Assembly: GCF_037996765.1 (NCBI RefSeq)
Contig: NZ_JBBNAD010000005.1
Location: 1,396,001 to 1,460,000 of the forward strand
Direction of reading: 5' to 3'
Length of the DNA stretch: 64,000 bases
Source of the DNA: Bdellovibrio sp. GT3
GTDB lineage: Bacteria > Bdellovibrionota > Bdellovibrionia > Bdellovibrionales > Bdellovibrionaceae
Shown here: one piece after another, positions 1 through 64,000 of the stretch
How positions within the stretch are numbered: the first letter of the stretch is position 1
How the letters are laid out: each line of letters starts with the position of its first letter
Position numbers and translations under genes: made by a program
The notes under the pieces: generated by a model
What the model was told of the DNA's origin: nothing
What the model saw: only the letters and a program-made list of their open reading frames with translations
The model's database searches: none

Positions 1-203
1 GAGGAGCCGTAAACCGTCATGCTTTGGGTGAAGTTTCCGCCACTGAAGCTCGCGGTATTGATTTGGTAGGTTGAGTTGGATCCCGAATAAGAGCAGCCGG
101 TTTTCCAGGTTCCACCTTCAAGCGCACTGGAAGGAAGCAACTCCTCTTTCATGCAGCCCATTAATAGCAGGGAAGTGCTTAATAAAAAAATAGTAGTTTT
201 CAT
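1..203 (-). CDS. Partial lipoprotein, N-terminal part only
   Basis: The gene runs off the left edge; 67 residues are visible. It begins at an ATG (203-201) with a short basic start and a hydrophobic stretch ending in LLLMGC, a good lipobox, so the product should be a signal peptidase II-processed lipoprotein anchored at Cys16 or so. The rest is Ser/Gly/Thr-rich (GGTWKTGCSYSG) and resembles the start of a small beta-rich domain, but no family is recognisable. No strong Shine-Dalgarno sequence is visible. Function unknown. Confidence 0.7.
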   Translation of the reverse strand, partial: MKTTIFLLSTSLLLMGCMKEELLPSSALEGGTWKTGCSYSGSNSTYQINTASFSGGNFTQSMTVYGS

Positions 204-272
204 TGAAAACTAATCGGAGTTTATAGTTATAAACTTAAAACAATTTATTTTGACTGAAGCAAGATGAAGCGG

Positions 273-1085
273 CTAAGTGATATGACGCTTTTGCAAGCTT
301 GCGCACAGGGCGACGCCGCCCAGGATGACGTACCAGAGGGACAGGATCCACAATGTCAGGATTGGTATCGCAGCGAAGGACCCGTAGATTTTATTGTAGT
401 TAAAGACTCCCACAGCAACGAAGGCGAAGCCTTTGTGCACTCCGAACATACCCGCAGCCGCAAGTAGTGAACTGACGAAAGCGGAGCGCCAATGAACCGG
501 AAGATCAGGCACCAGTTTGTAAATCAGGAACAAACTGCCAACCAAAACAAAGCCGTTGGTAAAACCACCCGGCAAAAGTTTGCGGACCACCTGGAATTGA
601 TCCAGGGTATTGAAGCCCACATAGATCGCCAGAAACACCGGAATCAAAAGAATAAGGACCCATTGATAAATCAAACGCTTGTAGAAGGGGCGGGTGTTCT
701 TGTGATTCCAAACACGGTGAATGCCGACTTCCATGTCATGCAATAGACGCAAAGAAGTCAGAAACAAGAAAATCGCACCCGTCGTACCGACTTTGCCGGC
801 ATTGATGTTTTTAAGAAAAATGCGCAGCCATTTGGTCAGATCACTGCCGGCGGCTTCCCGCAGGTTCATCAGCAGGAAGAACTCCACCTTCGGATACAAG
901 GCTTCGAAGCCGCCAATGGACTGAAAGGTGGCGGTCACTACCGCCAGAAACGGAACCATCCCGACAATCGTCGAAAAGGAAAGGGAGCTCGCCACCAATG
1001 CCAATTCACCATCCTGCATCTGCTGGACGGTGTCCTTGATAACACCCCATAGGTTTCTGAAATTTCTGGATACTCTTGCGATCAT
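273..1085 (-). CDS. YihY/BrkB family inner membrane protein
   Basis: A 270-residue protein with about six hydrophobic segments. The N-terminus contains DGELALVASSLSFSTIVGMVPFL, matching the A-x-SL-x-(Y/F)-x-T-x-x-x-x-P-F-L signature of the YihY/BrkB family (once misnamed RNase BN). Members are polytopic inner-membrane proteins of uncertain role. The length is close to the family norm (about 280-300) and both ends look intact. The gene stands alone between two lipoprotein genes on the same strand. Family assignment is firm; the substrate, if any, is unknown. Confidence 0.85.
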   Translation of the reverse strand: MIARVSRNFRNLWGVIKDTVQQMQDGELALVASSLSFSTIVGMVPFLAVVTATFQSIGGFEALYPKVEFFLLMNLREAAGSDLTKWLRIFLKNINAGKVGTTGAIFLFLTSLRLLHDMEVGIHRVWNHKNTRPFYKRLIYQWVLILLIPVFLAIYVGFNTLDQFQVVRKLLPGGFTNGFVLVGSLFLIYKLVPDLPVHWRSAFVSSLLAAAGMFGVHKGFAFVAVGVFNYNKIYGSFAAIPILTLWILSLWYVILGGVALCASLQKRHIT

Positions 1086-1135
1086 GGTTGTCCCGTTTCT
1101 TTTTTAACCATAGCGGTTAAATTGGGAAAAGGGCA

Positions 1136-1167
1136 TAAAAAAAGGGATACCGAGCTGGCATCCCTTC
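1136..1167 (-). terminator. Rho-independent terminator of the lysine-rich lipoprotein gene
   Basis: Inverted repeat AAGGGAT / ATCCCTT (1142-1148 and 1160-1166), followed in the minus direction by a run of seven or more T. It lies about 30 bases past the stop codon at 1198. Confidence 0.75.
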
Positions 1168-1197
1168 AGGAAATTACTTTGTTAAGCGTCGTATTTA

Positions 1198-1977
1198 CTA
1201 TTTGCTAGCAACACGGTTTTTGGATTTTTTCTTTTTCTCGTCTTTGCAGAAAGCGATGTCAGGCTTTTTCGCTTTTTTGCCCATCTTAGCTACCTTTTTG
1301 CAATCCACTTTGGCTTTTTTGCCAGCAACTGCTTTGCCTTTTCCTTTGTCTTTTGCCTTGGCTTTCGCCAGGGCTTTTTTCTCGGCTTTGCAATATGCTA
1401 CTTCAGGCTTTTTGGCTTTCTTGCCTTGTTTCGCTACCTTTTTGCAGTCGATTTTAGGCTTCTTGGCTGCGACCTTGTCTTTGCCTTTTTTGGCAGGCAG
1501 GGACTTGGCCATCTTTTTCGATTTCTTCGGAGAATCGTAGGAAGAAGACGTGTTGTAAACCTGTGGCTCATCTGGAGCTACATTGGCAATTGCCGGTGTC
1601 GGCTCACCCTGCCAGGAAGGAGCGGAGCGATCCATCTCTTCGTTCACTGCTGCTTGCGGCAGGTTTTCAGAATCACCGGCATGGTTTGCAGCAGGACCCT
1701 GGGTCTGTGCTGCCAGATCGCCAGCTGCTTCTGCCACGTAGGGATCAGCGTGATTTGAAAGCTCGGCACCATCTTCTGCTGCCGCCGCGGATGCTGTTTC
1801 TTCAGCAGCCGGTGGTGTCACCAGATTTGCTGATTCAGAATCCTGCAGTTCCAATGGATCTGTCGGTTTTGCTTGTTCTTGTGTGGCTGGAGCCTCTTCG
1901 GACCCCATCATGGATTTCACTGTCGCGCAGGAAATCATGAATGAACTGAGTGTTGCTAGTACCAGTAAATTTCTCAT
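1198..1977 (-). CDS. Lysine-rich repeat lipoprotein
   Basis: I start it at the ATG at 1977, which has a GAGGGA ribosome-binding site; an upstream in-frame ATG at 2070 would add an atypical leader. The 259-residue product opens with MRNLLVLATLSSFMISC, a lipoprotein signal. Residues about 25-140 are Ala/Glu/Pro-rich and probably disordered. The C-terminal third is strongly basic and carries two copies of a unit of the form DCKKVAK-x-GKKAKKP-x-x-A-x-CK, each with two cysteines, separated by an Ala/Lys linker. An anchored lysine-rich tail could bind peptidoglycan, LPS or nucleic acid; this is inference. No family recognised. Confidence 0.8.
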   Translation of the reverse strand: MRNLLVLATLSSFMISCATVKSMMGSEEAPATQEQAKPTDPLELQDSESANLVTPPAAEETASAAAAEDGAELSNHADPYVAEAAGDLAAQTQGPAANHAGDSENLPQAAVNEEMDRSAPSWQGEPTPAIANVAPDEPQVYNTSSSYDSPKKSKKMAKSLPAKKGKDKVAAKKPKIDCKKVAKQGKKAKKPEVAYCKAEKKALAKAKAKDKGKGKAVAGKKAKVDCKKVAKMGKKAKKPDIAFCKDEKKKKSKNRVASK

Positions 1978-2117
1978 CGCTGTCCCTCTCGTAAATGTTA
2001 TCAGCATAACAACACTATCGGCGGGATTTTTGATAAACAAAACGCTGTTCTCAAAATAGAGCGTTTCCAATTGGGGCGTTCTGGAACCTCATGGAAAACA
2101 GAATAAAAGTTCGTCAG

Positions 2118-3029
2118 TTACAGCCAGAATCGTTTTTGAACCGCAAAGTCATGGCCGTTTCTTTCGATGATAGCGGCGTCACAATAGGGATCGTGCTCAA
2201 AGAATAGATACCACTTGCCGTCGGCAGCTTCGCCTAGGTGTTTGGTTTTTTCTTCCATCAAAACCAGGGGCTGCAGATCATATCCCATCAACCACGGGAT
2301 TTTCACGTGAGTGCTGGTGGGGACCATGTCCGCGCAATACATCAATGTATTGGATCCATCGGTGACTTTGATAATCTGTTGGGACTGTGTGTGACCATTG
2401 GAGATCACACAGGATATGCCCGGAATAAAGTTTTCTGTCGGACCATCCAACAGCTTCAAGACTCCGGAGTCAATCAATGGCTGAAAGTTGGCAGCGTAGT
2501 AGCTGGCTCTTTCACGCAGGTTGGGGTGGCTGGCAGTGTCCAGGTTTCCTTTTTGCGCCCAGTAGGTTGCATTGGGAAAAGTAGGAACCAGTTTGCCGTT
2601 GCTTTCAGTCACTCCGCCGCCGGCGTGATCAAAATGGAAATGGGTGATGATCACGTGGTGAATATCCTCAGGATTGACTCCATGGAACTTTAGCGATTTC
2701 AAAAGTGACGGACCATTTTGATCCATGCCGTACATCTCGGCAAATTTGTTACCAAGTTTGTCGCCGTACTTGGCTACAAAGTCAGCGCCATTGCCAGTGT
2801 CGATCAGAACGTTGCAACCTGGGGATTTTAAAAGTAAACCGCGGGCTTCCATCTGAATGCGATTTTTGTCGTCAGTGGGATTGGTTTTTTCCCATAAAAC
2901 TTTAGGTACGGTGCCAAACATCGCACCACCATCAAGGCCGAACAAACCTGTAGGAACCGGGCAGACTTCAAAAGGACCGATTTTTAGATTTTGTTTTTCA
3001 ACTACAAAACTACTCTGCGGAGTTGTCAT
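2118..3029 (-). CDS. MBL-fold metallo-hydrolase
   Basis: A 303-residue metallo-beta-lactamase-fold protein. The metal-binding motif ITHFHFDHAGG is clear, preceded by the usual LIDTGNG strand and followed by later His residues (SNGHTQ, FEHD). No signal peptide is evident, so it is probably cytoplasmic. The start at 3029 has AAGGAG seven bases upstream and lies 20 bases inside the 3' end of the acyltransferase gene, implying translational coupling as the third gene of a phospholipid operon. Substrate unknown; a lipid or thioester hydrolase would fit the neighbourhood. Confidence 0.85.
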   Translation of the reverse strand: MTTPQSSFVVEKQNLKIGPFEVCPVPTGLFGLDGGAMFGTVPKVLWEKTNPTDDKNRIQMEARGLLLKSPGCNVLIDTGNGADFVAKYGDKLGNKFAEMYGMDQNGPSLLKSLKFHGVNPEDIHHVIITHFHFDHAGGGVTESNGKLVPTFPNATYWAQKGNLDTASHPNLRERASYYAANFQPLIDSGVLKLLDGPTENFIPGISCVISNGHTQSQQIIKVTDGSNTLMYCADMVPTSTHVKIPWLMGYDLQPLVLMEEKTKHLGEAADGKWYLFFEHDPYCDAAIIERNGHDFAVQKRFWL

Positions 3030-3783
3030 CACCTGGCTCCTTGGTGTCGATGTCGCTTTCAACGGGGAAAGCTTCAGGGTAAAAGCTCATCACCCAGCTC
3101 TTATAAGCAGCATACACCTCTTCGATAGGGCCTGGGGGATGAACGGGACCTACGTGCAACGTCAGGCGGCCTGGTTTGGCAAAAAATTGCCCCTTAGGCC
3201 AGAGATCCGCATTTCCTTCAAGATATGTGAACAGAATCGGAGTCTGAGTTTTCTCTGAAAAAATAGAGACGCCTCGTTTGAATTCCTGAACTTTTCCGGT
3301 TTTAGATCGTGTGCCTTCAGGAAAAATGATCAACCACATGCGGGGAAGTTCCGTCAGAAGTTTCAAGATCAAATTCACCGCTTCACCCTTGCGATCTTTG
3401 CGATCGATCGGGATGGCGCCCAGGCAGTGCTGAGAGAAAAACATAAACAGGGGATTTGAAAAGAAGTAGTCCTTGGCCGCGGCGATGTAAACACTCAGCC
3501 AATAGCGGCGGGGAATCGAAGCGGTCAATGATACCGCATCCAAGTGGCTGGCGTGATTGCTGATGATGATCAGCTTGGGATGTTTTTCATAAATGGTTTT
3601 AAACGGCACGCCTGTGACTTTAAGGCGGATATAAAATTTAAAGATGATATTTTTCAGGATCAGGGACCACAAAAAACGCATGCACACACTGAAGAAATCC
3701 AGGTGGCGGGTAAAAAGCGGCAGATGTTTCAGATAAGATGGCAGTTTGGTCCACTGCTCGTTTTCGTAATCCCAATCCCTCAT
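3010..3783 (-). CDS. PlsC-like 1-acylglycerol-3-phosphate acyltransferase
   Basis: A 257-residue lysophospholipid acyltransferase. The catalytic block NHASHLDAVSL (H-x4-D) and the substrate-binding block FPEGTRSKTG are both present with normal spacing. The family transfers acyl groups to lysophosphatidic acid or related acceptors at the inner membrane. The start overlaps the end of the CdsA gene by four bases (ATGA), and the end overlaps the metallo-hydrolase gene. This ties phosphatidate formation (this gene) to its activation to CDP-diacylglycerol (upstream gene). The exact acceptor is not readable from the sequence, so I give no symbol. Confidence 0.88.
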   Translation of the reverse strand: MRDWDYENEQWTKLPSYLKHLPLFTRHLDFFSVCMRFLWSLILKNIIFKFYIRLKVTGVPFKTIYEKHPKLIIISNHASHLDAVSLTASIPRRYWLSVYIAAAKDYFFSNPLFMFFSQHCLGAIPIDRKDRKGEAVNLILKLLTELPRMWLIIFPEGTRSKTGKVQEFKRGVSIFSEKTQTPILFTYLEGNADLWPKGQFFAKPGRLTLHVGPVHPPGPIEEVYAAYKSWVMSFYPEAFPVESDIDTKEPGDDNSAE

Positions 3784-4715
3784 AGCAAAACCGTCATCAC
3801 GTAATAATAAATCGGTGCAACAAAGATCAGACGATCCACGCGGTGAAGGAAATCACCACGGCCAATGATGAAAGGTCCCATGGTCTTCATGCCGGCGTCA
3901 CGACGAACAACTGTCATCACCAGGTCTCCGACAAAACCACCCAACGCCGCGATCAGACCCGATGCCAGCCAGTATTTTTCAGATCCATCCGGCAACAGGA
4001 AGCGCATGCAGCCTGCAAGGAACAGAGTCAATGCGATAGAGACCGCGGTACTGCCCACAGTACGGCGAGGATTGATGGACGGGAACATTCTCCAGCCACC
4101 GATATAACGTCCCACTGCCAGATTGGTGTTGTCGCAGAATTCGGTCAAAATGATCAAATACATCAGCTGGTAAATCCCATTCGGGAATTTCATGATCAGC
4201 CCCAGATGCATGAAGGACCATCCAAGGAAGATGAAGGCCAGCAAAGTCAGGGACATGTATTGAATCATGCGCTTGTAAGAGTTGCGAAACAGGGGAACCA
4301 GGCAGGCCGCCATCAGCACGATCATCGGCATGACGTTGTAGATGTCGACCCGGTCAAAGTAGATACAGGCAGCCAGGCCCACAATGCCGGCATAACAAAT
4401 CAAGACAAAGTTGCTGCGATGGAACATCCCCATGATCTGAAAAAAGATCTTGGCGCCCAGGATAGCCAGCAAGGTCAGACACACCAATGGCCATGGAGTT
4501 GGCAGACCCATGACGATAAACATTAACGGAGCCGCAATCAGCCAGCTTTTGATGCTGGCCCAGGATTGAACGAAATAGTAGTTCTTGTTACGGAAAAAGA
4601 AAACGATCGTACCAGAGGCAAAGATGATTGAAAGAACAATCAAAACCGTTTGACGGTAAATGTGCGATTCCCATGCGGCTGGAATATTCAGAGTGATGGG
4701 AAGTTGAAAGTCCAT
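3780..4715 (-). CDS. cdsA: Phosphatidate cytidylyltransferase (CdsA family)
   Basis: A 311-residue polytopic membrane protein with at least seven hydrophobic segments. The C-terminus follows the CdsA pattern: a GDL box, a basic stretch (VVRRDAGMK), then GPFIIGRGDFLHRVDRLIF, the counterpart of the PGHGG-x-x-DR-x-D region. The usual Lys-Asp of the signature reads Lys-Thr and PGHGG reads IGRGD, so this is a divergent member. The family makes CDP-diacylglycerol from CTP and phosphatidate. First gene of a three-gene overlapping operon with the acyltransferase. An activity on another lipid alcohol remains possible. Confidence 0.78.
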   Translation of the reverse strand: MDFQLPITLNIPAAWESHIYRQTVLIVLSIIFASGTIVFFFRNKNYYFVQSWASIKSWLIAAPLMFIVMGLPTPWPLVCLTLLAILGAKIFFQIMGMFHRSNFVLICYAGIVGLAACIYFDRVDIYNVMPMIVLMAACLVPLFRNSYKRMIQYMSLTLLAFIFLGWSFMHLGLIMKFPNGIYQLMYLIILTEFCDNTNLAVGRYIGGWRMFPSINPRRTVGSTAVSIALTLFLAGCMRFLLPDGSEKYWLASGLIAALGGFVGDLVMTVVRRDAGMKTMGPFIIGRGDFLHRVDRLIFVAPIYYYVMTVLL

Positions 4716-4719
4716 GGAG

Positions 4720-6081
4720 CTATCCTTCCTGGATGTTATAATCGCTGATCTTTTTATAAAGATTCGATCTTGAAACCTGAAGAAGCTGTGCGGCCTCTTC
4801 GATGTTAGTTGTTTGTTTCATCGCTGTGCGTATCACATGGGCCTCAAAGTCATCAACCAATGTATTCAGGCCTTTTGTGAAATCAATCACAGTATACGAG
4901 GGGGCTTTTGCAGGAGTGGCGGCAGGCGTTAACCACTTGTTGACATCTTCTGCACGAATAAAAGGCAAAGGAGATGTCAGACTCAATTGTTCGCACACGC
5001 GCTTTAGTTCACGCACATTTCCGGGCCAGTTGTATTTCTTCAAAGCTTCCAGTCCATCTTCCGTGAACTGTTTGTTGCGACGAGGTCTTTCCATGGACAG
5101 AAAATGCTGAGCCAGCTCATCAATGTCATCCAGGCGATCGCGCAAAGGTGGCAAGTTAACCCTTTGTGAAGCCAGACGGAACAAAAGGTCTTCACGGAAT
5201 TCACCGGCCGCCACCATTTTGTCCAACGGTTTGTTGGAGGCAACCAGGATGCGGGTCTTCACGATGATGGATTCTTTCGCACCCACTTTGCGTACTTCGC
5301 CACTTTCCAGAAATCTTAAAAGCTTTGCTTGTTGAGTCAGTGGCAGCGCTTCGATTTCATCCAGAAACAAGTCTCCGCCGTTGGCGGCTTCAGCCAGACC
5401 GATTTTATTTTGGTCAGCACCGGTGAAGGCCCCTTTAACATGGCCGAAGATTTCAGATTCAAATAAATGTTCAGGGATGGATGCCAGATTGACGGCAATA
5501 AAAGGGCGCTCGCCCTCTTGCTCATGCAGCAGGCGGGCGACGACTTCTTTACCGCAACCTGTTTCACCTTCGATCAGAACGGGTTTGCTTTCGCCACGCA
5601 ACTCGGCCAGGCGTTTTTTGATCGTCTGGGATTCATTGGACTGACCGACCCAGCGGGTGCTGCCCCGGTCTGAGTTCGGATCAAAGGTGCGCAAATCCCA
5701 CAACGCCTCAATTTTTTCGATCACCATGGTGATCTCTTCCGGCATCAAGGGTTTCGCAAGAAAGCGCTGGGCACCGGCCTTTAGGCAAGACTCCATAAGT
5801 TCGCGGCTCAGATCCCCGGACATGGCAACAACCTCAAGCTGAGGGTTGTGTTTCATAAGTTTTTCAATGACCTTGGGACCGATGGCAGGTTTTCCTGTTT
5901 CCAAATGCATATCCACGAAAGCGGCATGATAGAAACGCTCAAACTGAACGGCTTCCAGTTTTTGCGCCGAGAACACCTTCCAGTAAGAAGGCAGGCTCAT
6001 CTTCAAGGACTGATGAATCAGGTTGTCGTCGTCAACGATGAGTAGAGAAAAAGCTCGAGTTTTTGCCATATAGATAAGCAT
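4720..6081 (-). CDS. Sigma-54-dependent response regulator (NtrC family)
   Basis: A 453-residue regulator in three parts: a receiver (about 10-125) with the DDD acidic pocket, phosphoacceptor Asp57 and Lys110; an AAA+ domain with Walker A GETGCGKE (172-179), the sigma-54-contact loop GAFTGA (217-222) and Walker B ending in DEIE (about 241); and a C-terminal Fis-type helix-turn-helix (AAQLLQVSRSNLYKKI). It should activate RpoN promoters after phosphorylation. No kinase gene is adjacent. The start is ambiguous: an ATG at 6069 begins directly before the receiver, whereas the one at 6081 has a distant AAGGA. It ends four bases before cdsA and could be cotranscribed. Confidence 0.92.
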   Translation of the reverse strand: MLIYMAKTRAFSLLIVDDDNLIHQSLKMSLPSYWKVFSAQKLEAVQFERFYHAAFVDMHLETGKPAIGPKVIEKLMKHNPQLEVVAMSGDLSRELMESCLKAGAQRFLAKPLMPEEITMVIEKIEALWDLRTFDPNSDRGSTRWVGQSNESQTIKKRLAELRGESKPVLIEGETGCGKEVVARLLHEQEGERPFIAVNLASIPEHLFESEIFGHVKGAFTGADQNKIGLAEAANGGDLFLDEIEALPLTQQAKLLRFLESGEVRKVGAKESIIVKTRILVASNKPLDKMVAAGEFREDLLFRLASQRVNLPPLRDRLDDIDELAQHFLSMERPRRNKQFTEDGLEALKKYNWPGNVRELKRVCEQLSLTSPLPFIRAEDVNKWLTPAATPAKAPSYTVIDFTKGLNTLVDDFEAHVIRTAMKQTTNIEEAAQLLQVSRSNLYKKISDYNIQEG

Positions 6082-6165
6082 GGCTCGGCGAAAGTCCTTT
6101 GACCACCCTTAATGCCCTTGGTCAGTAGTGACGAGTGTCAAGTTTTGCCTCTAAAATAAGGGGAT

Positions 6166-6189
6166 GCATCCACGACTGTGTCGTGATGC
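6166..6189 (+). promoter_or_regulatory. Hairpin in the serA leader
   Basis: GCATC-CACGAC, a 3-base loop, then GTCGTG-ATGC. This forms a 10-bp stem with one bulged C, directly upstream of the serA ribosome-binding site (AGGGGG, 6193-6199). It could be an operator palindrome or an RNA hairpin affecting translation of serA. Confidence 0.45.
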
Positions 6190-6205
6190 TATTAGGGGGC
6201 ATTCA

Positions 6206-7411
6206 ATGAGTGAGCTGAAGATACTTTTGACTGAAAACATCCACGCTGTTGCCAAGGAAAAACTTGCTGAAGAAGGCTTCAAGGTGGATTTGCTGGCTCA
6301 CTCTCCCTCAGAAGAGGAACTGCTTCAGATTTTGCCCAATTATCAGATTCTGGGCATTCGCTCAAAAACCGAAATCACCCGAAAAGTTTTAGAAGCCAAC
6401 AAACATCTTTTGACGATCGGTTGCTTTTGCATCGGTACGAATCAGGTTGATTTGAAAAATGCGCGCAAGTGGGGCGTGCCGGTATTCAATGCTCCTCACT
6501 CCAATACACGTTCAGTCGCTGAGCTGGTGATTGCTGAAATGATTTCCTTGTCCCGTCAGCTGGGCGATCGCAATACTCAGGCGCATCAGGGTGGTTGGGT
6601 TAAATCCGCAGAAGGGGCCCACGAGGTCCGCGGCAAAACTTTGGGAATCGTCGGATATGGCCATATCGGCAGCCAGGTCAGTGTGCTGGCGGAGTCCATG
6701 GGTTTGAAGGTGATTTTCTATGATATCGTGAAAAAATTGCCATTGGGGAATGCCGTCGGCAAGGGCACGCTAAAGGAGCTATTGGCGGAAGCTGATTTTG
6801 TGACTCTGCATGTTCCTGAAACCGCAGAAACCAAGGATATGATGTCAAAGAATGAACTGATGGCGATGAAAAAAGGGGCCCACCTTATTAACGCCAGTCG
6901 CGGGACAGTAGTGGTTATTGAAGATCTGGTGGAGGCGTTAAAATCCAAGCATATCGCTGGGTGTGCCATCGACGTTTTCCCTGAAGAGCCTGCGTCCAAC
7001 AAGGTTAAGTTTATTTCTCCTTTGCAGGGAATCGCGAACGTGATTCTGACCCCGCATATCGGGGGCAGCACTGAGGAGGCGCAATATGCCATCGGTTTGG
7101 AGGTTGCTGAAAGCTTCCGTCGCTACTTGCGAATTGGTTCCTCATCAGGGGCGGTGAATTTTCCAAACGTGGACTTGCCGGTTAAGCAGGGCACGTCGCG
7201 CCTATTGAATGTCCATCGCAATGAGCCCGGGGTTTTGGGCGAGATCAATGGAATTATTTCCAAAGCCGGCGCCAATATCGAAGGGCAATATCTGTCGACG
7301 GACCCGGAGATCGGCTACCTGGTCATGGACGTCCATGCGACCCAAGTGCAGACTTTAGCTGAACAAATAGGCAAGCTGGAGCGCTCAATCCGAACTCGAG
7401 TCGTTTACTAA
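6206..7411 (+). CDS. serA: D-3-phosphoglycerate dehydrogenase
   Basis: A 401-residue enzyme of about E. coli SerA length (410). It oxidises 3-phosphoglycerate to 3-phosphohydroxypyruvate with NAD, the first step of serine synthesis in the cytoplasm. The Rossmann motif VGYGHIGSQ lies near residue 150, the catalytic His in TPHIGGSTEEAQ near 282, and a C-terminal ACT domain (about 325-401, VHRNEPGVLGEING) is present, so serine feedback inhibition is likely. I start at 6206 (MSELK), which has AGGGGG eight bases upstream; a longer reading from 6164 would begin inside the leader hairpin. Monocistronic. Confidence 0.93.
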   Translation: MSELKILLTENIHAVAKEKLAEEGFKVDLLAHSPSEEELLQILPNYQILGIRSKTEITRKVLEANKHLLTIGCFCIGTNQVDLKNARKWGVPVFNAPHSNTRSVAELVIAEMISLSRQLGDRNTQAHQGGWVKSAEGAHEVRGKTLGIVGYGHIGSQVSVLAESMGLKVIFYDIVKKLPLGNAVGKGTLKELLAEADFVTLHVPETAETKDMMSKNELMAMKKGAHLINASRGTVVVIEDLVEALKSKHIAGCAIDVFPEEPASNKVKFISPLQGIANVILTPHIGGSTEEAQYAIGLEVAESFRRYLRIGSSSGAVNFPNVDLPVKQGTSRLLNVHRNEPGVLGEINGIISKAGANIEGQYLSTDPEIGYLVMDVHATQVQTLAEQIGKLERSIRTRVVY

Positions 7412-7480
7412 AGTTTTCGATGCTTACAACTCTAACATTTTTGCATGTGGGGTTGTGGATTTCGGGCAACTCGTGGTACA

Positions 7481-7507
7481 CCCGGACCCTCTTTAATAAC
7501 TTCCGGG
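7481..7507 (+). promoter_or_regulatory. Inverted repeat overlapping the ribosome-binding site
   Basis: CCCGGA (7481-7486) pairs with TCCGGG (7502-7507) around a 15-base AT-rich loop. The second arm overlaps the G-rich Shine-Dalgarno stretch ahead of the GTG start at 7515, so folding could limit ribosome access. Confidence 0.35.
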
Positions 7508-7514
7508 GGTTTCA

Positions 7515-7769
7515 GTGAAATCTGTTTTGATCGCTTTGTCATTTGCCGCTGCAGTTCCAGCGTTTGCTTTTAATGTTCCTGCTTATGAAGGCTATGGCCA
7601 AGACGAAGCTACTACTGATTACGTTTCTTGGTGCGACAAAAACAACGTGATGATGGTTCAAAACGATCAAATCATTCCGATTGCAAACTGCACAGAGCAA
7701 AACCTTACATGCCGCACTGTTAGACTTTTCCGCGGCAACAGCTACTTGGTAACTGCAAGCTGCAGATAG
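7515..7769 (+). CDS. Small exported cysteine-containing protein
   Basis: An 84-residue protein starting at GTG, with a textbook signal peptide (MKSVLIALSFAAAVPAFA) predicted to be cut after residue 18. The mature part, about 66 residues, has four cysteines (WCDK, ANCTE, LTCRT, ASCR), consistent with two disulfides in the periplasm or outside. No family recognised. It is followed by a strong terminator, so it is a one-gene unit. Codon choice looks like that of a well-expressed gene, but this was judged by eye. Confidence 0.8.
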   Translation: MKSVLIALSFAAAVPAFAFNVPAYEGYGQDEATTDYVSWCDKNNVMMVQNDQIIPIANCTEQNLTCRTVRLFRGNSYLVTASCR

Positions 7770-7797
7770 TTTCAAATTTCAAAATTGAAAATAGATT

Positions 7798-7828
7798 AAA
7801 GGCTCTGAGAATCAGGGCCTTTTTTTTA
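7798..7828 (+). terminator. Rho-independent terminator
   Basis: Stem AAAGGCtCTGA / TCAGgGCCTTT with a three-base loop, followed by nine T. It ends the small exported-protein gene at 7769 and abuts the convergent gene ending at 7826. Confidence 0.88.
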
Positions 7829-9571
7829 TCTATAGTACTTCCAATCCAATAAGTTGTATTTGCGAAGAATTCGGTCCAATTGACCGCTGGATCGGGCCGT
7901 CTCCATCCACGCGTTAAGCAGGTCTTGAAGCTCAACAGGATTCTTGTTCTCGGGCGCTACTACCAGACTGAGGCTGTTGAAGCCGGTCAAAGAGGTGGGT
8001 TGCAATTCCAGATTCAGATGTTGCCGACGAAGCAGTGTGTAGCGCAAAACATTGTAATCACCCAATGCCAGGTCCACACGTCGTTCAATAATGGTTTTTA
8101 TCATTCTGTCAGCCACATCGTGCCCTTCTATTTTCGTGGATTTTTTAAACTCGGCAGGGTTCAGCTTCAATTCGGTTTCCTGTCCAAGTCTGGCAAAGGC
8201 AATCCGCATGTCCGTCAATGAATCCTTATCGACCACTCTCATGCGTACACCAGGGGTGAAGAGTGCCCCGGTGAATGAGATTCCCAGCTTCGGACCGACA
8301 GCTTGAAAATCTGGCTCATATCGCACAAGGTAGCTGGGCAATATGATGTAGTCGACGGACTTTGCCAATAAAGCTTTGGGAAGTTCGGCGTCGGTTAAAC
8401 TGACAATTTGAATTTTGATATCACTTTCCTTTGCGACACTGGTCAAAATATCGTGCAGATATCCGGTCCAGCTTTTTGGACCTTTTTCGCAAAGATAAGG
8501 ACAATTGGGGGAGATCCCAATTTTTATTGCCGGAAGTCTTTCCCGCTCCTTGGTGTTCAGGGGCTTTGCTTCGCTGGAGGGCATTCTGAAGTCTGAGGAA
8601 TGAGGTGATACGGTAGGAGTGCCGAGCCAGCCATTAAAGCCGCTGAGACTTTTGACCGTGACTGGATAGGTTGGAATCAGGACGCGGGCATTGACGGGCT
8701 TTTCCTCGAAGTGGTTTATCACCTGACGAGCGGTTTCGCGGCCGATTTCAGCGCAGTATTGTGAAGAGTCGATCACGGTAAGCCGTTTGCGACGAATGTT
8801 TTCAATGGCCTTGGGATCTCCGTCAACGGACGCGTGCAAAATTTCTTTGCGACCCTTGCTCCAAAGAGTGTCTGCTATCGTAATTCCCGCGCCATCGTTC
8901 ACTGTGAAAATCACATCGACGCTGTTTTTTTTGGGAAAGTCCCGCAAAATTTCCTGGGCCGCAACTTTGCCGGAATCAGGAGTGATCGCTTCATAGCGTT
9001 TAAGCACTGTGAACTTACGCCTTTTTGAGCGAAGAGCATCAAAGAAACCATCAACACGATTTATGACAGCGGACACTCGCAGGTACTCCACCAGAACAAT
9101 TCTAATTTCCTCCTCTTTGGGGATCAGGGAGGCGATGTAGATTCCATTGTCCCAGCCCGCTTGATAATTATCACTTGTGATATAGGAGGTCAGATTTCCC
9201 AAGAGTATGTATTGATCAAAACTGAAGACGGGAATCTTTGCGGCGTTCGCCTCCTGCAATGCTTTGCTGGCCGTCGCGAGATCGGGAGGCTGAATAATCA
9301 TGGCATCGGGTTTTTTGGGGAAAGCTTCTTCCAGTTGGTTGATTTGATTTAGAATTCCTTCTCGTCCATCGCCGGCGACATAAGGGACGAGTTCAATTTT
9401 TAATTCCGAAGCTGAGGTGTTGTGCTTGTCAATCTCCTGCTCGAGCCCTGCTCTCATTGCAACTTGGGCTTCGATTTTGTCACTCCAATAGAAGACATGG
9501 ACCTTGACGGTTCTTCCCCAGGCTGGGGAAGCGATCAGAATGAGAGTTGCGCAAAAGCTGATGAACTTCAT
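7826..9571 (-). CDS. Double periplasmic-binding-protein fusion
   Basis: I start at 9571 (MKFISFCATLILIASPAWG), a clean signal peptide; the open frame extends upstream without one. The mature protein joins two solute-binding folds. Residues about 20-335 resemble the type I sugar-binding family of ABC importers and two-component sensors (VKVHVFYWSDKIEAQV, AMIIQPPDLATA, FTVNDGAGI). Residues about 365-581 resemble SBP_bac_3 amino-acid-binding proteins (IKIGISPNCPYL, ending in an SGQLDRILRKYNL tail). No membrane helix or signalling domain follows, and no ABC transporter genes are adjacent. It may be an orphan periplasmic sensor with two ligands. The ribosome-binding site is weak. Confidence 0.8.
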   Translation of the reverse strand: MKFISFCATLILIASPAWGRTVKVHVFYWSDKIEAQVAMRAGLEQEIDKHNTSASELKIELVPYVAGDGREGILNQINQLEEAFPKKPDAMIIQPPDLATASKALQEANAAKIPVFSFDQYILLGNLTSYITSDNYQAGWDNGIYIASLIPKEEEIRIVLVEYLRVSAVINRVDGFFDALRSKRRKFTVLKRYEAITPDSGKVAAQEILRDFPKKNSVDVIFTVNDGAGITIADTLWSKGRKEILHASVDGDPKAIENIRRKRLTVIDSSQYCAEIGRETARQVINHFEEKPVNARVLIPTYPVTVKSLSGFNGWLGTPTVSPHSSDFRMPSSEAKPLNTKERERLPAIKIGISPNCPYLCEKGPKSWTGYLHDILTSVAKESDIKIQIVSLTDAELPKALLAKSVDYIILPSYLVRYEPDFQAVGPKLGISFTGALFTPGVRMRVVDKDSLTDMRIAFARLGQETELKLNPAEFKKSTKIEGHDVADRMIKTIIERRVDLALGDYNVLRYTLLRRQHLNLELQPTSLTGFNSLSLVVAPENKNPVELQDLLNAWMETARSSGQLDRILRKYNLLDWKYYR

Positions 9572-9727
9572 AGATGAAATTATATAGTTCTTAACATTTT
9601 TGGTAACGGTCCAATCGAATAGATCACGAATTCCTGTTGATTTGCATATGAGTTTGGGAATGTGAGACCACTTTGATTTTTGTAAAAAAATTGTTAAACA
9701 TCGCTGTTTCATTTTGAGAAAATCAAT

Positions 9728-9754
9728 TAAGGCCCGCTCGTTATTCACCGATAA
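9728..9754 (+). promoter_or_regulatory. Possible sigma-28 (FliA)-type promoter
   Basis: TAAG (9728-9731), a 15-base spacer and ACCGATAA (9747-9754). The FliA consensus is TAAA-N15-GCCGATAA, so 10 of 12 positions match. It lies 30 bases before the lipoprotein start at 9785. An 8-bp inverted repeat, TCACCGAT (9745-9752) and ATCGGTGA (9778-9785), brackets the predicted transcription start. Confidence 0.35.
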
Positions 9755-9784
9755 AATATCATCATTTTTGGGGTCGTATCGGTG

Positions 9785-11905
9785 ATGAAGTTACTTCGAG
9801 CAGCTATTTTAAATACTGTGTTAATTGCCAGTACCAGCGGATGTACGTTGGAGCTGGCTGTTCAGGATTTGAGTTCGGGTTCGATGGGTGAGCTCGAAAG
9901 CATTTCCATCGATAGCACCGTCACTATTTCCGGTGTTAAGTACACTGATAATATCGCACCTTCTTTAACTTTTTCCGTGGCAACTCTGACTCCCGCACAA
10001 ATGAAAATCAGCGACAATGCCAACTGTACGGGAGGATCTTGGGTGGCTTATGCGTCAACGCTGGGCTCTCACTCACTGACGGCAGGGGATGGAACAAAGG
10101 ATTTGTCGGTGCAATTCAAAAGCTCCGCAGGGGATGTCACCTCCTGCGTGAATACCCAGGTTGTGTTGGACACCTCTGTACCGACGGGTGCCTCCATCGC
10201 CATCGCTGCGGATTACGTGGATGGTTCGTCTGTTAACTTTGTCAAAAACTCAAGTCCGACATTTACTCTGAGTGCCAGCGATCCGACTCTTTATCAGATG
10301 CAGTTTTCAAATACGGCAAACTGTTCGACAGGTTCATACGAGGACTTTTCGTCCAGCAAATCCTGGGCACTTTCTGCGGGTGAAGGTGCAAAAAGCATTT
10401 CAGTGAAGTTTCGTGATCGGTTCAATCATGATTCCAGCTGTGTGTCAGTGGATGCTGTTTTGGATTCAACTTCAAGCGTGACACCTGTTGTGGAGTTGGC
10501 TTTTGGCGCAGACGGCGTGGGCTCGATGACCTACACTCCGAAAGTGTATGTTAAAAATTTGGCGGCGAACGAGGCTGCGGATGCGACGCACGCCGGTTTT
10601 TTGGATTACCAGGGCCGCATTGTAAGAGTCAGTGACGGTCAGGCGGCTCAAGCCTGGAGTACTTTGGGAAGCGGTGGAACCCTACAAGCGACAGGACTGA
10701 CACTTGTTGACGGTGTCAACTATCGCTGGGAAATCCAGTCACGAGATAGAGCCGGTAATACTTCGGCGTCCGTGTCGGTCACTTGGACCGCAACGGTGAC
10801 TCCTGCTTATTTACTTTCCCTTCAAAACAGAACTCCCTCCACGGAGTTTGAAAGTTCCGCGTTCACGGTCAGCGGTATTCATGGAACTTTGAATGTGACT
10901 GTTGATAATGGCGCCAAAGTTTGTGCAACACCTTGTGCTGATTGGAGTGCTGCCGGCACCTCGCTATCAGTATCTTCCGGTGCATCGTTCACTTTGAAAA
11001 TGAATTCACCGGCAGCGGGTGCGCGCACCTCAAATCTGATCGTGGGTTCCTTTGCAACCACCTGGAAAATTTCAACTGGTGAATTGTGTCCGGCAAACTA
11101 CGTTTTGATCCCTGGTGAAAACGGCACTCTACAGAATGAATTCTGTGTAGCCAAGTACGAGATGAAGATCGCAGGTGATGATGATGGCTATCAAACGTAC
11201 AATCCAGCTTTTATAGCTGATTCCCGACCTACAGGCACTTCCTGGCGCGATATCAACCTGACTCAAATGACCACCCACTGTCAGGCTTTGGGTGCAGGTT
11301 TTGATTTGCCGACAAATTCCCAATGGAATGTCATTGCCCGAAACATCGCTGGCGTTGCCGGCAATTGGAGCACTGGCGCCGTGGGCTCAGGTCAATTGAA
11401 TCAGGGGAATCGCAGCAGCAGTGATCAGGAGCCCGCAGATGCGAACGATAACTATGCCTGCGCCAATCTTCCGGGGTTTTCTTATCCGGCAGACACCGCG
11501 ACATGTTCCGATTCCGTCTGGCATAACTTTAAACGAACGCACAAGCTGTCGAATGGCTCTGTGTTGTGGGATTTTTCAGGCGGTTCCTGGGAGGGCGTTA
11601 AATACTCTTATCCCGATACATTTACGGGGACCAATGACCTTGTCGCCAACTACACTGACAGTAACTATTTTAAAATCCTGGCGGGAGCGTTGGGCTTCAC
11701 TTGTCTAGGTCCTGCAGGTGGTAATGAGTTCTGTGGATTTGGTAAAGCATGGGTGAATGATTCCCGACCAGCAAGTGCATTGTTTCGTGGTGGCAGTGCC
11801 AGCAACGGGCAACAGGCGGGTGTCTTTGCCATTGACCTCGACTATGATTCAACACACTCCGACGGGGGACATGGTTTTAGATGCATTTCTCCGTTAGTTA
11901 ACTAG
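9785..11905 (+). CDS. Large lipoprotein with Ig-like repeats and a FGE-like C-terminus
   Basis: A 706-residue exported protein. The N-terminus ends in STSGC, a relaxed lipobox. Residues about 40-330 hold repeated beta-sandwich-like units in which CVNTQVVLDTSVPTG and CVSVDAVLDSTSSVTP recur, each preceded by a NC-x-x-G segment. Residues about 435-706 (CPANYVLIPG, FCVAKYEMKI, DLPTNSQW, GHGFRCIS) follow the formylglycine-generating-enzyme/sulfatase-modifying fold, here probably a binding or adhesion domain rather than an enzyme. A GTG at 9782 is an alternative start. The gene is divergent from the binding-protein fusion, and a FliA-like promoter precedes it. Confidence 0.8.
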   Translation: MKLLRAAILNTVLIASTSGCTLELAVQDLSSGSMGELESISIDSTVTISGVKYTDNIAPSLTFSVATLTPAQMKISDNANCTGGSWVAYASTLGSHSLTAGDGTKDLSVQFKSSAGDVTSCVNTQVVLDTSVPTGASIAIAADYVDGSSVNFVKNSSPTFTLSASDPTLYQMQFSNTANCSTGSYEDFSSSKSWALSAGEGAKSISVKFRDRFNHDSSCVSVDAVLDSTSSVTPVVELAFGADGVGSMTYTPKVYVKNLAANEAADATHAGFLDYQGRIVRVSDGQAAQAWSTLGSGGTLQATGLTLVDGVNYRWEIQSRDRAGNTSASVSVTWTATVTPAYLLSLQNRTPSTEFESSAFTVSGIHGTLNVTVDNGAKVCATPCADWSAAGTSLSVSSGASFTLKMNSPAAGARTSNLIVGSFATTWKISTGELCPANYVLIPGENGTLQNEFCVAKYEMKIAGDDDGYQTYNPAFIADSRPTGTSWRDINLTQMTTHCQALGAGFDLPTNSQWNVIARNIAGVAGNWSTGAVGSGQLNQGNRSSSDQEPADANDNYACANLPGFSYPADTATCSDSVWHNFKRTHKLSNGSVLWDFSGGSWEGVKYSYPDTFTGTNDLVANYTDSNYFKILAGALGFTCLGPAGGNEFCGFGKAWVNDSRPASALFRGGSASNGQQAGVFAIDLDYDSTHSDGGHGFRCISPLVN

Positions 11906-11957
11906 CCCTGCTGCAAAACATGCATCGCACGCGGTTCCCCAAGTTTATAATGTGTCC

Positions 11958-12749
11958 ATGCAGGCATGGATCATTCTGTGTATACTATTTTTTGCTTCTG
12001 TAAGCGCAGACGCGACTGCTGTGGAAGAACCGTGTGCCCGGAATTTTGAAGTGGGTGTTGCTGACTATGCTCCGGTTTTCATGCGCGAAAAAGGCAAACG
12101 TTTGGGTATTGGGCTTGATATTTCCAAGGAGCTGAGTCGTCGGACAGGTTGCAACTATTCGGTGACCGAATACACTCGTCCAGCGGCATTATCCCGGATG
12201 CGCCAGGGACGGATGGATTTGTTTCTGTTGGCAGGTTCACAGCATGAATTTGAAGGCATCGGAACTTTTGTAGTGTTGTCAGATGCGGAACGCTCGCTCA
12301 CTTACTTAAATTCACTCAACAAAAGTTATTTAAATATCGAGAGCTTTCTTGCCGACAAAAAAATGCGAGTGGGTGTGATGATTGGATCTCATTCGACTTG
12401 GACGCCGGAAGAATTGGCTGTCTTAAATGCAGAAGGCCGTGCTGTCGGGGCTCCAAATCCAGAGGGTCTGTTTAAAATGTTAAAGGCGGGACGCGTTCAG
12501 GCGGTTCTGTTTCCCACGGCGACAACACTATACTATCTCAACAGATTAAAAATGACTTCGCTCGTAACAAGATTGCCTGATACCAAAACCAACAGTCCGG
12601 TGGGCTATGTTTATTCCCAAAGACGTTTGACGCCCAAAGAAGTTGAAATGCTCACGAAGCATTTGGAAGCGATGAGGGTGGATGGAACTCTTAAGAGAAT
12701 ATTTGATCATTACTACGAATCAAACTCTCCAGTTCTGCGGATTAAGTGA
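11958..12749 (+). CDS. Periplasmic solute-binding protein, SBP_bac_3 type
   Basis: A 263-residue exported protein with a signal peptide (MQAWIILCILFFASVSADA). The mature part has the type II binding-protein layout: FEVGVADYAPVF strand, GLDISKELSRRTGCNYSV, RPAALSRMRQGRMDLFL, and a closing VDGTLKRIFDHYY segment. ABC permease and ATPase genes are absent nearby, so it may be a stand-alone sensor, like the second half of the 7826-9571 protein. A GTG six bases upstream (11952) is an alternative start. Ligand unknown. Confidence 0.78.
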   Translation: MQAWIILCILFFASVSADATAVEEPCARNFEVGVADYAPVFMREKGKRLGIGLDISKELSRRTGCNYSVTEYTRPAALSRMRQGRMDLFLLAGSQHEFEGIGTFVVLSDAERSLTYLNSLNKSYLNIESFLADKKMRVGVMIGSHSTWTPEELAVLNAEGRAVGAPNPEGLFKMLKAGRVQAVLFPTATTLYYLNRLKMTSLVTRLPDTKTNSPVGYVYSQRRLTPKEVEMLTKHLEAMRVDGTLKRIFDHYYESNSPVLRIK

Positions 12750-12806
12750 AATAATTTCCATTTAACCGAAGTACCACTGAGCGTGTCCCATCCATAGGAG
12801 GGGCCA

Positions 12807-13445
12807 ATGCTCACAGCGAAATGGATTTCGCTCATTGTCGTGTTCAACCTATTCAGCTTACAAGGATGGGCAGCTGGATACGGCAGCCTAAACCAATCGG
12901 AGAAATTAGTAACGCGAAAGAATCCTTTGAAAGGCCTCAGCCTGGTGATGCCTTCTTTTGTGGTGCATGGGGTTTCTCCGGGGCCCAACGCTTCGACTTA
13001 CATGCCTCGCAAAGTCGATGGGAAAGGGGCCACTGTGATCACGCCTGGGGTGGGATTGGAATATGTGGCGGAAAGCGGGCTGACCCTGCTCGCGGCCTTT
13101 GTGAAGGATTGTTATGACAATCCAGCAGGAGCCTTGCAGATCGGGGAGACATTCAAGGTTTCGGACCGCACGCAATGGGGGCTGACGTTTGGGGTGTACG
13201 CAAGGCAGACGCCGAAGACCTGTGACACGTACTTTGACGGAAGACGCGAGGTAACTGAGTGTTATGAGATCGACGGGTATCGAATGAAGTTTATGACCAG
13301 TCTTGGTGGTCATTCAGTTGATATCTTACCGATGCCGTTTTTGCACTTTACGACGGCTTTGTATAAATCCCGGGATTTTAGAGTGGATTTTAAAGTGATG
13401 AGCAATTTCGTTCTGAACGAGTTTGGCCTGGCGATACCGTTTTAA
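12807..13445 (+). CDS. Exported protein, possible small outer-membrane protein
   Basis: A 212-residue protein with a strong AGGAGG site and a signal peptide ending near GWAAG. The mature part alternates polar and hydrophobic residues (GLTLLAAFVKDCYDN, TQWGLTFGVYARQT, DFRVDFKVMSNFVL) and ends in a phenylalanine (GLAIPF), both typical of outer-membrane beta barrels with about eight strands. Two or three cysteines lie in the middle. I recognise no family by name; PagP-like acyltransferases and uncharacterised barrels are candidates. It ends at a bidirectional terminator. Confidence 0.7.
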   Translation: MLTAKWISLIVVFNLFSLQGWAAGYGSLNQSEKLVTRKNPLKGLSLVMPSFVVHGVSPGPNASTYMPRKVDGKGATVITPGVGLEYVAESGLTLLAAFVKDCYDNPAGALQIGETFKVSDRTQWGLTFGVYARQTPKTCDTYFDGRREVTECYEIDGYRMKFMTSLGGHSVDILPMPFLHFTTALYKSRDFRVDFKVMSNFVLNEFGLAIPF

Positions 13446-13448
13446 TAA

Positions 13449-13478
13449 AAAAGCCACTCATTTTAGGAGTGGCTTTTT
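13449..13478. terminator. Bidirectional Rho-independent terminator
   Basis: AAGCCACTC (13451-13459) and GAGTGGCTT (13467-13475) form a 9-bp stem, with an A run before and a T run after. It serves the convergent genes ending at 13445 and 13482. Confidence 0.9.
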
Positions 13479-13481
13479 GCT

Positions 13482-14867
13482 TTAGAGCACTTTTCCTGGA
13501 TTCATGATGTTGTCAGGATCAAATACTTTTTTGATTCCCTTCATCAGATCAATTTCCGCATTGGAGCGGGTGTAGTTCAGGAAGGACTTCTTAGTCAACC
13601 CGACACCATGCTCGGCACTGATCGAACCTTGATACTTTTTAACCGCATCAAAAACCATCACATCGACTTTGCGGCATTCCTGAACAAATTCCTCTTTGCT
13701 CATACCTTGAGGTCGCAAAATGTTGATATGCAGATTTCCGTCGCCGATATGGCCAAACCAAACAACTTCCCAGTTGGGATATGCACCGGACAGCACTTTT
13801 TCAAGGTCTGCCATAAATGGCGGAACTCTGGAAATAGCCACAGAGATATCATTTTTGTACGGGGAGTATTTCGCCAGGGATTCAGAGATGTCCTCGCGGT
13901 ATCTCCAGAATGTCGTCGCTTGCGTGTCTGATTGGGAAATAACACCATCAACCACCCAGCCGTCTTCAGCACATTGGCCAAAGACTTCCAGTGCCTTTTC
14001 TTCGTCGGCCTCAGAGCGAATTTCCACTTCTGCCAGAACATAGAACGAAGCTTGAGTTTCAAGCGGCATTGGCAAGCCTGTGTTTTCCAAAACTTTTGCC
14101 AGTGCCTTATCTGAAAACATCTCAAAAGCCACCAGGGACGTTTGAGTTTTGAATTTTCCAAAGATTTTCATCACAGCTTCAAGGCCGCTAACCGCCATTA
14201 CCAGAACCTTCATAGGCGGGGGAGCTGGTGCCAGACGAATTGTCGCTTCCGTGATAAATCCCAAAGTCCCTTCGGCGCCGATGAACAGATGGCGCAGATC
14301 ATAGCCTGTCGCATTTTTTACCAGTCCGTTGTTAAGCTCCAGAATTTCCCCGGTGCCGGTGACGACTTTCAAGCCTGCCACCCAGTCACGAGTCAGCCCG
14401 TAGCGAACGACTTTGATACCGCCGGCATTGGTGGAGATGTTTCCGCCCATCTGGGAGGAACCGGTCGCTGCGAAATCCACCGGATAGAAAAGATTTTTCG
14501 AGTGCGCGAACTCCTGCAGAGTTTCCGTCACCACTCCGGCTTCAATGATCACGGTCTGATCAATCGAGCTGAAGTCTTTGATTTTGTTCATCTGATCAAA
14601 AGAAACAACGACTTCACCCTGAGTCGCAACAGCCGCCCCGGAAAGTCCGGTGCGACCTCCTGATGGAACCAGAGCGATTTTGTTTTTACGTGCCCATTTT
14701 ACCAGGGCGGAGACTTGTTCAGTCGTGTGTGGGAAAACAATAGCCGAAGCTTTGATGTCGAAATAGGTTGTCCAGTCTTTGCCCCAGTACTTTAAGCTTT
14801 CCTCGTCGGTTTTGATCTGGTCTTTTTTTAGAAAACTATCAAGCTCGAGGAGAGTCGCTGGTGCCAT
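13482..14867 (-). CDS. FAD-linked oxidase, GlcD / D-2-hydroxyacid dehydrogenase type
   Basis: A 461-residue flavoprotein of the FAD-binding type 4 family. The N-terminal FAD (PCMH) domain shows VPSGGRTGLSGAAV and the NISTNAGGIKVVRYG block. The C-terminal oxidase domain shows the metal and substrate motif FGHIGDGNLHINI and ISAEHGVGLTKK, with the closing DPDNIMNPGKVL. The family oxidises D-2-hydroxy acids (glycolate, D-lactate, D-2-hydroxyglutarate) and passes electrons to quinone or another acceptor. No GlcE/GlcF partners are adjacent, which favours a single-subunit D-lactate or D-2-hydroxyglutarate dehydrogenase. It is the last gene of a run that starts with BolA. Confidence 0.9.
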   Translation of the reverse strand: MAPATLLELDSFLKKDQIKTDEESLKYWGKDWTTYFDIKASAIVFPHTTEQVSALVKWARKNKIALVPSGGRTGLSGAAVATQGEVVVSFDQMNKIKDFSSIDQTVIIEAGVVTETLQEFAHSKNLFYPVDFAATGSSQMGGNISTNAGGIKVVRYGLTRDWVAGLKVVTGTGEILELNNGLVKNATGYDLRHLFIGAEGTLGFITEATIRLAPAPPPMKVLVMAVSGLEAVMKIFGKFKTQTSLVAFEMFSDKALAKVLENTGLPMPLETQASFYVLAEVEIRSEADEEKALEVFGQCAEDGWVVDGVISQSDTQATTFWRYREDISESLAKYSPYKNDISVAISRVPPFMADLEKVLSGAYPNWEVVWFGHIGDGNLHINILRPQGMSKEEFVQECRKVDVMVFDAVKKYQGSISAEHGVGLTKKSFLNYTRSNAEIDLMKGIKKVFDPDNIMNPGKVL

Positions 14868-14876
14868 GGTGATATC

Positions 14877-15086
14877 CTATTCCTGGTCGTGAACGGGCCG
14901 GTAAAAATCTTTCAGTGTTCTTATTCTAAAGAAAGCATAGATGGGACACAAGCCCCAAGCAGCGGTGAACAGACCGTAAATACCGATGTAAGTCCAGAAG
15001 GGACCCCCAGCGATGGCGTAAGCGGTCAGTCCTACGCCAAGGATGAATCTAAGAGTGCGGTCCCAAGTGGCGACATTGCATCTCAT
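14877..15086 (-). CDS. DUF2892 (YgaP-type) small membrane protein
   Basis: A 69-residue protein with two hydrophobic segments. MRCNVATWDRTLRFILGVGL and the GLFTAAWGLCPIY segment match the DUF2892 family found alone or attached to rhodanese domains (YgaP). It starts two bases after the glutaredoxin stop codon, so the two are cotranscribed. A role in sulfur or redox handling is suggested by the neighbours only. Confidence 0.82.
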   Translation of the reverse strand: MRCNVATWDRTLRFILGVGLTAYAIAGGPFWTYIGIYGLFTAAWGLCPIYAFFRIRTLKDFYRPVHDQE

Positions 15087-15087
15087 T

Positions 15088-15393
15088 TTACTTTAGAAGT
15101 TCCTGTAGCTCACCAGATTGGTACATTTCCATCATGATGTCAGAACCGCCAACAAGTTGGTGATTCACGTACAACTGAGGGATCGTCGGCCAGTTGCCGT
15201 ATTCTTTGATACCAGAACGGATCTCTTCGTCATCAAGCACATTCACGTCTTGAAACTGAACGCCGATGTCCTGAAGAATTGCGCAGGCACGTGCAGAGAA
15301 ACCGCACATTGGAAATTGTTGAGTGCCTTTCATGAAAAGCACCACTTTGTTCGATTTAACGATACCGTCGATTTTTTGTAGAGTTGGAGACAT
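15088..15393 (-). CDS. grxD: Monothiol glutaredoxin, Grx4 type
   Basis: A 101-residue protein carrying the CGFS active site at Cys30 (MKGTQQFPMCGFSARA), and the glutathione-binding residues of the WPTIPQLYV and LVGGSDIMMEM segments. CGFS glutaredoxins bind a [2Fe-2S] cluster with glutathione and deliver or sense iron-sulfur clusters. They are known partners of BolA proteins, and a BolA gene lies 26 bases upstream on the same strand. Full length for the family. Confidence 0.95.
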   Translation of the reverse strand: MSPTLQKIDGIVKSNKVVLFMKGTQQFPMCGFSARACAILQDIGVQFQDVNVLDDEEIRSGIKEYGNWPTIPQLYVNHQLVGGSDIMMEMYQSGELQELLK

Positions 15394-15419
15394 AAAATTC
15401 CTCGTTTTAAATACTTATC

Positions 15420-15647
15420 TTAAACTATTTTGGTTTTAATGGAGAGTGCGTGGACTTCACCGGTTTTAAGTTCTGGTCCAAAGCAAGCCATCACTTGTTG
15501 ATGTTGCTGGATTCGAGTCAGGCCCGCGAATTTGGAGCTTTCCACGTATACTTCCCAATGATCCTGAGTTCCTGTTAGATCGAAAATTTCGATTTTACAG
15601 TTTGGGTAAGTTTCTTCTAGGCGTTGTTTCATTTGCTCTTGAGTCAT
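15420..15647 (-). CDS. BolA family protein
   Basis: A 75-residue BolA-fold protein, of the short IbaG-like size. The conserved pattern is seen as DHWEVYVESSKFAGLTRIQQHQQVM and GEVHALSIKT, with the two histidines typical of the cluster-binding site. BolA proteins form [2Fe-2S]-bridged heterodimers with CGFS glutaredoxins. The grxD gene follows directly, so a cytoplasmic iron-sulfur trafficking or iron-sensing pair is the natural reading. First gene of the minus-strand run to 13482. Confidence 0.92.
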   Translation of the reverse strand: MTQEQMKQRLEETYPNCKIEIFDLTGTQDHWEVYVESSKFAGLTRIQQHQQVMACFGPELKTGEVHALSIKTKIV

Positions 15648-15743
15648 GGGGGCAACCTACCAGAGTGCCCACTTTATGTCCAGAGGCGGCAGTGGGCGGG
15701 CGGAACCTTGTTTTAACGTGTCGCGACAGTGTAGGATGTGCCT

Positions 15744-17660
15744 ATGTTTGGACACTCTTTACGACTGATTAAGATCTTTGCTCTGATTCTGCTTTTGATG
15801 GTGTTTTACGCCCTGGCGCGGGCGGAGTTTTTGATCTGGAATTGGAACTTATTTCACTCCAAATCGGGAGCCGACATCCTATGGGCGTTCTTTGTGGGGA
15901 TGCGTTTTGACCTCTCGGCAGCATTTTGTGGGGTGGCTCCGATCCTTTTACTTAGCTTTTTCCCTTGGCCTGGCAAATGGAACTCTGTTTGGGAGAAGGT
16001 CACTTGGGGCTTGTTCTGCCTGGTAAACGTACCCTTTTTGATCCTGAATCTGGTGGATACCGAGTTTATCAATTTCGTGGGCCGCCGCTTCACCTACGAC
16101 ACTATTTTTATTTTGAATGAGGCCCAGGGCAAAATGCTGAACTTTGTCGGCAGCTACTGGCTGTTGTTTTTGATCAACACGGTGATTGTCGCAGCGTTGA
16201 TGGTTTCATCCTGGTTCCTGCTGCGCAGACCTTTTGGAAAAACTCACTGGCAGGGCAGTTTCAAAGCCTGGGGAGCGCATGGCCTTATGTGTTTTCTGGC
16301 TTTGGCTTTGGCGGTATTTGGTATTCGCGGGGGCTTTCAAAGAAAGCCTATTAACTTTGTAAATGCCAATGTTTTCACAGCGCCGCTCTTGAACAATCTG
16401 GTGCTGAATTCGACTTTCACGTTTATCAAAAGCTACGGGGCCAACGACATTAAGCATGAAAAGTATTTCGCGGATAAGAACGAGATGCTGGCGTTGCTGA
16501 ATGGTTCCTTTGTCGGCAGCAGTCTGAAAGGGCAGCGCCCGTCGGCACCGCAAAATGTGATGATCATCATGTTGGAAAGCTTTGGCTCTGAATACTTTGG
16601 TACGGTCGATGGTGTGACTCGCACTCCGTTCCTGGATTCGTTGATGAAAAAGTCATTGGTGTTTGAAAATGCCTACGCCAATGGACGCCGCTCCATTGAG
16701 GGGATTGCGGCGATCATGGGAGGAATTCCCGCGCTGATGAGTGAACCTTTTATTTCGTCGCACTTTACCGCGAATTACTTTCTGGGACTGGGAACACTGC
16801 TGGCGGATAAAAAGTACTCCACCAGCTTTTTTCATGGCGGGCATAACGGAACGATGTACTTTGATTCCTTCATGCAGAGTGCTGGTATCGAGAAATATTA
16901 CGGAGCCAGCGAATACGGGAACTCCAAGGACGATGACGGCGTCTGGGGAATTTGGGATGAACCTTTCCTGCAGTGGATGCTGAAAGAGGTTAATGGCTTT
17001 AAGCAGCCGTTTTTGACGTCGGTTTTTACCCTTAGCTCCCATCAGCCGTTCAAAGTTCCAGCCCAGTATCAGGACGTGTTTAAAGAAGGATCATTGCCGA
17101 TTTTAAAAACTATCGCTTATACGGATATGTCCTTGGAAAAGTTTTTTGCCGAGGCTGCAAAGCAACCATGGTTTAAGAATACTTTGTTTGTTATCACGGC
17201 AGATCATACTTCAATCCACTACCGTCCGGAGTATACGAATGAAGTCGGGGACTATATGGTTCCGATTTTCTTCTATCATCCAGAGTTTAAATTTCCGAAA
17301 GTGGATTCCAAGATGGTGGTGCAACACATAGATATTCTGCCGACCATTTTGGACTTTTTGGAAATTCCGCAGAAGGAAGAGAATTACATGGGGAGCTCTA
17401 TCTTCGTGGATGGCGATAAGGTGGCTGTGGTGTTTAACGACGGAATCTATCAGTTGTTTGCCAAGGATTATCGTATTCGTTGGGCCCTGGGACAAGCGGA
17501 GCCTGTGATGTTTGCGATTGAGGATCGGGCAGGGGAAACCCCGTTGACTGAGCCCGCGGCACGCAAAGCTGTCTTGTTAAATAAAATGAAGGCACAGATT
17601 CAGTATTTTAACGAAGGTATGTGGGATAATAAACTCTACTATCCTAACCCAGGTCGATAA
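15744..17660 (+). CDS. LTA synthase / phosphoglycerol transferase-like membrane sulfatase
   Basis: A 638-residue protein: about five N-terminal membrane helices (to about residue 215), then an exported alkaline-phosphatase-superfamily domain of the LtaS/OpgB type. Metal and catalytic segments are NVMIIMLESFG, NAYANGRRSIEG, SFFHGGHNG, FVITADHTS. The family moves phosphoglycerol or phosphoethanolamine to envelope glycans or lipids. The nucleophile position seems to be Ser in RRS (near residue 316), where LtaS has Thr. I start at the ATG at 15744, seven bases after AGGA; a GTG at 15738 is possible. Confidence 0.87.
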   Translation: MFGHSLRLIKIFALILLLMVFYALARAEFLIWNWNLFHSKSGADILWAFFVGMRFDLSAAFCGVAPILLLSFFPWPGKWNSVWEKVTWGLFCLVNVPFLILNLVDTEFINFVGRRFTYDTIFILNEAQGKMLNFVGSYWLLFLINTVIVAALMVSSWFLLRRPFGKTHWQGSFKAWGAHGLMCFLALALAVFGIRGGFQRKPINFVNANVFTAPLLNNLVLNSTFTFIKSYGANDIKHEKYFADKNEMLALLNGSFVGSSLKGQRPSAPQNVMIIMLESFGSEYFGTVDGVTRTPFLDSLMKKSLVFENAYANGRRSIEGIAAIMGGIPALMSEPFISSHFTANYFLGLGTLLADKKYSTSFFHGGHNGTMYFDSFMQSAGIEKYYGASEYGNSKDDDGVWGIWDEPFLQWMLKEVNGFKQPFLTSVFTLSSHQPFKVPAQYQDVFKEGSLPILKTIAYTDMSLEKFFAEAAKQPWFKNTLFVITADHTSIHYRPEYTNEVGDYMVPIFFYHPEFKFPKVDSKMVVQHIDILPTILDFLEIPQKEENYMGSSIFVDGDKVAVVFNDGIYQLFAKDYRIRWALGQAEPVMFAIEDRAGETPLTEPAARKAVLLNKMKAQIQYFNEGMWDNKLYYPNPGR

Positions 17661-17688
17661 AAAAAAGCCGGTTTTAACCGGCTTTTTT
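17661..17688. terminator. Bidirectional Rho-independent terminator
   Basis: AAAAAAGCCGGTT and AACCGGCTTTTTT form a near-perfect stem with a two-base loop. It follows the stop codon at 17660 directly and overlaps the 3' end of the convergent PilZ gene (stop at 17674). Confidence 0.9.
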
Positions 17689-18351
17689 GTAGGCAGAGCG
17701 CTGCATTTCCACAATGGCGCTCATGATGGCAAATTCGCTGGAATTTGCCAGGTGATTGAACTCAAGTCCGATCACCATGTCATCTCCGTGAACGCGCAGA
17801 TTCTTGACGAATCCCTGAACCGGAATCGGTTCGCGCTCCTCCAAAAAGATAACAGCTTCCACACGGTCATCCAGACGCAATGTCGGCATTTCCGCTGTCA
17901 GCAAAATCGCGCAGCCTTCTGTGGAGACGTCAATCAGACGGCAAGTTGTGTTTGATTGTTGTAAATTCAAAGTTGCGATCAAACAGTCCGCTTGAAATCC
18001 TGAAGGCAGGGTGTAGCGGAAGTTCTTTCTTCTTTGCAGGTGAAACAGATCCTTCAGGGACAGGTTCAGTCCGCCTTCGAAAGGCAGGGCCGTGGCTTCG
18101 AACATGTACTTCTCGTTGTTCACACGGAAATAGCAAGTCAGGACACTTTTCAGGCCAAACTTCAGTTTGGATCCATCGGTCATCACGCATTGAATCTGAT
18201 TCTTGTCATTGATGGAAACCGCATTCACATGCTCTTTTTCATCATCATCACCTTTGATCAGGATTTCGCCTTCAATAGCCACAAGAGTTTCCAGAAGGAA
18301 TCTTTTGTGAACTTCATTGTTGATGGTTTTGAATATAGTCAATGGTCCCAT
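17674..18351 (-). CDS. PilZ domain protein (c-di-GMP receptor)
   Basis: A 225-residue protein. The N-terminal half (about 1-100) resembles the YcgR-N-like flagellar brake module; the C-terminal half is a PilZ domain with both c-di-GMP motifs intact: R-x3-R in RRKNFRY (107-113) and D-x-S-x-x-G in DVSTEG (141-146). It should bind cyclic di-GMP and act in the cytoplasm on motility or another c-di-GMP output. It begins two bases after the cyclic-nucleotide-domain gene and is presumably cotranscribed with it. Confidence 0.9.
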   Translation of the reverse strand: MGPLTIFKTINNEVHKRFLLETLVAIEGEILIKGDDDEKEHVNAVSINDKNQIQCVMTDGSKLKFGLKSVLTCYFRVNNEKYMFEATALPFEGGLNLSLKDLFHLQRRKNFRYTLPSGFQADCLIATLNLQQSNTTCRLIDVSTEGCAILLTAEMPTLRLDDRVEAVIFLEEREPIPVQGFVKNLRVHGDDMVIGLEFNHLANSSEFAIMSAIVEMQRSAYKKAG

Positions 18352-18353
18352 GA

Positions 18354-19505
18354 TTAAGCCGCGCTGACCAGTTTATGGCCACACTCTCCGCAGAATTTGG
18401 CGCCAGCCACGACTTCAGAGTTACACTGAGGGCATTGTGGGCCATTGGTTTTCTTTTTCGGTTTCTCTTCTTTTTCGTTGATGTCGACGTAACCGCGCTC
18501 ATTCCATTTATCGATCTCGCGAAGCATCTTCCAGCTTTGCAACATCGAACGGAACTCTTTGATTTCAAATTGCAGTAACACGCCCGTACCAACTGTACGA
18601 CGCTTCATAAAGATCCCTTTGCCCTCTAGACGGGTGAAGTGATCGTTGTTCAAGGCAAAGCCAAGTTCATTGGTGCAGTACTCGGAAAACTTTGCGAATT
18701 CGATACTGGTGATACCAAAACGGTCGACTTCAGGAGTATCGCCTGTGACTTTCAAAAGACCGTCCAAAAGATTCAGACAGACTTCGTCCACGCGTAAAAG
18801 CTCGGACTTTCCGGCACCTTTAAAATAGTAGTATTGGAAGAACTCAAAGAAAGCTTCAACCAGATTCAAATCCAGGAAGTGGACTTTTTGAATCTCGTCA
18901 GCGCCCTCTGGATTGTCGACGGGTTTGCCCATCTCGTACAAAGCCAGTTTTTGTTTCACCAGAATGTTGATAATCTGCTCGACACGCTTTGGACTCTCGC
19001 CCATCACACGTTGAGAGTATTGCTTCATCATCTGCCATTCGATTACCACGCGACCAGGCAAAGTCGTTTTATCGCCTTTGTGATTTGCTGTGTGGAAGAC
19101 CGCGCCGAAAGCTTTCGCGACCTGATCCTCAGGACATGGGGAGGAGTCTTTTTCAAGTTTCGAGGAGCGAACTTCATTCACGCCCATGCGCAGACGCTCT
19201 GCCAGTGACTTGATGATCACTTTCAGCATTTGTGGAGCGCCTTCGTAAGTTTGTTTCAATGTATCAACAGGAATTTCAAGTACCTTGGTTTCAGCTGTGG
19301 CGACAGCTGCTGTCGGGTGAGTTTGCGCTCCCAGAATGACCTGATCTCCCAGGAAATGAGACGGTCCCAACTGAAAGAATTCAACGTTCTTTTTACCACG
19401 AATCAGACACTGAGAAGCGCCACCTGACTGAATCAGGTAAACAGAGGTGATTTTATCGCCATCCTTGAAGATGACTTCGCCTTTTTTAAAGGTTTTTACG
19501 GACAT
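18354..19505 (-). CDS. Cyclic-nucleotide-binding-domain protein with C-terminal zinc ribbon
   Basis: A 383-residue protein. Residues about 1-120 form a cNMP-binding beta roll (FKKGEVIFKDGD, YLIQSGGASQ, FLGDQVILGAQTHPTAAV). The phosphate-binding cassette reads LGDQ and HPTAAV instead of FGE and PRAA, so the key Arg is missing and cAMP/cGMP binding is doubtful. The middle (130-350) is helical with no recognised family. The C-terminus is a two-CXXC zinc ribbon (CPQC, CGEC) after a lysine-rich linker. No CRP-type helix-turn-helix is apparent. Cotranscribed with the PilZ gene. Confidence 0.83.
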   Translation of the reverse strand: MSVKTFKKGEVIFKDGDKITSVYLIQSGGASQCLIRGKKNVEFFQLGPSHFLGDQVILGAQTHPTAAVATAETKVLEIPVDTLKQTYEGAPQMLKVIIKSLAERLRMGVNEVRSSKLEKDSSPCPEDQVAKAFGAVFHTANHKGDKTTLPGRVVIEWQMMKQYSQRVMGESPKRVEQIINILVKQKLALYEMGKPVDNPEGADEIQKVHFLDLNLVEAFFEFFQYYYFKGAGKSELLRVDEVCLNLLDGLLKVTGDTPEVDRFGITSIEFAKFSEYCTNELGFALNNDHFTRLEGKGIFMKRRTVGTGVLLQFEIKEFRSMLQSWKMLREIDKWNERGYVDINEKEEKPKKKTNGPQCPQCNSEVVAGAKFCGECGHKLVSAA

Positions 19506-19539
19506 AACTCACTCCTCAAAATAAGAATTCTCAGAAAAG

Positions 19540-19547
19540 TTATCGGC
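19540..19547 (-). promoter_or_regulatory. Match to the FliA -10 element
   Basis: On the minus strand the bases read GCCGATAA, identical to the sigma-28 -10 consensus, 35 bases before the start codon of the cyclic-nucleotide-domain gene. At the 15-base spacing the -35 reads CAAT rather than TAAA, so support is weak. Confidence 0.25.
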
Positions 19548-19569
19548 TAAAAAGCTCGTAAAATTGAGG

Positions 19570-19695
19570 TTTTAAGGGGTGTCCAAGGTCCAGATTCTAA
19601 ACCTGGAAGCTGGACCATAAGGCTGAAAACCGGGGGTGAAAGAGCGTAAAAACCCACTAAAAAGGCAGAAATTTTATAGGATCCACCCCTAAAAA
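19570..19695 (+). ncRNA. Candidate structured leader or small RNA
   Basis: The stretch is closed by a 12-base helix, TTTTAAGGGGTG (19570-19581) with CACCCCTAAAAA (19684-19695), 11 of 12 paired. Inside is a perfect 7-bp hairpin GGTCCAG / CTGGACC (19587-19593, 19610-19616) and a weaker GGGT / ACCC pairing (19634-19637, 19652-19655). It ends 14 bases before the ribosome-binding site of the HNH gene. No known riboswitch class is recognised. The opposite strand would also fold. Confidence 0.35.
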
Positions 19696-19717
19696 CGCCC
19701 TAAAAAATGGAGGTGAG

Positions 19718-20065
19718 TTGCTGGAATTCAGGGTTTCGGCTATAAAAGCTCCCATGGAATACTACTTTAGCGCAGCCCCTGAGGCTCACCAAAAAAAGGA
19801 AAAAGCGAAAGCTCGCGAGCTTCGTCAAAGCCAATGGTGGCGCCAGGAACTGGGCAAGGGAGTTTGCTATCACTGCGGAGTGAAGTTTAAGTCTGCAGAG
19901 CTAACCATGGATCATTTGATTCCCATCGCTCGCGGCGGTAAATCCACCAAGAACAACTGCGTTCCATCCTGCAAAGACTGCAACAGCAAAAAGGGTCATA
20001 AGACCCGTGCAGAGATGGCATTGGAAGAGCTGAAAATCACTAAGGATGAAAATACTGAGGAATAG
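19718..20065 (+). CDS. HNH endonuclease domain protein
   Basis: A 115-residue protein, small for a nuclease. It carries one HNH/zinc-finger unit: CYHCG, then MDHLIPIARGGKS with the catalytic His, NNCVPSC with the central Asn, and CNSKKG, giving four cysteines for zinc. The N-terminus is basic. I accept a TTG start at 19718 because GGAGGTGAG precedes it closely; an ATG at 19754 has no such site. Such proteins nick or cut DNA in many contexts (homing, repair, phage). Its 3' end overlaps the convergent gene ending at 20040 by 26 bases. Confidence 0.82.
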   Translation: MLEFRVSAIKAPMEYYFSAAPEAHQKKEKAKARELRQSQWWRQELGKGVCYHCGVKFKSAELTMDHLIPIARGGKSTKNNCVPSCKDCNSKKGHKTRAEMALEELKITKDENTEE

Positions 20066-20711
20066 GATTCTTATTCCGATTCACAACAATAGTTAATACC
20101 GCCTCGTACGAATCTGCTTTAAACACCGGAATGAACCACTTTGTTTCCGCATTATAAATCAGGCGTTCCAAGCTGTCTTTTTCTATGATTCTGATAGGGT
20201 TAAGGCCGGTTTCTTTGCGAACTGGATTCTGCGATTGGAAAAATTCTGCCGCGGCGAGAATGATTTTCTCCTGTTCGTCACCTGGGCGCTCATAAAGATG
20301 GTGCCATTGACGGCAACACAGGTCTTCAAATGTATAGCTGCTGATTTCCAGAATATTCAAAGAACGGAAGAGATGCATCCCTGTGCGATTGTAGATCTCA
20401 ATGAAATGGTCATTTTCGATGAGATCCAGATCTTCAGGGCGAGCGTTATAACCGGCCGAATTCAGGAATGTTTCAACCTGAGCGCGGGTGTCGGTCATGG
20501 GCAGATGTTTTTCCTTCATATGAACACAAGCCAAGACATAGGTTTTCACACGGGAGATCACATCCACTTGTTCGTCCTGACTAAGACGATTGAAGTGAAT
20601 GAGGTTGGGGTCAGCGTAAGGGCGAATAATAATCCCCTCACCCTCAACCAATTGGGCGAATGATTCAGCGAGTTCTTTGAACGTCGCTGTTAAAGTTTCT
20701 TGGTGTTTCAT
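20040..20711 (-). CDS. Conserved-looking cytoplasmic protein of unknown function
   Basis: A 223-residue soluble protein without signal peptide or membrane segment. The sequence is compact and mixed alpha/beta, with a central stretch EIYNRTGMHLFRSLNILEISSYTFEDL that could belong to a PAS- or GAF-like fold, but I recognise no family. It overlaps the HNH gene tail to tail and lies head to head with the topoisomerase VI operon. Confidence 0.7.
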   Translation of the reverse strand: MKHQETLTATFKELAESFAQLVEGEGIIIRPYADPNLIHFNRLSQDEQVDVISRVKTYVLACVHMKEKHLPMTDTRAQVETFLNSAGYNARPEDLDLIENDHFIEIYNRTGMHLFRSLNILEISSYTFEDLCCRQWHHLYERPGDEQEKIILAAAEFFQSQNPVRKETGLNPIRIIEKDSLERLIYNAETKWFIPVFKADSYEAVLTIVVNRNKNPIPQYFHP

Positions 20712-20933
20712 ACCGTCCTGAAATCATAAAACGTACTGCGCAGGAAGACTAACTAATGTTCTTAAGGCCGGTTATGTATTCAAGCAAGGAAAGTAAAGGT
20801 GGATTACCTCACATTAAAAATTGTGCCGCGCGACGTTGAGCCTTTGGTCTTGATTTAACCAACTGCGTTAGGAATAAGCTATCAAAGTCATTGTATTAAA
20901 ATTCGTTAACATCGTTATAAGGACTAAGCGACT

Positions 20934-22718
20934 GTGAGCAAAATTACCAAAAGTAGTACAGCTGAATATTTTGCTAAGAACCTTCAGCAAGTCGGGTTCT
21001 CGTCTCCATTGAAAGCCGTTTTGACGACTTTGAAAGAAGCCGTAGATAACTCATTAGATGCCTGTGAATCATCGGGCATTTTGCCGGATCTGTTAGTAGA
21101 AATTTCCAAAGTGGGCAGTGGTTCCACTAAAAATACTGATTTAATTCGCATCGTTGTTGAAGACAACGGTCCCGGAATCGAAGGCGAGGATCTTGCCAAG
21201 GTTTACGGGGAATATCTGGCATCTTCCAAGTTCGGCCGCGGGCAATGTTCCCGTGGACAACAAGGTATTGGTATCTCTGCAGCCACCACATGGGCGCAGA
21301 TGACTAACGCTCGCGGTGTGAGTGTTGTTTCCAAGACCAAAAAGATGCGTAAAGCGATTTCGGCGCAAGTCGATGTCGACATCAAATCCAATACAGGTGT
21401 AGTGAAAAACAAAGAAACGATCGATTGGGATCGTGATCACGGAACTCGTGTTGAATTCATCCTTGATGGACGTATTCAATTGAACGGTGACGGTGGTATT
21501 TTGACTTATATCGAGGGCACAATCCTTGTGAATCCTCATATGACAATTACTTACAAACTGAACGAAGGCGACTTCGTTACTGTGACTCGTGTAAGTTCCG
21601 AAGTTCCGCAAGTTCCAGAGGCCTCTTTACCGCATCCTCATACGTTCAAATTGGGTGAGTTTATCACTCATGCGACGTTGTTCGGTAAAGTGACGCTATC
21701 CAAGTTCTTGAAAACTGGTTTCTCACGTATTAGCGATCAATCGATCAAAGACTTCACTAAGAATGGTCTTCCAAAGAACCTTTTGGAAAAGCCAATCACG
21801 TCTTTGACTGAAGAAGACTTTAAAAAGGTCTTCCAGGCGGTTCAAAATACAGATTTGATGGCGCCTTCAACGAAGTCTGTTTTGACTGTCGGTGAGGAAG
21901 CACTTTCCAAATCCATCACTCGCTTGGGTGAGATCGACTTTTTTGCAGTTGTGACTCGTAAACCAACAATTTGTGACTTTAAACCTGTGGTGGTTGAAGT
22001 TGCGTTGGCACGTTTCAAAGACCGCAATCAACAAAACGATTCTCCGGTAACACTTCTTCGTTTCGCCAACCGCGTTCCACTTCAGTTCGACAAATCTGGA
22101 TGTGCGATCACTTGGGCGATCGAATCTGTAAACTGGAAAACTTATGGCTTGGGTCAACCTAAAGACTCTTTGCCACTAGGTCCTTATATCTTCGCGATTT
22201 CTATCGTTTCTCCGTTCATCAAATTTAAAAATGCCTCGAAAGAAACTATCGATGCATCTGAAGAGTTGGTGGCAGAGATTCGCCTGGCATTGATCCAGGC
22301 AGGTCAAAAACTATCCCGTCACATCAAAAAAGAAGTGAAGGAAGCTGATCTAGAGAGAAAATTGGCTCACATCGAGCAATTTGGTCCGATCCTTGTTGAA
22401 GGATTGGCGCGAATCATTAATGCACCTGAATCTCGTAAGAAAAAAGCTGAAGAAGGTTTGAAAAAACTTTTGGGCCGCGATTCTGAAGAGGCGATTGCAG
22501 ACTTGGAAGCAGCAGAATCCAAACTTTTGGCGCAAAAACAGCGTGAAAAGAAAAAAGGTATCGATCATGGTGACGAAGAGGAAATCGATGTGATTTCTGC
22601 TGAAGACATTCATGAAGAAGCTGAGGCACAAGGTACTAAAAAATCTACGACGAAAAAAGCCGTTGGCACTCAAAAAGCCGTAGGTACGACTAAGAAAACG
22701 ACTGGGAAAAAAGCGTAA
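20934..22718 (+). CDS. top6B: DNA topoisomerase VI subunit B
   Basis: A 594-residue type IIB topoisomerase ATPase subunit, starting at GTG. The GHKL fold is clear: EAVDNSLDA (Glu35, Asn39), EDNGPGI (76-82) and SRGQQGIG (106-113). The transducer has RFANRVPLQFD and the switch-lysine region FKNASKETI. After the core, residues about 530-594 form a charged tail whose end is an unusual repeat of KKAVGT-like, Lys/Thr/Ala-rich units, resembling a histone H1 tail. With subunit A it makes an A2B2 enzyme that relaxes and decatenates DNA by ATP-driven double-strand passage. Topo VI is chiefly archaeal and plant; bacterial cases are sporadic. Confidence 0.95.
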   Translation: MSKITKSSTAEYFAKNLQQVGFSSPLKAVLTTLKEAVDNSLDACESSGILPDLLVEISKVGSGSTKNTDLIRIVVEDNGPGIEGEDLAKVYGEYLASSKFGRGQCSRGQQGIGISAATTWAQMTNARGVSVVSKTKKMRKAISAQVDVDIKSNTGVVKNKETIDWDRDHGTRVEFILDGRIQLNGDGGILTYIEGTILVNPHMTITYKLNEGDFVTVTRVSSEVPQVPEASLPHPHTFKLGEFITHATLFGKVTLSKFLKTGFSRISDQSIKDFTKNGLPKNLLEKPITSLTEEDFKKVFQAVQNTDLMAPSTKSVLTVGEEALSKSITRLGEIDFFAVVTRKPTICDFKPVVVEVALARFKDRNQQNDSPVTLLRFANRVPLQFDKSGCAITWAIESVNWKTYGLGQPKDSLPLGPYIFAISIVSPFIKFKNASKETIDASEELVAEIRLALIQAGQKLSRHIKKEVKEADLERKLAHIEQFGPILVEGLARIINAPESRKKKAEEGLKKLLGRDSEEAIADLEAAESKLLAQKQREKKKGIDHGDEEEIDVISAEDIHEEAEAQGTKKSTTKKAVGTQKAVGTTKKTTGKKA

Positions 22719-23881
22719 TGGCAAAATTACTTAGCGTTCGCGAATTAAAAATTGATATTCCAAAAGAGGCCCGCATCTTGGCTGACAAGATGTTGAAGGA
22801 CCTTGAACAGTCTAAACGCCCGGTTTTAGAGGCGGTTAAGACATCACTGGACAACTCGTTGTACAACGCCAAGGTGGGTTACCTAACTCCCGGGGATAAA
22901 GTTGTTCGTACTGAGTTGAACGTTTCTTCCGTGCAAAAACTGGCGCGTGTGGTTTTCGTTTTGGAAATTCTTTTGAACAACTTGGAAATTGGCTCTGTAA
23001 ATACAAAGCGTGAGCTTTATTACATGTGCAAAGGTTTGATCAAAGGGAACTCTCGTTTGAAGCCGTTGGATTTCGATGACCAATCTGAATCAGATTCTAT
23101 CATCGATTTCATCGGCGACATGCTTGAAGTGTACCGTGAAGAATTGAACTGCTTCGCCAATGACCGTGGTGGACAAACTTATTCTCAACAATTGGTTGTG
23201 ACTGAAACTTTGAACGATGGTGATAAAGCCGTTGTCGATCTTTCAACTTTGGGTACATCTCCATTCCAACCGAAAAATAAACCGCAATCTTTGAAGTTGA
23301 AGGCGAAAAAGAAAATCGACTTCTGCTTGATCGTTGAGTCCGAAGGTACGGCGAATACGCTTGTATCCATGGGTTTCACGAAACGTAACAACTGTATCGT
23401 CATGGGTGCCCAAGGGGTTCCATCGAATGGTGTTCGTGGTTGGTCAAAATTGATTCAAGACGAACTTGATGTTCCGATGTACTTCTTCGGAGATCTCGAT
23501 GCGTACACAATGCAAAATATCTTCCGTACTTTGAAAGCGGGTTCTGCGGCATCTTTGATCCGTAACTCTAATTTCTCTGCACCGAATGTTAGATTCCTGG
23601 GTGTATTGCCTGAAGACGTGAAAAAATATGATCTTCCTCACTACAAAGTGAAGGAATCTGATCCAGCGGAAGCCCGCGCTTTGAAAAAAGCCAAGGATGC
23701 GTTGGAAAACGATCCGTTCTTCTTGGATAAAAAGAACAAAAACTTGGCAGACATCCTGCGCTGGTTGATCAAAGAAAAGATTCGTTGCGAGCAACAATCT
23801 TACTTCTCGGTCGACCCGAAGGATCCGATCAAGACAGAGAAATTGATCCTCGAAAAAATCAAACGCGGTTCTTACGTTTAA
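22718..23881 (+). CDS. top6A: DNA topoisomerase VI subunit A (Spo11-like)
   Basis: A 387-residue cleavage subunit. The winged-helix catalytic block reads NTKRELYYMCKG, with Tyr102 at the position of the Spo11 nucleophile. The Toprim domain shows LIVESEGTA (Glu near 207) and FGDLDAYTM (acidic pair near 261-263) for Mg2+. The protein is of normal length and no key residue is missing, so an active enzyme is expected. The start codon shares one base with the stop of top6B (TAATG), so the subunits are translationally coupled. A terminator follows. Confidence 0.95.
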   Translation: MAKLLSVRELKIDIPKEARILADKMLKDLEQSKRPVLEAVKTSLDNSLYNAKVGYLTPGDKVVRTELNVSSVQKLARVVFVLEILLNNLEIGSVNTKRELYYMCKGLIKGNSRLKPLDFDDQSESDSIIDFIGDMLEVYREELNCFANDRGGQTYSQQLVVTETLNDGDKAVVDLSTLGTSPFQPKNKPQSLKLKAKKKIDFCLIVESEGTANTLVSMGFTKRNNCIVMGAQGVPSNGVRGWSKLIQDELDVPMYFFGDLDAYTMQNIFRTLKAGSAASLIRNSNFSAPNVRFLGVLPEDVKKYDLPHYKVKESDPAEARALKKAKDALENDPFFLDKKNKNLADILRWLIKEKIRCEQQSYFSVDPKDPIKTEKLILEKIKRGSYV

Positions 23882-23886
23882 TCGCG

Positions 23887-23916
23887 AAAAGGCAACCCCC
23901 AGGGTTGCCTTTTTTA
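23887..23916 (+). terminator. Rho-independent terminator of the topoisomerase VI operon
   Basis: AAGGCAACCC (23889-23898) and GGGTTGCCTT (23902-23911) form a perfect 10-bp stem with a three-base loop, followed by a T run, immediately after the top6A stop. Confidence 0.92.
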
Positions 23917-23949
23917 TTGTCCAAAATCAGTCCTTGGAGTTGGTTGTAT

Positions 23950-24378
23950 ATGAAAAAGATTTTGATCGTAGCGATGTTGTTGCTTGGCGCATGTGCCGGC
24001 AAACAAGAGAAAAAGGAACTTAAAAGTCCTTTGGAAGTTTTAAATGGCAAAGTCTATGGTGTGCGTGAAGACTCCACCATGCCGACGATTCCTGCGACTG
24101 GAACTAAAAATCAAATCACGCGGGTTCGGGGAGCACTGATGTTGGGCGAAGGCGTTTCAGCAACTCCATTGAAGCACACCAAGGTTAGAATGTTGGATGA
24201 TGATGGGGTCACCGTTGGCGAAGCCACTTCGGACCTCCAGGGGAAGTTCAGGTTCTCTGATATCTATTTCAACGGGCACTATACTGTCGAAATTACCTCG
24301 CCTAAATACAAAGGTGCCACGCGAATTTACATCAACAGCTATGATCAGGAAGTCGTCGTCGTCGCCACACCTTTGTGA
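23950..24378 (+). CDS. Lipoprotein with a prealbumin-like / carboxypeptidase-regulatory domain
   Basis: I start at 23950 (MKKILIVAMLLLGACAG); the lipobox LGAC is clear and the frame upstream reads through the terminator. The 142-residue product has a short linker and then one beta-sandwich: RVRGALML, KVRMLDDDGVTVGEATSDLQGKFRFSDI, HYTVEITSPKYKG. The T-x-x-x-G-x-F pattern is typical of carboxypeptidase-regulatory-like domains. It is paralogous to the next gene, and the two probably form an envelope pair. Function unknown. Confidence 0.8.
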   Translation: MKKILIVAMLLLGACAGKQEKKELKSPLEVLNGKVYGVREDSTMPTIPATGTKNQITRVRGALMLGEGVSATPLKHTKVRMLDDDGVTVGEATSDLQGKFRFSDIYFNGHYTVEITSPKYKGATRIYINSYDQEVVVVATPL

Positions 24379-24424
24379 CGCGCTATTGCTACCAAAAGTA
24401 TGTCCGTACCTTAAGATGGGATCC

Positions 24425-24865
24425 ATGAAGAAGTTGGGTATTGTACTTACGGGTTTGGTTTTAGCAGCGCTTTTTATCGGGGCTTGTGCCCACGATGACA
24501 ATGACAAACCTAAGGATCTTGCTTCGGATCAATTTGAAGTTTCCGCGCAAGGCGGGGATGATCGCATGATCCGCAACGGTGGGCCGGTCGTTGAAGTCAT
24601 CAATATCTCGGGCACGTTGAAAGTAAAAGGCGTGCATCAAAAATATATGAGTGGTTTGACAGTTCATCTGATTGATCGTGATGCGACGATCTTTGCGCGC
24701 GCACGCACGAACTCTGAAGGCGGATTTCAGTTGGTGGGTCAAATCCCGTATGGATTTTATTTGGTCAAAGTAGTCGACAAACGATTCAAAGGCCAACTGC
24801 CGATTCAATACCACGGGGTGGATCTGCGTAACCTTGTCGTTCCCGTTCAGCCAATTATTAGATAG
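24425..24865 (+). CDS. Lipoprotein, paralogue of the preceding gene
   Basis: A 146-residue lipoprotein (MKKLGIVLTGLVLAALFIGAC) with the same beta-sandwich: SGTLKVKGVHQKYMSGLTVH, ARTNSEGGFQLVGQIPYGFY, VKVVDKRFKGQLPI. The S/D-x-x-G-x-F-x-x-x-x-I-x-x-G-x-Y spacing equals that of the 23950 gene, pointing to tandem duplication. An ATG at 24416 adds three residues and is an alternative start. A short linker rich in Asp/Asn follows the lipid anchor. Confidence 0.78.
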   Translation: MKKLGIVLTGLVLAALFIGACAHDDNDKPKDLASDQFEVSAQGGDDRMIRNGGPVVEVINISGTLKVKGVHQKYMSGLTVHLIDRDATIFARARTNSEGGFQLVGQIPYGFYLVKVVDKRFKGQLPIQYHGVDLRNLVVPVQPIIR

Positions 24866-25064
24866 CTTCACGCGTTTTTGATTTTTAGAGTGCTGCGTTC
24901 GTAGTGTGAACATAATGTGTCTGGAGACTCGTTTTAGGGATTAGAAGCTTTGGCTTCTGACTATGACCGATGTGGACTAAAGGGCAGATTGCTTTGAGTG
25001 CGCTTTATATCGCCTAGTTTGAATGGCATCATAAGATATGAAAAAATTTGTTTAGTTTCGTTCA

Positions 25065-25376
25065 TTGTTTTATCGTTTGCTATTGAGCCAAGAAACTAAG
25101 CTTAGAAAGCTCATCCAGGCAGATATGCCACTTGCACTTTTAGCAAAACATAAAGAGTTGTGCCAAGACGGAAGAGTTAAAACATCTTCCGACTATATGA
25201 ATAAATTAGATTCCACTTGCCATAAAGCTTGTAAAAACTATGCAGACTGTCTTAATCAGTGTGCGAAAATATCTGACGACCAACTTCTATTTTTAGATGG
25301 CGTTTCTGCAGGTAAACAAAACTGCTACGCTAAATCATCGACGAAGGCAGCTCCCAAAGCGGGTGGAGTACAATAA
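25065..25376 (+). CDS. Small Cys-rich protein, possibly decayed at its 5' end
   Basis: A 103-residue frame opened only by TTG, or 83 residues from the ATG at 25125. The body is charged with paired C-x3-C motifs (TCHKAC, DCLNQC) and a further Cys on each side, which looks like a small disulfide- or metal-binding helical hairpin. Such a protein would be expected to be exported, but this frame has no signal peptide. An ATG at 25038 opens the same frame yet meets TAG at 25053, and a signal-peptide-like sequence lies in another frame (see findings). It may be a pseudogene or contain a sequence error. Terminator follows. Confidence 0.5.
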   Translation: MFYRLLLSQETKLRKLIQADMPLALLAKHKELCQDGRVKTSSDYMNKLDSTCHKACKNYADCLNQCAKISDDQLLFLDGVSAGKQNCYAKSSTKAAPKAGGVQ

Positions 25377-25404
25377 CTGGTTTCCCATCCAAAACCTGAT
25401 TGGA

Positions 25405-25439
25405 AAGGCGCAGACTAATTGATCTGTGCCTTTTTTTTT
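25405..25439 (+). terminator. Rho-independent terminator
   Basis: AAAGGCGCAGA / TCTGTGCCTTT stem (one G-U pair) with an eight-base loop, followed by a run of nine T, after the small Cys-rich gene and just before the convergent GT39 gene end. Confidence 0.85.
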
Positions 25440-25442
25440 GGA

Positions 25443-27023
25443 TTAACGACGCGCTGACGGCGGTTGTTCGTTCGGGCCGTAAGTGATGCCCTGGAAGTTT
25501 TTGCACAGGTACAGCCAGAATGTGCGCGCATGAACGCCATGACGGAACGTCATCAGCTTGTCGCGGGTACATCCGTCGAACTTCGCATACTCCATTGGAT
25601 CCTTGTCGTACTTTTCAGTCGTCACAATCAAGGCATCCTGACCTTCCATGTTTTTCATTTCTTCCACGGACTGCATGACAGTGTAGTTGCTGACTGTGGA
25701 GTTCAGCATATAGATCTTCGCCTTAGTGCCCCAGGTTGTCTGTGCTGTGGTTTCATAGCGAAGGGCTGCCAGGAACGGACGGTGTCCTGTCTCGGCGTGG
25801 ATTTCACGTTGACGACGATTTGCAAACTCGCCCAGTTCTTCCCAGCCGGTAAACTCATTGGAAGGATCGTAGGTGGTTTCCCATTTTGCATTCGGTGCGA
25901 AAAACTTAAAGGCCTTCGGAATCCATGGGTATGCAAACGGAGTGTAAGTGATCAAAGCCAACGGAATAAAGAATCCCAAAATCCCGTAAGTGAAAACCTT
26001 GCTTCGGGCTTTCACGATTTGCTTTTGCCCCCACTTCAAACCTTGGGACCAGATGTAGCCGGCACCCATAAGTAGCAGAGTGTAAGCGGCTCCTGACCAA
26101 TGCGGTTTGTAATCAGCAAAGAATGGCTGCGGATAAAACACCGCAATAGATGGCACCGTCAAACAGAATAGAAATCTCCAGCGGGCTTCCTTGCGTTTAA
26201 GCAGCGAAGTGATAAACGCCAAAGCAATCATCACGTACAAGAACGGCGTGCAGAACAAAAGTTGCGCTGCAAACCAGCCGCCCCAGCGTCCTGGTTTGAA
26301 AGTTTCTCCACTGTGACGATCATGGAATTGATAACGGAATCCCGGCCAGTCGTGAATATGGTTCCACCAGAAAATCGGTGTGCACAAGACTGTAGCAATC
26401 AGGAAGCCCACCCACGGCCACGGCGTCAGCAAATCTTTGCGACGGTTTGGAGTCGCCAATAGGTAAAGACCAAATCCCGGAGCCAAGAGTGCGATGATGA
26501 ATTTCGAATTTAAGCCCAAGCCCATCAAAACGCCCAGCCATAGCCAGGTTTTTTTAACGGACCATTGGTGTTTGTCTTCGCGAACGCCTTGCCAGAACAC
26601 GTAAGCCGCTGCCACCCAGCACAATGCGAAGACAGGCTCAGGGGAGGCCACGTATCCGCCAAAACCCCAGAAGGGTGACCACAACATCACAAAGCCGACA
26701 AAGATCGCAGCCCATTGGTCAAAAAGTTGTTTCGTTAGTTTATACAAAAGTACAATCATCGCCGTGAAGCAAAGGAAGCCCGGCAGTCGAACGCCCAGTT
26801 GATTGTCGCCAAAAATCGAGGTCGTAATCGCCTCCAGCCATGCAATCATGCCCGGGTGATCAAAGTAAGAAAGTTGCAGATCTTTGGCCCATGACCAATG
26901 GTAAGCCTCATCATCGATCAGCCCGATATTCAAACTGAAAAAGGCGCGAAATAAAAGAGTCAGGATGAAAAGAATCAGGACTTTTTGATCAAGGGATCTT
27001 TGCTTCCAATATTCAGCAATCAC
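25443..27023 (-). CDS. GT39-type membrane glycosyltransferase
   Basis: A 526-residue polytopic protein with about ten or eleven membrane helices. The first extracytoplasmic loop carries DDEAYHW (37-43), the acidic catalytic motif of the PMT/ArnT (GT39/GT83) superfamily. These enzymes transfer a sugar from a polyprenyl-phosphate donor to protein or lipid A on the outer side of the inner membrane. The C-terminal soluble part (about 375-526) includes two cysteines. No neighbouring sugar-pathway genes, so donor and acceptor are unknown. Monocistronic. Confidence 0.87.
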   Translation of the reverse strand: MIAEYWKQRSLDQKVLILFILTLLFRAFFSLNIGLIDDEAYHWSWAKDLQLSYFDHPGMIAWLEAITTSIFGDNQLGVRLPGFLCFTAMIVLLYKLTKQLFDQWAAIFVGFVMLWSPFWGFGGYVASPEPVFALCWVAAAYVFWQGVREDKHQWSVKKTWLWLGVLMGLGLNSKFIIALLAPGFGLYLLATPNRRKDLLTPWPWVGFLIATVLCTPIFWWNHIHDWPGFRYQFHDRHSGETFKPGRWGGWFAAQLLFCTPFLYVMIALAFITSLLKRKEARWRFLFCLTVPSIAVFYPQPFFADYKPHWSGAAYTLLLMGAGYIWSQGLKWGQKQIVKARSKVFTYGILGFFIPLALITYTPFAYPWIPKAFKFFAPNAKWETTYDPSNEFTGWEELGEFANRRQREIHAETGHRPFLAALRYETTAQTTWGTKAKIYMLNSTVSNYTVMQSVEEMKNMEGQDALIVTTEKYDKDPMEYAKFDGCTRDKLMTFRHGVHARTFWLYLCKNFQGITYGPNEQPPSARR

Positions 27024-27141
27024 AGGGGTTTCTCCAGTTTTACGGAAGTCATTTTTGGTATGTCTCTGTCGTAGCCCTTAGGTCCCGGTGTGGCAATAAT
27101 TCCTCTCGATGGAGCTGCGTGTAAAGTGCTATGTTGGTAAA

Positions 27142-28197
27142 ATGATTACAAAGCTATCGTTGCTCCTGATTTGCATAGGAGTCCTTGTGGGTTGCGCAGG
27201 GCCATTTAAATATCACGATCCGAAAATTCCTCATCGCGGAAAAGATGGGTTCCTGAACAACTATGATAACTCACCCAAGGAAAGCGTGCTGAAGTGGTAC
27301 TGGGAACGATGGACCACCAGTTTCCCCGAGGATGATCCAGCGGGGGCCCCCACAGTTACTGCGGACATGAATGCGATAAACCATCCTGCGGGCCTGACCA
27401 TCACTTGGTTGGGACATTCCGCTATGCTGGTACAATTGGATGGTATGAATATTCTGACGGATCCCTCCCTGTCTGAGCGGGTTTCGCCATTTAGTTTCAT
27501 TGGACCCAAACGTTATGGAAAACTGCCGATCGAAATAGAACATCTGCCGGCCATTGATGTTGTGGTGATTTCTCATAACCACTATGACCATTTGGATCTG
27601 CCCAGTTTGCGAAAGCTGAATATGCTTAATCAGGGCAAAACGCGCTTTCTGGTGCCCTTGGGCAACAAAGAGTTATTGGCCAAAGAGGGAATCATTAACG
27701 TTGCAGAGTATGACTGGTGGACCGGGGAAAAGGTGGGGGCGGTGCAGTTCACCTTTGCGCCGGCTCAGCATTGGACCACGCGCACGCGCTTTGATCTGAA
27801 TCAGACCCTGTGGGGTGGCTGGATGATCAAAGGTGCAACCCGCCAGGTTTATTTTGTCGGGGATACCGGTTATTCGCCGGATTTTCGTGACATCCGTCAG
27901 CGCCTAGGTGCGGTGGACGTTGCTCTTATACCAATTGGTGCCTATGCTCCTCGCTGGTTCATGCAAAAGCAACATAATGATCCGGCCGAGGCTGTGCTGA
28001 TTCACCAGGATCTGGGAGCACAGTTTTCATTGCCGATACACTGGGGCACTTTCAAACTCAGTGACGAGCCGATGTCTGAACCACCGGTTAAACTGAAGGA
28101 GGCTTTGCAAAGTGCAAAGCTGCCATCGACAGTTTTTCCAGTGCTCAACAGGGGCGAGACTTTTTCATTTGAAAAAGCCAGCAAACAAGGGAAGTAG
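27142..28197 (+). CDS. NAPE-PLD-like MBL-fold lipoprotein
   Basis: A 351-residue metallo-beta-lactamase-fold enzyme fused to a lipoprotein signal (LLLICIGVLVGC). The order TWLGHSAMLVQLDG, LTDPSLSERVSP, VVISHNHYDHLDLPSL, FAPAQHWTTR, YFVGDTGYSPDF, IPIGAYAPRWFM is that of N-acyl-phosphatidylethanolamine phospholipase D-like and UlaG-like hydrolases. The metal residues HxHxDH, the later His and Asp are all there. It probably acts on a lipid or phosphoester in the periplasm. It lies four bases before aspA; cotranscription is likely but a shared pathway is not obvious. I prefer the ATG at 27142 to that at 27109 because of the lipobox position. Confidence 0.87.
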   Translation: MITKLSLLLICIGVLVGCAGPFKYHDPKIPHRGKDGFLNNYDNSPKESVLKWYWERWTTSFPEDDPAGAPTVTADMNAINHPAGLTITWLGHSAMLVQLDGMNILTDPSLSERVSPFSFIGPKRYGKLPIEIEHLPAIDVVVISHNHYDHLDLPSLRKLNMLNQGKTRFLVPLGNKELLAKEGIINVAEYDWWTGEKVGAVQFTFAPAQHWTTRTRFDLNQTLWGGWMIKGATRQVYFVGDTGYSPDFRDIRQRLGAVDVALIPIGAYAPRWFMQKQHNDPAEAVLIHQDLGAQFSLPIHWGTFKLSDEPMSEPPVKLKEALQSAKLPSTVFPVLNRGETFSFEKASKQGK

Positions 28198-28200
28198 ACA

Positions 28201-29619
28201 ATGAGTCAGTTCAGAATTGAAAACGATCTATTAGGCGACAAGCAGGTTCCGGCGGAGGCCTACTACGGTATCCACACACTGCGCGCGATGGAGAACTTTG
28301 AAATTTCTGGTTTCAAAATCGGGCAGGATGAGTTGTTCGTTCGTGCCTTGGCGCTGGTAAAAAAAGCCACAGCTATGGCGAATGGGGAATTGGGTACAAT
28401 TCCTAAAGATGTTTCCAAAACAATTGTCGAAGCCTGTGAAGTGATTTTAAAAGATCCCCGCAAATGGGGCGCTCAGTTTCCTTCAGATATTTTTCAAGGT
28501 GGCGCCGGTACGTCGGTGAACATGAATGCCAATGAAGTTATTGCCAATATCGCACTGGAACTTCGCGGTCTGAAAAAAGGCGAATACAAAGTCATTCATC
28601 CGAATGATCACGTCAATAAATGCCAATCCACAAACGATGCCTATCCTACCGCCTTCCGTGTGGCGCTCTATGAGCACTTGAGCGTGGTCGTGAAAGCCGT
28701 GGATGTGCTGGCAGAGTCCTTTGATAAAAAAGGCAAAGAGTTTTCGAAGGTTCTGAAGATGGGACGAACTCAGCTGCAGGACGCGGTTCCCATGTCCCTG
28801 GGACAGGAATTCAACGCCTTTGCAACATTGTTGAAAGAAGACAGCCGTCTGCTTAAGACCGTGCAAAAACTTATTTTGGAAGTGAACCTGGGTGCGACTG
28901 CGATCGGTACCGGTGTCAATGCTCCAGAGGGTTACTCCGCATTGGCAGTAAAAAAACTGGCGGAGGTGACGGGCTATCCATTTGTGATTTCCGAAGACCT
29001 GATCGAAGCGACGAGTGATTGTGGTGCCTATGTCATTATTTCGGCGGCGTTGAAACGCACAGCCGTAAAGCTTTCCAAAATCTGCAATGACCTGCGTTTG
29101 CTAAGTTCCGGTCCGCGCGCAGGATTGAAAGAAATCAATCTGCCAGAGCTTCAGGCGGGCTCTTCAATCATGCCGGCAAAAGTGAATCCGGTGATTCCTG
29201 AAGTGGTGAATCAAGTGGCTTTCAAAGTTATCGGCAATGATTTGACGGTGACCTTGGCGGCAGAGGCGGGACAACTGCAGTTGAACGTGATGGAACCGGT
29301 TATCGCCTCCAGCCTGTTTGAGTCCATCAATCTGATGACTCAGGCTTGTTACACTCTGAAAAACAAATGTGTCGACGGAATCACAGCCAATGTGGATCGC
29401 TGTCGCGACTACGTGATGAACTCCATCGGCATTGTGACTTATCTGGATCCTATCATCGGTCATGCAGAAGGTGACTTGATTGGGAAGATCTGCGCTCAGA
29501 CGGGCAAGAGTGTTGCGGAAGTTGCCTTGGAACGTGGCGTGGTCACTCAGGCACAGTTGGATGAAATCTTTTCGAATGAGAATCTGCTAAACCCAAAATA
29601 TCTGGGTAAGAAGCATTAA
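28201..29619 (+). CDS. aspA: Aspartate ammonia-lyase
   Basis: A 472-residue enzyme of the fumarase/aspartase family, of usual length. It converts L-aspartate to fumarate and ammonia. The superfamily signature [11 protein letters not shown] lies near residues 320-330; the N-terminus ([25 protein letters not shown]) and the substrate block [14 protein letters not shown] are closest to aspartase rather than fumarase C. GGAAG precedes the start. For a bacterium living on amino acids this feeds carbon into the TCA cycle. Confidence 0.93.
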
Positions 29620-29676
29620 AAAAAGGCCCATCCTAGGCCCTTAACTTCAGAGTAATGTTAAGGCTTCAAGATGGGC
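29619..29676 (-). terminator. Long-stem terminator for the minus-strand gene
   Basis: GCCCATC (29626-29632) pairs with GATGGGC (29670-29676), and inside it CCTTAAC (29639-29645) pairs with GTTAAGG (29657-29663). Read on the minus strand the hairpin is followed by seven T. It ends the gene at 29697-30182 and may also help end aspA. Confidence 0.75.
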
Positions 29677-29696
29677 ACATGTCTTTTGGCTATGGT

Positions 29697-30182
29697 CTAA
29701 TTGCGTTTTTTGCGCGCTTGAGTGCGGTGCTCTTCGTGCCAATTTTTTCTTTTGGCGTGGTGGTGCTCTTTATCCTTGTCAGTCTTCGGCAGATTTTGCA
29801 GAGCTGCTTTAAGTTGGGAGTGCAAAGGCAGTAAAGCTGTGCCGGACATCAGGAGTCCACGGTAGCGTTTGCCAAAAACCTCATTTTCCGGTGACTCATC
29901 AAAAAGTAGATTTTCGACGATAGCGCGGGCTGTTTCGCTATGCTCTTCAGAGACCATCTCAAGTTCAGTCATGATGTCGATGTCAGCCATCAAGGATGTC
30001 AGTTCACGTAACCACTTATAGCGCTCAGCCGTCATCAATACCTGAAACCATTCGTTCGGAGTCGCTTCATAGCCGACTTCGCGGTCGAATTCCTCCTTCA
30101 GGGAGTTCAGAACTTCTTTTTGCAAAGCCCAAAGAGCTTGGCGAACTTGCATGGCATGGGAGTGGTGGGAGTTTTTAGTCAT
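29697..30182 (-). CDS. Hypothetical soluble protein
   Basis: A 161-residue, mostly helical, charged protein without signal peptide or membrane segment. The N-terminus has a His-rich start (NSHHSHA), and the C-terminus is very basic and His-rich (KEHHHAKRKNWHEEHR, ending KKRN). Such a tail could bind nucleic acid or metal. No family recognised. It is transcribed away from mtgA. Confidence 0.68.
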   Translation of the reverse strand: MTKNSHHSHAMQVRQALWALQKEVLNSLKEEFDREVGYEATPNEWFQVLMTAERYKWLRELTSLMADIDIMTELEMVSEEHSETARAIVENLLFDESPENEVFGKRYRGLLMSGTALLPLHSQLKAALQNLPKTDKDKEHHHAKRKNWHEEHRTQARKKRN

Positions 30183-30420
30183 GGGTTCAACTTACCGTAT
30201 TGGACCGGTTCTGTCACATTGGCGCCCCTTTTTTTGGCAGCGTGTAATGGCTAAAAGCCAACAGAACCAGTGCTTTACCTTCCTTTTTTTGCAAAAGCAG
30301 ACAATAGGCTTGGCAAAAGGCCGGGCTTTCTTCTAAATCGGCATACAAACTTGATATGTGGTTTGCGGGTGCTAAAATTTACATTGTGAACTTACACGCA
30401 AACTTTGAAAGTGAACGTCT

Positions 30421-31167
30421 TTGAAGGCCGCCTTAATCAAACTTAGAACATTCATCGTTAAAGCATGTTTGCTTTTCCTAGTGACAAGCCTTGGGGCCGT
30501 TCTTTTCTATCGTTTTATCCCGGTTTACGTGACTCCGCTAATGGTGATCCGCTCGGCCCAGTCCATTTTCTCAGAAAAGTTTGTTGGCATTAAACACGAC
30601 TGGGTTCCGTTGGAAGAGATTTCCCCTTCAGTTCAGAAGGCCGTGTTGAAAGCCGAGGACTACCGGTTTTTTGAGCACAGTGGTTTTGACTTTGTCGCGA
30701 TCGAAAAGGCGATGAAATATAATAAAACTCACAAACGCATCAAAGGTGCCAGCACGATTTCCCAACAAACTGCCAAGAATGTTTTCTTGTGGCCGAACCG
30801 TGATTGGGTTCGCAAAGGTTTGGAAGCCTACTTCACAGTTTTGATCGAGTTCACTTGGCCCAAAGAACGCATCATGGAAGTTTATTTGAATGTGATCGAA
30901 ATGGGTCCTGGTGTGTATGGAGTGGAAGCGGCTTCGCAAAAGTACTTTAAAAAAAGCGCCAGGAATCTTTCTTCATCACAAGCCAGTTTGATTGCGGCGG
31001 TCCTTCCGAACCCGCGTCGTTTTCGTATCGATCGACCTTCCAACTATGTGGTTCGCCGTCAGCAAAAAATCCTGTATCGCGTAAGCCCGCCATTCCCACG
31101 TGAAGAGCGCGCTTCATTTTTGGATTTTTTGGATTTCAAATTCGACTCCGACGAATCCCAAGATTAA
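30421..31167 (+). CDS. mtgA: Monofunctional peptidoglycan glycosyltransferase
   Basis: A 248-residue GT51 enzyme anchored by one N-terminal helix. It polymerises lipid II into glycan strands. The motifs are intact: KAEDYRFFEHSGFD (catalytic Glu79), GASTISQQTAKN, KERIMEVYLNVIEMG and the closing ASLIAAVLPNPRRF. There is no transpeptidase domain, as expected for MtgA. The frame opens with TTG and no strong ribosome-binding site, so the start is the least certain point. It lies 300 bases upstream of the exported-protein cassette on the same strand. Confidence 0.92.
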   Translation: MKAALIKLRTFIVKACLLFLVTSLGAVLFYRFIPVYVTPLMVIRSAQSIFSEKFVGIKHDWVPLEEISPSVQKAVLKAEDYRFFEHSGFDFVAIEKAMKYNKTHKRIKGASTISQQTAKNVFLWPNRDWVRKGLEAYFTVLIEFTWPKERIMEVYLNVIEMGPGVYGVEAASQKYFKKSARNLSSSQASLIAAVLPNPRRFRIDRPSNYVVRRQQKILYRVSPPFPREERASFLDFLDFKFDSDESQD

Positions 31168-31466
31168 CAATTACGTAATTCACTCGTCGCGTAAATTCAT
31201 TTCCATTTCTTAATTTCTAAGAAGAACTATTCAAATTCTTATTTATATTATCATTTTTTCTCGAATGAAAAATGCCTTTTAGTGCGTTCTCGTGTTCTGT
31301 TTCGGGGAACATCCGGAACATTCCAGCAGTATTCATTACAAAGAAATTCATATTCTCTTAATTTTCCTAGGGATACGAATTGACTCCAACACAAACACGC
31401 ATCTTCGAAGTCGGCTCGCACGTAGATTGAATGACTGCAAGATGCTCAAGTAACGGAGAAATGTAT
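31168..31466 (+). promoter_or_regulatory. AT-rich leader of the exported-protein cassette with GGAACA repeats
   Basis: About 300 bases without a gene, AT-rich in the first half. A cluster of related hexamers stands out: TGTTCT (31293-31298, reverse of AGAACA), GGAACATCC (31306-31314) and GGAACATTCC (31315-31324). The last two are adjacent direct repeats, and the first is inverted relative to them. This looks like a regulator-binding array. I could not assign -35/-10 boxes with confidence. Confidence 0.4.
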
Positions 31467-32006
31467 ATGGACGTAAAACGCGTACTAATCGTACTGGCGG
31501 CTCTATTTGTCGGTATGTCATCCCAAGCAAATGAATTCGATGAAGGATCGGGTGAATTCGATTCTCCTGCAAGACCTGGTTATAGCGAAGCCGACATTCA
31601 AAAAAAGATTGAGAATGAAATGGCGATCGCGTGCTCAGGAAATCTTTGTAAGGTTGTCGGGCAGGATAATCAGGGTTCTGGTTGGACTGTGCAGTTTCAA
31701 GTAGGGTATGGGGATTCCAACAATGGTAACGGCGGTGACAACATTTACATCGGCGGCAATGGCAACGAAAGCAATAGCGACGGCTATGCCAGCGTTACCG
31801 TCACTTACCGAAATTTCAAATGTCGCTCCAATCTTCTGGTTACACCAGCTGTGTACAGATTCGTGAATACTTACCTTTACAACATGGTGAACTCTGATGG
31901 TTCCGTTAAACGTAACTTCTCGCCAGCAGATCAAACGGTGGTTTTGTTCTACACCACTATGCTTAACAAGGTCAGCGCTTGTGGCATGGGTGGCGTGGTT
32001 AATTAG
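31467..32006 (+). CDS. Exported Gly/Asn-rich protein, cassette gene 1
   Basis: I start at 31467, eight bases after GGAG; ATGs at 31461 and 31431 are less well placed. The 179-residue product has a signal peptide (MDVKRVLIVLAALFVGMSSQA). The mature protein starts acidic, has an ACSGNLC pair, then an alternating beta-prone stretch broken by a Gly/Asn-rich segment (YIGGNGNESNSDGYASVTV), and two further cysteines. The C-terminal half is helical. No family recognised. First of six consecutive exported proteins; it ends eight bases before the next start. Confidence 0.8.
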   Translation: MDVKRVLIVLAALFVGMSSQANEFDEGSGEFDSPARPGYSEADIQKKIENEMAIACSGNLCKVVGQDNQGSGWTVQFQVGYGDSNNGNGGDNIYIGGNGNESNSDGYASVTVTYRNFKCRSNLLVTPAVYRFVNTYLYNMVNSDGSVKRNFSPADQTVVLFYTTMLNKVSACGMGGVVN

Positions 32007-32014
32007 GAGTAGTT

Positions 32015-34762
32015 ATGCGTATCCAGGAGTCTTGCACGTACTTGCTTATGTCGACGATACTTCTTTGCTCCTTGAGCACCCGCGCTCAAGTGCCCGCAGG
32101 TTCGTCGGACATCCAGTTAAACAATCTGAGAGTCACAAACAGAGCTCAGTGTGCGCTGGACTCCGAAATCCCGACAGATTCCGTGTTTTTGGTGGTTGAT
32201 GGCTATAACGCCGGAAAGCTTTCATATTCACTTGCGAAAAATATTGGGGCAGATACCACAGTAATGAGTACTGCAGGCATGCAGGATTTCAGAATTGCTG
32301 TCGCAACATTGACCAAAACGATTATCAATCGAATTATGGATGGCAGCCTGCCGCTGCTTCCATTAAATCTTAAGACTTCCAAACTTCAGGTTTATAATAC
32401 ACTGGCAGTTAAGTGTGATAAGAAATCTTATTGTCCTGAATTGAATTCGTATCTTTCACGTATCTGGGAAAACTCTCAAGGGGCTGGTGTCTCCTGGAGT
32501 AAAATCGATAACTTCACGGGCGCAAATTTTGTTAAGTCCAAGTCGCGGGATCGCGTCGCCTGTTCCTACCTGAAAAAGTTTTCGGGTCTACAGGGACATC
32601 TTCATACTTCGTTGTTGGATGCCGCCTCTTTGCAGGACATGGCTCAGTCCTACATCAACTCACAAAAGAACATCACTTCCTGTGAGGATCGTGATTCCAG
32701 TTTGGATTCACGCAATGCAATTATTCAACTGGATCTGAAAACAGACGGAGCCGGGGAATTTGCACAATATGGTTTTGATTTTTGGAATAGCGTAAAAGTG
32801 TATCTGTCCTTTGCCTGGAGATATTCGCTTATTCCGTCGCAAGTCAGCCCGCAAATGGGCGAGATATTTAAATCCATTGCTTTGGAAGAGTCTGTGATGA
32901 TGGTTCCAAATGGATGTAAAAGTGTTGAGAAACCCTCCTGCGATGCGGAGACATTGTCTTTAAATAGTATTCGCGAGCTGGCCAAATCTGGTAACAATCC
33001 AATTGATTCATTTAAAGAAAACCCTGAAGGTCCGGAAAAGGGCGCGGTCAATAACGGTGCTCGTTCGGTGAACGAGGATTTCCTGGGCACACGCAGCTAT
33101 CAGGAAGCCGCTGACTGGGTTGAAAACTTTCGAAAAAACTTCGTTCAAAATCGTGGTTCCATGAAAAATCGTCTGCAAAGCTCCATTCAGTTTTTGAATG
33201 TGATGTCAGGGGCGATGACGGCACCGGAGCTGGCGGAATTTGTTAAGCCTTTGGCTTTCGTCGGCAACTACAGCAAAACCCATCGTGATGAGCTTTATTA
33301 TCTATGTACTGAGACTCGTCTGGCGGCTGACCAACGCTTGGACTTTATGAAGTCCGGCATCGACAAAGTTAAAAATCTTTCCGTCATGAAAAAAGCATTC
33401 GAAGTCTCGCCAAAGTCGCTGGATCAAATGTCTGAATATTTTGACAGTGCTGGCCGCCAGATTGTGGGATTTTGTGATTCTTTGGAAACTCAAAACATCT
33501 GGAATGTCGCTGGCTATCAGGTGAACAAAGATGGTTTCAAACCCTGGGTTAAAGAGCTTTTAAATATTCCTCAGACGGAAGTGCCAGCAGTCGTTGATAC
33601 CGCACCATCGTTGTATGGACAAGCGGCTCTATTGCTGTGGGATAAAAGCAAGCCGGCGGAAGGTGGCAATATCATTTGTGCTTCCGGTATCGACTGCGCC
33701 CGCAAGATGACGAAAGCGATGGTGGATCTGTATGCCATTTCCAAGTATGCCGATGCCTTTCTTCCGGTATCCTCCACAGTGTCATCGCCGGATGTTTTCA
33801 ATCCATATGCGGAGTTAAAGGCATGCAAAATCTATGATCCTTGGTACCAAACCCGCAGAGCGAACAAACGCCTCTTTGCGGATCTTACCAGCACGGCGCT
33901 ATTTGGTTGGAATGCATTGCCTCTTTATGTTGACGTGGACTTTTCGGCTCCTAAGGTCACCAGTCTAAAGCAGATGATAGACAATGGGACCGTCAAGTTT
34001 GATCCGGTTCTGCAAAAATCAAAAATGCAGTACTCAATCCTGGCAGATTTCGGTCCCTTGGTGGGCGCACCTTGTGCAGTTTCCATTGCGCCGAACAGTG
34101 CCAAGGCCTTCAACTTTTATGCTTTCAATGGCATCACTATGAACTACTGTGATTCCCGTTCCAATGGAACCTCGATCGGCGAGGTGAGTGGAAATGTAAA
34201 TAACAATCAGCCCAAGTCGCGGGCCTACTGCGGTGGTTGTTCAATCAACTTTGTGGGTGTGACTTCAAGTGCGGCGATGACCTCTGGTGGGTGGCTGCCG
34301 GTAAATCCAATCAAGCTGGGAATTTACTTTTTCAGATCCATCCATCGTTTCGTTCAGGCAAAAAAGGATAAAGTTAATATCCCGCTAGCTCAGGAAGTTA
34401 ACCTGAAAAAAGCTGCTGAAACATATCAGAAATACGGATTCATTCCAGAACATTGCGTAGAGCAGTTAGGTGCGGGCGTTGGTTGCTATCACAGTATCTG
34501 TGCTGCCAAAGCCGCTGACTTTTTTGAAAAAACCACGGGCCGGAAGGTTGAAGAGTTGGTGCCGGATACATCGGCACCTACCACCTCCTCAATCACCAAG
34601 GCAGTCATTATCAAATCATCTCTATGTTCAGGTGAGGTTCGCTTGAAGTTCAACTGCAGTGATGATGGCAAAAAGTTTTCTACCTACGATCGATTCGGCG
34701 GAATGTACGGTCGTACGAAGGAATGCCGCGATGCTATCGGGCAGAATTTCTGGGGGCGCTAA
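32015..34762 (+). CDS. Very large exported Cys-rich protein, cassette gene 2
   Basis: A 915-residue protein, well placed behind AGGAG. The N-terminus (MRIQESCTYLLMSTILLCSLSTRA) is a signal peptide. The rest contains more than 25 cysteines, spread along the chain (SYCPEL, ASGIDCARKM, RAYCGGCSIN, VGCYHSICAAK), which implies a disulfide-stabilised periplasmic or extracellular protein. The middle (about 270-550) is largely helical; the C-terminal third is mixed. There is no membrane helix beyond the signal and no barrel-like C-terminus. I recognise no domain. Its stop shares a base with the start of the next gene, so the two are coupled. Confidence 0.82.
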   Translation: MRIQESCTYLLMSTILLCSLSTRAQVPAGSSDIQLNNLRVTNRAQCALDSEIPTDSVFLVVDGYNAGKLSYSLAKNIGADTTVMSTAGMQDFRIAVATLTKTIINRIMDGSLPLLPLNLKTSKLQVYNTLAVKCDKKSYCPELNSYLSRIWENSQGAGVSWSKIDNFTGANFVKSKSRDRVACSYLKKFSGLQGHLHTSLLDAASLQDMAQSYINSQKNITSCEDRDSSLDSRNAIIQLDLKTDGAGEFAQYGFDFWNSVKVYLSFAWRYSLIPSQVSPQMGEIFKSIALEESVMMVPNGCKSVEKPSCDAETLSLNSIRELAKSGNNPIDSFKENPEGPEKGAVNNGARSVNEDFLGTRSYQEAADWVENFRKNFVQNRGSMKNRLQSSIQFLNVMSGAMTAPELAEFVKPLAFVGNYSKTHRDELYYLCTETRLAADQRLDFMKSGIDKVKNLSVMKKAFEVSPKSLDQMSEYFDSAGRQIVGFCDSLETQNIWNVAGYQVNKDGFKPWVKELLNIPQTEVPAVVDTAPSLYGQAALLLWDKSKPAEGGNIICASGIDCARKMTKAMVDLYAISKYADAFLPVSSTVSSPDVFNPYAELKACKIYDPWYQTRRANKRLFADLTSTALFGWNALPLYVDVDFSAPKVTSLKQMIDNGTVKFDPVLQKSKMQYSILADFGPLVGAPCAVSIAPNSAKAFNFYAFNGITMNYCDSRSNGTSIGEVSGNVNNNQPKSRAYCGGCSINFVGVTSSAAMTSGGWLPVNPIKLGIYFFRSIHRFVQAKKDKVNIPLAQEVNLKKAAETYQKYGFIPEHCVEQLGAGVGCYHSICAAKAADFFEKTTGRKVEELVPDTSAPTTSSITKAVIIKSSLCSGEVRLKFNCSDDGKKFSTYDRFGGMYGRTKECRDAIGQNFWGR

Positions 34763-35358
34763 TGAAAGTCTTCTTATTCGCGGCATTCTTTCTTTTTCAA
34801 ATATCCTCGGCATCAGCTTTCGTCGTTGAAAGTGGATACGTGCAAAAGTTAAGTGGGCAATATGCCAAAGCAACCAAAATCAGTTGTGATGACAGCAGTA
34901 CAGATTATTGCCGGCAGATTTGCGGCGATTTGAAGCAATGTCAAAGACTGGAGCCGTTTTGCAGAAACTGCGCCGGGACAACGTCGCCACTTTTGCGTCA
35001 ACTATTCACAGAGCTGTCCAGAGTGTTTTCGATCCAGACTAAACTTTCAGATATTCGACCCTTGGTGAATTTCCTGTCGGGGGGGCGCTATGTCCTGTTG
35101 GATCTGAACAGCGTATTTAACTACTACACACCTGTGGGCGGAGAAGCATTTCAAGCGGAGCTGGCTCAGTTCTGTGGTGCCAGTGCAAATCAGGCACTAC
35201 TGGCTGTTTCACTGGATGAGGTGAATCAACCCCAGAAGCTTAATTACGTTCTTTGCCGGGATGAATCCGGAAGAACAGCAGCATTTGATGTGGCACCAAG
35301 AATTCCTGAATTAGGAATGCCACTTTTGAAAACTCAAATTTATTTCAATTTAAACTGA
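34762..35358 (+). CDS. Exported Cys-rich protein, cassette gene 3
   Basis: A 198-residue protein with a signal peptide (MKVFLFAAFFLFQISSASA). The mature N-terminus is a compact cysteine knot-like stretch with seven cysteines in about 40 residues (ISCDD, YCRQICGDLKQC, PFCRNC). The remainder alternates helix and strand, with two more cysteines. It overlaps the 915-residue gene by one base (TAATG), which suggests that the two products act together, perhaps as subunit and accessory protein. No family recognised. Confidence 0.82.
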   Translation: MKVFLFAAFFLFQISSASAFVVESGYVQKLSGQYAKATKISCDDSSTDYCRQICGDLKQCQRLEPFCRNCAGTTSPLLRQLFTELSRVFSIQTKLSDIRPLVNFLSGGRYVLLDLNSVFNYYTPVGGEAFQAELAQFCGASANQALLAVSLDEVNQPQKLNYVLCRDESGRTAAFDVAPRIPELGMPLLKTQIYFNLN

Positions 35359-35404
35359 AAATATCAGTTTAATTAAACAGCCCTTGAATGGGAAGGAGAA
35401 CAAC

Positions 35405-36538
35405 ATGAAACGTTTTGTGAAAGGTTTGGCTGCAACGGCTATAACCTTCATGGCGATCCAAGCGAACGCCGTACAGGTAACTTACACATTCCGAGTGAAC
35501 AGCTCGGGACCAAGCATCTATCCGTGTAATGCGGGTCTATTGACAGAAAACCCTTATAAAGGTGACAAAGCAATTTGCTACACTTCAGACACTCATGAAG
35601 CGTGTGATCCTGATTGCGTTGGCGTGGATTGTAAAGGTAATGGCAATGGTAAAGACGGTCCAAACTTGCCAGATCCAAAACCGTACTTTGCAAACCTATT
35701 TAATGGCGGTGGACACCATGGGCCTCCGGGCGGACATAACCCTCCTGGTCATCAAGGTCCTCCAAGAAAGAACGTCTGCGAATGTACAACTGAAGCGGGT
35801 CGTGAAAACGGAAACTACATCCACGCGACTTACGTTCCATGGGGTCAAGGCGCAGATCCACACAAAGACGTGATTTCTGGTCAAAGCCCGTACTTTGCAC
35901 ACGTATTCCCGGGTGAAGTGGATGCATACAAAAATGTATTGCAAACATTGTCTTTCAACTTGGGTTCCGAGCTGTATACAGCGAAATACTTCGTTGATAT
36001 CTGCTACCGTGGTTCACAAATTGATTACGGCACTATCAACACTGGTTGGAACATCCTTGCAGAAACTGCTGTGACAGATTTCGGTTATGCACCATCAGGC
36101 GAAGGTTACAGCAAACTTGCTGACCTTGAGATGAAAGCTTACGTGATCTGCACAACGCAAAATAAAACTTGCGAACACGGCAACTGTAATGACTACGACA
36201 CACAAATCAACTCGTCTGAAGTGGCTCAATACAACACTTCATTCTTGCAGTACTTGAACCAAGGTAAATTCAATTACTATGACAAGTCTGACTGGGAAGA
36301 TGCAAAAGGCAGCTTTACTCAATTGATCGACAACAAGAATGTCGACTTGGGTAACCACGCAGCCGCTAAATTCTGCAAAATCCGTTACGTTTACTCTGAG
36401 ACAAATGGCTTGGATAAAAACAAAGCGAAACACAGAAAATGGCAAAAACATGGCGCTAACATCTGCACGCACACGAAAGTCGAAATGGCTTCCATGGGCA
36501 ACTGCACAAACTGCGATCATGGTCACAAAAATCACTAG
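35405..36538 (+). CDS. Exported protein with Gly/His/Pro linker, cassette gene 4
   Basis: A 377-residue protein with AAGGAG six bases upstream and a signal peptide cut after about residue 22 (MAIQANA). Domain order: a beta-rich start with CNAGLL (41-46), several cysteines, a collagen-like Gly/His/Pro segment (101-120), CEC (125-127), then LGSELYTAKYFVDICYRGSQ (186-205), and a Cys/His-rich C-terminus (NCTNCDHGHKNH). The CNA, C-x-C and LGSE...CY-x-GSQ series recurs in cassette gene 6. Codon use looks more uniform (AAA, AAC, GGT, CCA) than in its neighbours, suggesting high expression and a structural role. Confidence 0.83.
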   Translation: MKRFVKGLAATAITFMAIQANAVQVTYTFRVNSSGPSIYPCNAGLLTENPYKGDKAICYTSDTHEACDPDCVGVDCKGNGNGKDGPNLPDPKPYFANLFNGGGHHGPPGGHNPPGHQGPPRKNVCECTTEAGRENGNYIHATYVPWGQGADPHKDVISGQSPYFAHVFPGEVDAYKNVLQTLSFNLGSELYTAKYFVDICYRGSQIDYGTINTGWNILAETAVTDFGYAPSGEGYSKLADLEMKAYVICTTQNKTCEHGNCNDYDTQINSSEVAQYNTSFLQYLNQGKFNYYDKSDWEDAKGSFTQLIDNKNVDLGNHAAAKFCKIRYVYSETNGLDKNKAKHRKWQKHGANICTHTKVEMASMGNCTNCDHGHKNH

Positions 36539-36568
36539 TTAATTTGATTCTCAGAAGGAGAGCGCACT

Positions 36569-38161
36569 ATGTCCCTTGTTAAACTCAAAGCACATTCTGA
36601 AGGCGGCGGCGGCCGCTGGTCTCTTCTTCTGGGGGTTTTATTAGCCCTTTGCAGTCAGCATGTAAATGCTGGCTGTGTGGTGGATAATGACGACCGTATT
36701 GAGATCAATATCTCCCCCGAGAGTCGCTCTTGGGGGGATTTTAAAGGACAACAGCTGATCCCTGCGTCGCGAGTCTACAAGTGTCAGGAGGATGCAGGAC
36801 GATATCTGATGATTACATTGGGCGCGACCCAATGGACTCATTCCACAGAAGTTAAAGACACGTATATCTTTGACAACTATGAACCGGAACAATGTTCCAT
36901 TCAGAATTCCAAATCATTCAGCTCGTATTCGGCACAAAGAACCAAGGCGAACTTCAGCCGTCAGTTCAAATTTATCCGAAACTGTTTCGATATGCGCGTG
37001 ATCGATATCGCCGGAGCCCCCATCGTCGCCAAAGAAGATCAGGAATACTGCCAGATCGAAAGACGACCGGATGGAGCTCTTATTCTGCGCGGTGATATGT
37101 GCTTCCTAAAAATCCGAGGGCAAAATCAATTTGCTATTCAACCTATTTTAAGAAACGAATGCCTGGAGTCGGACTATCTTGAATCGATGGGCATTCAGGC
37201 CCAGGACATCTATGGCAACATGAATATTTTGACGACGGGGGACGACACTGGCTATAGCACCGACGTCGAAAATATCGGAAGCCGTTCAGTGCATGTGAAT
37301 ATAACCCCTAACGCGAAACTTTTGAATTTGTCAGAGGATTTCGGCACTGGAGTTCCGCGTTTTACCACTCACTACAATATCAACGCGGATTGGGGCGATT
37401 TGAAAATTAAAACTGACTTTGAAAACAAAACTGAAATCGACCTGTCATTTTTCGTGTCAAATCTTGCGCAGGAAAAATGCGAGGGTAACGCTTGCACCAG
37501 TTCATCGAATTTCACGCAGCCATTTGTAGGCCAGGTGGAATTGTATAAAATTAGTGGTGTGAAAACACCGAAATTGGTTGAAGAGTGGTGGGATGGCGGT
37601 TTGGTGCCACCGAACTGGCAGGGTTTCGTAAAAGGAATTCGCTACCGAGTGGACGATGCGGTTGTCGCAGCAGATGGCCGGTACCGCCTGGTTGCCACCT
37701 TTCAGGATCCGACGGATGATTATGCGATATTCCTGAGTGGTCTTCGCCAAATGGTGTTGCGCATGTATGATGTGACGGGCTCCACGGTGGGGATCGATAA
37801 TCTTCCGGCCATTTCGACTTTACAAACATTGGGTGCAATTCCTGAATTCACAGGGTTGGTGCCTCTGAATCAAAACAATCAAGCAGTGGATTTGGCCGAG
37901 ACCCTAAAAGGACTTGAAGCGATTATCAGCTCCACAGTGTGGCCGCCATATTACGATTCTGTTTGTGATGGGGCAAAGTGCGTGAAGCTGGGAAAAAGAA
38001 AGTTTCATCAGCGCCTGGTCATGGAGTTTACGGTCCGTCGCCCGCGTTACGAGGGTGAAGACGTCGGTATCGAGGACGTGCGCATGCAAAAAATATCGCC
38101 GATCTTTAATAGTTATCCGATGCAAAAAGCTGAATTCGCAAAACTTCGCTGTGGAGAATAG
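36569..38161 (+). CDS. Exported protein of 530 residues, cassette gene 5
   Basis: Well placed behind AAGGAG. The N-terminus has an unusually long polar leader with a GGGG run before the hydrophobic core (WSLLLGVLLALCSQHVNAG), still a plausible signal peptide. The mature protein is rich in beta strands (RIEINISPES, GRYLMITLGA, SVHVNITPNAK, DLKIKTDFENKTEIDLSFFV) with about twelve cysteines, mostly in the first half. The C-terminal half (PKLVEEWWDGG, LVATFQDPTDDYAIFL) could be a second sandwich domain. No family recognised. It ends three bases before cassette gene 6. Confidence 0.8.
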   Translation: MSLVKLKAHSEGGGGRWSLLLGVLLALCSQHVNAGCVVDNDDRIEINISPESRSWGDFKGQQLIPASRVYKCQEDAGRYLMITLGATQWTHSTEVKDTYIFDNYEPEQCSIQNSKSFSSYSAQRTKANFSRQFKFIRNCFDMRVIDIAGAPIVAKEDQEYCQIERRPDGALILRGDMCFLKIRGQNQFAIQPILRNECLESDYLESMGIQAQDIYGNMNILTTGDDTGYSTDVENIGSRSVHVNITPNAKLLNLSEDFGTGVPRFTTHYNINADWGDLKIKTDFENKTEIDLSFFVSNLAQEKCEGNACTSSSNFTQPFVGQVELYKISGVKTPKLVEEWWDGGLVPPNWQGFVKGIRYRVDDAVVAADGRYRLVATFQDPTDDYAIFLSGLRQMVLRMYDVTGSTVGIDNLPAISTLQTLGAIPEFTGLVPLNQNNQAVDLAETLKGLEAIISSTVWPPYYDSVCDGAKCVKLGKRKFHQRLVMEFTVRRPRYEGEDVGIEDVRMQKISPIFNSYPMQKAEFAKLRCGE

Positions 38162-38164
38162 GCA

Positions 38165-39040
38165 ATGAAGAATCTGGTTGGCGTATTGATTCTATTGTTC
38201 TCGTTCGCGACTCGTGCCGAGGTTAATATCCAGACGGCCGTGGATAACACGACAGGGGAGGAGCTTTTCCTTTGCAACGCAAGTCTGCGCCATTCGATTT
38301 TGCAGAATGAGCAGGAGTGTTTAAATCTGGAAAATGGCGAATACTGCAGTCCCCAGACGGCCGACCCCAAAAAAGGACCATGTGTTTGTCGCTCCAAAAC
38401 CAACTATGGAGATCAAATACTGGCCTGGGACAATCAGGGTGACTACAAAAGCATCATCGGTGCAAATGACTGGAACAATCTGGTCGAATCGTCGTTGATG
38501 TTTAAAAATAAGGTCAATCGCCTGGAAATACTTCTGGGAAGCGAAAACCTGGGGGCCGAGTATGCGGTTCGCTTTTGCTATCTGGGGTCCCAAGAGGTTC
38601 TGCAAAAGCAGGGAACGGTGACGACTGACATTTCACAAGGGAAGTATCTGGTGGACGTGTCGTTGGCGGGTGGTAACTACAGTCAGGCATTGGATAAGGT
38701 CTCATTTGCCTACCAATGCGACTATCGCCAGCGGGGTGGGCAATCAGCACCTCGGCGTAAGAACGAGCTGCCGTCGGGCGGAGTTTTCGAGAAGGATGAC
38801 AGCGCGGAATCCACTATCTTCGGAAATGGTTCAGGTGCTCGGCCTGGTGCAATTAATTTTTTACAGAAAGCCATCTCCCTGAACTCCATTACAGCACAGG
38901 TGCCGCGCTTCTGTGTGTTTGAGTTCAAATTCAAAGAGTTGTCAGGCAAAAGCCTGGGCAGAAATATCAATGCCAGTCAGGTGAATTTCACCGGGAAACT
39001 TAGAATCTGTAAGCAGGGTACGTGCCCTTCTGGATTTTAG
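38165..39040 (+). CDS. Exported protein related to cassette gene 4, cassette gene 6
   Basis: A 291-residue protein with a signal peptide (MKNLVGVLILLFSFATRA). It repeats the layout of the 35405-36538 product: LCNASL (36-41), a Cys-rich stretch, CVC (73-75), and LGSENLGAEYAVRFCYLGSQ (124-143). A Gly/Ser-rich linker (about 205-230) leads to a short C-terminal beta domain with two cysteines. It lacks the Gly/His/Pro segment. Last gene of the cassette; a terminator follows within 15 bases. Confidence 0.82.
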   Translation: MKNLVGVLILLFSFATRAEVNIQTAVDNTTGEELFLCNASLRHSILQNEQECLNLENGEYCSPQTADPKKGPCVCRSKTNYGDQILAWDNQGDYKSIIGANDWNNLVESSLMFKNKVNRLEILLGSENLGAEYAVRFCYLGSQEVLQKQGTVTTDISQGKYLVDVSLAGGNYSQALDKVSFAYQCDYRQRGGQSAPRRKNELPSGGVFEKDDSAESTIFGNGSGARPGAINFLQKAISLNSITAQVPRFCVFEFKFKELSGKSLGRNINASQVNFTGKLRICKQGTCPSGF

Positions 39041-39051
39041 AGACGGCAGAA

Positions 39052-39083
39052 TAAAAAAATCCCGCTTCATCAGCGGGATTTTT
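39052..39083. terminator. Bidirectional Rho-independent terminator
   Basis: AAAAAAATCCCGCT and AGCGGGATTTTTT around a five-base loop; it closes the exported-protein cassette and the convergent dioxygenase-like gene. Confidence 0.92.
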
Positions 39084-39103
39084 TCAGATTCTAAATTTAA
39101 AAG

Positions 39104-39868
39104 CTATTTGCCCTGAGCTTTAGCGGCCATGTCGATCATGATTTTATCGCAGGCTTCCAAGTCAGCTTCAGTGATTTCGTAGACTTCTTTGTCACCAAGA
39201 TATTTCCAAAGCGCTTCCATAGTTTCTTTCGGAAGGAAGGAAAGTACGTTGCCAGATTGGTACTCGCGCTCTTTTTCGTCGTAAAGACCCAAGAACGTTT
39301 CGTCACGGAACCAGCTTTGTTTGTTGGCTTTTTGAATTGTTGCCAATTCATCGTCTGATGGATCACGTTGCAGGAATTCAAAGAAGAAACCAGATGGCTT
39401 GGCGCCTGGTAAGTACCACTCACCAGAGAACACTTGGATCAGGTTTTCATGATCGTCTTTTAGGATTGGTGTTACGAACTGAACACCGCGTTCAACCATG
39501 TGTTTATGGAAAGCGATCAAATCCGGAGTGCGCAATGCCACGTGCTGAAGATGAGCCGTGTTTTCGTGGCCATCCAACATTTGACGAACGTGAGAAGGTT
39601 GATCTTTAGGCTCAGAAGGTTGAACCAATGCAAAGATCGTGTTTAGAGGATCGCCAGCTTTTGGTTCCCAAGTTCCCACGCGAGTCGCGTAAGTCATGGA
39701 AACGTCTTTTGCGCCGTTTTGGCCTTTACGTTTTTTTTCGTACAAAAGGTCGTCAGGAGTTGTTCCGAAAATGTTACGGAAAACTACGTAGGAAAGTTTG
39801 TAGAGTTTTGGGTGGAACAACATTGTCATGTGATCCACAGCAAAATTCATAAATGGTTTTTTAGTCAT
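39104..39868 (-). CDS. 4-hydroxyphenylpyruvate dioxygenase-like (VOC) protein
   Basis: A 254-residue vicinal-oxygen-chelate protein. The three iron ligands expected for HPPD-type enzymes are visible: His in AVDHMTM (near 13), His in HLQHVALRT (near 110) and Glu in GFFFEFLQRD (near 165). The text LQHVALRTPDLIAFHKHMVERGVQF matches the HPPD C-terminal domain. It is clearly shorter than normal HPPD (about 360), lacking most of the N-terminal half-domain. It may be a specialised homologue on another alpha-keto acid. The C-terminus is helical. Monocistronic. Confidence 0.77.
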   Translation of the reverse strand: MTKKPFMNFAVDHMTMLFHPKLYKLSYVVFRNIFGTTPDDLLYEKKRKGQNGAKDVSMTYATRVGTWEPKAGDPLNTIFALVQPSEPKDQPSHVRQMLDGHENTAHLQHVALRTPDLIAFHKHMVERGVQFVTPILKDDHENLIQVFSGEWYLPGAKPSGFFFEFLQRDPSDDELATIQKANKQSWFRDETFLGLYDEKEREYQSGNVLSFLPKETMEALWKYLGDKEVYEITEADLEACDKIMIDMAAKAQGK

Positions 39869-39967
39869 GAATAAGCCTCCTGGAATGGCTCCGATAGTAG
39901 GAATGCTTATTCACTGGGTCAAGGTGAAAGGCTCTTTTCGTCCTCTGAAGCAGCATGACATAGGGTA

Positions 39968-40390
39968 TTAACCAACCCCGGTGGACCGACGCGGTTTTTT
40001 CTTAAGCCCGTGGGAGGCCAGATACTCGTCTGTTTTGGCACTGACTTCTTCAATACCGCCCGGTGTGTTTTGAAAAGAAGAGCCCAATTCGCCGCGAGGA
40101 CTGTCTTCGGATCCACGATCAGGGAGGCCACGCAGGGAGGAATCCAACGCATCCGCTGCCAGGTTCATCTGATCAAGGACGTCCCGTTCACCGCGAATAA
40201 AGTCTGAAGGTAAATCCTCCAAAGACTCAAAGGAGCGGTCGGTATTCTTCATGGCTTTTTTTAAATCTTTGACGTCGACTTTGGAGGTTTGATCCTTGTC
40301 GCTCAGGATGTTGCTTTCATCCATGTGATTATTGGTCGCCTCACCTTGGTGAAGACCTGAAAAAGAGGGGTTCGGATTGGGAGCAGTCAT
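39968..40390 (-). CDS. Small hydrophilic protein of unknown function
   Basis: A 140-residue protein, started at 40390 where GGAGG precedes an ATG; the open frame continues upstream without a site. The sequence is strongly polar, low in hydrophobics and likely disordered (SFSGLHQGEATNNHMDES, RGSEDSPRGELGSSFQ), and ends in a basic tail. No signal peptide. No family recognised. Confidence 0.62.
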   Translation of the reverse strand: MTAPNPNPSFSGLHQGEATNNHMDESNILSDKDQTSKVDVKDLKKAMKNTDRSFESLEDLPSDFIRGERDVLDQMNLAADALDSSLRGLPDRGSEDSPRGELGSSFQNTPGGIEEVSAKTDEYLASHGLKKKPRRSTGVG

Positions 40391-40470
40391 AACGACCTCC
40401 AGGATATTGCTTACGCCCTCATTATAATGCAATTTTACTTTTCGCTAATTTGATTAACGACAGAAGTCCA

Positions 40471-40734
40471 TCAGACATCACGCAGGATGTGAGAGGCCTC
40501 TACGTTTGCATCCCAATCCACCGTCAGACCAATTAACGGCTTTTCCTGCATCACGGAGCTGCCTTTCAGGATATCCGCAAAGTAGATTGATTCCTCCTGA
40601 ATGATGGTCACCAATTGACTGTAATAGAGGGGAGCGAGCTCGTTTCCGCATTCGCATACAAAAAGTGACTGGTCGTGTTTGGTATGAACCGTGCCACAGT
40701 GCTGGCAACGGCGAAAGTGCCTTTTGTTTTCCAT
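40471..40734 (-). CDS. Small zinc-ribbon protein
   Basis: An 87-residue protein whose first 30 residues form a treble-clef or zinc-ribbon-like unit with Cys10, Cys13, Cys27 and Cys29 (RRCQHCG, FVCECGNEL). The C-terminal part is mixed and unrecognised. Probably a cytoplasmic nucleic-acid- or protein-binding adaptor, by inference only. Confidence 0.65.
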   Translation of the reverse strand: MENKRHFRRCQHCGTVHTKHDQSLFVCECGNELAPLYYSQLVTIIQEESIYFADILKGSSVMQEKPLIGLTVDWDANVEASHILRDV

Positions 40735-40921
40735 ATACGTACCTCATTAGTAGATAGGTCTAGGATAGGCGTCCTTGGTCCGGTCCACAATACGTTGTCT
40801 CAATAAAACTGGAGATCTTTTAAACAACTGTTCCGTTCATGAGACTCCATAGGAAAAATACGGGGTCCAGTTCGTCCCTGAGACACTTCATTTCCCGAAT
40901 TGAAACACCGATTAGAACTAC

Positions 40922-43417
40922 ATGAATTCTGTGTCTTTATTTAAAACTTTGATATCCCGTTTCGGGGTTGAACTCTGTCTCCTGGTTTTGGTGGCGGTGG
41001 GTTCTTCGATGTTTCAGGAACATCATTCATTGCAAAAGGCGCTGCTGCCGGAAGGATCCGTGAATTCATTGCAGAATATGTCGGGAATTTTGCATGATGT
41101 GGATCGCGCCAAGAAAGATTACTTCAAAGATAGCACGCCTGAAAAGCTTGCGGTATTTAACTCCCAAGTAACCAAAATCAATAACGAGTTGTCGAACTTA
41201 TACAAGTCCGTAAACGGTCGCTATGATCTGCAAATGCAGGTCTATGAGCTGAATCAGAACCTGCACCGACAATTCGAAACAGCCACTTTGGAAATCAAGC
41301 AAAAGCACACAGCGCGAACTCCCTCCAATATCGAGGATTTCAATCAGCGAAAAATTCTGGAACTTTTGCAGGCGCACCGCAAAGCCCAGCAGGATTTTGT
41401 ACAAATCGGTGGATATAATTTTTTAAGAAGTGAACTGATGTTTGCGATTCTGGGATTGTTCGGCGTGGTGATTCTGCTAAGCCGTTACTGGCAGCATAAA
41501 GATCTGAAGGCGCAAAGGGACATCGCAGAAAATCTGCAACGTCGTTCGTTGCTTCTGGATACCATTCTGGGAAGCATGAGTGAAGGTATGATCGTGGTGA
41601 ATAATCAGGGTCACTTCACTCAGTACAATGCGGCTGCTCAACGCACCGTCGGTACAAAGGTCAAAGAGATCGGGACGGAAGCGGGCGCCGGTGCGCTGGG
41701 TTTTCACGACGAAAATGGCAAACCGTATTCATCCAAAGATCTGCCTTTGCATCGTGCGCTTTATGGCGTTGAGGTGGATGATCTTGAGATCTTTGTTCAG
41801 AATGAAACCCATCCCGAGGGAACTTATATCCTTTTAAGCAGTCGTGCGATCAAGGACATCGATGGGGGTATTGCCGGTGCGCTGGTGGTATTCCGTGATA
41901 TCAGTCGTCGTAAGCAAGTCGAGAAGGAGTGGGCCAAAGCCCGTGAGGCTGCGGTGGAAGCGTCCCTTAAAAAGTCAGACTTCCTGGCGGCCATGAGCCA
42001 TGAAATTCGCACACCGATGAATGGTGTGATTGGCATGAGTACTCTATTGGCAGAGACAGCCCTGGAGCAGGAACAAAAGGAATACGTCGGTACAATAAAG
42101 CGCTCGGCCGAATCACTATTGATGTTAATCAATGATATTCTGGATTATTCAAAAATCGAAGCCGGCAAAATCAGCCTGGATCCGCAACCCTTTGATTTGA
42201 ATTTCCTGGTTAGGGATGTGGTCGAGATGTTCCGCCCGGCCCTTGAGGAAAAGAATGTAGAGCTGGAGTTCAGCATCTCGCAAAGAAGTAATTTATATTT
42301 TAACGGAGACCAAGGGCGGATTCGGCAGATACTTGTAAACCTGATGGGGAACGCTGTTAAGTTCACCAGTGCAGGAACCGTGGGTCTTGAGGTTTCAATT
42401 CTTGATTCTGCGACGGGGCCTTCTCTTTTGAAGTTTCAGGTGCGGGATACCGGAATGGGTTTGCAAGAGGACGAGCGCACAGCATTGTTTCAGAAATATT
42501 TCCAGGCCACCGCGGGCAAGAAGTTTGGTGGTACGGGACTGGGTCTTTCCATTTGTAAACAGCTGGTGGATCTGATGAATGGACAGATGGGTGTTGAAAG
42601 TACATTTGGTATTGGCTCGACATTCTGGTTCAGCTTGCAGCTTCCGGTTTGCGCGGCAGAGGATGTTCCTAAGTTGTCGACCGAGACTCAATTCGATTCT
42701 TTGTTTAAAGGCAGAATTCTGGTGGCGGAAGATCAGGTTATCAATCAGCGTGTGGCGCAAAATTATCTGCACAAATTCGGATTGCAGGTGGATATCGCGC
42801 AGAATGGTCGTGTCGCGGTTGAGATGGCCCGCACTGGGAAATATGATCTTATCTTTATGGATTGTCAGATGCCGATTATGAATGGTTTTGATGCCACCAA
42901 GCGCATTCGCGAGGAAGAGCAGCTTAGAAACTCCATACGTCGTATTCCCATCGTGGCTTTAACCGCCGAAGGAACGATTGCGGATAAAGCACCTTACACA
43001 AATGCGGGCATGGACGACTATCTGTCCAAGCCTATTGAATTGCCAAGGATGATCGAGACATTGCAGCGTTATCTGAAGCCCGGTGATCCGCAGGTGATTG
43101 ATATGGCAGCTCTGCAGAAACTGCAGAAGTACGCATCCAAAGATGGCAGTCTGCTAAAGGCGCTGGTTGAGGAGTTTGAAACATCCACACCGGACCTAAT
43201 ATTGTCCATGCGAGGTCCTGACTTCAGTTCGGCCGCACATGCTTTGAAGTCATCAGCAGCAACTCTTGGAGCAAAAATCTTGGCAGATCTTTGTCAAAAA
43301 CTTGAAGACGAATCAAAACCGGAGCACATTAATAAATGGGTGATACAGATCGAGGCTGAATTTGCCAGAAGTCTGCAGGACCTGAAGAACTACATCAGCG
43401 AAAAAGGGGCAGCCTAA
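40922..43417 (+). CDS. Hybrid sensor histidine kinase (PAS-HisKA-HATPase-REC-HPt)
   Basis: An 831-residue inner-membrane kinase. Two membrane helices (about 13-30 and 168-185) flank a helical periplasmic sensor. Then come a PAS domain (about 205-340), HisKA with the phosphoacceptor His in SHEIRTPMNGVIGM (near 360), HATPase (NAVKFTSAG, DTGMGL, GGTGLGLSI), a receiver with Asp in FMDCQMPIMNG (near 647) and a C-terminal HPt domain with His in AAHALKSSAATLG (near 773). The full phosphorelay is in one chain. The next gene, 11 bases on, is a likely output partner. Confidence 0.93.
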   Translation: MNSVSLFKTLISRFGVELCLLVLVAVGSSMFQEHHSLQKALLPEGSVNSLQNMSGILHDVDRAKKDYFKDSTPEKLAVFNSQVTKINNELSNLYKSVNGRYDLQMQVYELNQNLHRQFETATLEIKQKHTARTPSNIEDFNQRKILELLQAHRKAQQDFVQIGGYNFLRSELMFAILGLFGVVILLSRYWQHKDLKAQRDIAENLQRRSLLLDTILGSMSEGMIVVNNQGHFTQYNAAAQRTVGTKVKEIGTEAGAGALGFHDENGKPYSSKDLPLHRALYGVEVDDLEIFVQNETHPEGTYILLSSRAIKDIDGGIAGALVVFRDISRRKQVEKEWAKAREAAVEASLKKSDFLAAMSHEIRTPMNGVIGMSTLLAETALEQEQKEYVGTIKRSAESLLMLINDILDYSKIEAGKISLDPQPFDLNFLVRDVVEMFRPALEEKNVELEFSISQRSNLYFNGDQGRIRQILVNLMGNAVKFTSAGTVGLEVSILDSATGPSLLKFQVRDTGMGLQEDERTALFQKYFQATAGKKFGGTGLGLSICKQLVDLMNGQMGVESTFGIGSTFWFSLQLPVCAAEDVPKLSTETQFDSLFKGRILVAEDQVINQRVAQNYLHKFGLQVDIAQNGRVAVEMARTGKYDLIFMDCQMPIMNGFDATKRIREEEQLRNSIRRIPIVALTAEGTIADKAPYTNAGMDDYLSKPIELPRMIETLQRYLKPGDPQVIDMAALQKLQKYASKDGSLLKALVEEFETSTPDLILSMRGPDFSSAAHALKSSAATLGAKILADLCQKLEDESKPEHINKWVIQIEAEFARSLQDLKNYISEKGAA

Positions 43418-43428
43418 GGAAGGTAACT

Positions 43429-44121
43429 ATGGCCAATATACTTATCGTAGATGATCAAAAAAGTATCCTTATGACTCTCGAAGCGCTGTTGACCTCGGAT
43501 GGTCACGCGGTTGTTCAGGCGACGAATGCGATCGATGCAGTTCATCACCTGACTCAGGAGAAGTTTGATTTGGTTATTACCGATGCGATCATGCCAGGTG
43601 GCAGTGATGGTTATGCCCTGACTCGCACAATTCGCAAGCAACCTCACCTGGGCAAGTTGCCAGTGATTTTGCTGACAGGCAAACGCGAGAAAAGCGACGT
43701 CGAAAAAGGCCTCGAGGCCGGCGTGAATGACTATATTATCAAACCTATTGATCCGGATATGCTGCTGGCCAAAGTTCGTACGATCGTGGCGAGCAGCTCT
43801 CAGTCGGCGACGGCGTTTAGTGAAGTCGCTGTGGCCATTAAGGCGGAGTGGGAAATCAAGAATGAGATCGTGGCGGTTTCCGAGATGGGCTTTACCATGC
43901 ACTCCTCAGTGCCAATGCCATTGGGAAAAATTCTGCGTATTAAAAGTTCAATCTTCAATGAGATCGGTATTGAACCCGTGGCAATTCGGATTGATTCCTG
44001 CGAAGATCTGAACCCGATTGAAAATGCATGGAAGATCCATGGACACTTTGTTGGCATCGCCGAGAAAGAACTGACGCCATTGCGTCTGTTCATTCGTTCA
44101 AAGCAAAGTAAAGCCAGTTAA
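43429..44121 (+). CDS. Response regulator with a degenerate PilZ-like domain
   Basis: A 230-residue protein behind GGAAGG. Residues 1-120 are a receiver (LIVDDQKS, phosphoacceptor in VITDAIMPGG, LTGKREK, KPID). Residues about 130-225 look like a PilZ barrel (AVSEMGFTMHSSVPMPLGKILRI), but the R-x3-R motif is absent and the D-x-S-x-x-G motif reads V-S-E-M-G, so c-di-GMP binding is unlikely. Eleven bases after the hybrid kinase; the pair probably forms one phosphorelay with a protein-interaction output. Confidence 0.86.
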   Translation: MANILIVDDQKSILMTLEALLTSDGHAVVQATNAIDAVHHLTQEKFDLVITDAIMPGGSDGYALTRTIRKQPHLGKLPVILLTGKREKSDVEKGLEAGVNDYIIKPIDPDMLLAKVRTIVASSSQSATAFSEVAVAIKAEWEIKNEIVAVSEMGFTMHSSVPMPLGKILRIKSSIFNEIGIEPVAIRIDSCEDLNPIENAWKIHGHFVGIAEKELTPLRLFIRSKQSKAS

Positions 44122-44149
44122 AGAACGGAAGTCTGAGACAGAAATAGTG

Positions 44150-44185
44150 CGGGGCTTTCGAACTCATAAGTCATCGAAAGCCCCG
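44150..44185. repeat. Perfect 12-bp inverted repeat
   Basis: CGGGGCTTTCGA (44150-44161) and TCGAAAGCCCCG (44174-44185) with a 12-base loop, between convergent genes. It lacks a T run on either strand, so it may be a Rho-type pause, a weak terminator or a 3'-end stabiliser. Confidence 0.7.
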
Positions 44186-44234
44186 TCGCCCAAACGTTCA
44201 ATTTTAAATTCAAATCTATAGCCACCAGGCTCGA

Positions 44235-44990
44235 TTACGAACCAGTGGCACCTTTGTCAAAAACACTGTAGATCAGTGATCCGCCTTTAAGAGCGTCAAT
44301 AACCTGAGTGCGAACTTTCATGGAAAGAGCCGGACAGCCCCATGACCGACCTTGAACCACGCTGGCCTCGGACACATAGTTGGCACCATGAATAACAATC
44401 GCACGGGCGCGGGCATTGGAGTTTGTCGTAGATAAACCATCCAGACGCAAAGAGTATCCGTGACCGCCATAGTAAGTTTCAGCTGTGCGGAAGAAACCAA
44501 GTGAAGTCTTGTTGGAGCCTGAAGCATTGCTGAACGAGTCTGCGATTCCGTCGTGATTCGGGTCCGAGTTTTTACCGTGTGCTACGTGCAACGGCCAAAC
44601 TCCACCTGAGTTCAGATCAACAATATAGAAACGCGCTTGTCTAGAGCTTTGAGCGTAATTGATGATAGTGATGTAGTTCTGGTTCGGGAAAGAAGATCTA
44701 TTTTGTTCAAAGTAGATCAAAGCTTGAATCAAAGGCTGAGTCGGAACGATGTTTGTGGGATCCACATGATCGTACTTCTTCAGAATGGATTCCTGGTCAT
44801 AGGCGGAGAGAGTGGTGGCAGGCGTCGCCATGGCGCGAACTGCAGGGGTTGCAACTGTTTGCTCCTCTGCGGGATCGTCGGGAAGTGTTTGGGCATTGGC
44901 ATTAGCACAAAGGCCCAGTGTAATAAAAGTAGCGGCAATCAACAGCGTGGCTCTGGAACGTACAGAAGAATTCATTTGCTTAACTAGCAT
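44235..44990 (-). CDS. Murein L,D-transpeptidase-like catalytic protein (YkuD_2 type)
   Basis: A 251-residue exported protein. I start at 44990, which has AGGAGGAAAT upstream, giving a leader with a signal peptide ending in ANANA. After a linker rich in Ala/Thr/Pro the catalytic domain has VIHGANYVSEASVVQGRSWGCPALSM, the H...S-x-G-C arrangement with the Cys nucleophile near residue 219. This matches the murein L,D-transpeptidase catalytic family (PF13645 type). It likely cross-links or edits peptidoglycan in the periplasm. Confidence 0.87.
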   Translation of the reverse strand: MLVKQMNSSVRSRATLLIAATFITLGLCANANAQTLPDDPAEEQTVATPAVRAMATPATTLSAYDQESILKKYDHVDPTNIVPTQPLIQALIYFEQNRSSFPNQNYITIINYAQSSRQARFYIVDLNSGGVWPLHVAHGKNSDPNHDGIADSFSNASGSNKTSLGFFRTAETYYGGHGYSLRLDGLSTTNSNARARAIVIHGANYVSEASVVQGRSWGCPALSMKVRTQVIDALKGGSLIYSVFDKGATGS

Positions 44991-45183
44991 CGAGATTTCC
45001 TCCTGTGCGGATTTGCACATTCATGTGCGCTAACAAAGACTATCGAAGAAAATTACGATGCGGAAAATTAGATTACCAAAGGTGAAAAATTCAGACCAAG
45101 ATCCTCGAAAAACCTGAACGAAGGGCATGTGTTTTTATGACCTGAGTCTGTGTAAATAGAAGGCTTTCTCGTAAGATGAAGTT

Positions 45184-46023
45184 ATGAAAAAAACTCTGAC
45201 TGGTATGATGTTTCTGTTTCTTACGGCGTGTTCCTCGTCCTCAAATCCCGTCCTGGATGCGGTTATAGGTGGGATGTCGGTTACTCAGGTTGAAGGATAT
45301 TTTGATCTTGATCAGAAGCAGGAGAAAGAGTTCGAAAAGGAGATCAATAAGGACTTACAGCGGATACAACAGCAGCAATTGCAGGAGTTTGCTCAGGCGA
45401 TCCGGAAATTTGATGTACGTGTGCCAGTGGAAAAAACAGATTCAGAAATTCTAAGCGAAGTATTCGACAAACTTGAAGTTGAATACAAGAAGGCCTCCGG
45501 TGCATTTCAGAATTCCGCGGTTCACTTGGTGGGAATGCTGCGCGATGAGCAGTTCGTTCATTTTGAGCAGCAGGTGCGAACAGAAATTCAAAAGGCCCGG
45601 GCCGAAGGGGTCAATCCAAAAAACGATGAGCTATTGGCTCGCTATAAAAAGCAAATCAAGTATTGGGTGGGGCCCACAACAGTTCACCAAAATCATTTGC
45701 TGCAGCAATTCGTCATCAAGGAGCCATTTCCCTGGAAAGAGCGTATGGATAATCGCGAAAAAATGCTCAATCAGTTTTTGTCCAACCGACGGGATCCCAA
45801 AAAAATGCGCCAGTTCATAGAGCAATTTATGACTGATTATGACTCCCTTCGCACTACGGAGTATGCCGAGGCCATGAATGGCTATGAAGACAGGTTTAAA
45901 GTTTTTTTGAATAAGTTTTGGACGACCTTGGACTATGGTCAGAAGCAACAGCTGCGTGTCAGTCTTAATAAGCAGGCCCAGGAAGTGGAACGTTACGTAA
46001 TGAACTCCCACGGAGTGAAATAG
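45184..46023 (+). CDS. DUF6279-like lipoprotein
   Basis: A 279-residue lipoprotein (MKKTLTGMMFLFLTACSSSS). The mature protein is almost entirely helical and charged, with YFDLDQKQEKEFEKEI near the anchor and repeated Gln/Glu/Lys stretches. The YFDLD-x-x-Q start and helical body resemble the DUF6279 lipoproteins; this is from memory of the pattern. Function unknown. It is followed at 68 bases by another lipoprotein gene. Confidence 0.75.
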   Translation: MKKTLTGMMFLFLTACSSSSNPVLDAVIGGMSVTQVEGYFDLDQKQEKEFEKEINKDLQRIQQQQLQEFAQAIRKFDVRVPVEKTDSEILSEVFDKLEVEYKKASGAFQNSAVHLVGMLRDEQFVHFEQQVRTEIQKARAEGVNPKNDELLARYKKQIKYWVGPTTVHQNHLLQQFVIKEPFPWKERMDNREKMLNQFLSNRRDPKKMRQFIEQFMTDYDSLRTTEYAEAMNGYEDRFKVFLNKFWTTLDYGQKQQLRVSLNKQAQEVERYVMNSHGVK

Positions 46024-46091
46024 ACTGGCCTCGTGGTTTACCGGGTTGCAAGGCCTCCCAGTGATTCCTTATAATAGGACACGGAGGATTC

Positions 46092-46640
46092 ATGAATTTT
46101 TTAATATTAGCAGCCTTGCTGGCGACGCTTACCGCTTGTACAACACAACAGCCAGCTCCACCACCATCCACGACTCCTCCGATGTCGACGCAAGTCGGGG
46201 AGGAAAGTTCCTCGATAGACGCCGTCGCAATTCAAAGAGCTCTGCACCTGGAAAGAAATGTTGAGCAGCTGGGTATCCAGGAGAAAAGTTTCAACACCTG
46301 TGAGATGGGTTATGGATATTCGCGAAATAAAAACTGCAAAACTGCTTACATGACCGTTCTGAATGTGCGACTGTTATGCCGTGATTCTGAAGGAACAATT
46401 TCCACGGTGTTGACCGAAGCCGATGTCACTCCAATTGCTGCGCAAACCATTCGTTGGAGCTTAAAAAACGTGAGTGGGGAGTTCGTCACAGATGGCCTGG
46501 GCTATGGCCAAATCGTCGCTCTTTCCTATCGCCCTCAAAAACGGGAGCGAGTGCGCCTTGCCTTGGGAAATGAGTTTTTGTACATGCGGGCCCATGAAAT
46601 AACGAAGGTTATTACACCCCGGCCATGGTGTTCCATGTGA
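46092..46640 (+). CDS. Lipoprotein of unknown function
   Basis: A 182-residue lipoprotein with CGGAGG upstream. Signal MNFLILAALLATLTACTTQQ; the anchor is followed by a proline-rich linker (PAPPPSTTPP). The globular part has three or four cysteines and a beta-prone C-terminal half (YGQIVALSYRPQKRERVRLALG). No family recognised. Confidence 0.76.
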   Translation: MNFLILAALLATLTACTTQQPAPPPSTTPPMSTQVGEESSSIDAVAIQRALHLERNVEQLGIQEKSFNTCEMGYGYSRNKNCKTAYMTVLNVRLLCRDSEGTISTVLTEADVTPIAAQTIRWSLKNVSGEFVTDGLGYGQIVALSYRPQKRERVRLALGNEFLYMRAHEITKVITPRPWCSM

Positions 46641-46817
46641 TGCAGTGTGTCGTTTTGCAAAAAATAGAGAATTTTAGATGATTTTTCGGTTTAGTGCTTC
46701 GGTTTTTGCGAAATATGGTTTAGCTATATTGAGAATAACAAGTCTCTCTTTGAGTTCGAGGCAATCAAGCCATCTCCTCACAGTGGGCTCCCAAATGCCA
46801 TTTTAGGAGGTATTAAA

Positions 46818-47162
46818 ATGGGTAAAAAAATCTACGTAGGAAATCTTTCTTACCAACTAGACGAACAATCTCTTGCAGACGCTTTTGCTGAATTCGGTAA
46901 CGTTGAATCTGCACGTATCGTAACTGATCGTGAAACAGGTCGCAGCAAAGGTTTCGCATTCGTAGAAATGTCTACTGATGATGAAGCTGCTACAGCAATC
47001 GCTAAATTGAACGGTGCTGAGCTTGCTGGTCGCGCATTGAACGTTTCTGAAGCAAAACCAATGGCTCCTCGTGAGAACCGTGGTGGTGGCTTCGGTGGCG
47101 GCCGTGGCGGCGGCGGCGGTGGTCGTGGTGGTTTCGGCGGTGGTAACCGCGGTCCTCGCTAG
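46818..47162 (+). CDS. RRM-domain RNA-binding protein with Gly/Arg tail
   Basis: A 114-residue protein. Residues 3-80 are one RNA-recognition motif with RNP2 IYVGNL and RNP1 KGFAFVEM intact. The C-terminal 30 residues are a Gly/Arg-rich (RGG-like) tail. This is the layout of the small cold-induced RNA-binding proteins of cyanobacteria and other bacteria. A long leader (about 170 bases without a gene) and a strong AGGAGG site suggest post-transcriptional control and high expression. A terminator follows. Confidence 0.93.
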   Translation: MGKKIYVGNLSYQLDEQSLADAFAEFGNVESARIVTDRETGRSKGFAFVEMSTDDEAATAIAKLNGAELAGRALNVSEAKPMAPRENRGGGFGGGRGGGGGGRGGFGGGNRGPR

Positions 47163-47189
47163 TTAGACCCTGACTTAATTAAAGTCTTC

Positions 47190-47221
47190 AAACCCTTGGT
47201 CGCAAGACCAAGGGTTTTTTT
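47190..47221 (+). terminator. Rho-independent terminator of the RRM gene
   Basis: AAACCCTTGGTC and GACCAAGGGTTT form a 12-bp stem with a four-base loop, followed by a T run. Confidence 0.93.
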
Positions 47222-47312
47222 ATGCCCAAAATCAGCGCCCTCCTTCTTGAGTTCATCAGGATATAGGCACACCCTGAAGTGGACGGGCCACCGCCCGCTA
47301 AGCGAGGTGTTT

Positions 47313-47546
47313 ATGATGGATATCGAGCCGGAGATCCGCAAGGAACAAAGACGTATCCGTGAACAGCGGTTCTCGAAAGACGAGCCTCATGACGAAGTCG
47401 AGGGCATGACCGAACGGCCTCATAAGACCCATGAATTGGAATCCAGTCCACTGAAAGTGTTTTCAAGTTTCGTCATGATCTGTGTCTTGGCGGGAACTGT
47501 AGTGGGCGGAATTGCTCTGTACGTTTGGTTTAACTATGCGAACTGA
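47313..47546 (+). CDS. Small single-span membrane protein
   Basis: A 77-residue protein starting at an ATG pair (47313 and 47316) with GAGGTG upstream. The first 48 residues are highly charged (RKEQRRIREQRF), followed by one hydrophobic helix (VFSSFVMICVLAGTVVGGIALYVWF) and a two-residue tail: a C-terminal-anchor layout. It precedes cydAB by 115 bases on the same strand and could be functionally linked to the oxidase; that is inference. Confidence 0.65.
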   Translation: MMDIEPEIRKEQRRIREQRFSKDEPHDEVEGMTERPHKTHELESSPLKVFSSFVMICVLAGTVVGGIALYVWFNYAN

Positions 47547-47661
47547 AACGTGTCATTTGCAGCAACATAGAGTTGCACTTTCAAGAATCATATTCTCTTT
47601 GATGTGATCGGGGTCCATATTGCGCTTAAATCAGATGTGTTGTCTGGTTTAAGGAGCTGAT

Positions 47662-48972
47662 ATGGACGATCTGGTAGCCGCGCGTTCGACGATGGCTTTT
47701 TCGTTGGGATTTCATATTATTTTCGCAGCCATTGGCATGGTCATGCCGTTCTTTATGGCCGTCGCACACTTTCTTTATTTGAAAAAAAATCGCCAGGATG
47801 ATCTTGAGCTCACAAAGTTGTGGATGAAAGGTGTCGCCATTCTTTTTGCCGTCGGCGCGGTCTCGGGAACTGTTTTGTCCTTTGAGTTGGGGTTATTGTG
47901 GCCGGGCTTCATGAAGCACGCCGGTCCTATTATTGGAATGCCGTTTTCCTGGGAAGGGAGTGCTTTCTTTTTAGAAGCCGTTGCCATTGGACTTTATCTT
48001 TATGGTTGGAAACGAATGAACCGCTGGGTTCATTGGTGTGCAGGTCTTGTGGTGGGTATTTCCGGATTTGCCTCAGGGGTTTTTGTGGTCGCAGCCAATG
48101 CCTGGATGAATTCCCCGGCGGGCTTTGAATGGGTCAATGGCGAGGCCATTAATATAGATCCGGTTGCGGCGATGTTCAATCGGGCCTGGCTTCATCAAAC
48201 GATGCACATGCAGGTGGCAGCAATACAGGCGGTGGGTTTTGCGGTGGCAGGCTTGCATGCGTTGTTGTTATTAAAAAGACCGGGTTCAGTATTGCATATA
48301 AGAGCTCTTAAGATTGCGATGGTCTTTGCGGTGGTGTCTTCGTTGATCCAACCCTTGGTGGGCCACTATGCCGCTCAAAAAGTGGCAGAGTATCAACCTG
48401 CAAAACTTGCTGCCATGGAGGCGCACTTTCATACCGAGCCGCGGGCTTCTTTGATCATTGGTGGCATTCCTGACGTTGAAACAGGTGAAGTTCATGGCGC
48501 GATTAAGATTCCCGGCATGCTAAGCTTTCTGGCTTTCAATGATATGAATGCCACGGTTAAAGGCTTGAATGATTTTCCCCGCGATGAGTGGCCGCCAGTG
48601 CTGATCACCCACATTGCCTTTCAGGTGATGGTGGGACTGGGGACGTTGATGATTTTAGTGGGTTTGCTTTATGTCTATCTTGTGCGCAAGAACCAGCTGC
48701 CGACATGGTTTTTGAAAACTCTCTTTGTGATGACACCGGTTGGGTTTATTGCAATTGAAGCCGGCTGGATTGTCACCGAGGTGGGGCGACAACCGTGGAT
48801 TGTCTATGGAATTATGAAAACCAAAGACGCTGTCACGCCGATGCCGGGTATTCAATTTCACTTCTATCTTTTTCTGGTTTTGTATTTCTTCCTGGCATTC
48901 GTCACGGCTTGGCTGTTCCGTCGTCAGCTTCAAGTTGCGGAAAGAAACATGATTAAAGGAGTGCAGCGATGA
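47662..48972 (+). CDS. cydA: Cytochrome bd ubiquinol oxidase subunit I
   Basis: A 436-residue membrane protein with about nine helices. It holds the haems of cytochrome bd: His near 19 in LGFHIIFAAIGM, the haem-b ligand regions in LHQTMHMQVAAIQ, and GRQPWIVYG. The Q-loop is short, as in cyanide-insensitive CIO-type oxidases. It oxidises quinol with oxygen, at high affinity and without proton pumping. AAGGAG precedes the start; the end overlaps cydB by four bases. Confidence 0.94.
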   Translation: MDDLVAARSTMAFSLGFHIIFAAIGMVMPFFMAVAHFLYLKKNRQDDLELTKLWMKGVAILFAVGAVSGTVLSFELGLLWPGFMKHAGPIIGMPFSWEGSAFFLEAVAIGLYLYGWKRMNRWVHWCAGLVVGISGFASGVFVVAANAWMNSPAGFEWVNGEAINIDPVAAMFNRAWLHQTMHMQVAAIQAVGFAVAGLHALLLLKRPGSVLHIRALKIAMVFAVVSSLIQPLVGHYAAQKVAEYQPAKLAAMEAHFHTEPRASLIIGGIPDVETGEVHGAIKIPGMLSFLAFNDMNATVKGLNDFPRDEWPPVLITHIAFQVMVGLGTLMILVGLLYVYLVRKNQLPTWFLKTLFVMTPVGFIAIEAGWIVTEVGRQPWIVYGIMKTKDAVTPMPGIQFHFYLFLVLYFFLAFVTAWLFRRQLQVAERNMIKGVQR

Positions 48973-50012
48973 TTGAGATCATTCTTTTTTTTATCGCGGC
49001 ATCTTTGCTGCTATATGTGGTCTTGGGTGGGGCGGACTACGGTGCGGGAATTCTTGAGCTGGCAACACCAAGTCACCTTCAGGGGCGTCAACGTCAGTTG
49101 ATCAATGAAGCCATGGGGCCGGTCTGGGAAGCCAATCACATGTGGTTGATTATTATCGTCGTGATATTATTCGTCGGATTCCCCGGGTTATTCACGCTGG
49201 TGATGATTCATTTGCATATTCCGGTTGTGGCTTTGCTGGTGGGGATTGTGGCTCGCGGCACTGCCTTCACTTTCCGCCATTATGACGCCATTCATGATTC
49301 GAAGTCTCAGAATGCCTATTCCTGGATTTTCAGTCTTTCCAGTTTGTGGACGACGTTCTGGCTGGGAATCATCGCCGGCAGCCTGTGGCAGGGTGGCATT
49401 GATCCGACAGCCACGGGCTTCATGGAGGCGTATGTGCATCCTTGGATTGGTTGGGTTCCGGTTGCGATGGGTGTTTTCATGGTCTGTATTTTTTCATTTC
49501 TGGCGGCGATCTTTTTGGTTGGCGAAACCCAGGATGTGGAACTAAAAGCTTACTATCGACGCCGCGGATTTATTTTCAATATGGCTGTCGTCTTAAGTGG
49601 AGGCCTTGTTTTTGTCGCGGCCTATCTGGAGCAAAGCACATTGCTTTTGCGCTTTTTAAGAAATCCGTTCTCAATTGCCTGCGTGGTTGTGGCGACAATG
49701 TTTTTCATAATCCTCTGGAATCTTTTACGCTTTAATCGGTCGTTGTGGGTGCGCCTGGCTGCTGGTGCCCAGGTGTCTTTGATTCTGTTTGGTTGGTATT
49801 TTGCCAGTGCTCCAACGGCGGTACTGACTTCTCAAGGGGATGTTTCGTTTTTCGACTCGGCGGCACCAGAGCCCGCATTGAGACAGCTGACTTATGCACT
49901 TTGCGTGGGCAGTCTTTTGATCTTTCCCAGCCTCTTTTACCTTTTGAAAGTGTTTAAACTTTCAGGCAAGAGTTTGCAGCATGACGCCGCAAAGAATGAT
50001 GGCATAAAGTAG
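48969..50012 (+). CDS. cydB: Cytochrome bd ubiquinol oxidase subunit II
   Basis: A 347-residue membrane protein with eight or nine helices, shifted four bases over the end of cydA (ATGA). The N-terminus (LLYVVLGGADYGAGILEL) and EANHMWLIIIVVILFVGFP are typical of CydB. It forms the heterodimer with CydA. I found no CydX-type small subunit or cydCD genes in the window. Confidence 0.94.
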   Translation: MIEIILFFIAASLLLYVVLGGADYGAGILELATPSHLQGRQRQLINEAMGPVWEANHMWLIIIVVILFVGFPGLFTLVMIHLHIPVVALLVGIVARGTAFTFRHYDAIHDSKSQNAYSWIFSLSSLWTTFWLGIIAGSLWQGGIDPTATGFMEAYVHPWIGWVPVAMGVFMVCIFSFLAAIFLVGETQDVELKAYYRRRGFIFNMAVVLSGGLVFVAAYLEQSTLLLRFLRNPFSIACVVVATMFFIILWNLLRFNRSLWVRLAAGAQVSLILFGWYFASAPTAVLTSQGDVSFFDSAAPEPALRQLTYALCVGSLLIFPSLFYLLKVFKLSGKSLQHDAAKNDGIK

Positions 50013-50091
50013 AACGACGGTCTTCATTACATGCCTCCCTTTTTCTAGCCCCAGAGTACGCCGTTGGTTTTTGAAGACAAATAGAGTTATG

Positions 50092-51198
50092 ATGTTTGAT
50101 AACATGAAATCATACCGCGCAACATACATGAGAGGCGGCACCAGTCGTGCCTTGATATTCAATGAATCAGATCTTCCCGCTGATAAAAAAAGCTGGGATG
50201 AGATCTTTTTAAGAGCTTTGGGAAGCCCGGATCCCTATGGGCGCCAGCTTAATGGAATGGGTGGTGGAATTTCATCCTTAAGCAAAGTGGCTGTGGTGCG
50301 TGCCTCCGGCAATCCTGCGGCGGATGTGGATTACACATTTGCCCAAGTGTCAGTTACTGAAAGCAAAGTAGATTACAAAGGCAATTGTGGCAATATCAGC
50401 TCGGCCATCGGTCCCTTTGCTGTTTTGCAGGGATTGTGCAAAGTCACAGGCGGGGAGGCCCGCGTTCGAATTTTTAATACCAATACTCAAAAAATCATTC
50501 ATTCAATTTTCCCTGTGAAAGATTCCCTGCCAGAGTTTTCGGGCGATTTGGAAATCCCGGGAGTTGCGGGCAGCGGTGCTCCCATCCGGCTGGAATTCCA
50601 GGAACCAGGGGGCGCTTCGACGGGAAGTCTGTTGCCCACTGGGAAAATTTGCGAGTCACTGCACGTGGACGGAGTGGGGACGATCGAAGTCTCTATGGTT
50701 GATGCTGCCAATGCCTGCGTGATGGTACGAGCGCGGGATTTGGGACTGGCCGGCACTGAGACTCCTGCGGAGCTGGAACGTTCCGGGGAGTTGTTAAAAA
50801 AGCTGGATCTGATTCGCCGGCATGCTTCTGTTGCCATGGGAATTTCCAAGAACTTGGAGGATGCTGCCAACTATATCGCAATTCCCTACCTGGGAATTAT
50901 CAGTCCGGCGACAGGACCCGACCGGGATTTTGAAATGCGTGTGATTGCCAGTGGGCAGCCACACAAAGCACTGCCTTTGACGGTGTCTTTATGTGCTGCG
51001 GTCACTGCCAAACTTCCGGGCAGTGTTATTCATGAGGCGGTCCAGGGGAGAGCATTGTCGATGGTTCGAATTGGCATGCCTTCCGGGGTCCTGCAGCTTA
51101 GTGCCGATGTGGAAAAAGAAGGTGGAAACTGGATTGCACGCAGTGGCAGCTTCTATCGAACGGCACGTTTGCTTTTTGTTGGAGAAGTTTTTGTCTGA
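50092..51198 (+). CDS. PrpF-family (methylitaconate isomerase-like) protein
   Basis: A 368-residue protein. YMRGGTSRALIFNESDLP, NGMGGGISSLSKVAVV, GNCGNISSAIGPFAV and EFQEPGGASTGSLLPTG are the hallmark segments of PrpF/DUF453 proteins, which have a diaminopimelate-epimerase-like double fold. Known members isomerise methylaconitate or methylitaconate. No methylcitrate-cycle genes are adjacent, so the substrate is open. The start is ambiguous among ATGs at 50089, 50092 and 50104 and a TTG at 50071; 50092 has the best spacing from GAG. Confidence 0.87.
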   Translation: MFDNMKSYRATYMRGGTSRALIFNESDLPADKKSWDEIFLRALGSPDPYGRQLNGMGGGISSLSKVAVVRASGNPAADVDYTFAQVSVTESKVDYKGNCGNISSAIGPFAVLQGLCKVTGGEARVRIFNTNTQKIIHSIFPVKDSLPEFSGDLEIPGVAGSGAPIRLEFQEPGGASTGSLLPTGKICESLHVDGVGTIEVSMVDAANACVMVRARDLGLAGTETPAELERSGELLKKLDLIRRHASVAMGISKNLEDAANYIAIPYLGIISPATGPDRDFEMRVIASGQPHKALPLTVSLCAAVTAKLPGSVIHEAVQGRALSMVRIGMPSGVLQLSADVEKEGGNWIARSGSFYRTARLLFVGEVFV

Positions 51199-51325
51199 AT
51201 TCCATGACTATGGAGTCCAGTTGTCTCATTTTTAGATTCGTCCAGTCCCAATATTCGTGGTCCAATTTTTAATGTTAATATCAAACTGGGCCACGGAGAT
51301 ACCCCAAAAAATCCGATAAGGTAGT

Positions 51326-52771
51326 ATGCGCAAACTTATATTTATCTCAATAGCATTCATCTCTGCATGTGCTTCCAAGCCACGTCAGCCGGCTTCCGAG
51401 CCACTGGTTCTGACGCCGCCACCTGCAGGTGCCTTAACCCTGGATCAGGCTCTTACTCAAGGGCAGGAGGCAACGGTTGAATACTTGCAGTCGCAAGTAA
51501 AGGCAGAGCCTTACAAGAATCTTCATTCAAAAGACCCTGCCGTGGATTTGCCGACTTCGCTGCGAGCCGAGCGCAGCAAAACCGATAATTCAGACAAAAA
51601 GCAGCAGTCCGTATTTTTGCGCAAGTTCCGTGGTTGGAGTGCTCCGAAAAGACTTGGTCATGGCGAACAGCTTGTAGCGGACTTTAATTGCGACAAGGCT
51701 TTGGAAAGCCAGGCTATGGGGTACATGCTGGAGCTGGATTTTCCAGAACAGGGTGCCCGCGATGTTTCCAAGCAGCTTCATGAAAAAGTATTGAGCTGCG
51801 ATAACATTTCGAAAATTGAAAGTGTTTTTCGTTTGTCCGTATTCGCGATTCAGCAAAACGAATGCCCGCGTGCCATGGAATATCTGGATAAGTATCCAGC
51901 ACCGGCAGAGCGCGGTATGCGTGATCGCCAGGCTTACCTGAAAAGTTTCTGTTCAGCAGCTGTGAAAATTGAAAATGCCAACCCATTGGGGGGGTATGGA
52001 ATCTTGTTGGGTTCTTACCAGGCTAATCCTGCGGCGCAGTGGTACCTGGGCGTCAGCAGCGGTGATGAAGAGTGGGATCGCCTGTTGGCATCCTTGCTAA
52101 AACTAACTGCGGAAGAGCGTGCTTCCACAGTGCAATACATCGCTGGGAAAATGAATCTTGAGAAATTCAGAAGCTTGCCTTTGCCATTTCAAACCTCAGT
52201 GCTGGTGCTGATGAGTGCCAATGGCGCAGACCTTTCCGTATTCCAAGCTTTGCACAAGTATCTTTCTGATCATCCTGAAGCCATTTCCGAACCGGTGGCA
52301 AATTTGTTATTCCCGATTCGCTATTGGAAAGAAATCGTTGAAAACAGCAAAAGTGCAGATCCGATTCTGGTGAAAGCTCTGATTCGTCAGGAAAGTGCCT
52401 TTAACAGAACCGCACGCAGCCGTGCTCGTGCTTCCGGCCTGATGCAGTTGATCTATCCAACAGCCAAGCACTTCGGCGTTAAGAAGCCATTGCAGCTATT
52501 GATCCCGGAAACTAATATCCATGCTGGCTCGGAGTTTTTGGCGCAATTGATTTCTGAATTTGGTTCTGTGGAACTTGCTCTGGCTGCCTACAATGCGGGC
52601 CCAGGAATGGTTCGTCAGTGGCAAAAACGTTATCCCACTGAGAACATCGACTTGTTTGTCGAGATGATCCCTTATACTGAGACTCGCGAGTATGTTCGAT
52701 TGGTGAAAAGAAACTATAAGATCTACCAATCGATTCTTGTGAAACCTCAAGTACTCGGTTCAAATCCTTAA
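51326..52771 (+). CDS. Lytic transglycosylase, SLT domain lipoprotein
   Basis: A 481-residue lipoprotein (MRKLIFISIAFISACAS). After a Pro-rich linker come a helical domain (about 85-340) like the Slt70 superhelix and a C-terminal SLT domain: ALIRQESAFNRTARS (catalytic Glu near 355), ASGLMQLIYPTA, ALAAYNAGPGMV, YTETREYVRLV. It cleaves glycan strands of peptidoglycan, yielding 1,6-anhydro ends. The intact GLMQL and AAYNAG motifs suggest activity. Followed by a terminator. Confidence 0.92.
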   Translation: MRKLIFISIAFISACASKPRQPASEPLVLTPPPAGALTLDQALTQGQEATVEYLQSQVKAEPYKNLHSKDPAVDLPTSLRAERSKTDNSDKKQQSVFLRKFRGWSAPKRLGHGEQLVADFNCDKALESQAMGYMLELDFPEQGARDVSKQLHEKVLSCDNISKIESVFRLSVFAIQQNECPRAMEYLDKYPAPAERGMRDRQAYLKSFCSAAVKIENANPLGGYGILLGSYQANPAAQWYLGVSSGDEEWDRLLASLLKLTAEERASTVQYIAGKMNLEKFRSLPLPFQTSVLVLMSANGADLSVFQALHKYLSDHPEAISEPVANLLFPIRYWKEIVENSKSADPILVKALIRQESAFNRTARSRARASGLMQLIYPTAKHFGVKKPLQLLIPETNIHAGSEFLAQLISEFGSVELALAAYNAGPGMVRQWQKRYPTENIDLFVEMIPYTETREYVRLVKRNYKIYQSILVKPQVLGSNP

Positions 52772-52798
52772 ATAAATTCCAATTACAGACAATTTTTC

Positions 52799-52838
52799 TT
52801 AACCGCTGGATTCATACCCCAGCGGTTTTGTCTTTTTA
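52799..52838 (+). terminator. Rho-independent terminator
   Basis: AACCGCTGG (52801-52809) and CCAGCGGTT (52819-52827) with a nine-base loop, followed by TTTTGTCTTTTT, 30 bases after the transglycosylase stop. Confidence 0.88.
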
Positions 52839-53105
52839 TGATCTGCCCAGATTACAAATTAAACGAAACAATTGTGATCCTATCTTATAAAGTTACTCAT
52901 GTTTATAGTGAAATTCAATGCGCGAAGCAATTGTTTGAAGATGGCAAACGAATTCAGAATAAAATCAGATCAAAAAGTGATTAATTTCGAGATCTCGTAT
53001 CAAGCTTGTTTCATTGCAATAATGTACTAAACATTTTTTACTACGGATGTATAGAAGTCAATGTGAGCATCCGAATAGTAAGTATCACATTAATAGGAGA
53101 GGCCC
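52839..53105. other. AT-rich intergenic region upstream of the chemotaxis cassette
   Basis: No gene, RNA or repeat is apparent. AGGAGAGG (about 53094-53101) is the ribosome-binding site of the receptor gene. The composition is more AT-rich than the flanks, as expected for a promoter region; I could not place -35/-10 boxes or a convincing FliA site. Confidence 0.5.
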
Positions 53106-55184
53106 ATGTCAATTGCACGTCGTTTCGATGAAGCCGGTCCGGAAGTAGACGATGTAAGTGTACTTCAGGACGAAATTAAAGCATTGCACCGAGTTCAGGC
53201 AGTCATAGAATTCAATCTTGACGGCACGGTTCGAACGGCTAATGAAAACTTTCTGAATGCAGTGGGATATTCTCTTGGGGACATCCAGAGCAAGCATCAT
53301 TCAATGTTCTGCGATCCCGCTTATGCAGCAAGCCTGGAATATCGAAATTTCTGGCAGACCCTGGCAAAGGGTGAATTTGTTGCCGGTGAGTTTAAGCGCT
53401 TTAATAAAAATGGCGGCGAAATCTGGATTAATGCTTCTTACAATCCGGTTTTTGATAAAGATGGAAATCCTTATAAAGTTATTAAGTTTGCGACAGACAT
53501 CACGGCATTGAAACTTCGCACGGCGGAGTATGAAAGCAAAGTGAATGCAATTGGTCGTGTTCAGGCAGTGATTGAGTTTAATCTTGAGGGCACAATCTTG
53601 AATGCCAATGAAAACTTCCTGGCGACCACTGGTTACGGTTTGAGTGAAATTCAAGGTAAACATCATAAGATGTTCTGTGACCCTGCCTATGTGTCTTCCT
53701 TCGAATATAAAGAGTTCTGGGAGAAGCTTGCCAAAGGCGAGTTCGTTGCCGGTGAATTTAAGAGATTTGGCAAGGGCGGTGGCGAGGTTTGGATCAATGC
53801 CTCGTACAATCCAATTTTCAATGCTGAGGGCAAGCCTTTTAAGGTGGTGAAGTTTGCAACGGATATCACCAAGGCGAAAATGACTTCTGCAGAGAACGAA
53901 GGTAAGATTTCGGCAATTTCCAAGGCTCAGGCCGTCATCGAATTTAATCTGGATGGCACTATCATTACTGCCAATGAAAACTTCCTGGCGACTGTGGGTT
54001 ACAGTCTTGGGGAGATCAAAGAAAAGCATCACAGAATGTTCTGTGATGCGGACTACACGCGGGGCTCTGACTATGCAGCATTCTGGCAGAAGTTGAATCG
54101 CGGTGAGTTCGATTCGGGACGCTATCAGCGCATTGGCGCAGGTGGCAAGAAGATCTGGATCCAGGCCACTTACAATCCAATTATGGATGCCAGTGGCAAA
54201 CCATACAAAGTCGTGAAATTTGCCTCTGATATCACAGCGCAAGTGGAGATGGAGCAATCCATTAAACTGAAGGCGGAAGAAGATCAACAAAAGGTGGATC
54301 AATTATTGGCAGTTGTGAATCGCGCGGCAGCGGGTGATTTGAGTACGGCTATTTCTGTGAGTGGCACAGATGCCCTGGGCCAGCTTGCCAGTGGTATTGC
54401 GACCATGATGCGCGACCTGCGTATCGTGATCGGTAAAGTGGTTGATTCAGCAGGTAATTTTGGCGAAAGTTCAAAATCGATTGCCAGCCAATCCAACAAT
54501 GTGGCGTCTGGTGCTCACTCGCTAGGTGCGACAGTTGAGGAAATGAATGCTTCTATCGAGGAATTCACGGCCTCCATTGCGTCGATTGCCGATAACACCA
54601 AAAAAGCAAATGAGCTTGCGAAAGTAACGCAATCCGAAGCTGAAGTGGGAAGCCAATCCATCGCGAAGTCCATTGAGGCGATGGAGTTGATCAACAAGTC
54701 ATCAGAAGATATCAGTGAGATTATTAAAGTTATCAGTGAAATCGCCAGCCAGACCAATTTATTGGCCTTCAATGCGGCGATCGAAGCTGCTCGTGCTGGT
54801 GAGCACGGTCTAGGGTTCTCGGTGGTCGCTGATGAGGTTCGCAAACTTGCAGAGCGTTCGTCTCAGGCAACCAAAGAGATCTCCAAGTTGATTAACGAGT
54901 CAGTGAAACGTGTTGAACAAGGCAGTGCTATTTCGAAGCAGGCCGGAGAAGCTTTCAGCAAAATCGTCACGGGAATCGAAAAGACAACTCAATCCATTGC
55001 GGAAGTCAATTTGGCAGCGGAAGAGCAATCTGAATCTGCCAAAGGCATCAGCACGGCTGTTCAGTATATTGCGGACGAGGCGACGAAATCAGCGCAAGCA
55101 TCAGAGAACATTGCGACAGCAACCAAATCTCTGGTGACGGGAGCCGAGGATCTGAATAACACAGTTTCAAGATTCGTGGTTTAA
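53106..55184 (+). CDS. Soluble chemoreceptor with three tandem PAS domains
   Basis: A 692-residue methyl-accepting protein with no membrane helix. Three nearly identical PAS domains (about 25-140, 146-262, 268-384) each contain VIEFNL-x-GT, NANENFL, the HH-x-MFCD box, FWQ/FWE, GEF and ASYNP. Then a HAMP-like stretch ([12 protein letters not shown]) and the signalling coiled coil, with the conserved tip [19 protein letters not shown] near 546-564 and no obvious C-terminal CheR-binding pentapeptide. The layout is that of BdlA-type receptors (two PAS there, three here), probably sensing redox or a small cytoplasmic ligand. CheR follows three bases later. Confidence 0.92.
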
Positions 55185-55187
55185 TTT

Positions 55188-56015
55188 ATGTCAGAGGCAG
55201 AGAGACTGATCAGCGGTCCGACCCTGCGTCGGCTGCTCAGTCTGGTGAAAAAGCATACGGGCATTTATATGGAAGAACGCAAACGCGAGCTTCTGCTGGG
55301 ACGAATTCGCCCCCGTATGAAGGAGCTGGGCCTGTCCTCTGCCGAGGCTTACATTGATTACCTGGAAAATCATAAAGACGAAATCCAAAAGTTTGTAAAC
55401 TCAGTTACAACCAATGAAACGATATTTTTCAGAACTCCGGCGATCTGGGATTTTTTTGGTGGGGATTTTTTAAAGTCCTGGTTCCAAAAGAATGCCGGCG
55501 AAACTTTGCGAATCTGGTCTGCAGCGGCCTCTACCGGCGAGGAATCGGCGAGTATTGGTATCATGTGCGAGGAGTTCAAGAGATTGAATCCCAGATTTCA
55601 TTACCGCATCTATGCCTCTGATATTGATACCGACGTGCTCGAAGGTGCGCGCAAAGGTGTCTATAAGGAGCGAAGTATGGAGGACCTGCGTAAGCGGTCT
55701 CCGGATATTTTCAATCGTTACTTCAAGGGACGGGATTCAGCGGAATTGCAGCTCCATCCGTCGGTTATGGCGAACATTGAGTTCTTTCAGCATAATCTTC
55801 ATTCTCGCGGAACTCGGACTGCATTTTTTGATGTGGTGTTTCTGCGCAATGTTTTGATTTATTTCAATGAGCCGGATCAGGAGCTGGTGCTTAAGAACAT
55901 GCACGCAAGCTTAAAGCCACAGGGTGTTTTGATAATTGGTGAAGCGGAATCCCTGGCGCGATTAAATACATCCTTCGAATACACCAAACCACTAATTTAC
56001 AAGAGAGCGGTCTAA
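55188..56015 (+). CDS. cheR: Chemotaxis protein methyltransferase CheR
   Basis: A 275-residue enzyme that methylates receptor glutamates with S-adenosylmethionine. Helical N-domain (LLSLVKKHTGIYMEERKRELL) and Rossmann methyltransferase domain with WSAAASTGEE, YASDIDTDVL and DVVFLRNVLIYFNE are intact. It sits three bases after the receptor and overlaps the CheW gene by one base (TAATG), so the three are one transcript. Confidence 0.95.
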   Translation: MSEAERLISGPTLRRLLSLVKKHTGIYMEERKRELLLGRIRPRMKELGLSSAEAYIDYLENHKDEIQKFVNSVTTNETIFFRTPAIWDFFGGDFLKSWFQKNAGETLRIWSAAASTGEESASIGIMCEEFKRLNPRFHYRIYASDIDTDVLEGARKGVYKERSMEDLRKRSPDIFNRYFKGRDSAELQLHPSVMANIEFFQHNLHSRGTRTAFFDVVFLRNVLIYFNEPDQELVLKNMHASLKPQGVLIIGEAESLARLNTSFEYTKPLIYKRAV

Positions 56016-57508
56016 TGGGAGCGACAGTAGGTAAGGCAGTTGGTAATTTGCAGATGTTTGCCTCTTTTAAGCTGGGGGACTCCGAGCTGGCGATTTCTGT
56101 GGCTTTGTTGCAGGAAGTTGTCAATGTTCCGGAAGCCATCAGCCCGGTGCCACTTGCACCTGCTTACTTGAAAGGAATATTCAATCTTCGCGGAATCGTG
56201 ATTCCGGTGGTTGATATGGGCGTGCTTTTAGGTTTGCCGCGCGATGAGAAAGCCCTTGGTAAAATTGCCGTGGTTATCACTGAAGGAGTGCGAATCGGAC
56301 TCTTTTTTGATTCCACCTCTGAAATTTTAAATGTGCCGGCCGCGGATGTCTGTGCCTTTAATGATGCGCCCGAAGGCGTGCGCGCCGTCGTACGCTCTGC
56401 TTTGAAATTGAACAATGGCGCCCGCCTGGTTGAAGTGATCGATCCGGCATCGCTTTTAAAAATCGAAAATATCGCAAGCCTATTAAGTTCCACAGAACAA
56501 AAAGACGAGACACTTAAGAAAAAGCTGACTCGTCGTCAGTGTATTACATTTCATTCCGGTGACCGTGAGTTTGGTCTGAATATTTCAGCCATTCGTGAAA
56601 TCATCCGCGTGCCCGAGATCAAAAGAAGTTCGGTGCAGGTCGAGTACAGCCTTGGAGTTGTCAGTCTGCGTGGAGTGGTGATTCCAGTGTTGGACTTCGG
56701 CAAAATTCTGCAGGTTCAGCCTTCTTCTGAAGTGGATGTGGAAGCCAAGCGCATTATTATCATGAAAATAGAGGCCCTCTATGTGGGTTTCATGGTGGAT
56801 GCCGTTGATAGCATCAAGACATACTTCGAGGAAAATCTCCTGCCAATTCCTATGTTTGATCAAAAGAAAATGTCCATGATGCGTGGGGTTCTGCCGGTCG
56901 CTGAGGATCGCAACGTTTTGCTATTGGCAGAAGATCATATTCTGTCTGATGAGGAAGTTGATGAGTTCACGCGAGGCCATAGCTTGCTGTACTCCAAGGA
57001 AAATGCAAAGGCCCTTGAAAAAGAGGCAGCTGGTGAGCGCCACGCTTATATCTCCTTTAAACTGGAATACATGCTTTCGACACGTCTAAGCTCAGTCCAT
57101 GAGATTGCGAATCTGACGGAGGATATGGTGAAGCCACCAGGATTCCCGGATTATGTGGTGGGTGTTCAGCATATGCGGGGTGAGGTTGTTACCCTGGTGG
57201 ATCTGCGCATGTACTATGGAATGAAGTTCACCGGGGACTACAGCAGCTCACGCATTCTGATCGTTAAGGGTGCGCAGGGCAAGATTGGGTTGTTGGTGGA
57301 CTCGGTGGAGTCCATTGACACCGTTGATGAATCCAAAAAAATAAAAATTCCAAGTTTGTTCGCCAAAGATGCCCTGACGGCTTTGCGCGGAGACATACAG
57401 GATGTCGTTGAACTGCCAGATCCCACAGGAAAGAAAAAGATCTTTATGGTATTGGATATGCCGGAGGTCCTTCGTAAATTGCTGAATCCCCAAGGCAGCG
57501 CTGCCTAA
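56015..57508 (+). CDS. Triple-CheW-domain coupling protein
   Basis: A 497-residue protein made of three successive CheW domains (about 10-150, 170-315 and 345-490). Each has the start (FKLGDSELAISVALLQEV; FHSGDREFGLNISAIREI; FKLEYMLSTRLSSVHEI), followed by the -LRG-VIPVVD type segment (NLRGIVIPVVD, SLRGVVIPVLD, HMRGEVVTLVD). Single-domain CheW (about 160 residues) links receptors to CheA, so a three-domain form could bridge several receptors or kinases in an array. The second and third domains have drifted from one another. Confidence 0.92.
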   Translation: MGATVGKAVGNLQMFASFKLGDSELAISVALLQEVVNVPEAISPVPLAPAYLKGIFNLRGIVIPVVDMGVLLGLPRDEKALGKIAVVITEGVRIGLFFDSTSEILNVPAADVCAFNDAPEGVRAVVRSALKLNNGARLVEVIDPASLLKIENIASLLSSTEQKDETLKKKLTRRQCITFHSGDREFGLNISAIREIIRVPEIKRSSVQVEYSLGVVSLRGVVIPVLDFGKILQVQPSSEVDVEAKRIIIMKIEALYVGFMVDAVDSIKTYFEENLLPIPMFDQKKMSMMRGVLPVAEDRNVLLLAEDHILSDEEVDEFTRGHSLLYSKENAKALEKEAAGERHAYISFKLEYMLSTRLSSVHEIANLTEDMVKPPGFPDYVVGVQHMRGEVVTLVDLRMYYGMKFTGDYSSSRILIVKGAQGKIGLLVDSVESIDTVDESKKIKIPSLFAKDALTALRGDIQDVVELPDPTGKKKIFMVLDMPEVLRKLLNPQGSAA

Positions 57509-57605
57509 TTTAGTCTTTTGACACATTTCAGTTCGTAATTCGTTTTAACCAGATCACCTCGCTATCCTAGGCATAAATTTTTAGCTCTGGGAGCGGGGTC
57601 TTTTT

Positions 57606-58232
57606 ATGAATGTCAGTCTACGAGGCGCAAGCCGAGTTTCTTGTGTTTTGCTTGCAGCAGGTAAATCTTCGCGAATGAGCGGAAAAAATAAGCTTCTTTT
57701 GCCCTTTGGGGGGCAAACACTTGTACGTCGTACAGCGATGGAAGTCCTGAATATCAATTTCGAGGAAATGATAGCAGTGACCGGGCACGAAGCGGACTCC
57801 ATTTCCGCGCAACTTAAGGATTTGCCATTAAAAGTGGTATTAAATCAGGAGTTTGATGCCGGTATGCACAGTTCGATCAGAACCGGATTGGCTCACCTGC
57901 GCAAATACCATGATGGTTTTTTTATTTGTCATTCCGATCAGCCCGAGCTCGATTCGGTCATGTTGAAAGATATGATTCGTGTTTTTGAAGAACACGAGGG
58001 AAAAAATATTGTTTATCTGTCTTGTCAGGGAAAAACCTCGCAGCCCATTTTGATTCCGCGCGAATTTGCACCCGAGATCCTGCAGTATCCAGACGGGGAC
58101 TATGGATGTTCTTATCTGCTGAATAGATATTCGCAGCGTCTGGCCCCTTTGGAAGTAAAAGAGGAAATGTACCTTCGCGATTTGGATACGCCAGAGGATT
58201 TGTCGATTATTTCGCTCGCACAACATGGTTAA
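57606..58232 (+). CDS. MobA/MocA-like nucleotidyltransferase
   Basis: A 208-residue protein with the nucleotide-binding start VLLAAGKSSRMSGKNKLLLPFGG and the metal motif CHSDQPELDS. The family transfers CMP or GMP to molybdopterin; the layout (LAAGKS-x-RM, DQP) is closest to MocA cytidylyltransferase. No Mo-enzyme or XdhC gene is adjacent. Downstream, at 24 bases, is an exported protein of unknown role. Confidence 0.85.
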   Translation: MNVSLRGASRVSCVLLAAGKSSRMSGKNKLLLPFGGQTLVRRTAMEVLNINFEEMIAVTGHEADSISAQLKDLPLKVVLNQEFDAGMHSSIRTGLAHLRKYHDGFFICHSDQPELDSVMLKDMIRVFEEHEGKNIVYLSCQGKTSQPILIPREFAPEILQYPDGDYGCSYLLNRYSQRLAPLEVKEEMYLRDLDTPEDLSIISLAQHG

Positions 58233-58256
58233 GCAACCAGTAAAAAGGAGTATACG

Positions 58257-58853
58257 ATGAAAGTGAAAGTTTTTGGTTTGTTAATGGCAGCAGCTCTATT
58301 GGCTCCTCAAACAGGTTTGGGACAGGACGATCCTAAAATCTATGAGAAAATGGAAAAAACGGGTCCCCATAGCATGGAAGGAACCCAGGCAATAGAAGTT
58401 GAGGCAAAAGTGGTTGAGGTCAATCGAAAGACCCGTGAAATCACCTTAAAGCCGAAAGACGGTGAAAGCATGACCGTGAAGGTTGGCGATGAGGTCAGAA
58501 ACTTCGATAAAATCAATAGAGGTGACATGCTAAGAATCCGTTACCTGGAATCTTTGGCCTTGGAGCTGAAAAAACAAGGCACCGCAGAGAATATGAGAGA
58601 CAGATCAGCAGAAGTCATTCGCTCCAAGCCGGGTCAGAAGCCGGGGGGGATGGTGGTGGAGAAAGTTTCAGCCATCGGTACTATCACAAATGTGGATAAG
58701 AAAAAGAAGAATGTGACTATCAAAGGACCAGAGCGTTCGGTCACGGTTCAAGTGCAGGATAAGAGTATTCTGGATCAACTGAAAAAAGGTGATCAGATAG
58801 AGATTGAGTATACACAAGCGATGGCAGTTTCAGTAGAGACCATCAAACGATAG
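58257..58853 (+). CDS. Exported protein with two repeated small beta domains
   Basis: A 198-residue exported protein (signal MKVKVFGLLMAAALLAPQTGLG). Two similar units follow: EAKVVEVNRKTREITLKPKDG...GDMLRIRYLESLAL and GTITNVDKKKKNVTIKGPER...GDQIEIEYTQAMAV. This repeat resembles DUF5666- or OB-like domains. AAAGGAG precedes the start. Function unknown; periplasmic location likely. Confidence 0.77.
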   Translation: MKVKVFGLLMAAALLAPQTGLGQDDPKIYEKMEKTGPHSMEGTQAIEVEAKVVEVNRKTREITLKPKDGESMTVKVGDEVRNFDKINRGDMLRIRYLESLALELKKQGTAENMRDRSAEVIRSKPGQKPGGMVVEKVSAIGTITNVDKKKKNVTIKGPERSVTVQVQDKSILDQLKKGDQIEIEYTQAMAVSVETIKR

Positions 58854-58858
58854 AAACT

Positions 58859-58892
58859 TAAAAGGTGGGGCAAGCCCCACCTTTTCTTTTTT
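58859..58892. terminator. Bidirectional Rho-independent terminator
   Basis: AAAGGTGGGG / CCCCACCTTT with a four-base loop, T run on the plus side and a T-rich run on the minus side. It also covers the last bases of the convergent BON gene (stop at 58891). Confidence 0.88.
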
Positions 58893-59520
58893 AGTGATTT
58901 TTGTTTTCTCTTCTTCGCTCTCCAGTGTTCGATTCGTCGATGTCTGAGTTGGAACCCATTTCACTTTGAGTGGACCAGTCATGAGTTGATTCGCGTTGCA
59001 CGCGGATATTGTTAATAATATCCCGAACGGACGAAGTTCTTTCTGTCAGATCCTCCGCCAGATGTTTCATGCGTCTTTCCGGGACCGTACCTGAAAGAGT
59101 CACTTCGGCATCCTTGACTTTAACCTCTATGTCACGAGCGTCGATCTGGGAGTCCCGAGTGAGCATGTCGCAAATGTCTTCGCGGATTCGGTCATCGGAG
59201 CGTACGTAGGATTTCGGTCCGTGACCAGCAAAGGACTTGCGCTCGCTTCTTTCGTGGCCATAGTCCTCTTCTTGATAGTGACCTCTGCGTCCCCCGTATG
59301 CTTGAGAGCCGCGATGGTCCCGGTCAGAGTAATTTTGTGAACTGTAGTCCCTGGAGGAGTTTTCCATGTTAAAGTCCCGGGCTCTTTCATCTTCATTGGA
59401 ACTGGAAAAATTGCTTTGGCCATTGTCATTCTGTGACCAGCGGGAATCGTTGCGAGAGGAGTGAGAGCCACGAGAAGAGTAAGGTCTTCGGTCCTGGCTG
59501 CGATTGAATCTGTTTTGCAT
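58891..59520 (-). CDS. BON-domain protein with a disordered Arg/Ser-rich N-terminus
   Basis: I start at 59520, with AAGGAG nine bases upstream. The 209-residue product begins with about 100 residues rich in Arg, Ser, Asn, Asp and Gly (NRFNRSQDRRPYSSRG), probably disordered. A BON domain follows: DDRIREDICDMLTRD, DIEVKVKDAEVTLSGTVP, RRMKHLAEDL, DIINNIRV. There is no signal peptide, unlike most BON proteins (OsmY, phospholipid- or membrane-binding). The C-terminus is again charged. Confidence 0.8.
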   Translation of the reverse strand: MQNRFNRSQDRRPYSSRGSHSSRNDSRWSQNDNGQSNFSSSNEDERARDFNMENSSRDYSSQNYSDRDHRGSQAYGGRRGHYQEEDYGHERSERKSFAGHGPKSYVRSDDRIREDICDMLTRDSQIDARDIEVKVKDAEVTLSGTVPERRMKHLAEDLTERTSSVRDIINNIRVQRESTHDWSTQSEMGSNSDIDESNTGERRRENKNH

Positions 59521-59608
59521 AGAATGCTCCTTTTGTGCAGCCTTTACGATCACTCAGGTTGATTCGGCTGCCAATCTAGGGCGGAGCATTTGGTCATTAA
59601 TCATATTG

Positions 59609-60718
59609 TCAGAGCGCAGTTATTTCGCGGATCCAAGGGTGATTTAGTTTTCCCTTACCGATGTCCAGTCTGACTCTGTTGTAGAGATTCACCTTTTCGT
59701 AGAGTTGTGAAGAGACCCGAATATCCTGTGGGAGAATCAGCGAGGATTTGGTATTCGAAACCTGAATGTGGTAGGTGATGTAGTGTCTTCCTGAACGAAC
59801 ACGGTGCATTTGGGTGTAGTGCCCCTCCACAATTCCTTCAACTATAATTGAAGGTGAGCGATCCAGCTTGATGTTAATTTCAGAAAAAAGCGCGGTGCCG
59901 CCAAACGGAATGGCGAATGCAAGAACCAGAATACTTTCAACGATAATGCGATGACCCCGCGATGACTTTCTGAAGATGTAACCTATGATAGCGACCAGAA
60001 TAACAGCGGCAAGAGTACTGGCTATAAGAGCCGATCGTGCAAGTTCAACAGAGTTCACATACACATCTTCGCGCAAACGCATCCATTGAAGAACGCTTGC
60101 AAAGGCATAACCTGCAAATCCCCAAATCAATGATTCAGAGACAAGTGCTTTCCATGCAAAGGTGTCTGATTCGCGCGGTTGCTTTTCAATCTGTTCAATT
60201 TGCTTGGAGAGTTTTGCGAAAAGAACGGCAATGGTGTTGTCGCTGCGCTGGTCGCCGGGAAATCGGGCTTGAATAAAACCGCCGCTGCCGGCGATCCAGA
60301 GACAGCCGTGTGAGAATAGTTCTGTGATCAAGCCTCGGCATTCTGAGTCGCTTTGAATCTTGCGCATAAAGCCCGTATTGTCGGATGCGATATAGATCAA
60401 TTCATCAAACTGAAGATCCCGTGTCTGGATTTCATCAGCAAAGCCCCATTTTTTAAACCAGCGATCCAGTTTGGACTCTTTTGTCAGTTTAAAAGTGATA
60501 TCGCGGGAATAACTTCTGTTCCAAGTGGTGAGCTGCTGCTTGGCACGGCCTTTTGCTATGTAGGAGAAAAGTTCAATACCTTCGTGCTGACTGGTGGTGC
60601 CTATCATTTTTTGTAAAGCAATGTGGCGATTTCCCAATCGGAATAGGAATGCACCGACAGTGATGATGAGCTTCAATAGTATCCACATAAATAAATTATT
60701 GTCTTTTGAAAGATTCAT
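59609..60718 (-). CDS. Membrane protein of unknown function
   Basis: A 369-residue protein with an N-terminal hydrophobic segment (FMWILLKLIITVGAFLF) and two central ones (AGYAFASVL; SALIASTLAAVILVAIIGYIF and the following SILVLAFAIPFGGTALF). The middle soluble part contains a CRGLITELFSHGC pair, and the C-terminal domain is beta-rich (SIIVEGIVEGHYTQM, HYITYHIQVS). No family recognised. The start could also be the ATG at 60688; neither has a good ribosome-binding site. Confidence 0.65.
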   Translation of the reverse strand: MNLSKDNNLFMWILLKLIITVGAFLFRLGNRHIALQKMIGTTSQHEGIELFSYIAKGRAKQQLTTWNRSYSRDITFKLTKESKLDRWFKKWGFADEIQTRDLQFDELIYIASDNTGFMRKIQSDSECRGLITELFSHGCLWIAGSGGFIQARFPGDQRSDNTIAVLFAKLSKQIEQIEKQPRESDTFAWKALVSESLIWGFAGYAFASVLQWMRLREDVYVNSVELARSALIASTLAAVILVAIIGYIFRKSSRGHRIIVESILVLAFAIPFGGTALFSEINIKLDRSPSIIVEGIVEGHYTQMHRVRSGRHYITYHIQVSNTKSSLILPQDIRVSSQLYEKVNLYNRVRLDIGKGKLNHPWIREITAL

Positions 60719-60777
60719 GTCCAGACATTCCGACCTGGTGGGACTTCTTTTATAATTGTTCAGTCGAAAGGGGATTT

Positions 60778-62112
60778 ATGCGTTCAATCTTGATAATGCT
60801 GACGACACTGTTGTTTTTGGGTTCCTGTGCTCATAAGAAAAATGTCGGTCAGGAAAGTAATGGCGAAGGTTGGTTGATATTAAAGGGTGCACGCCTTATT
60901 GATGGCATGGGCGGAATTCCCCGGGATAACGTAAATATTGTTTTGAAGGATGACCGCATTCAGTCGATTCTGGATCCCAAAGAAGCACTGCCTCCGCGAG
61001 CGAAAGTTCTGGAGCTAGAGGGTAAAACGGTGATTCCTGCCTTGATGTCGTCGCACATTCATTTGGGCATGACCAAAGGGGTCGATGTTGGGTCCCGGAA
61101 TATTTCTGCTGAAAATGATCTAAGTCAGCTCTACAAGTTTTCCAAATACGGTGTGGGTGCAGTTTTGTCTCTGGGTACGGATGGTGATGAGATCTACAAA
61201 ATCCGCGCAGACAGTCAAAGAAGTGACAGTTCCCTGCCGCGGGTTTTGACAGCGGGAAGGGGATTTGGCGTACCTAATGGAGCACCTCCGATGGATATGG
61301 GAATTGATCATGTGTATCGGCCTCGAACTGTGGCGGAGGCACGTAAGCAGCTTAAAGATCTTTTAGCAAAGCAGCCCGATGTTATTAAAATTTGGGTGGA
61401 TGATTTTCATGGAAAGATGAAAAAGAAAATGGACCCGGCAATCTACAAGGCACTGATTAAGGATGCCCACGCCAATAAGGTGCCCGTGGCAGCCCACGTT
61501 TACTATTTGCAAGATGCCAAACTTTTGGTGCAGGCAGGTGTGGACATATTGGCGCACAGTGTGCGGGATCAGGATGTCGATTTGGAACTGGCGTCCTTGA
61601 TGAAAACCAAAAACGTCGCCTACATACCGACTCTGTCAGTGGATGAATCACAGTTTATTTACGAAAAGAAACATACCTGGATGGATGAGCCATTTTTTCA
61701 AGGAGCCCTGGATGCAGGTGTGATGTCGTGGTTGCAAACATCTTACAAAGCCAATCCCGCAGCTCGTGAATCATTGAGTCAGGCCCAGAAGAATGTCATG
61801 ACATTATATAAAGCAGGAATCGTAATAGGACTGGGGACTGATTCGGGTGCGAACCAGGCACGAATTCAAGGTTTTAGCGAACACCGTGAAATGGAACTTT
61901 TGGTGGATGCCGGCATTGAGCCGCTGGAGGTCCTGCGTATGGCCACGGTCAATAATGCCAATATCCTCGGGTTGACAAAAGACTATGCGGGAATTCAACC
62001 GAAAATGAAGGCGAATTTGATCGTGTTGGATGCCGACCCCTCAGAGGACATCCGTAACACGCAGAAGATAAACACTGTCTTTATTAACGGCCGAATTATC
62101 GAAAGACATTAA
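60778..62112 (+). CDS. Amidohydrolase-family lipoprotein
   Basis: A 444-residue exported hydrolase; AAAGGGG precedes the ATG at 60778, and the signal ends in LFLGSC. Metal residues of the amidohydrolase barrel are visible: SSHIHLG, VIKIWVDD (carbamylated-Lys position), VAAHVYYL, ILAHSV, and GLGTDSGAN (Asp). The wording GARLIDGMGGIPRDNVNIVL at the start and KANLIVLDADP at the end give the two halves of the outer beta domain. The group includes imidazolonepropionase- and prolidase-like enzymes. The 3' end overlaps gltS by 17 bases tail to tail. Confidence 0.88.
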   Translation: MRSILIMLTTLLFLGSCAHKKNVGQESNGEGWLILKGARLIDGMGGIPRDNVNIVLKDDRIQSILDPKEALPPRAKVLELEGKTVIPALMSSHIHLGMTKGVDVGSRNISAENDLSQLYKFSKYGVGAVLSLGTDGDEIYKIRADSQRSDSSLPRVLTAGRGFGVPNGAPPMDMGIDHVYRPRTVAEARKQLKDLLAKQPDVIKIWVDDFHGKMKKKMDPAIYKALIKDAHANKVPVAAHVYYLQDAKLLVQAGVDILAHSVRDQDVDLELASLMKTKNVAYIPTLSVDESQFIYEKKHTWMDEPFFQGALDAGVMSWLQTSYKANPAARESLSQAQKNVMTLYKAGIVIGLGTDSGANQARIQGFSEHREMELLVDAGIEPLEVLRMATVNNANILGLTKDYAGIQPKMKANLIVLDADPSEDIRNTQKINTVFINGRIIERH

Positions 62113-63277
62113 GACAGAAGGTAATGACGGCGGCATTGAAAAAATCAATAAAGCACGAGCCTACCAAGGGCACGACTAAGAATGCTTTTGGTGCAGGACC
62201 GTATTTTTGGCTTAAGGACTGCATGTTAGCCATAGCATTGGCCGTGGTTCCCATCATAAAGCCTGTGTAACCCGCGCCAATCACGGCTCCTTCGTAGTCC
62301 TTGCCGGTGGCCCAAAAAGCCGGTCCGACAGCTGTGACTGCGACAAGGATTGTTTGCACAGTCAGGAAAACTAAAATTGGTAAGGCTGCATTTTTTAGCT
62401 CCTCCAAGCGCAAACTCATGATGGCCATGGCGATGAACAAGGTCAGGGCCACTCCGCCGATCTCCTCCATCCATTCTGGTTGGATATGGAAAAGGTTTGT
62501 GAAGTCCTCGATGTTTCTAAATATCGCAGCGACAACCATTGAGCCGATATAGATGGGCAAAGTGATTCCCAAAGCAACAATCCAAGTTGAAACATAAGAA
62601 CCCAGGCCCATGATCAGAATCAAAGCCAGAAAGTGCAGCAGCAGATCGCGACCCGGAAATGCTTTCAAGAAGTGGGAGTCATCCACTCTGGCATGGCCTC
62701 GGGAAGCGTGACCTTTTAAATTGTGTTTATGAATCAAATAAGTCGCCAGAGGTGCACCGATCAAACCACCCAGCAGGATACCGCCCATCGCGGATGTGAT
62801 TCCGATGATGGAGGCGTTTTCAACTCCGGCGGCTTCAAAAGCTGGTGCAAATGCCAATGCTGTACCGGGACCACCAGTTAACGAAACTGCGCCGGTCAAG
62901 ACACCCATCAAGGGATGTACGCCCATGACTTTGGCGGCACCGATTCCCGCTAGCACCTGAAGTAACAATCCAACGATTGAAAGCAACAGAAAATAGACCA
63001 CCATCTTTCCGCCTTGCTTCAACAGGCGAAACGAAGCTGCATATCCGACCGAGGCGAAAAAGGCGATCATCAGGGGAGTTTCAAAGGACTTGTCGAATTG
63101 GAACTCGATCCAGCCTTGGGATTTCAAAACAGAAATAACAATGGCGACGAGAACACCACCAATGACAGGGGATGGCAGATTGTATCTATCGATAAAAGTA
63201 ATTTTTGATTTTAGAAAGCGGCCCAAATAGACCACAAGGACTGCGAACGCGACGGTTTGAATGGATGATAAACTCAT
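62096..63277 (-). CDS. gltS: Sodium/glutamate symporter
   Basis: A 393-residue inner-membrane carrier with about ten helices. YNLPSPVIGG near the N-terminus, GGPGTALAFAPAFE in the first half and YTGFMMGTTANAMANM in the second are typical of GltS (ESS family), which takes up glutamate with Na+. The two inverted repeat halves carry the conserved Gly-rich segments. It is divergent from the next locus. Glutamate uptake fits aspA and an amino-acid-based metabolism. Confidence 0.92.
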   Translation of the reverse strand: MSLSSIQTVAFAVLVVYLGRFLKSKITFIDRYNLPSPVIGGVLVAIVISVLKSQGWIEFQFDKSFETPLMIAFFASVGYAASFRLLKQGGKMVVYFLLLSIVGLLLQVLAGIGAAKVMGVHPLMGVLTGAVSLTGGPGTALAFAPAFEAAGVENASIIGITSAMGGILLGGLIGAPLATYLIHKHNLKGHASRGHARVDDSHFLKAFPGRDLLLHFLALILIMGLGSYVSTWIVALGITLPIYIGSMVVAAIFRNIEDFTNLFHIQPEWMEEIGGVALTLFIAMAIMSLRLEELKNAALPILVFLTVQTILVAVTAVGPAFWATGKDYEGAVIGAGYTGFMMGTTANAMANMQSLSQKYGPAPKAFLVVPLVGSCFIDFFNAAVITFCLNVFR

Positions 63278-63368
63278 GTCTCAAGATTAAACGGCTCAAA
63301 GGGGGGCTGTCTAGGGTGCGTCGCGATATTGGGTTTACAAGACGGGGTAAAGCTCATAGATTGATCCT

Positions 63369-63728
63369 ATGATTCGCGCTGTTGTCGTTCATATTATGAT
63401 TGTGTTCAGCCTGCTCAATATTTGGAGCGTGGGCTTTGCATCACAATTTGACGACTGTTGTGAATCCCAGGTCGAGCTGACTTCGGGTGCCTTTCATGAT
63501 GAATCTTCTCAACAAGTTAAATTAGTTAGTGAAAGTCATCAGGACGAGGATTGCGCAACTCAATGTGTTGATTGCGTGATTTGCCATAGTCAGTGCAATC
63601 AGCACGGTTTGATGAGTTTTTCTTCTCAACTATTGGGAATTGAATTACAGCAAGTATACAGAGCAGCTGCACTGGCGGATTACTCAGAAGCTCCTCTGCG
63701 CTCACAGAAAGAACCTCCTCGGGTTTAA
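63369..63728 (+). CDS. Small exported Cys/His-rich protein, probable metal-locus accessory
   Basis: A 119-residue protein with a signal peptide (MIRAVVVHIMIVFSLLNIWSVGFA). The mature part has DDCCES and then DCATQCVDCVICHSQCNQH, seven or more cysteines plus several His, which could bind Cu, Zn or Cd. It stands 83 bases upstream of a probable TolC-type gene. Cys/His-rich small exported proteins are often found at the front of heavy-metal efflux operons; the link is inference. Confidence 0.68.
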   Translation: MIRAVVVHIMIVFSLLNIWSVGFASQFDDCCESQVELTSGAFHDESSQQVKLVSESHQDEDCATQCVDCVICHSQCNQHGLMSFSSQLLGIELQQVYRAAALADYSEAPLRSQKEPPRV

Positions 63729-63811
63729 GCACCCGTCATCTCTAATTAAAAAATGAAACAGATTTTTTGTCAGACCCCGTATTAGGTTTGGCTTTCATCA
63801 GGATATTTATA

Positions 63812-64000
63812 ATGAAAATTATTTTTCTGTCGTCGCTGCTGTTAGTTGCAGTGGCCTCTAAGGCGAATCAAGAGGGTTTAACTCATCAACATGGGTTTCA
63901 TAGTGAGTGTCCTTTGCCCAAAAACCCGCAAGAGGTGATCTCGTGCGTGATCACTCATCATCCTAATGCTAAAAGAGCATCCTTGGAATTGGATCAATCC
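63812..64000 (+). CDS. Partial TolC-family outer-membrane efflux protein (start only)
   Basis: The gene runs off the right edge; 63 residues are visible from an ATG with AGGA 11 bases upstream. The product has a signal peptide (MKIIFLSSLLLVAVASKA) and then a His-containing segment (LTHQHGFHSE) and ISCVITHHPNAKRASLELDQS, which fits the N-terminal start of the first helix of CzcC/CusC-type proteins. Probably a metal or drug efflux operon begins here. With so little sequence this is tentative. Confidence 0.55.
   Translation, partial: MKIIFLSSLLLVAVASKANQEGLTHQHGFHSECPLPKNPQEVISCVITHHPNAKRASLELDQS

Follow-up and report, generated by a model that had tools for sequence, protein, structure and literature searches.

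Six consecutive plus-strand genes occupy positions 31467-39040 of the window, that is, of the whole 64,000-nucleotide stretch of Bdellovibrio sp. GT3 that was analysed (contig NZ_JBBNAD010000005.1, positions 1,396,001 to 1,460,000). These genes and the other features of interest are listed in Table 1. Every open reading frame described in the first-pass annotation, which had been made from the sequence alone, was recovered at its coordinates, with the sizes and couplings given there. From gene 1 to gene 6 the intergenic gaps are 8, -1, 46, 30 and 3 bases, the negative value being a TAATG overlap at 34762. The terminator proposed to close the cassette is real and lies just beyond its end, where the convergent gene downstream probably shares it. 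Upstream of gene 1, sequence blocks conserved in four orthologous loci mark a probable promoter or regulatory region common to these loci. An Rfam search over the window gave no match.

Table 1. Coordinates of the cassette, its surroundings and related features in other loci and genomes (numbers without a prefix refer to the window).
Feature	Position	Strand	Description
Flanking gene	30421..31167	+	Outside the cassette; transglycosylase-domain protein (mtgA-like)
Upstream region	31195..31395	+	Blocks CGAATGAAAA and TACGAATT.A.TCCAACACA, conserved in four orthologous loci; probable promoter/regulatory region
Gene 1	31467..32006	+	179 aa; signal peptide MDVKRVLIVLAALFVGMSSQA, then NEF
Gene 2	32015..34762	+	915 aa; 22 Cys, 18 near-invariant; signature member
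Gene 3	34762..35358	+	198 aa; 8 near-invariant Cys; start codon overlaps the gene 2 stop (TAATG)
Gene 4	35405..36538	+	377 aa; paralogue of gene 6; Gly/His/Pro-rich linker in the window copy
Gene 5	36569..38161	+	530 aa; 12 conserved Cys
Gene 6	38165..39040	+	291 aa; paralogue of gene 4
Intrinsic terminator	39054..39084	+	13-pair hairpin, including the T run; -17.1 kcal/mol; z = -4.9
Flanking gene	39104..39868	-	Outside the cassette; weakly glyoxalase/VOC-like protein
Collagen-repeat (NGN) gene	L041:12299-15454	-	Also in L039, L040 and L043
Orphan gene 2	L045:8150-10918	+	922 aa; 22 Cys
Seventh-gene family, example	L050:3037-4233	-	Exported; papain/NlpC-P60-like Cys-His motif
Seventh-gene family, example	L046:15040-16248	+	Exported; papain/NlpC-P60-like Cys-His motif
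GT3 seventh-gene homologue	G000:C5:1569780-1571015
GT3 seventh-gene homologue	G000:C4:498369-499799
GT3 seventh-gene homologue	G000:C4:290647-291378

Signal peptides had been proposed for all six products, and were plausible for each by a simple, home-made rule, which also fires on some membrane proteins; the orthologues keep signal-like N termini. The proposed richness in cysteine was borne out, as cysteine makes up 2.45-4.27% of the six products against a median of 0.8% in the other 44 open reading frames of at least 150 residues in the window. Cysteine positions are the best-kept feature of the cassette proteins, although identity drops to 20-30%. Gene 1, the mildest in cysteine content and the best-conserved product between relatives, has four cysteines (residues 56, 61, 119 and 172), all of which are kept across about 60 loci. 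Over the same number of loci, 18 cysteine columns of gene 2 are conserved at a level of at least 94% and 18-21 of its cysteines are near-invariant; gene 3 has eight of eight near-invariant, gene 5 has 12 conserved columns and the core of the gene 4 family has 11. Genes 1, 3 and 5 each have an even count, which suggests disulfides inside their products, and since the count in gene 4 is odd, one of its cysteines may be free to bond another chain. Export signals and conserved cysteines, the features expected of a disulfide-stabilised exported complex, are found in all members. The mature N terminus of the gene 4 family is also strikingly conserved (ISLRFKFK..SSGP). Two DsbA homologues are encoded in the GT3 genome.

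None of the six products matched a profile from Pfam, NCBIfam, PHROGs, PADLOC or the PDB, in agreement with the earlier view that they belong to no known family, and they could not be assigned to separate, already described families either. Searches of Pfam and NCBIfam with the products and with the family alignments returned chance-level matches only (a DUF4846 match of an optional seventh gene excepted), and the best PHROGs match (E 0.028) was to a family of unknown function. The cassette genes were not found in plasmid, phage or viral-contig searches, which covered gene 5 in phage genomes and genes 1, 2 and 4/6 in viral contigs. A phage-derived structure was rejected on the empty PHROGs, phage-genome and viral-contig searches, and an anti-phage defence system on the unmatched PADLOC models. 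A chaperone-usher pilus was rejected because no usher (PF00577) or periplasmic chaperone (PF00345) was matched by any of the six at E <=1; the relatives of gene 2 gave no usher or chaperone match in Pfam. A type IV pilus or minor pilins, which would call for a prepilin (class III) signal and an N-terminal methylation domain, were rejected on the conventional, signal peptidase I-like N termini and the lack of a Pfam match, and an F-type conjugation reading found no Tra family match in Pfam.

A BLASTP match (E 5e-5) and cross-matching profiles show genes 4 and 6 to be paralogues, and profile-profile comparison (six pairings) detected no mutual relation between families 1, 2, 3, 5 and 4/6. The cassette therefore comprises five unrelated families, not the six first supposed. 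By sequence comparison these five appear untied to any described family or system, and a good structure could still link them to a known kind. The cassette was not named in openly licensed main-text literature when this was searched by HD100 locus tags estimated from position.

AlphaFold2 models, built from alignments three to five rows deep (sequences of the window, L033 and L034), were poor, with a pLDDT of 54 for gene 6 and 38 for gene 1. The low-confidence model of gene 6 was rich in beta strands, and in Foldseek it matched many adhesin domains at TM-scores <=0.25, which are not usable.

The surroundings of gene 2 relatives, together with those of more distant gene 2 profile matches, yielded 65 loci across Bdellovibrionota. 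Far from being scattered in relatives, families 1, 2, 3, 5 and 4/6 stood side by side in 58 of these. Among the other seven, five end at contig ends (L055, L058, L061, L064 and L065) and one at the end of the fetched stretch (L087, whose sister L091 has gene 1 just past gene 5). The sole clear exception to the full set was L045, with an orphan gene 2 (Table 1); its host genome, G015, carries two other cassettes.

Independent profile searches of the same 291 phylum genomes found gene 2 in 60 and gene 5 in 57; both were present in 55, only one in 7 and neither in 229 (Fisher p about 8e-51). The genomes with gene 2 only include G028, G205, G288 and G292, in which a diverged gene 5 adjoins (L063, L090, L089 and L106, respectively). 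The six genes are thus a genuine unit, far beyond chance. Loci of Bdellovibrionales run 1-2-3-4-5-6; those of family f18 (probably Bacteriovoracaceae), like some others, run 4-5-6-1-2-3 or 4-5-1-2-3. Blocks 1-2-3 and 4-5-6 are permuted as wholes between lineages. In several loci (L095, L097-L099 and L105) the blocks are divergently split. Beyond the phylum the search was a shallow one, a single GTDB-wide scan that detects close relatives only.

The cassette genes are under strong constraint. Between the close relatives G011 and G022, dN/dS was 0.009-0.032 for the six genes, as compared with 0.031 for the flanking mtgA-like gene, which reflects purifying selection. Genes 1, 2 and 5 have correlated pairwise distances (rho 0.81-0.85), and gene 4 distances follow the others less closely (rho 0.37-0.53), perhaps owing to the variable linker of gene 4. 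The gene 2 tree showed well-separated subtypes within the genus. Its deep joins are unreliable, with long branches, and for this reason no claim of horizontal transfer between families is made. One subtype clade (L062, L085, L094 and L103) spans family codes f1, f17 and f18 and has longer gene 3 products.

The cassette is accessory. A first search found relatives of gene 2 in 25 of 60 related genomes, some of which hold two or three copies; within the genus, 16 of the other 23 genomes were among the 25. In family f18, gene 2 is present in 38 of 129 genomes. Since the cassette is missing from seven of the 24 genus genomes (gene 2 not found), predation in general is unlikely to depend on it. In the window and in four relatives the cassette lies downstream of the mtgA-like gene, and the VOC-like gene then follows in three of the four relatives, where the contig allows this to be checked. 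An empty site was present in G019 and G005, in which the mtgA-like and VOC-like genes adjoin, 193 and 91 bases apart, respectively; each of these genomes carries the cassette elsewhere. In three loci (L035-L037) the cassette is joined at the same junction by extra genes for a TPR-like protein and helix-turn-helix regulators, which indicates that the junction (31167-31467 and 39040-39104 in the window) is a variable slot.

Two cassettes were found in B. bacteriovorus HD100, at about 2.836-2.843 Mb and about 0.710-0.717 Mb. The former follows a collagen-repeat gene; a large gene of this kind (NGN repeats) precedes gene 1 by about 200 bases, on the same strand, in HD100 and in three relatives. 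The latter is a few kb from bd0743, an RpoE-like sigma factor gene, and from a GGDEF gene, seen as its C-terminal part, which we infer to be dgcB (Bd0742). Three primers published for the bd0743 region of HD100 (PMC3464611) match locus L050 with no mismatch over the bases searched. Bd0739, near dgcB and outside the cassette, is needed for attachment (PMC6561027).

A seventh gene, encoding about 400 residues, stands beside the cassette in 22 loci, usually directly after gene 6 or gene 3. The family has an invariant D60-C61-A62-D63 and H163, and six of 19 members weakly matched Pfam DUF4846 (PF16138) at E <= 0.1 (best E 5e-4). DUF4846 belongs to the papain-like superfamily and is possibly an NlpC/p60-like wall-active domain (PMC10318531). 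As the window cassette lacks this gene and three unlinked homologues lie elsewhere in the GT3 genome, its link to the cassette may be loose.

Taken together, the operon-like layout, the export signals, the conserved cysteines, the co-inheritance and the purifying selection point, with moderate confidence, to a multi-protein complex outside the cytoplasm, stabilised by disulfides and, as judged with a shallow search beyond the phylum, characteristic of Bdellovibrionota. This agrees with the first-pass annotation in that the cassette appears to be one functional unit, exported and probably disulfide-stabilised. Judging by the spacing and the terminator, the genes would be read as a single transcript from a probable promoter upstream to the terminator. 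The products are predicted to be exported by Sec and cleaved by signal peptidase I, and would be oxidised in the periplasm by DsbA-type enzymes to give rigid folds, as the conserved cysteines and the two DsbA homologues suggest. The five families might then assemble as one complex in the periplasm or at the cell surface, in line with their co-inheritance and with the two conserved blocks. Gene 2 could provide a large scaffold, and genes 4 and 6 related, more variable subunits. The seventh gene, where it joins in many lineages, may hint at work at peptidoglycan. The most likely place for the complex would be the prey-facing envelope of the predator, with an accessory and exchangeable function.

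A role in predation is a plausible hypothesis. The fuller reading, that this is a new Bdellovibrionota-specific envelope or surface apparatus of five cysteine-rich families, with a papain-like enzyme in some lineages, working where predator meets prey and occurring as exchangeable subtypes, is offered tentatively. The products might instead be separate secreted effectors or hydrolases, co-expressed and acting on or inside prey with no common complex. The export signals on all six, a phylum rich in predators and the papain-like, possibly wall-active protein added in many cassettes are consistent with this; however, no product matched a known enzyme family, and the co-occurrence and block conservation exceed what independent effectors would lead one to expect, so this alternative is considered unlikely.

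A periplasmic or outer-membrane complex for uptake, sensing or envelope maintenance, unrelated to predation, would fit a cassette that only part of the genomes in predatory lineages carry, and one HD100 copy does lie near the sigma factor gene bd0743. As no ligand-binding, transporter or TonB-type domain was found in the cassette or consistently beside it, we regard such a function as rather improbable. A filament or pilus-like adhesive structure on the surface, along the lines of the appendage proposed in the first-pass annotation and built with no known chaperone-usher system, is suggested by gene sizes that recall a pilin, usher, chaperone and adhesin set, by the conserved N terminus of the gene 4 family, as an assembly strand might be, and by the beta-rich, weak gene 6 model. 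This seems very unlikely, as no usher, periplasmic chaperone, type IV pilin or sortase family was matched, the adhesin-domain matches in Foldseek were of no use, and neither an ATPase nor an outer-membrane pore is consistently linked to the cassette.

The predator-specific machinery of Bdellovibrio is largely uncharacterised, and the cassette is a compact, strongly constrained, phylum-wide gene set. HD100, a type strain amenable to genetics, has two copies, and some relatives naturally lack the cassette; deletion can test its function directly.

The surface adhesins of Bdellovibrio include mosaic trimeric fibres and the MIDAS-family Bd0875 (PMC11003981). Like these adhesins, the cassette encodes exported predator proteins that may face prey, but it is a multi-family, cysteine-rich operon for which no adhesin domain was matched in Pfam. 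A likeness to DUF4846 and NlpC-P60-like proteins is confined to the seventh gene, which has the D-C-A-D ... GHA/RHV pattern and, in some members, a PGD-L element; it differs from them in a long extra C-terminal region and in the weakness of the Pfam matches. Chaperone-usher operons resemble the cassette in having disulfides and in combining, within one operon, a small exported subunit, proteins of about 900 and 200 residues and larger exported proteins, whereas neither the usher nor the PapD-like chaperone of such operons was matched here in Pfam. The 22 cysteines of the 915-residue gene 2 product are unlike an usher beta barrel.

Follow-up and report, generated by a model that had tools for sequence, protein, structure and literature searches.

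We analysed a 64,000-nt window of the Bdellovibrio sp. GT3 genome (GCF_037996765.1, contig NZ_JBBNAD010000005.1, positions 1,396,001–1,460,000 of the forward strand). Within it, a putative operon of three tightly packed genes, all on the + strand, encodes a soluble PAS receptor (53106–55184), the methyltransferase CheR (55188–56015) and a triple CheW protein, CheW3 (56015–57508); we refer to this gene set as the cassette. The receptor and CheR genes are separated by 3 bp, while the CheR stop codon and the CheW3 start codon have one base in common. These coordinates bear out an earlier sequence-only reading, which had placed the genes at 53106–57508, with the methyltransferase gene between those of the receptor and the coupler. 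The features, in window positions, are as follows.

53106..55184, + strand: soluble receptor, 692 aa; three PAS repeats, a HAMP-like segment and one signalling domain
53166..53531, + strand: PAS repeat 1, aa 21–142; nearest solved chains 3ewk (MmoS) and 8dik (Aer)
53532..53897, + strand: PAS repeat 2, aa 143–264; nearest solved chains 3ewk (MmoS) and 8dik (Aer)
53898..54263, + strand: PAS repeat 3, aa 265–386; nearest solved chains 3ewk (MmoS) and 8dik (Aer)
54294..54422, + strand: HAMP-like segment, aa 397–439; sub-threshold in Pfam, inside a Tsr match starting at aa 398
54612..55073, + strand: signalling domain, PF00015, aa 503–656; hairpin length equal to that of Tsr and of the 14 other receptors
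54741..54875, + strand: receptor tip, 45 aa; near-invariant among cassette receptors
55188..56015, + strand: CheR methyltransferase, 275 aa; Pfam CheR and CheR_N; aligned with 1af7
56015..57508, + strand: triple CheW (CheW3), 497 aa; Pfam, and a model with three CheW folds
56063..56461, + strand: CheW domain 1 (contig 1452063–1452461); E34 and R59 identical across an alignment of 21 CheW3 proteins
56537..56953, + strand: CheW domain 2 (contig 1452537–1452953); E195 and R219 identical across an alignment of 21 CheW3 proteins
57083..57475, + strand: CheW domain 3 (contig 1453083–1453475); E363 and R388 identical across an alignment of 21 CheW3 proteins

The absence of CheA, CheB and CheY from the window, claimed earlier, agrees with phmmer searches over the window's 212 open frames, for which the queries were CheA, CheB, CheR and receiver segments of the same genome and a relative's CheD. 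Among these frames CheB, CheD and receivers were all missing, and the only CheR was the operon's own, the cassette being present here in a form that lacks CheD; the best match to CheA was one short stretch (i-E 8e-4) in the frame 40916–43414. The G+C content of the cassette (0.475) matches that of the window (0.472), and there is therefore no sign of recent import. Scans of the sequence gave 6 sigma-70-like sites against 6.6 in shuffles and 8 terminator-like sites against 4.7, no tRNA was found in window positions 45000–64000, and NCBIfam added nothing above its cut-offs to the earlier matches except a general PAS model.

Domain features of the receptor, CheR and CheW3

Pfam detects three PAS stretches and an MCPsignal domain (E 7e-47) in the receptor, together with a HAMP match below threshold (E 6e-4). 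The PAS domains are highly alike, as had been noticed from the letters, with a spacing of exactly 122 aa and pairwise identities of 80, 66 and 69 of 122 residues, and a 19-aa window resembling a membrane helix was found nowhere in the receptor, in keeping with its description as soluble. The Trp of the repeats aligns with that of Aer and MmoS, and across 161 repeats Trp occurs in 98% and His in 94%. In the FAD-binding PAS domains of Aer, AerC, MmoS and NifL, a conserved Trp is described as the main determinant, acting with His and Asn (PMC10468136), and our own reading of the alignment suggests that the Trp of the repeats is the F-alpha Trp of that account. The PAS domains are plausibly of the FAD type, as predicted for both PAS domains of BdlA (PMC8694187). 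The receptor resembles Aer and AerC in this kind of PAS domain, including the conserved Trp and His (PMC10468136). It differs from them in a PAS number that varies from 1 to 5 (57 receptors, some cut by contig ends), and may also differ in its pairing with a triple CheW.

Solubility and PAS domains ahead of a signalling domain fit a BdlA-like receptor, and BdlA and McpS of Pseudomonas aeruginosa likewise carry their PAS domains in tandem before the signalling domain. Their signalling domains, however, are described as shorter than those of the host's other receptors (PMC8694187), whereas that of the cassette receptor has the length of the Tsr domain, with no net indel. We therefore rejected a BdlA-like class on signalling-domain length, and the earlier label does not hold as a class assignment.

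CheR keeps the FFR and RNVLIYF motifs in alignment with 1af7, which probably supply the Arg and Tyr named as necessary for methylation in T. denticola CheR (PMC7666581); judged by these residues, the methyltransferase looks intact.

The coupler is three-headed, as first read, with three CheW stretches in one chain (Pfam E 2e-65). An AlphaFold2 model (mean pLDDT 75.9, pTM 0.52) supports the three CheW folds, but not their relative placement. In E. coli CheW, the E38–R62 pair is described as a feature of a functional CheW domain (PMC3828127). Among 67 CheW3 proteins, the E38 equivalent is kept in 100, 99 and 100% of domains 1, 2 and 3 and the R62 equivalent in 100% of each; the E38, G57 and R62 equivalents alike stand at 99–100% in every domain. 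The interface 2 contacts R117 and F122 (PMC5181776), on the other hand, are not conserved in CheW3, and the ordinary CheW1 of this genome lacks them too. A loss of contact residues, which the sequence-only reading had named as evidence against itself, is thus rejected for E38/R62 only, where retention is near total.

Recurrence of the cassette and its receptor tip

The operon in the window is one form of a recurrent order, PAS receptor > CheR > CheD > CheW3. The full order was present in 14 of 23 loci of relatives and in 57 of the 78 loci of a named-genome scan, spanning Bdellovibrionota, Proteobacteria, Planctomycetota and Acidobacteriota; named carriers include Bdellovibrio bacteriovorus kdesi and Ruegeria sp. 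TM1040. CheA lies near three of these 78 loci, none of which is a cassette. We found no description of a CheA-free set of PAS receptor, CheR, CheD and CheW3 in the mostly open-access literature searched. Vass et al. (2022) studied CheW architectures and may well have counted such proteins.

Within the genus the cassette is patchy (12 of 24 genomes); the window and three close relatives have no CheD, and three further loci lack both CheR and CheD. These gaps would fit a remnant in decay that does little, the loss having reached CheD here and, in some relatives, CheR as well. Against this stand the open frames, the invariant key residues in the receptor tip and CheW3, and the key residues present in CheR. 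In addition, the CheD Bd2829, which may belong to the cassette, is reported to increase in B. bacteriovorus together with flagellar proteins (PMC12546842), and we regard decay as highly improbable.

The tip of the cassette receptor is nearly invariant across hosts and differs from the tips of the genome's 14 other receptors, all of which are membrane-bound. Its codon pattern occurred in 23 of 24 CheW3-bearing relatives and in none of 94 CheW3-free relatives, and all 50 further host genomes examined carried it, 47 of them in a single copy and three in two. The link between this tip type and CheW3 comes partly from joint inheritance, because the two genes are neighbours. The tip was also used in a phage search (52 records).

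Relation to chemosensory class F9

A multi-headed coupler had been called unusual, which is partly right; triple CheW proteins are known from class F9 (PMC9321776). In V. cholerae, F9 cluster I comprises the triple CheW VC1402, the receptor DosM (VC1403) and the CheA VC1397 (PMC7534058; PMC9321776), and the cassette shares with it the fusion of three CheW domains in one protein and receptors that are exclusively cytosolic. It differs from F9 in having neither DosM nor a CheA in the cluster, and in a receptor with PAS repeats, one signalling domain and an LAFN tip; three F9-type clusters that we read (L169, L170 and L242) have a double-headed receptor with an LALN tip. The CheA and CheY that full F9 carries in its cluster are absent from the window.

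CheA-less partial F9 sets (dosM, cheW3, cheBR) are described for Nitratiruptor and Nautilia, for which a foreign CheA has been proposed; partial F9, found in 8 of 2781 species, is defined by DosM plus CheW3 (PMC9321776). The cassette is similar in its triple CheW and in a cluster without CheA, but DosM is absent here, and the receptor is accompanied by CheR and CheD. Membership of either F9 or partial F9 was rejected, since each of the genome's 15 PF00015 matches lies in its own open frame, the cassette receptor has one, and no DosM-type double signalling domain is among them. In a quick tree of 22 CheW3 proteins, the cassette's domains 1 and domains 2 formed supported groups, while the F9 sequences of L169 and L170 were long-branched and took no firm place. 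The surveys consulted here classify chemosensory systems on the basis of CheA, with DosM plus CheW3 as the criterion for F9, and a set with neither is therefore easily missed.

Possible kinase partners

The sequence-only reading had proposed looking for CheA elsewhere in the genome, and two are present elsewhere on the same contig, as are two CheB. One kinase, CheA2, belongs to a second che cluster with CheW2 and a CheD-receiver-CheB fusion, with no receptor and no CheR. The cassette might be the missing half of this cluster and CheA2 its dedicated kinase, and indeed each of the 12 genomes in the genus that carry the cassette has a close CheA2. However, the cassette is missing in 9 of 21 CheA2-bearing genomes there, a close CheA2 was found in only one (G035) of 12 cassette genomes outside the genus, and the P5 domain of CheA2 carries His in place of both E38 and R62. 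With an overlap that could be chance (0.11), a dedicated role of CheA2 is not supported and appears very unlikely.

Across hosts, CheA was found elsewhere (PF02895 match) in 71 of 74 tested genomes. Conversely, the 24 relatives that lacked a match of CheA strength (E above 1e-20, by visual count) were all devoid of CheW3 (chance 0.0016–0.0028, with kinship ignored). These counts, and the CheW core residues retained in each of the three domains, weigh against a kinase-free device, in which receptor and CheW3 would form a cytosolic scaffold whose state a different partner would sense, or which would act via methylation. For such a device speak the absence of CheA from every cassette locus read and two hosts in which neither PF02895 nor a CheA1 query detected CheA (Legionella sp. 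km772 and a Sphingomonas MAG), although both are draft assemblies. The Legionella pieces have a low G+C (0.363 and 0.375), which we take to be as expected for Legionella. Cytosolic F9 arrays of V. cholerae are also reported to form without CheA, though fewer were seen (PMC7534058). On balance we consider a kinase-free device unlikely, and the same holds for the wider proposal of a chemosensory class of its own in several phyla, in which private-tip receptors and triple CheW would build kinase-free cytosolic lattices with CheA-independent signalling.

Since the gene set recurs without its own signalling kinase, it probably relies on one that belongs to another chemotaxis system of the cell. The most likely explanation, which we favour with some confidence, is a dedicated accessory cytosolic array of FAD type that signals through a resident CheA. 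Here, PAS repeats of the Aer/AerC/MmoS type would read the intracellular redox or energy state and pass the signal via the HAMP-like segment to a signalling hairpin of Tsr length, whose tip would be matched to CheW3. By tying several receptor tips together, the three linked CheW domains may help to build a cytosolic array distinct from the membrane array to which the 14 other receptors belong, with CheR, and CheD where present, tuning the receptor. Output would arise in trans, with a CheA encoded elsewhere joining the array through CheW3, signalling to the motor and presumably affecting swimming. We counted against this resident-CheA reading the two draft hosts without detected CheA (Legionella and Sphingomonas), the lack of R117/F122 equivalents in CheW3, a cassette tip that differs from those of receptors presumably using the resident CheA, and the detection of FliM in only 54 of 74 hosts, with a model that seems weak on Rhodobacteraceae.

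Across several phyla one receptor type, its tip almost frozen, is found together with one coupler, and the hosts run other arrays as well. The cassette is a clean test case for how arrays are kept separate within one cell, and for whether a coupler could by itself bring in a foreign kinase.

The operon in the window and the chemotaxis genes of its genome

The cassette is a gene set of the order receptor, CheR, CheD and CheW3, the last with three CheW domains in one chain, and the window holds a form without CheD, whose genes are arranged head to tail:

53106–55184, + strand: receptor, three PAS stretches and one signalling domain (Pfam)
55188–56015, + strand: CheR, CheR domain with N-terminal part (Pfam)
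56015–57508, + strand: CheW3, three CheW stretches (Pfam)

The receptor's PAS repeats are spaced by exactly 122 residues and share 54–66% pairwise identity, and no membrane helix was predicted in the cassette receptor. The solved PAS domains nearest to cassette repeats are those of MmoS and Aer, named as FAD redox sensors (PMC10468136). Of 161 repeats compared, 98% retain the aligned Trp and 94% the His, and we infer that the repeats may be of the FAD type. A phmmer search of the window's 212 open frames found no CheB, CheD or receiver, and of CheA nothing beyond a short stretch (i-E 8e-4) in frame 40916–43414, a long open frame whose resemblance to CheA is weak and ATPase-like.

The 3.58 Mb genome, in six contigs, encodes 15 receptor signalling domains, two CheR, two CheB and seven CheW domains (three in CheW3, one each in CheW1, CheW2, CheA1 and CheA2). 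Che cluster 1 comprises CheB, CheR and CheA1, with CheW1 on the opposite strand, while che cluster 2 comprises CheA2, CheW2 and a CheD-receiver-CheB fusion (L009:8171–9724, contig C5, about 1.038–1.040 Mb), without CheR or a receptor. Alignment of the fusion's CheB part with 1chd shows the catalytic Ser replaced by Asn and the catalytic His by Ser, with the Asp retained; this neighbour of CheA2 is probably a dead methylesterase. A neighbour search found no CheB beside cassettes at any locus, and in this genome CheB1 would have to carry out demethylation, as both the catalytic Ser and the catalytic His are apparently absent from the second CheB.

All 14 non-cassette receptors contain hydrophobic segments and share the signalling-hairpin tip DIAFQTNLLALNA[AS]VEAARAGE[QH]G[KR]GF[AG]VVA[ED]AVR. 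The cassette receptor is the sole one of the 15 with its own 35-residue form, with a hairpin equal in length across all 15 and showing no net indel relative to Tsr.

Co-occurrence of tip and CheW3, and spread of the cassette

The tip is near-identical across the cassette receptors compared. A degenerate DNA pattern built for a 10-residue stretch of it matched 23 of 118 relatives: all but one of the 24 that have CheW3, and not one of the 94 that lack it. The single miss, G106, is a genome 57% complete in which the contig starts inside CheR; in two of the 23 (G043 and G104), tip match and CheW3 lie on different contigs. Fifty further host genomes all matched, once in 47 and twice in three. This association is partly explained by joint inheritance, because the genes are neighbours; what the link adds is that the cassette receptor type was not seen alone. 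The best four plasmid matches fit this picture: the order is complete in Ruegeria sp. TM1040, and in Paraburkholderia, Caballeronia and Novosphingobium a triple CheW comes after the receptor; four lower, hand-picked plasmid matches have an ordinary tip. The clusters read here of the F9 type, a class marked by the double-headed receptor DosM and CheW3 (PMC9321776), have LALN tips, one of two tips per cluster being examined.

CheW3 occurs in 24 of the 118 relatives, counting three in which it is split or cut (G010, G027 and G043), and in 12 of 24 genomes within the genus. At 23 CheW3 loci of relatives, the full order was seen in 14, with CheD missing in three, CheR and CheD missing in three, and contig ends cutting three. 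A scan of named genomes covered the best 78 of 422 candidate loci, some of them records already included among the loci of relatives, with neighbours sought within 7 kb using proteins of this genome as queries. The full order was present at 57 of these 78 (one with a broken CheW3) and receptor-CheW3-CheR-CheD at five; CheW3 adjoined a large receptor at three, this receptor sharing the LAFN tip of the cassette receptors, two were F9-type clusters with DosM and CheA, one was another cluster kind, and the other ten were incomplete, truncated or had no neighbour that was recognised. Receptor length varies by whole PAS units (for example 570 versus 692 aa). The hosts span Bdellovibrionota, Burkholderiales, Rhodobacteraceae and other Alphaproteobacteria, Granulosicoccus and other Gammaproteobacteria, one Planctomycetota MAG and one Acidobacteria MAG. 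In a phylum-wide sample, CheW3 matched at 1e-40 in 45 of 368 genomes (34 of 234 better assemblies), five of the 45 being split or partial (G010, G027, G043, G184 and G228). The cassette finding is genuine, and it is not just a peculiarity of this locus.

At three loci (L161, L165 and L166, in Halochromatium, Desulfocapsa and another proteobacterium), CheW3 is followed by a soluble-looking receptor of 1024–1155 aa with one signalling domain and a LAFN tip, with no CheR, CheD or CheA nearby. The Legionella sp. km772 draft has the cassette in pieces, the receptor on one contig and CheD and CheW3 on another (L120 and L247); FliM was found in this draft and CheA was not detected.

The absence of CheD from the window's operon is probably a loss, and an improbable rival explanation takes the cassette to be a decaying remnant. 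Against it stand the cassette CheR, which retains the residues that align with the catalytic positions in solved CheR structures, and 67 CheW3 proteins, in which the equivalents of E38, G57 and R62 are kept in 99–100% per domain, domain 1 being the most conserved. A quickly built tree of 22 CheW3 proteins places the first domains of cassettes from different phyla together in one supported group and the second domains in another, with weaker grouping of the third and an unsure position of the F9 proteins. The simplest reading of this tree would be one triplication of the CheW domain preceding the spread. The CheW3 of the B. bacteriovorus kdesi cassette (L087/L114), only ~35% identical to the window's, joins that of an Acidobacteria MAG rather than the window's protein in all three domains, which points to a likely transfer, the genus having another version.

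Candidate kinases for the cassette

A CheA dimerisation domain was detected elsewhere in 71 of 74 tested hosts (exactly one in 46), with a model that misses CheA2 of this genome. Of the three remaining hosts, G010 contains pieces of CheA1 and CheA2, and G133 and G137 gave no CheA with this model or with a CheA1 query. A count by eye gave 24 relatives, out of 118, without a CheA-strength match, and CheW3 is absent from all of these. Together with the presence of CheA in 71 of 74 hosts, this leads us to favour a resident CheA as the probable partner of the cassette. The main rival, a less likely one, is a kinase-free role; in its favour are G133 and G137 and the F9 arrays of V. cholerae, whose VC1402 is a concatenated triple CheW and which form without CheA, in lower number (PMC7534058). 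That CheA2 serves as a dedicated kinase we regard as improbable. The P5 domain of CheA2 (L009:5683–7410) carries His in place of both E38 and R62 of CheW, so that it may be seated differently in the baseplate. The CheA2 gene was found in 21 of 24 genus genomes.

Relation to described systems

F9 has been counted as full in 64 and partial in 8 of 2781 species, and foreign CheA partners were proposed for the partial sets (PMC9321776). Partial F9 sets and the cassette have the coupler and the missing CheA in common, but differ in the receptor. The coupler type and the borrowed-kinase idea are already in print for a related set; for this type of receptor and its distinctive tip, its company of CheR and CheD and its wide spread, no description was found in the literature searched. 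A full F9-type cluster on Azospirillum lipoferum plasmid AZO_p4 (L242) encodes a double-headed receptor, triple CheW, CheB, a HEAT-repeat protein, CheR, a response regulator and CheA. The CheD Bd2829 is reported to increase together with flagellar proteins during the formation of new predators (PMC12546842); it may be the cassette CheD, which in genome G006 lies near 2.734 Mb.
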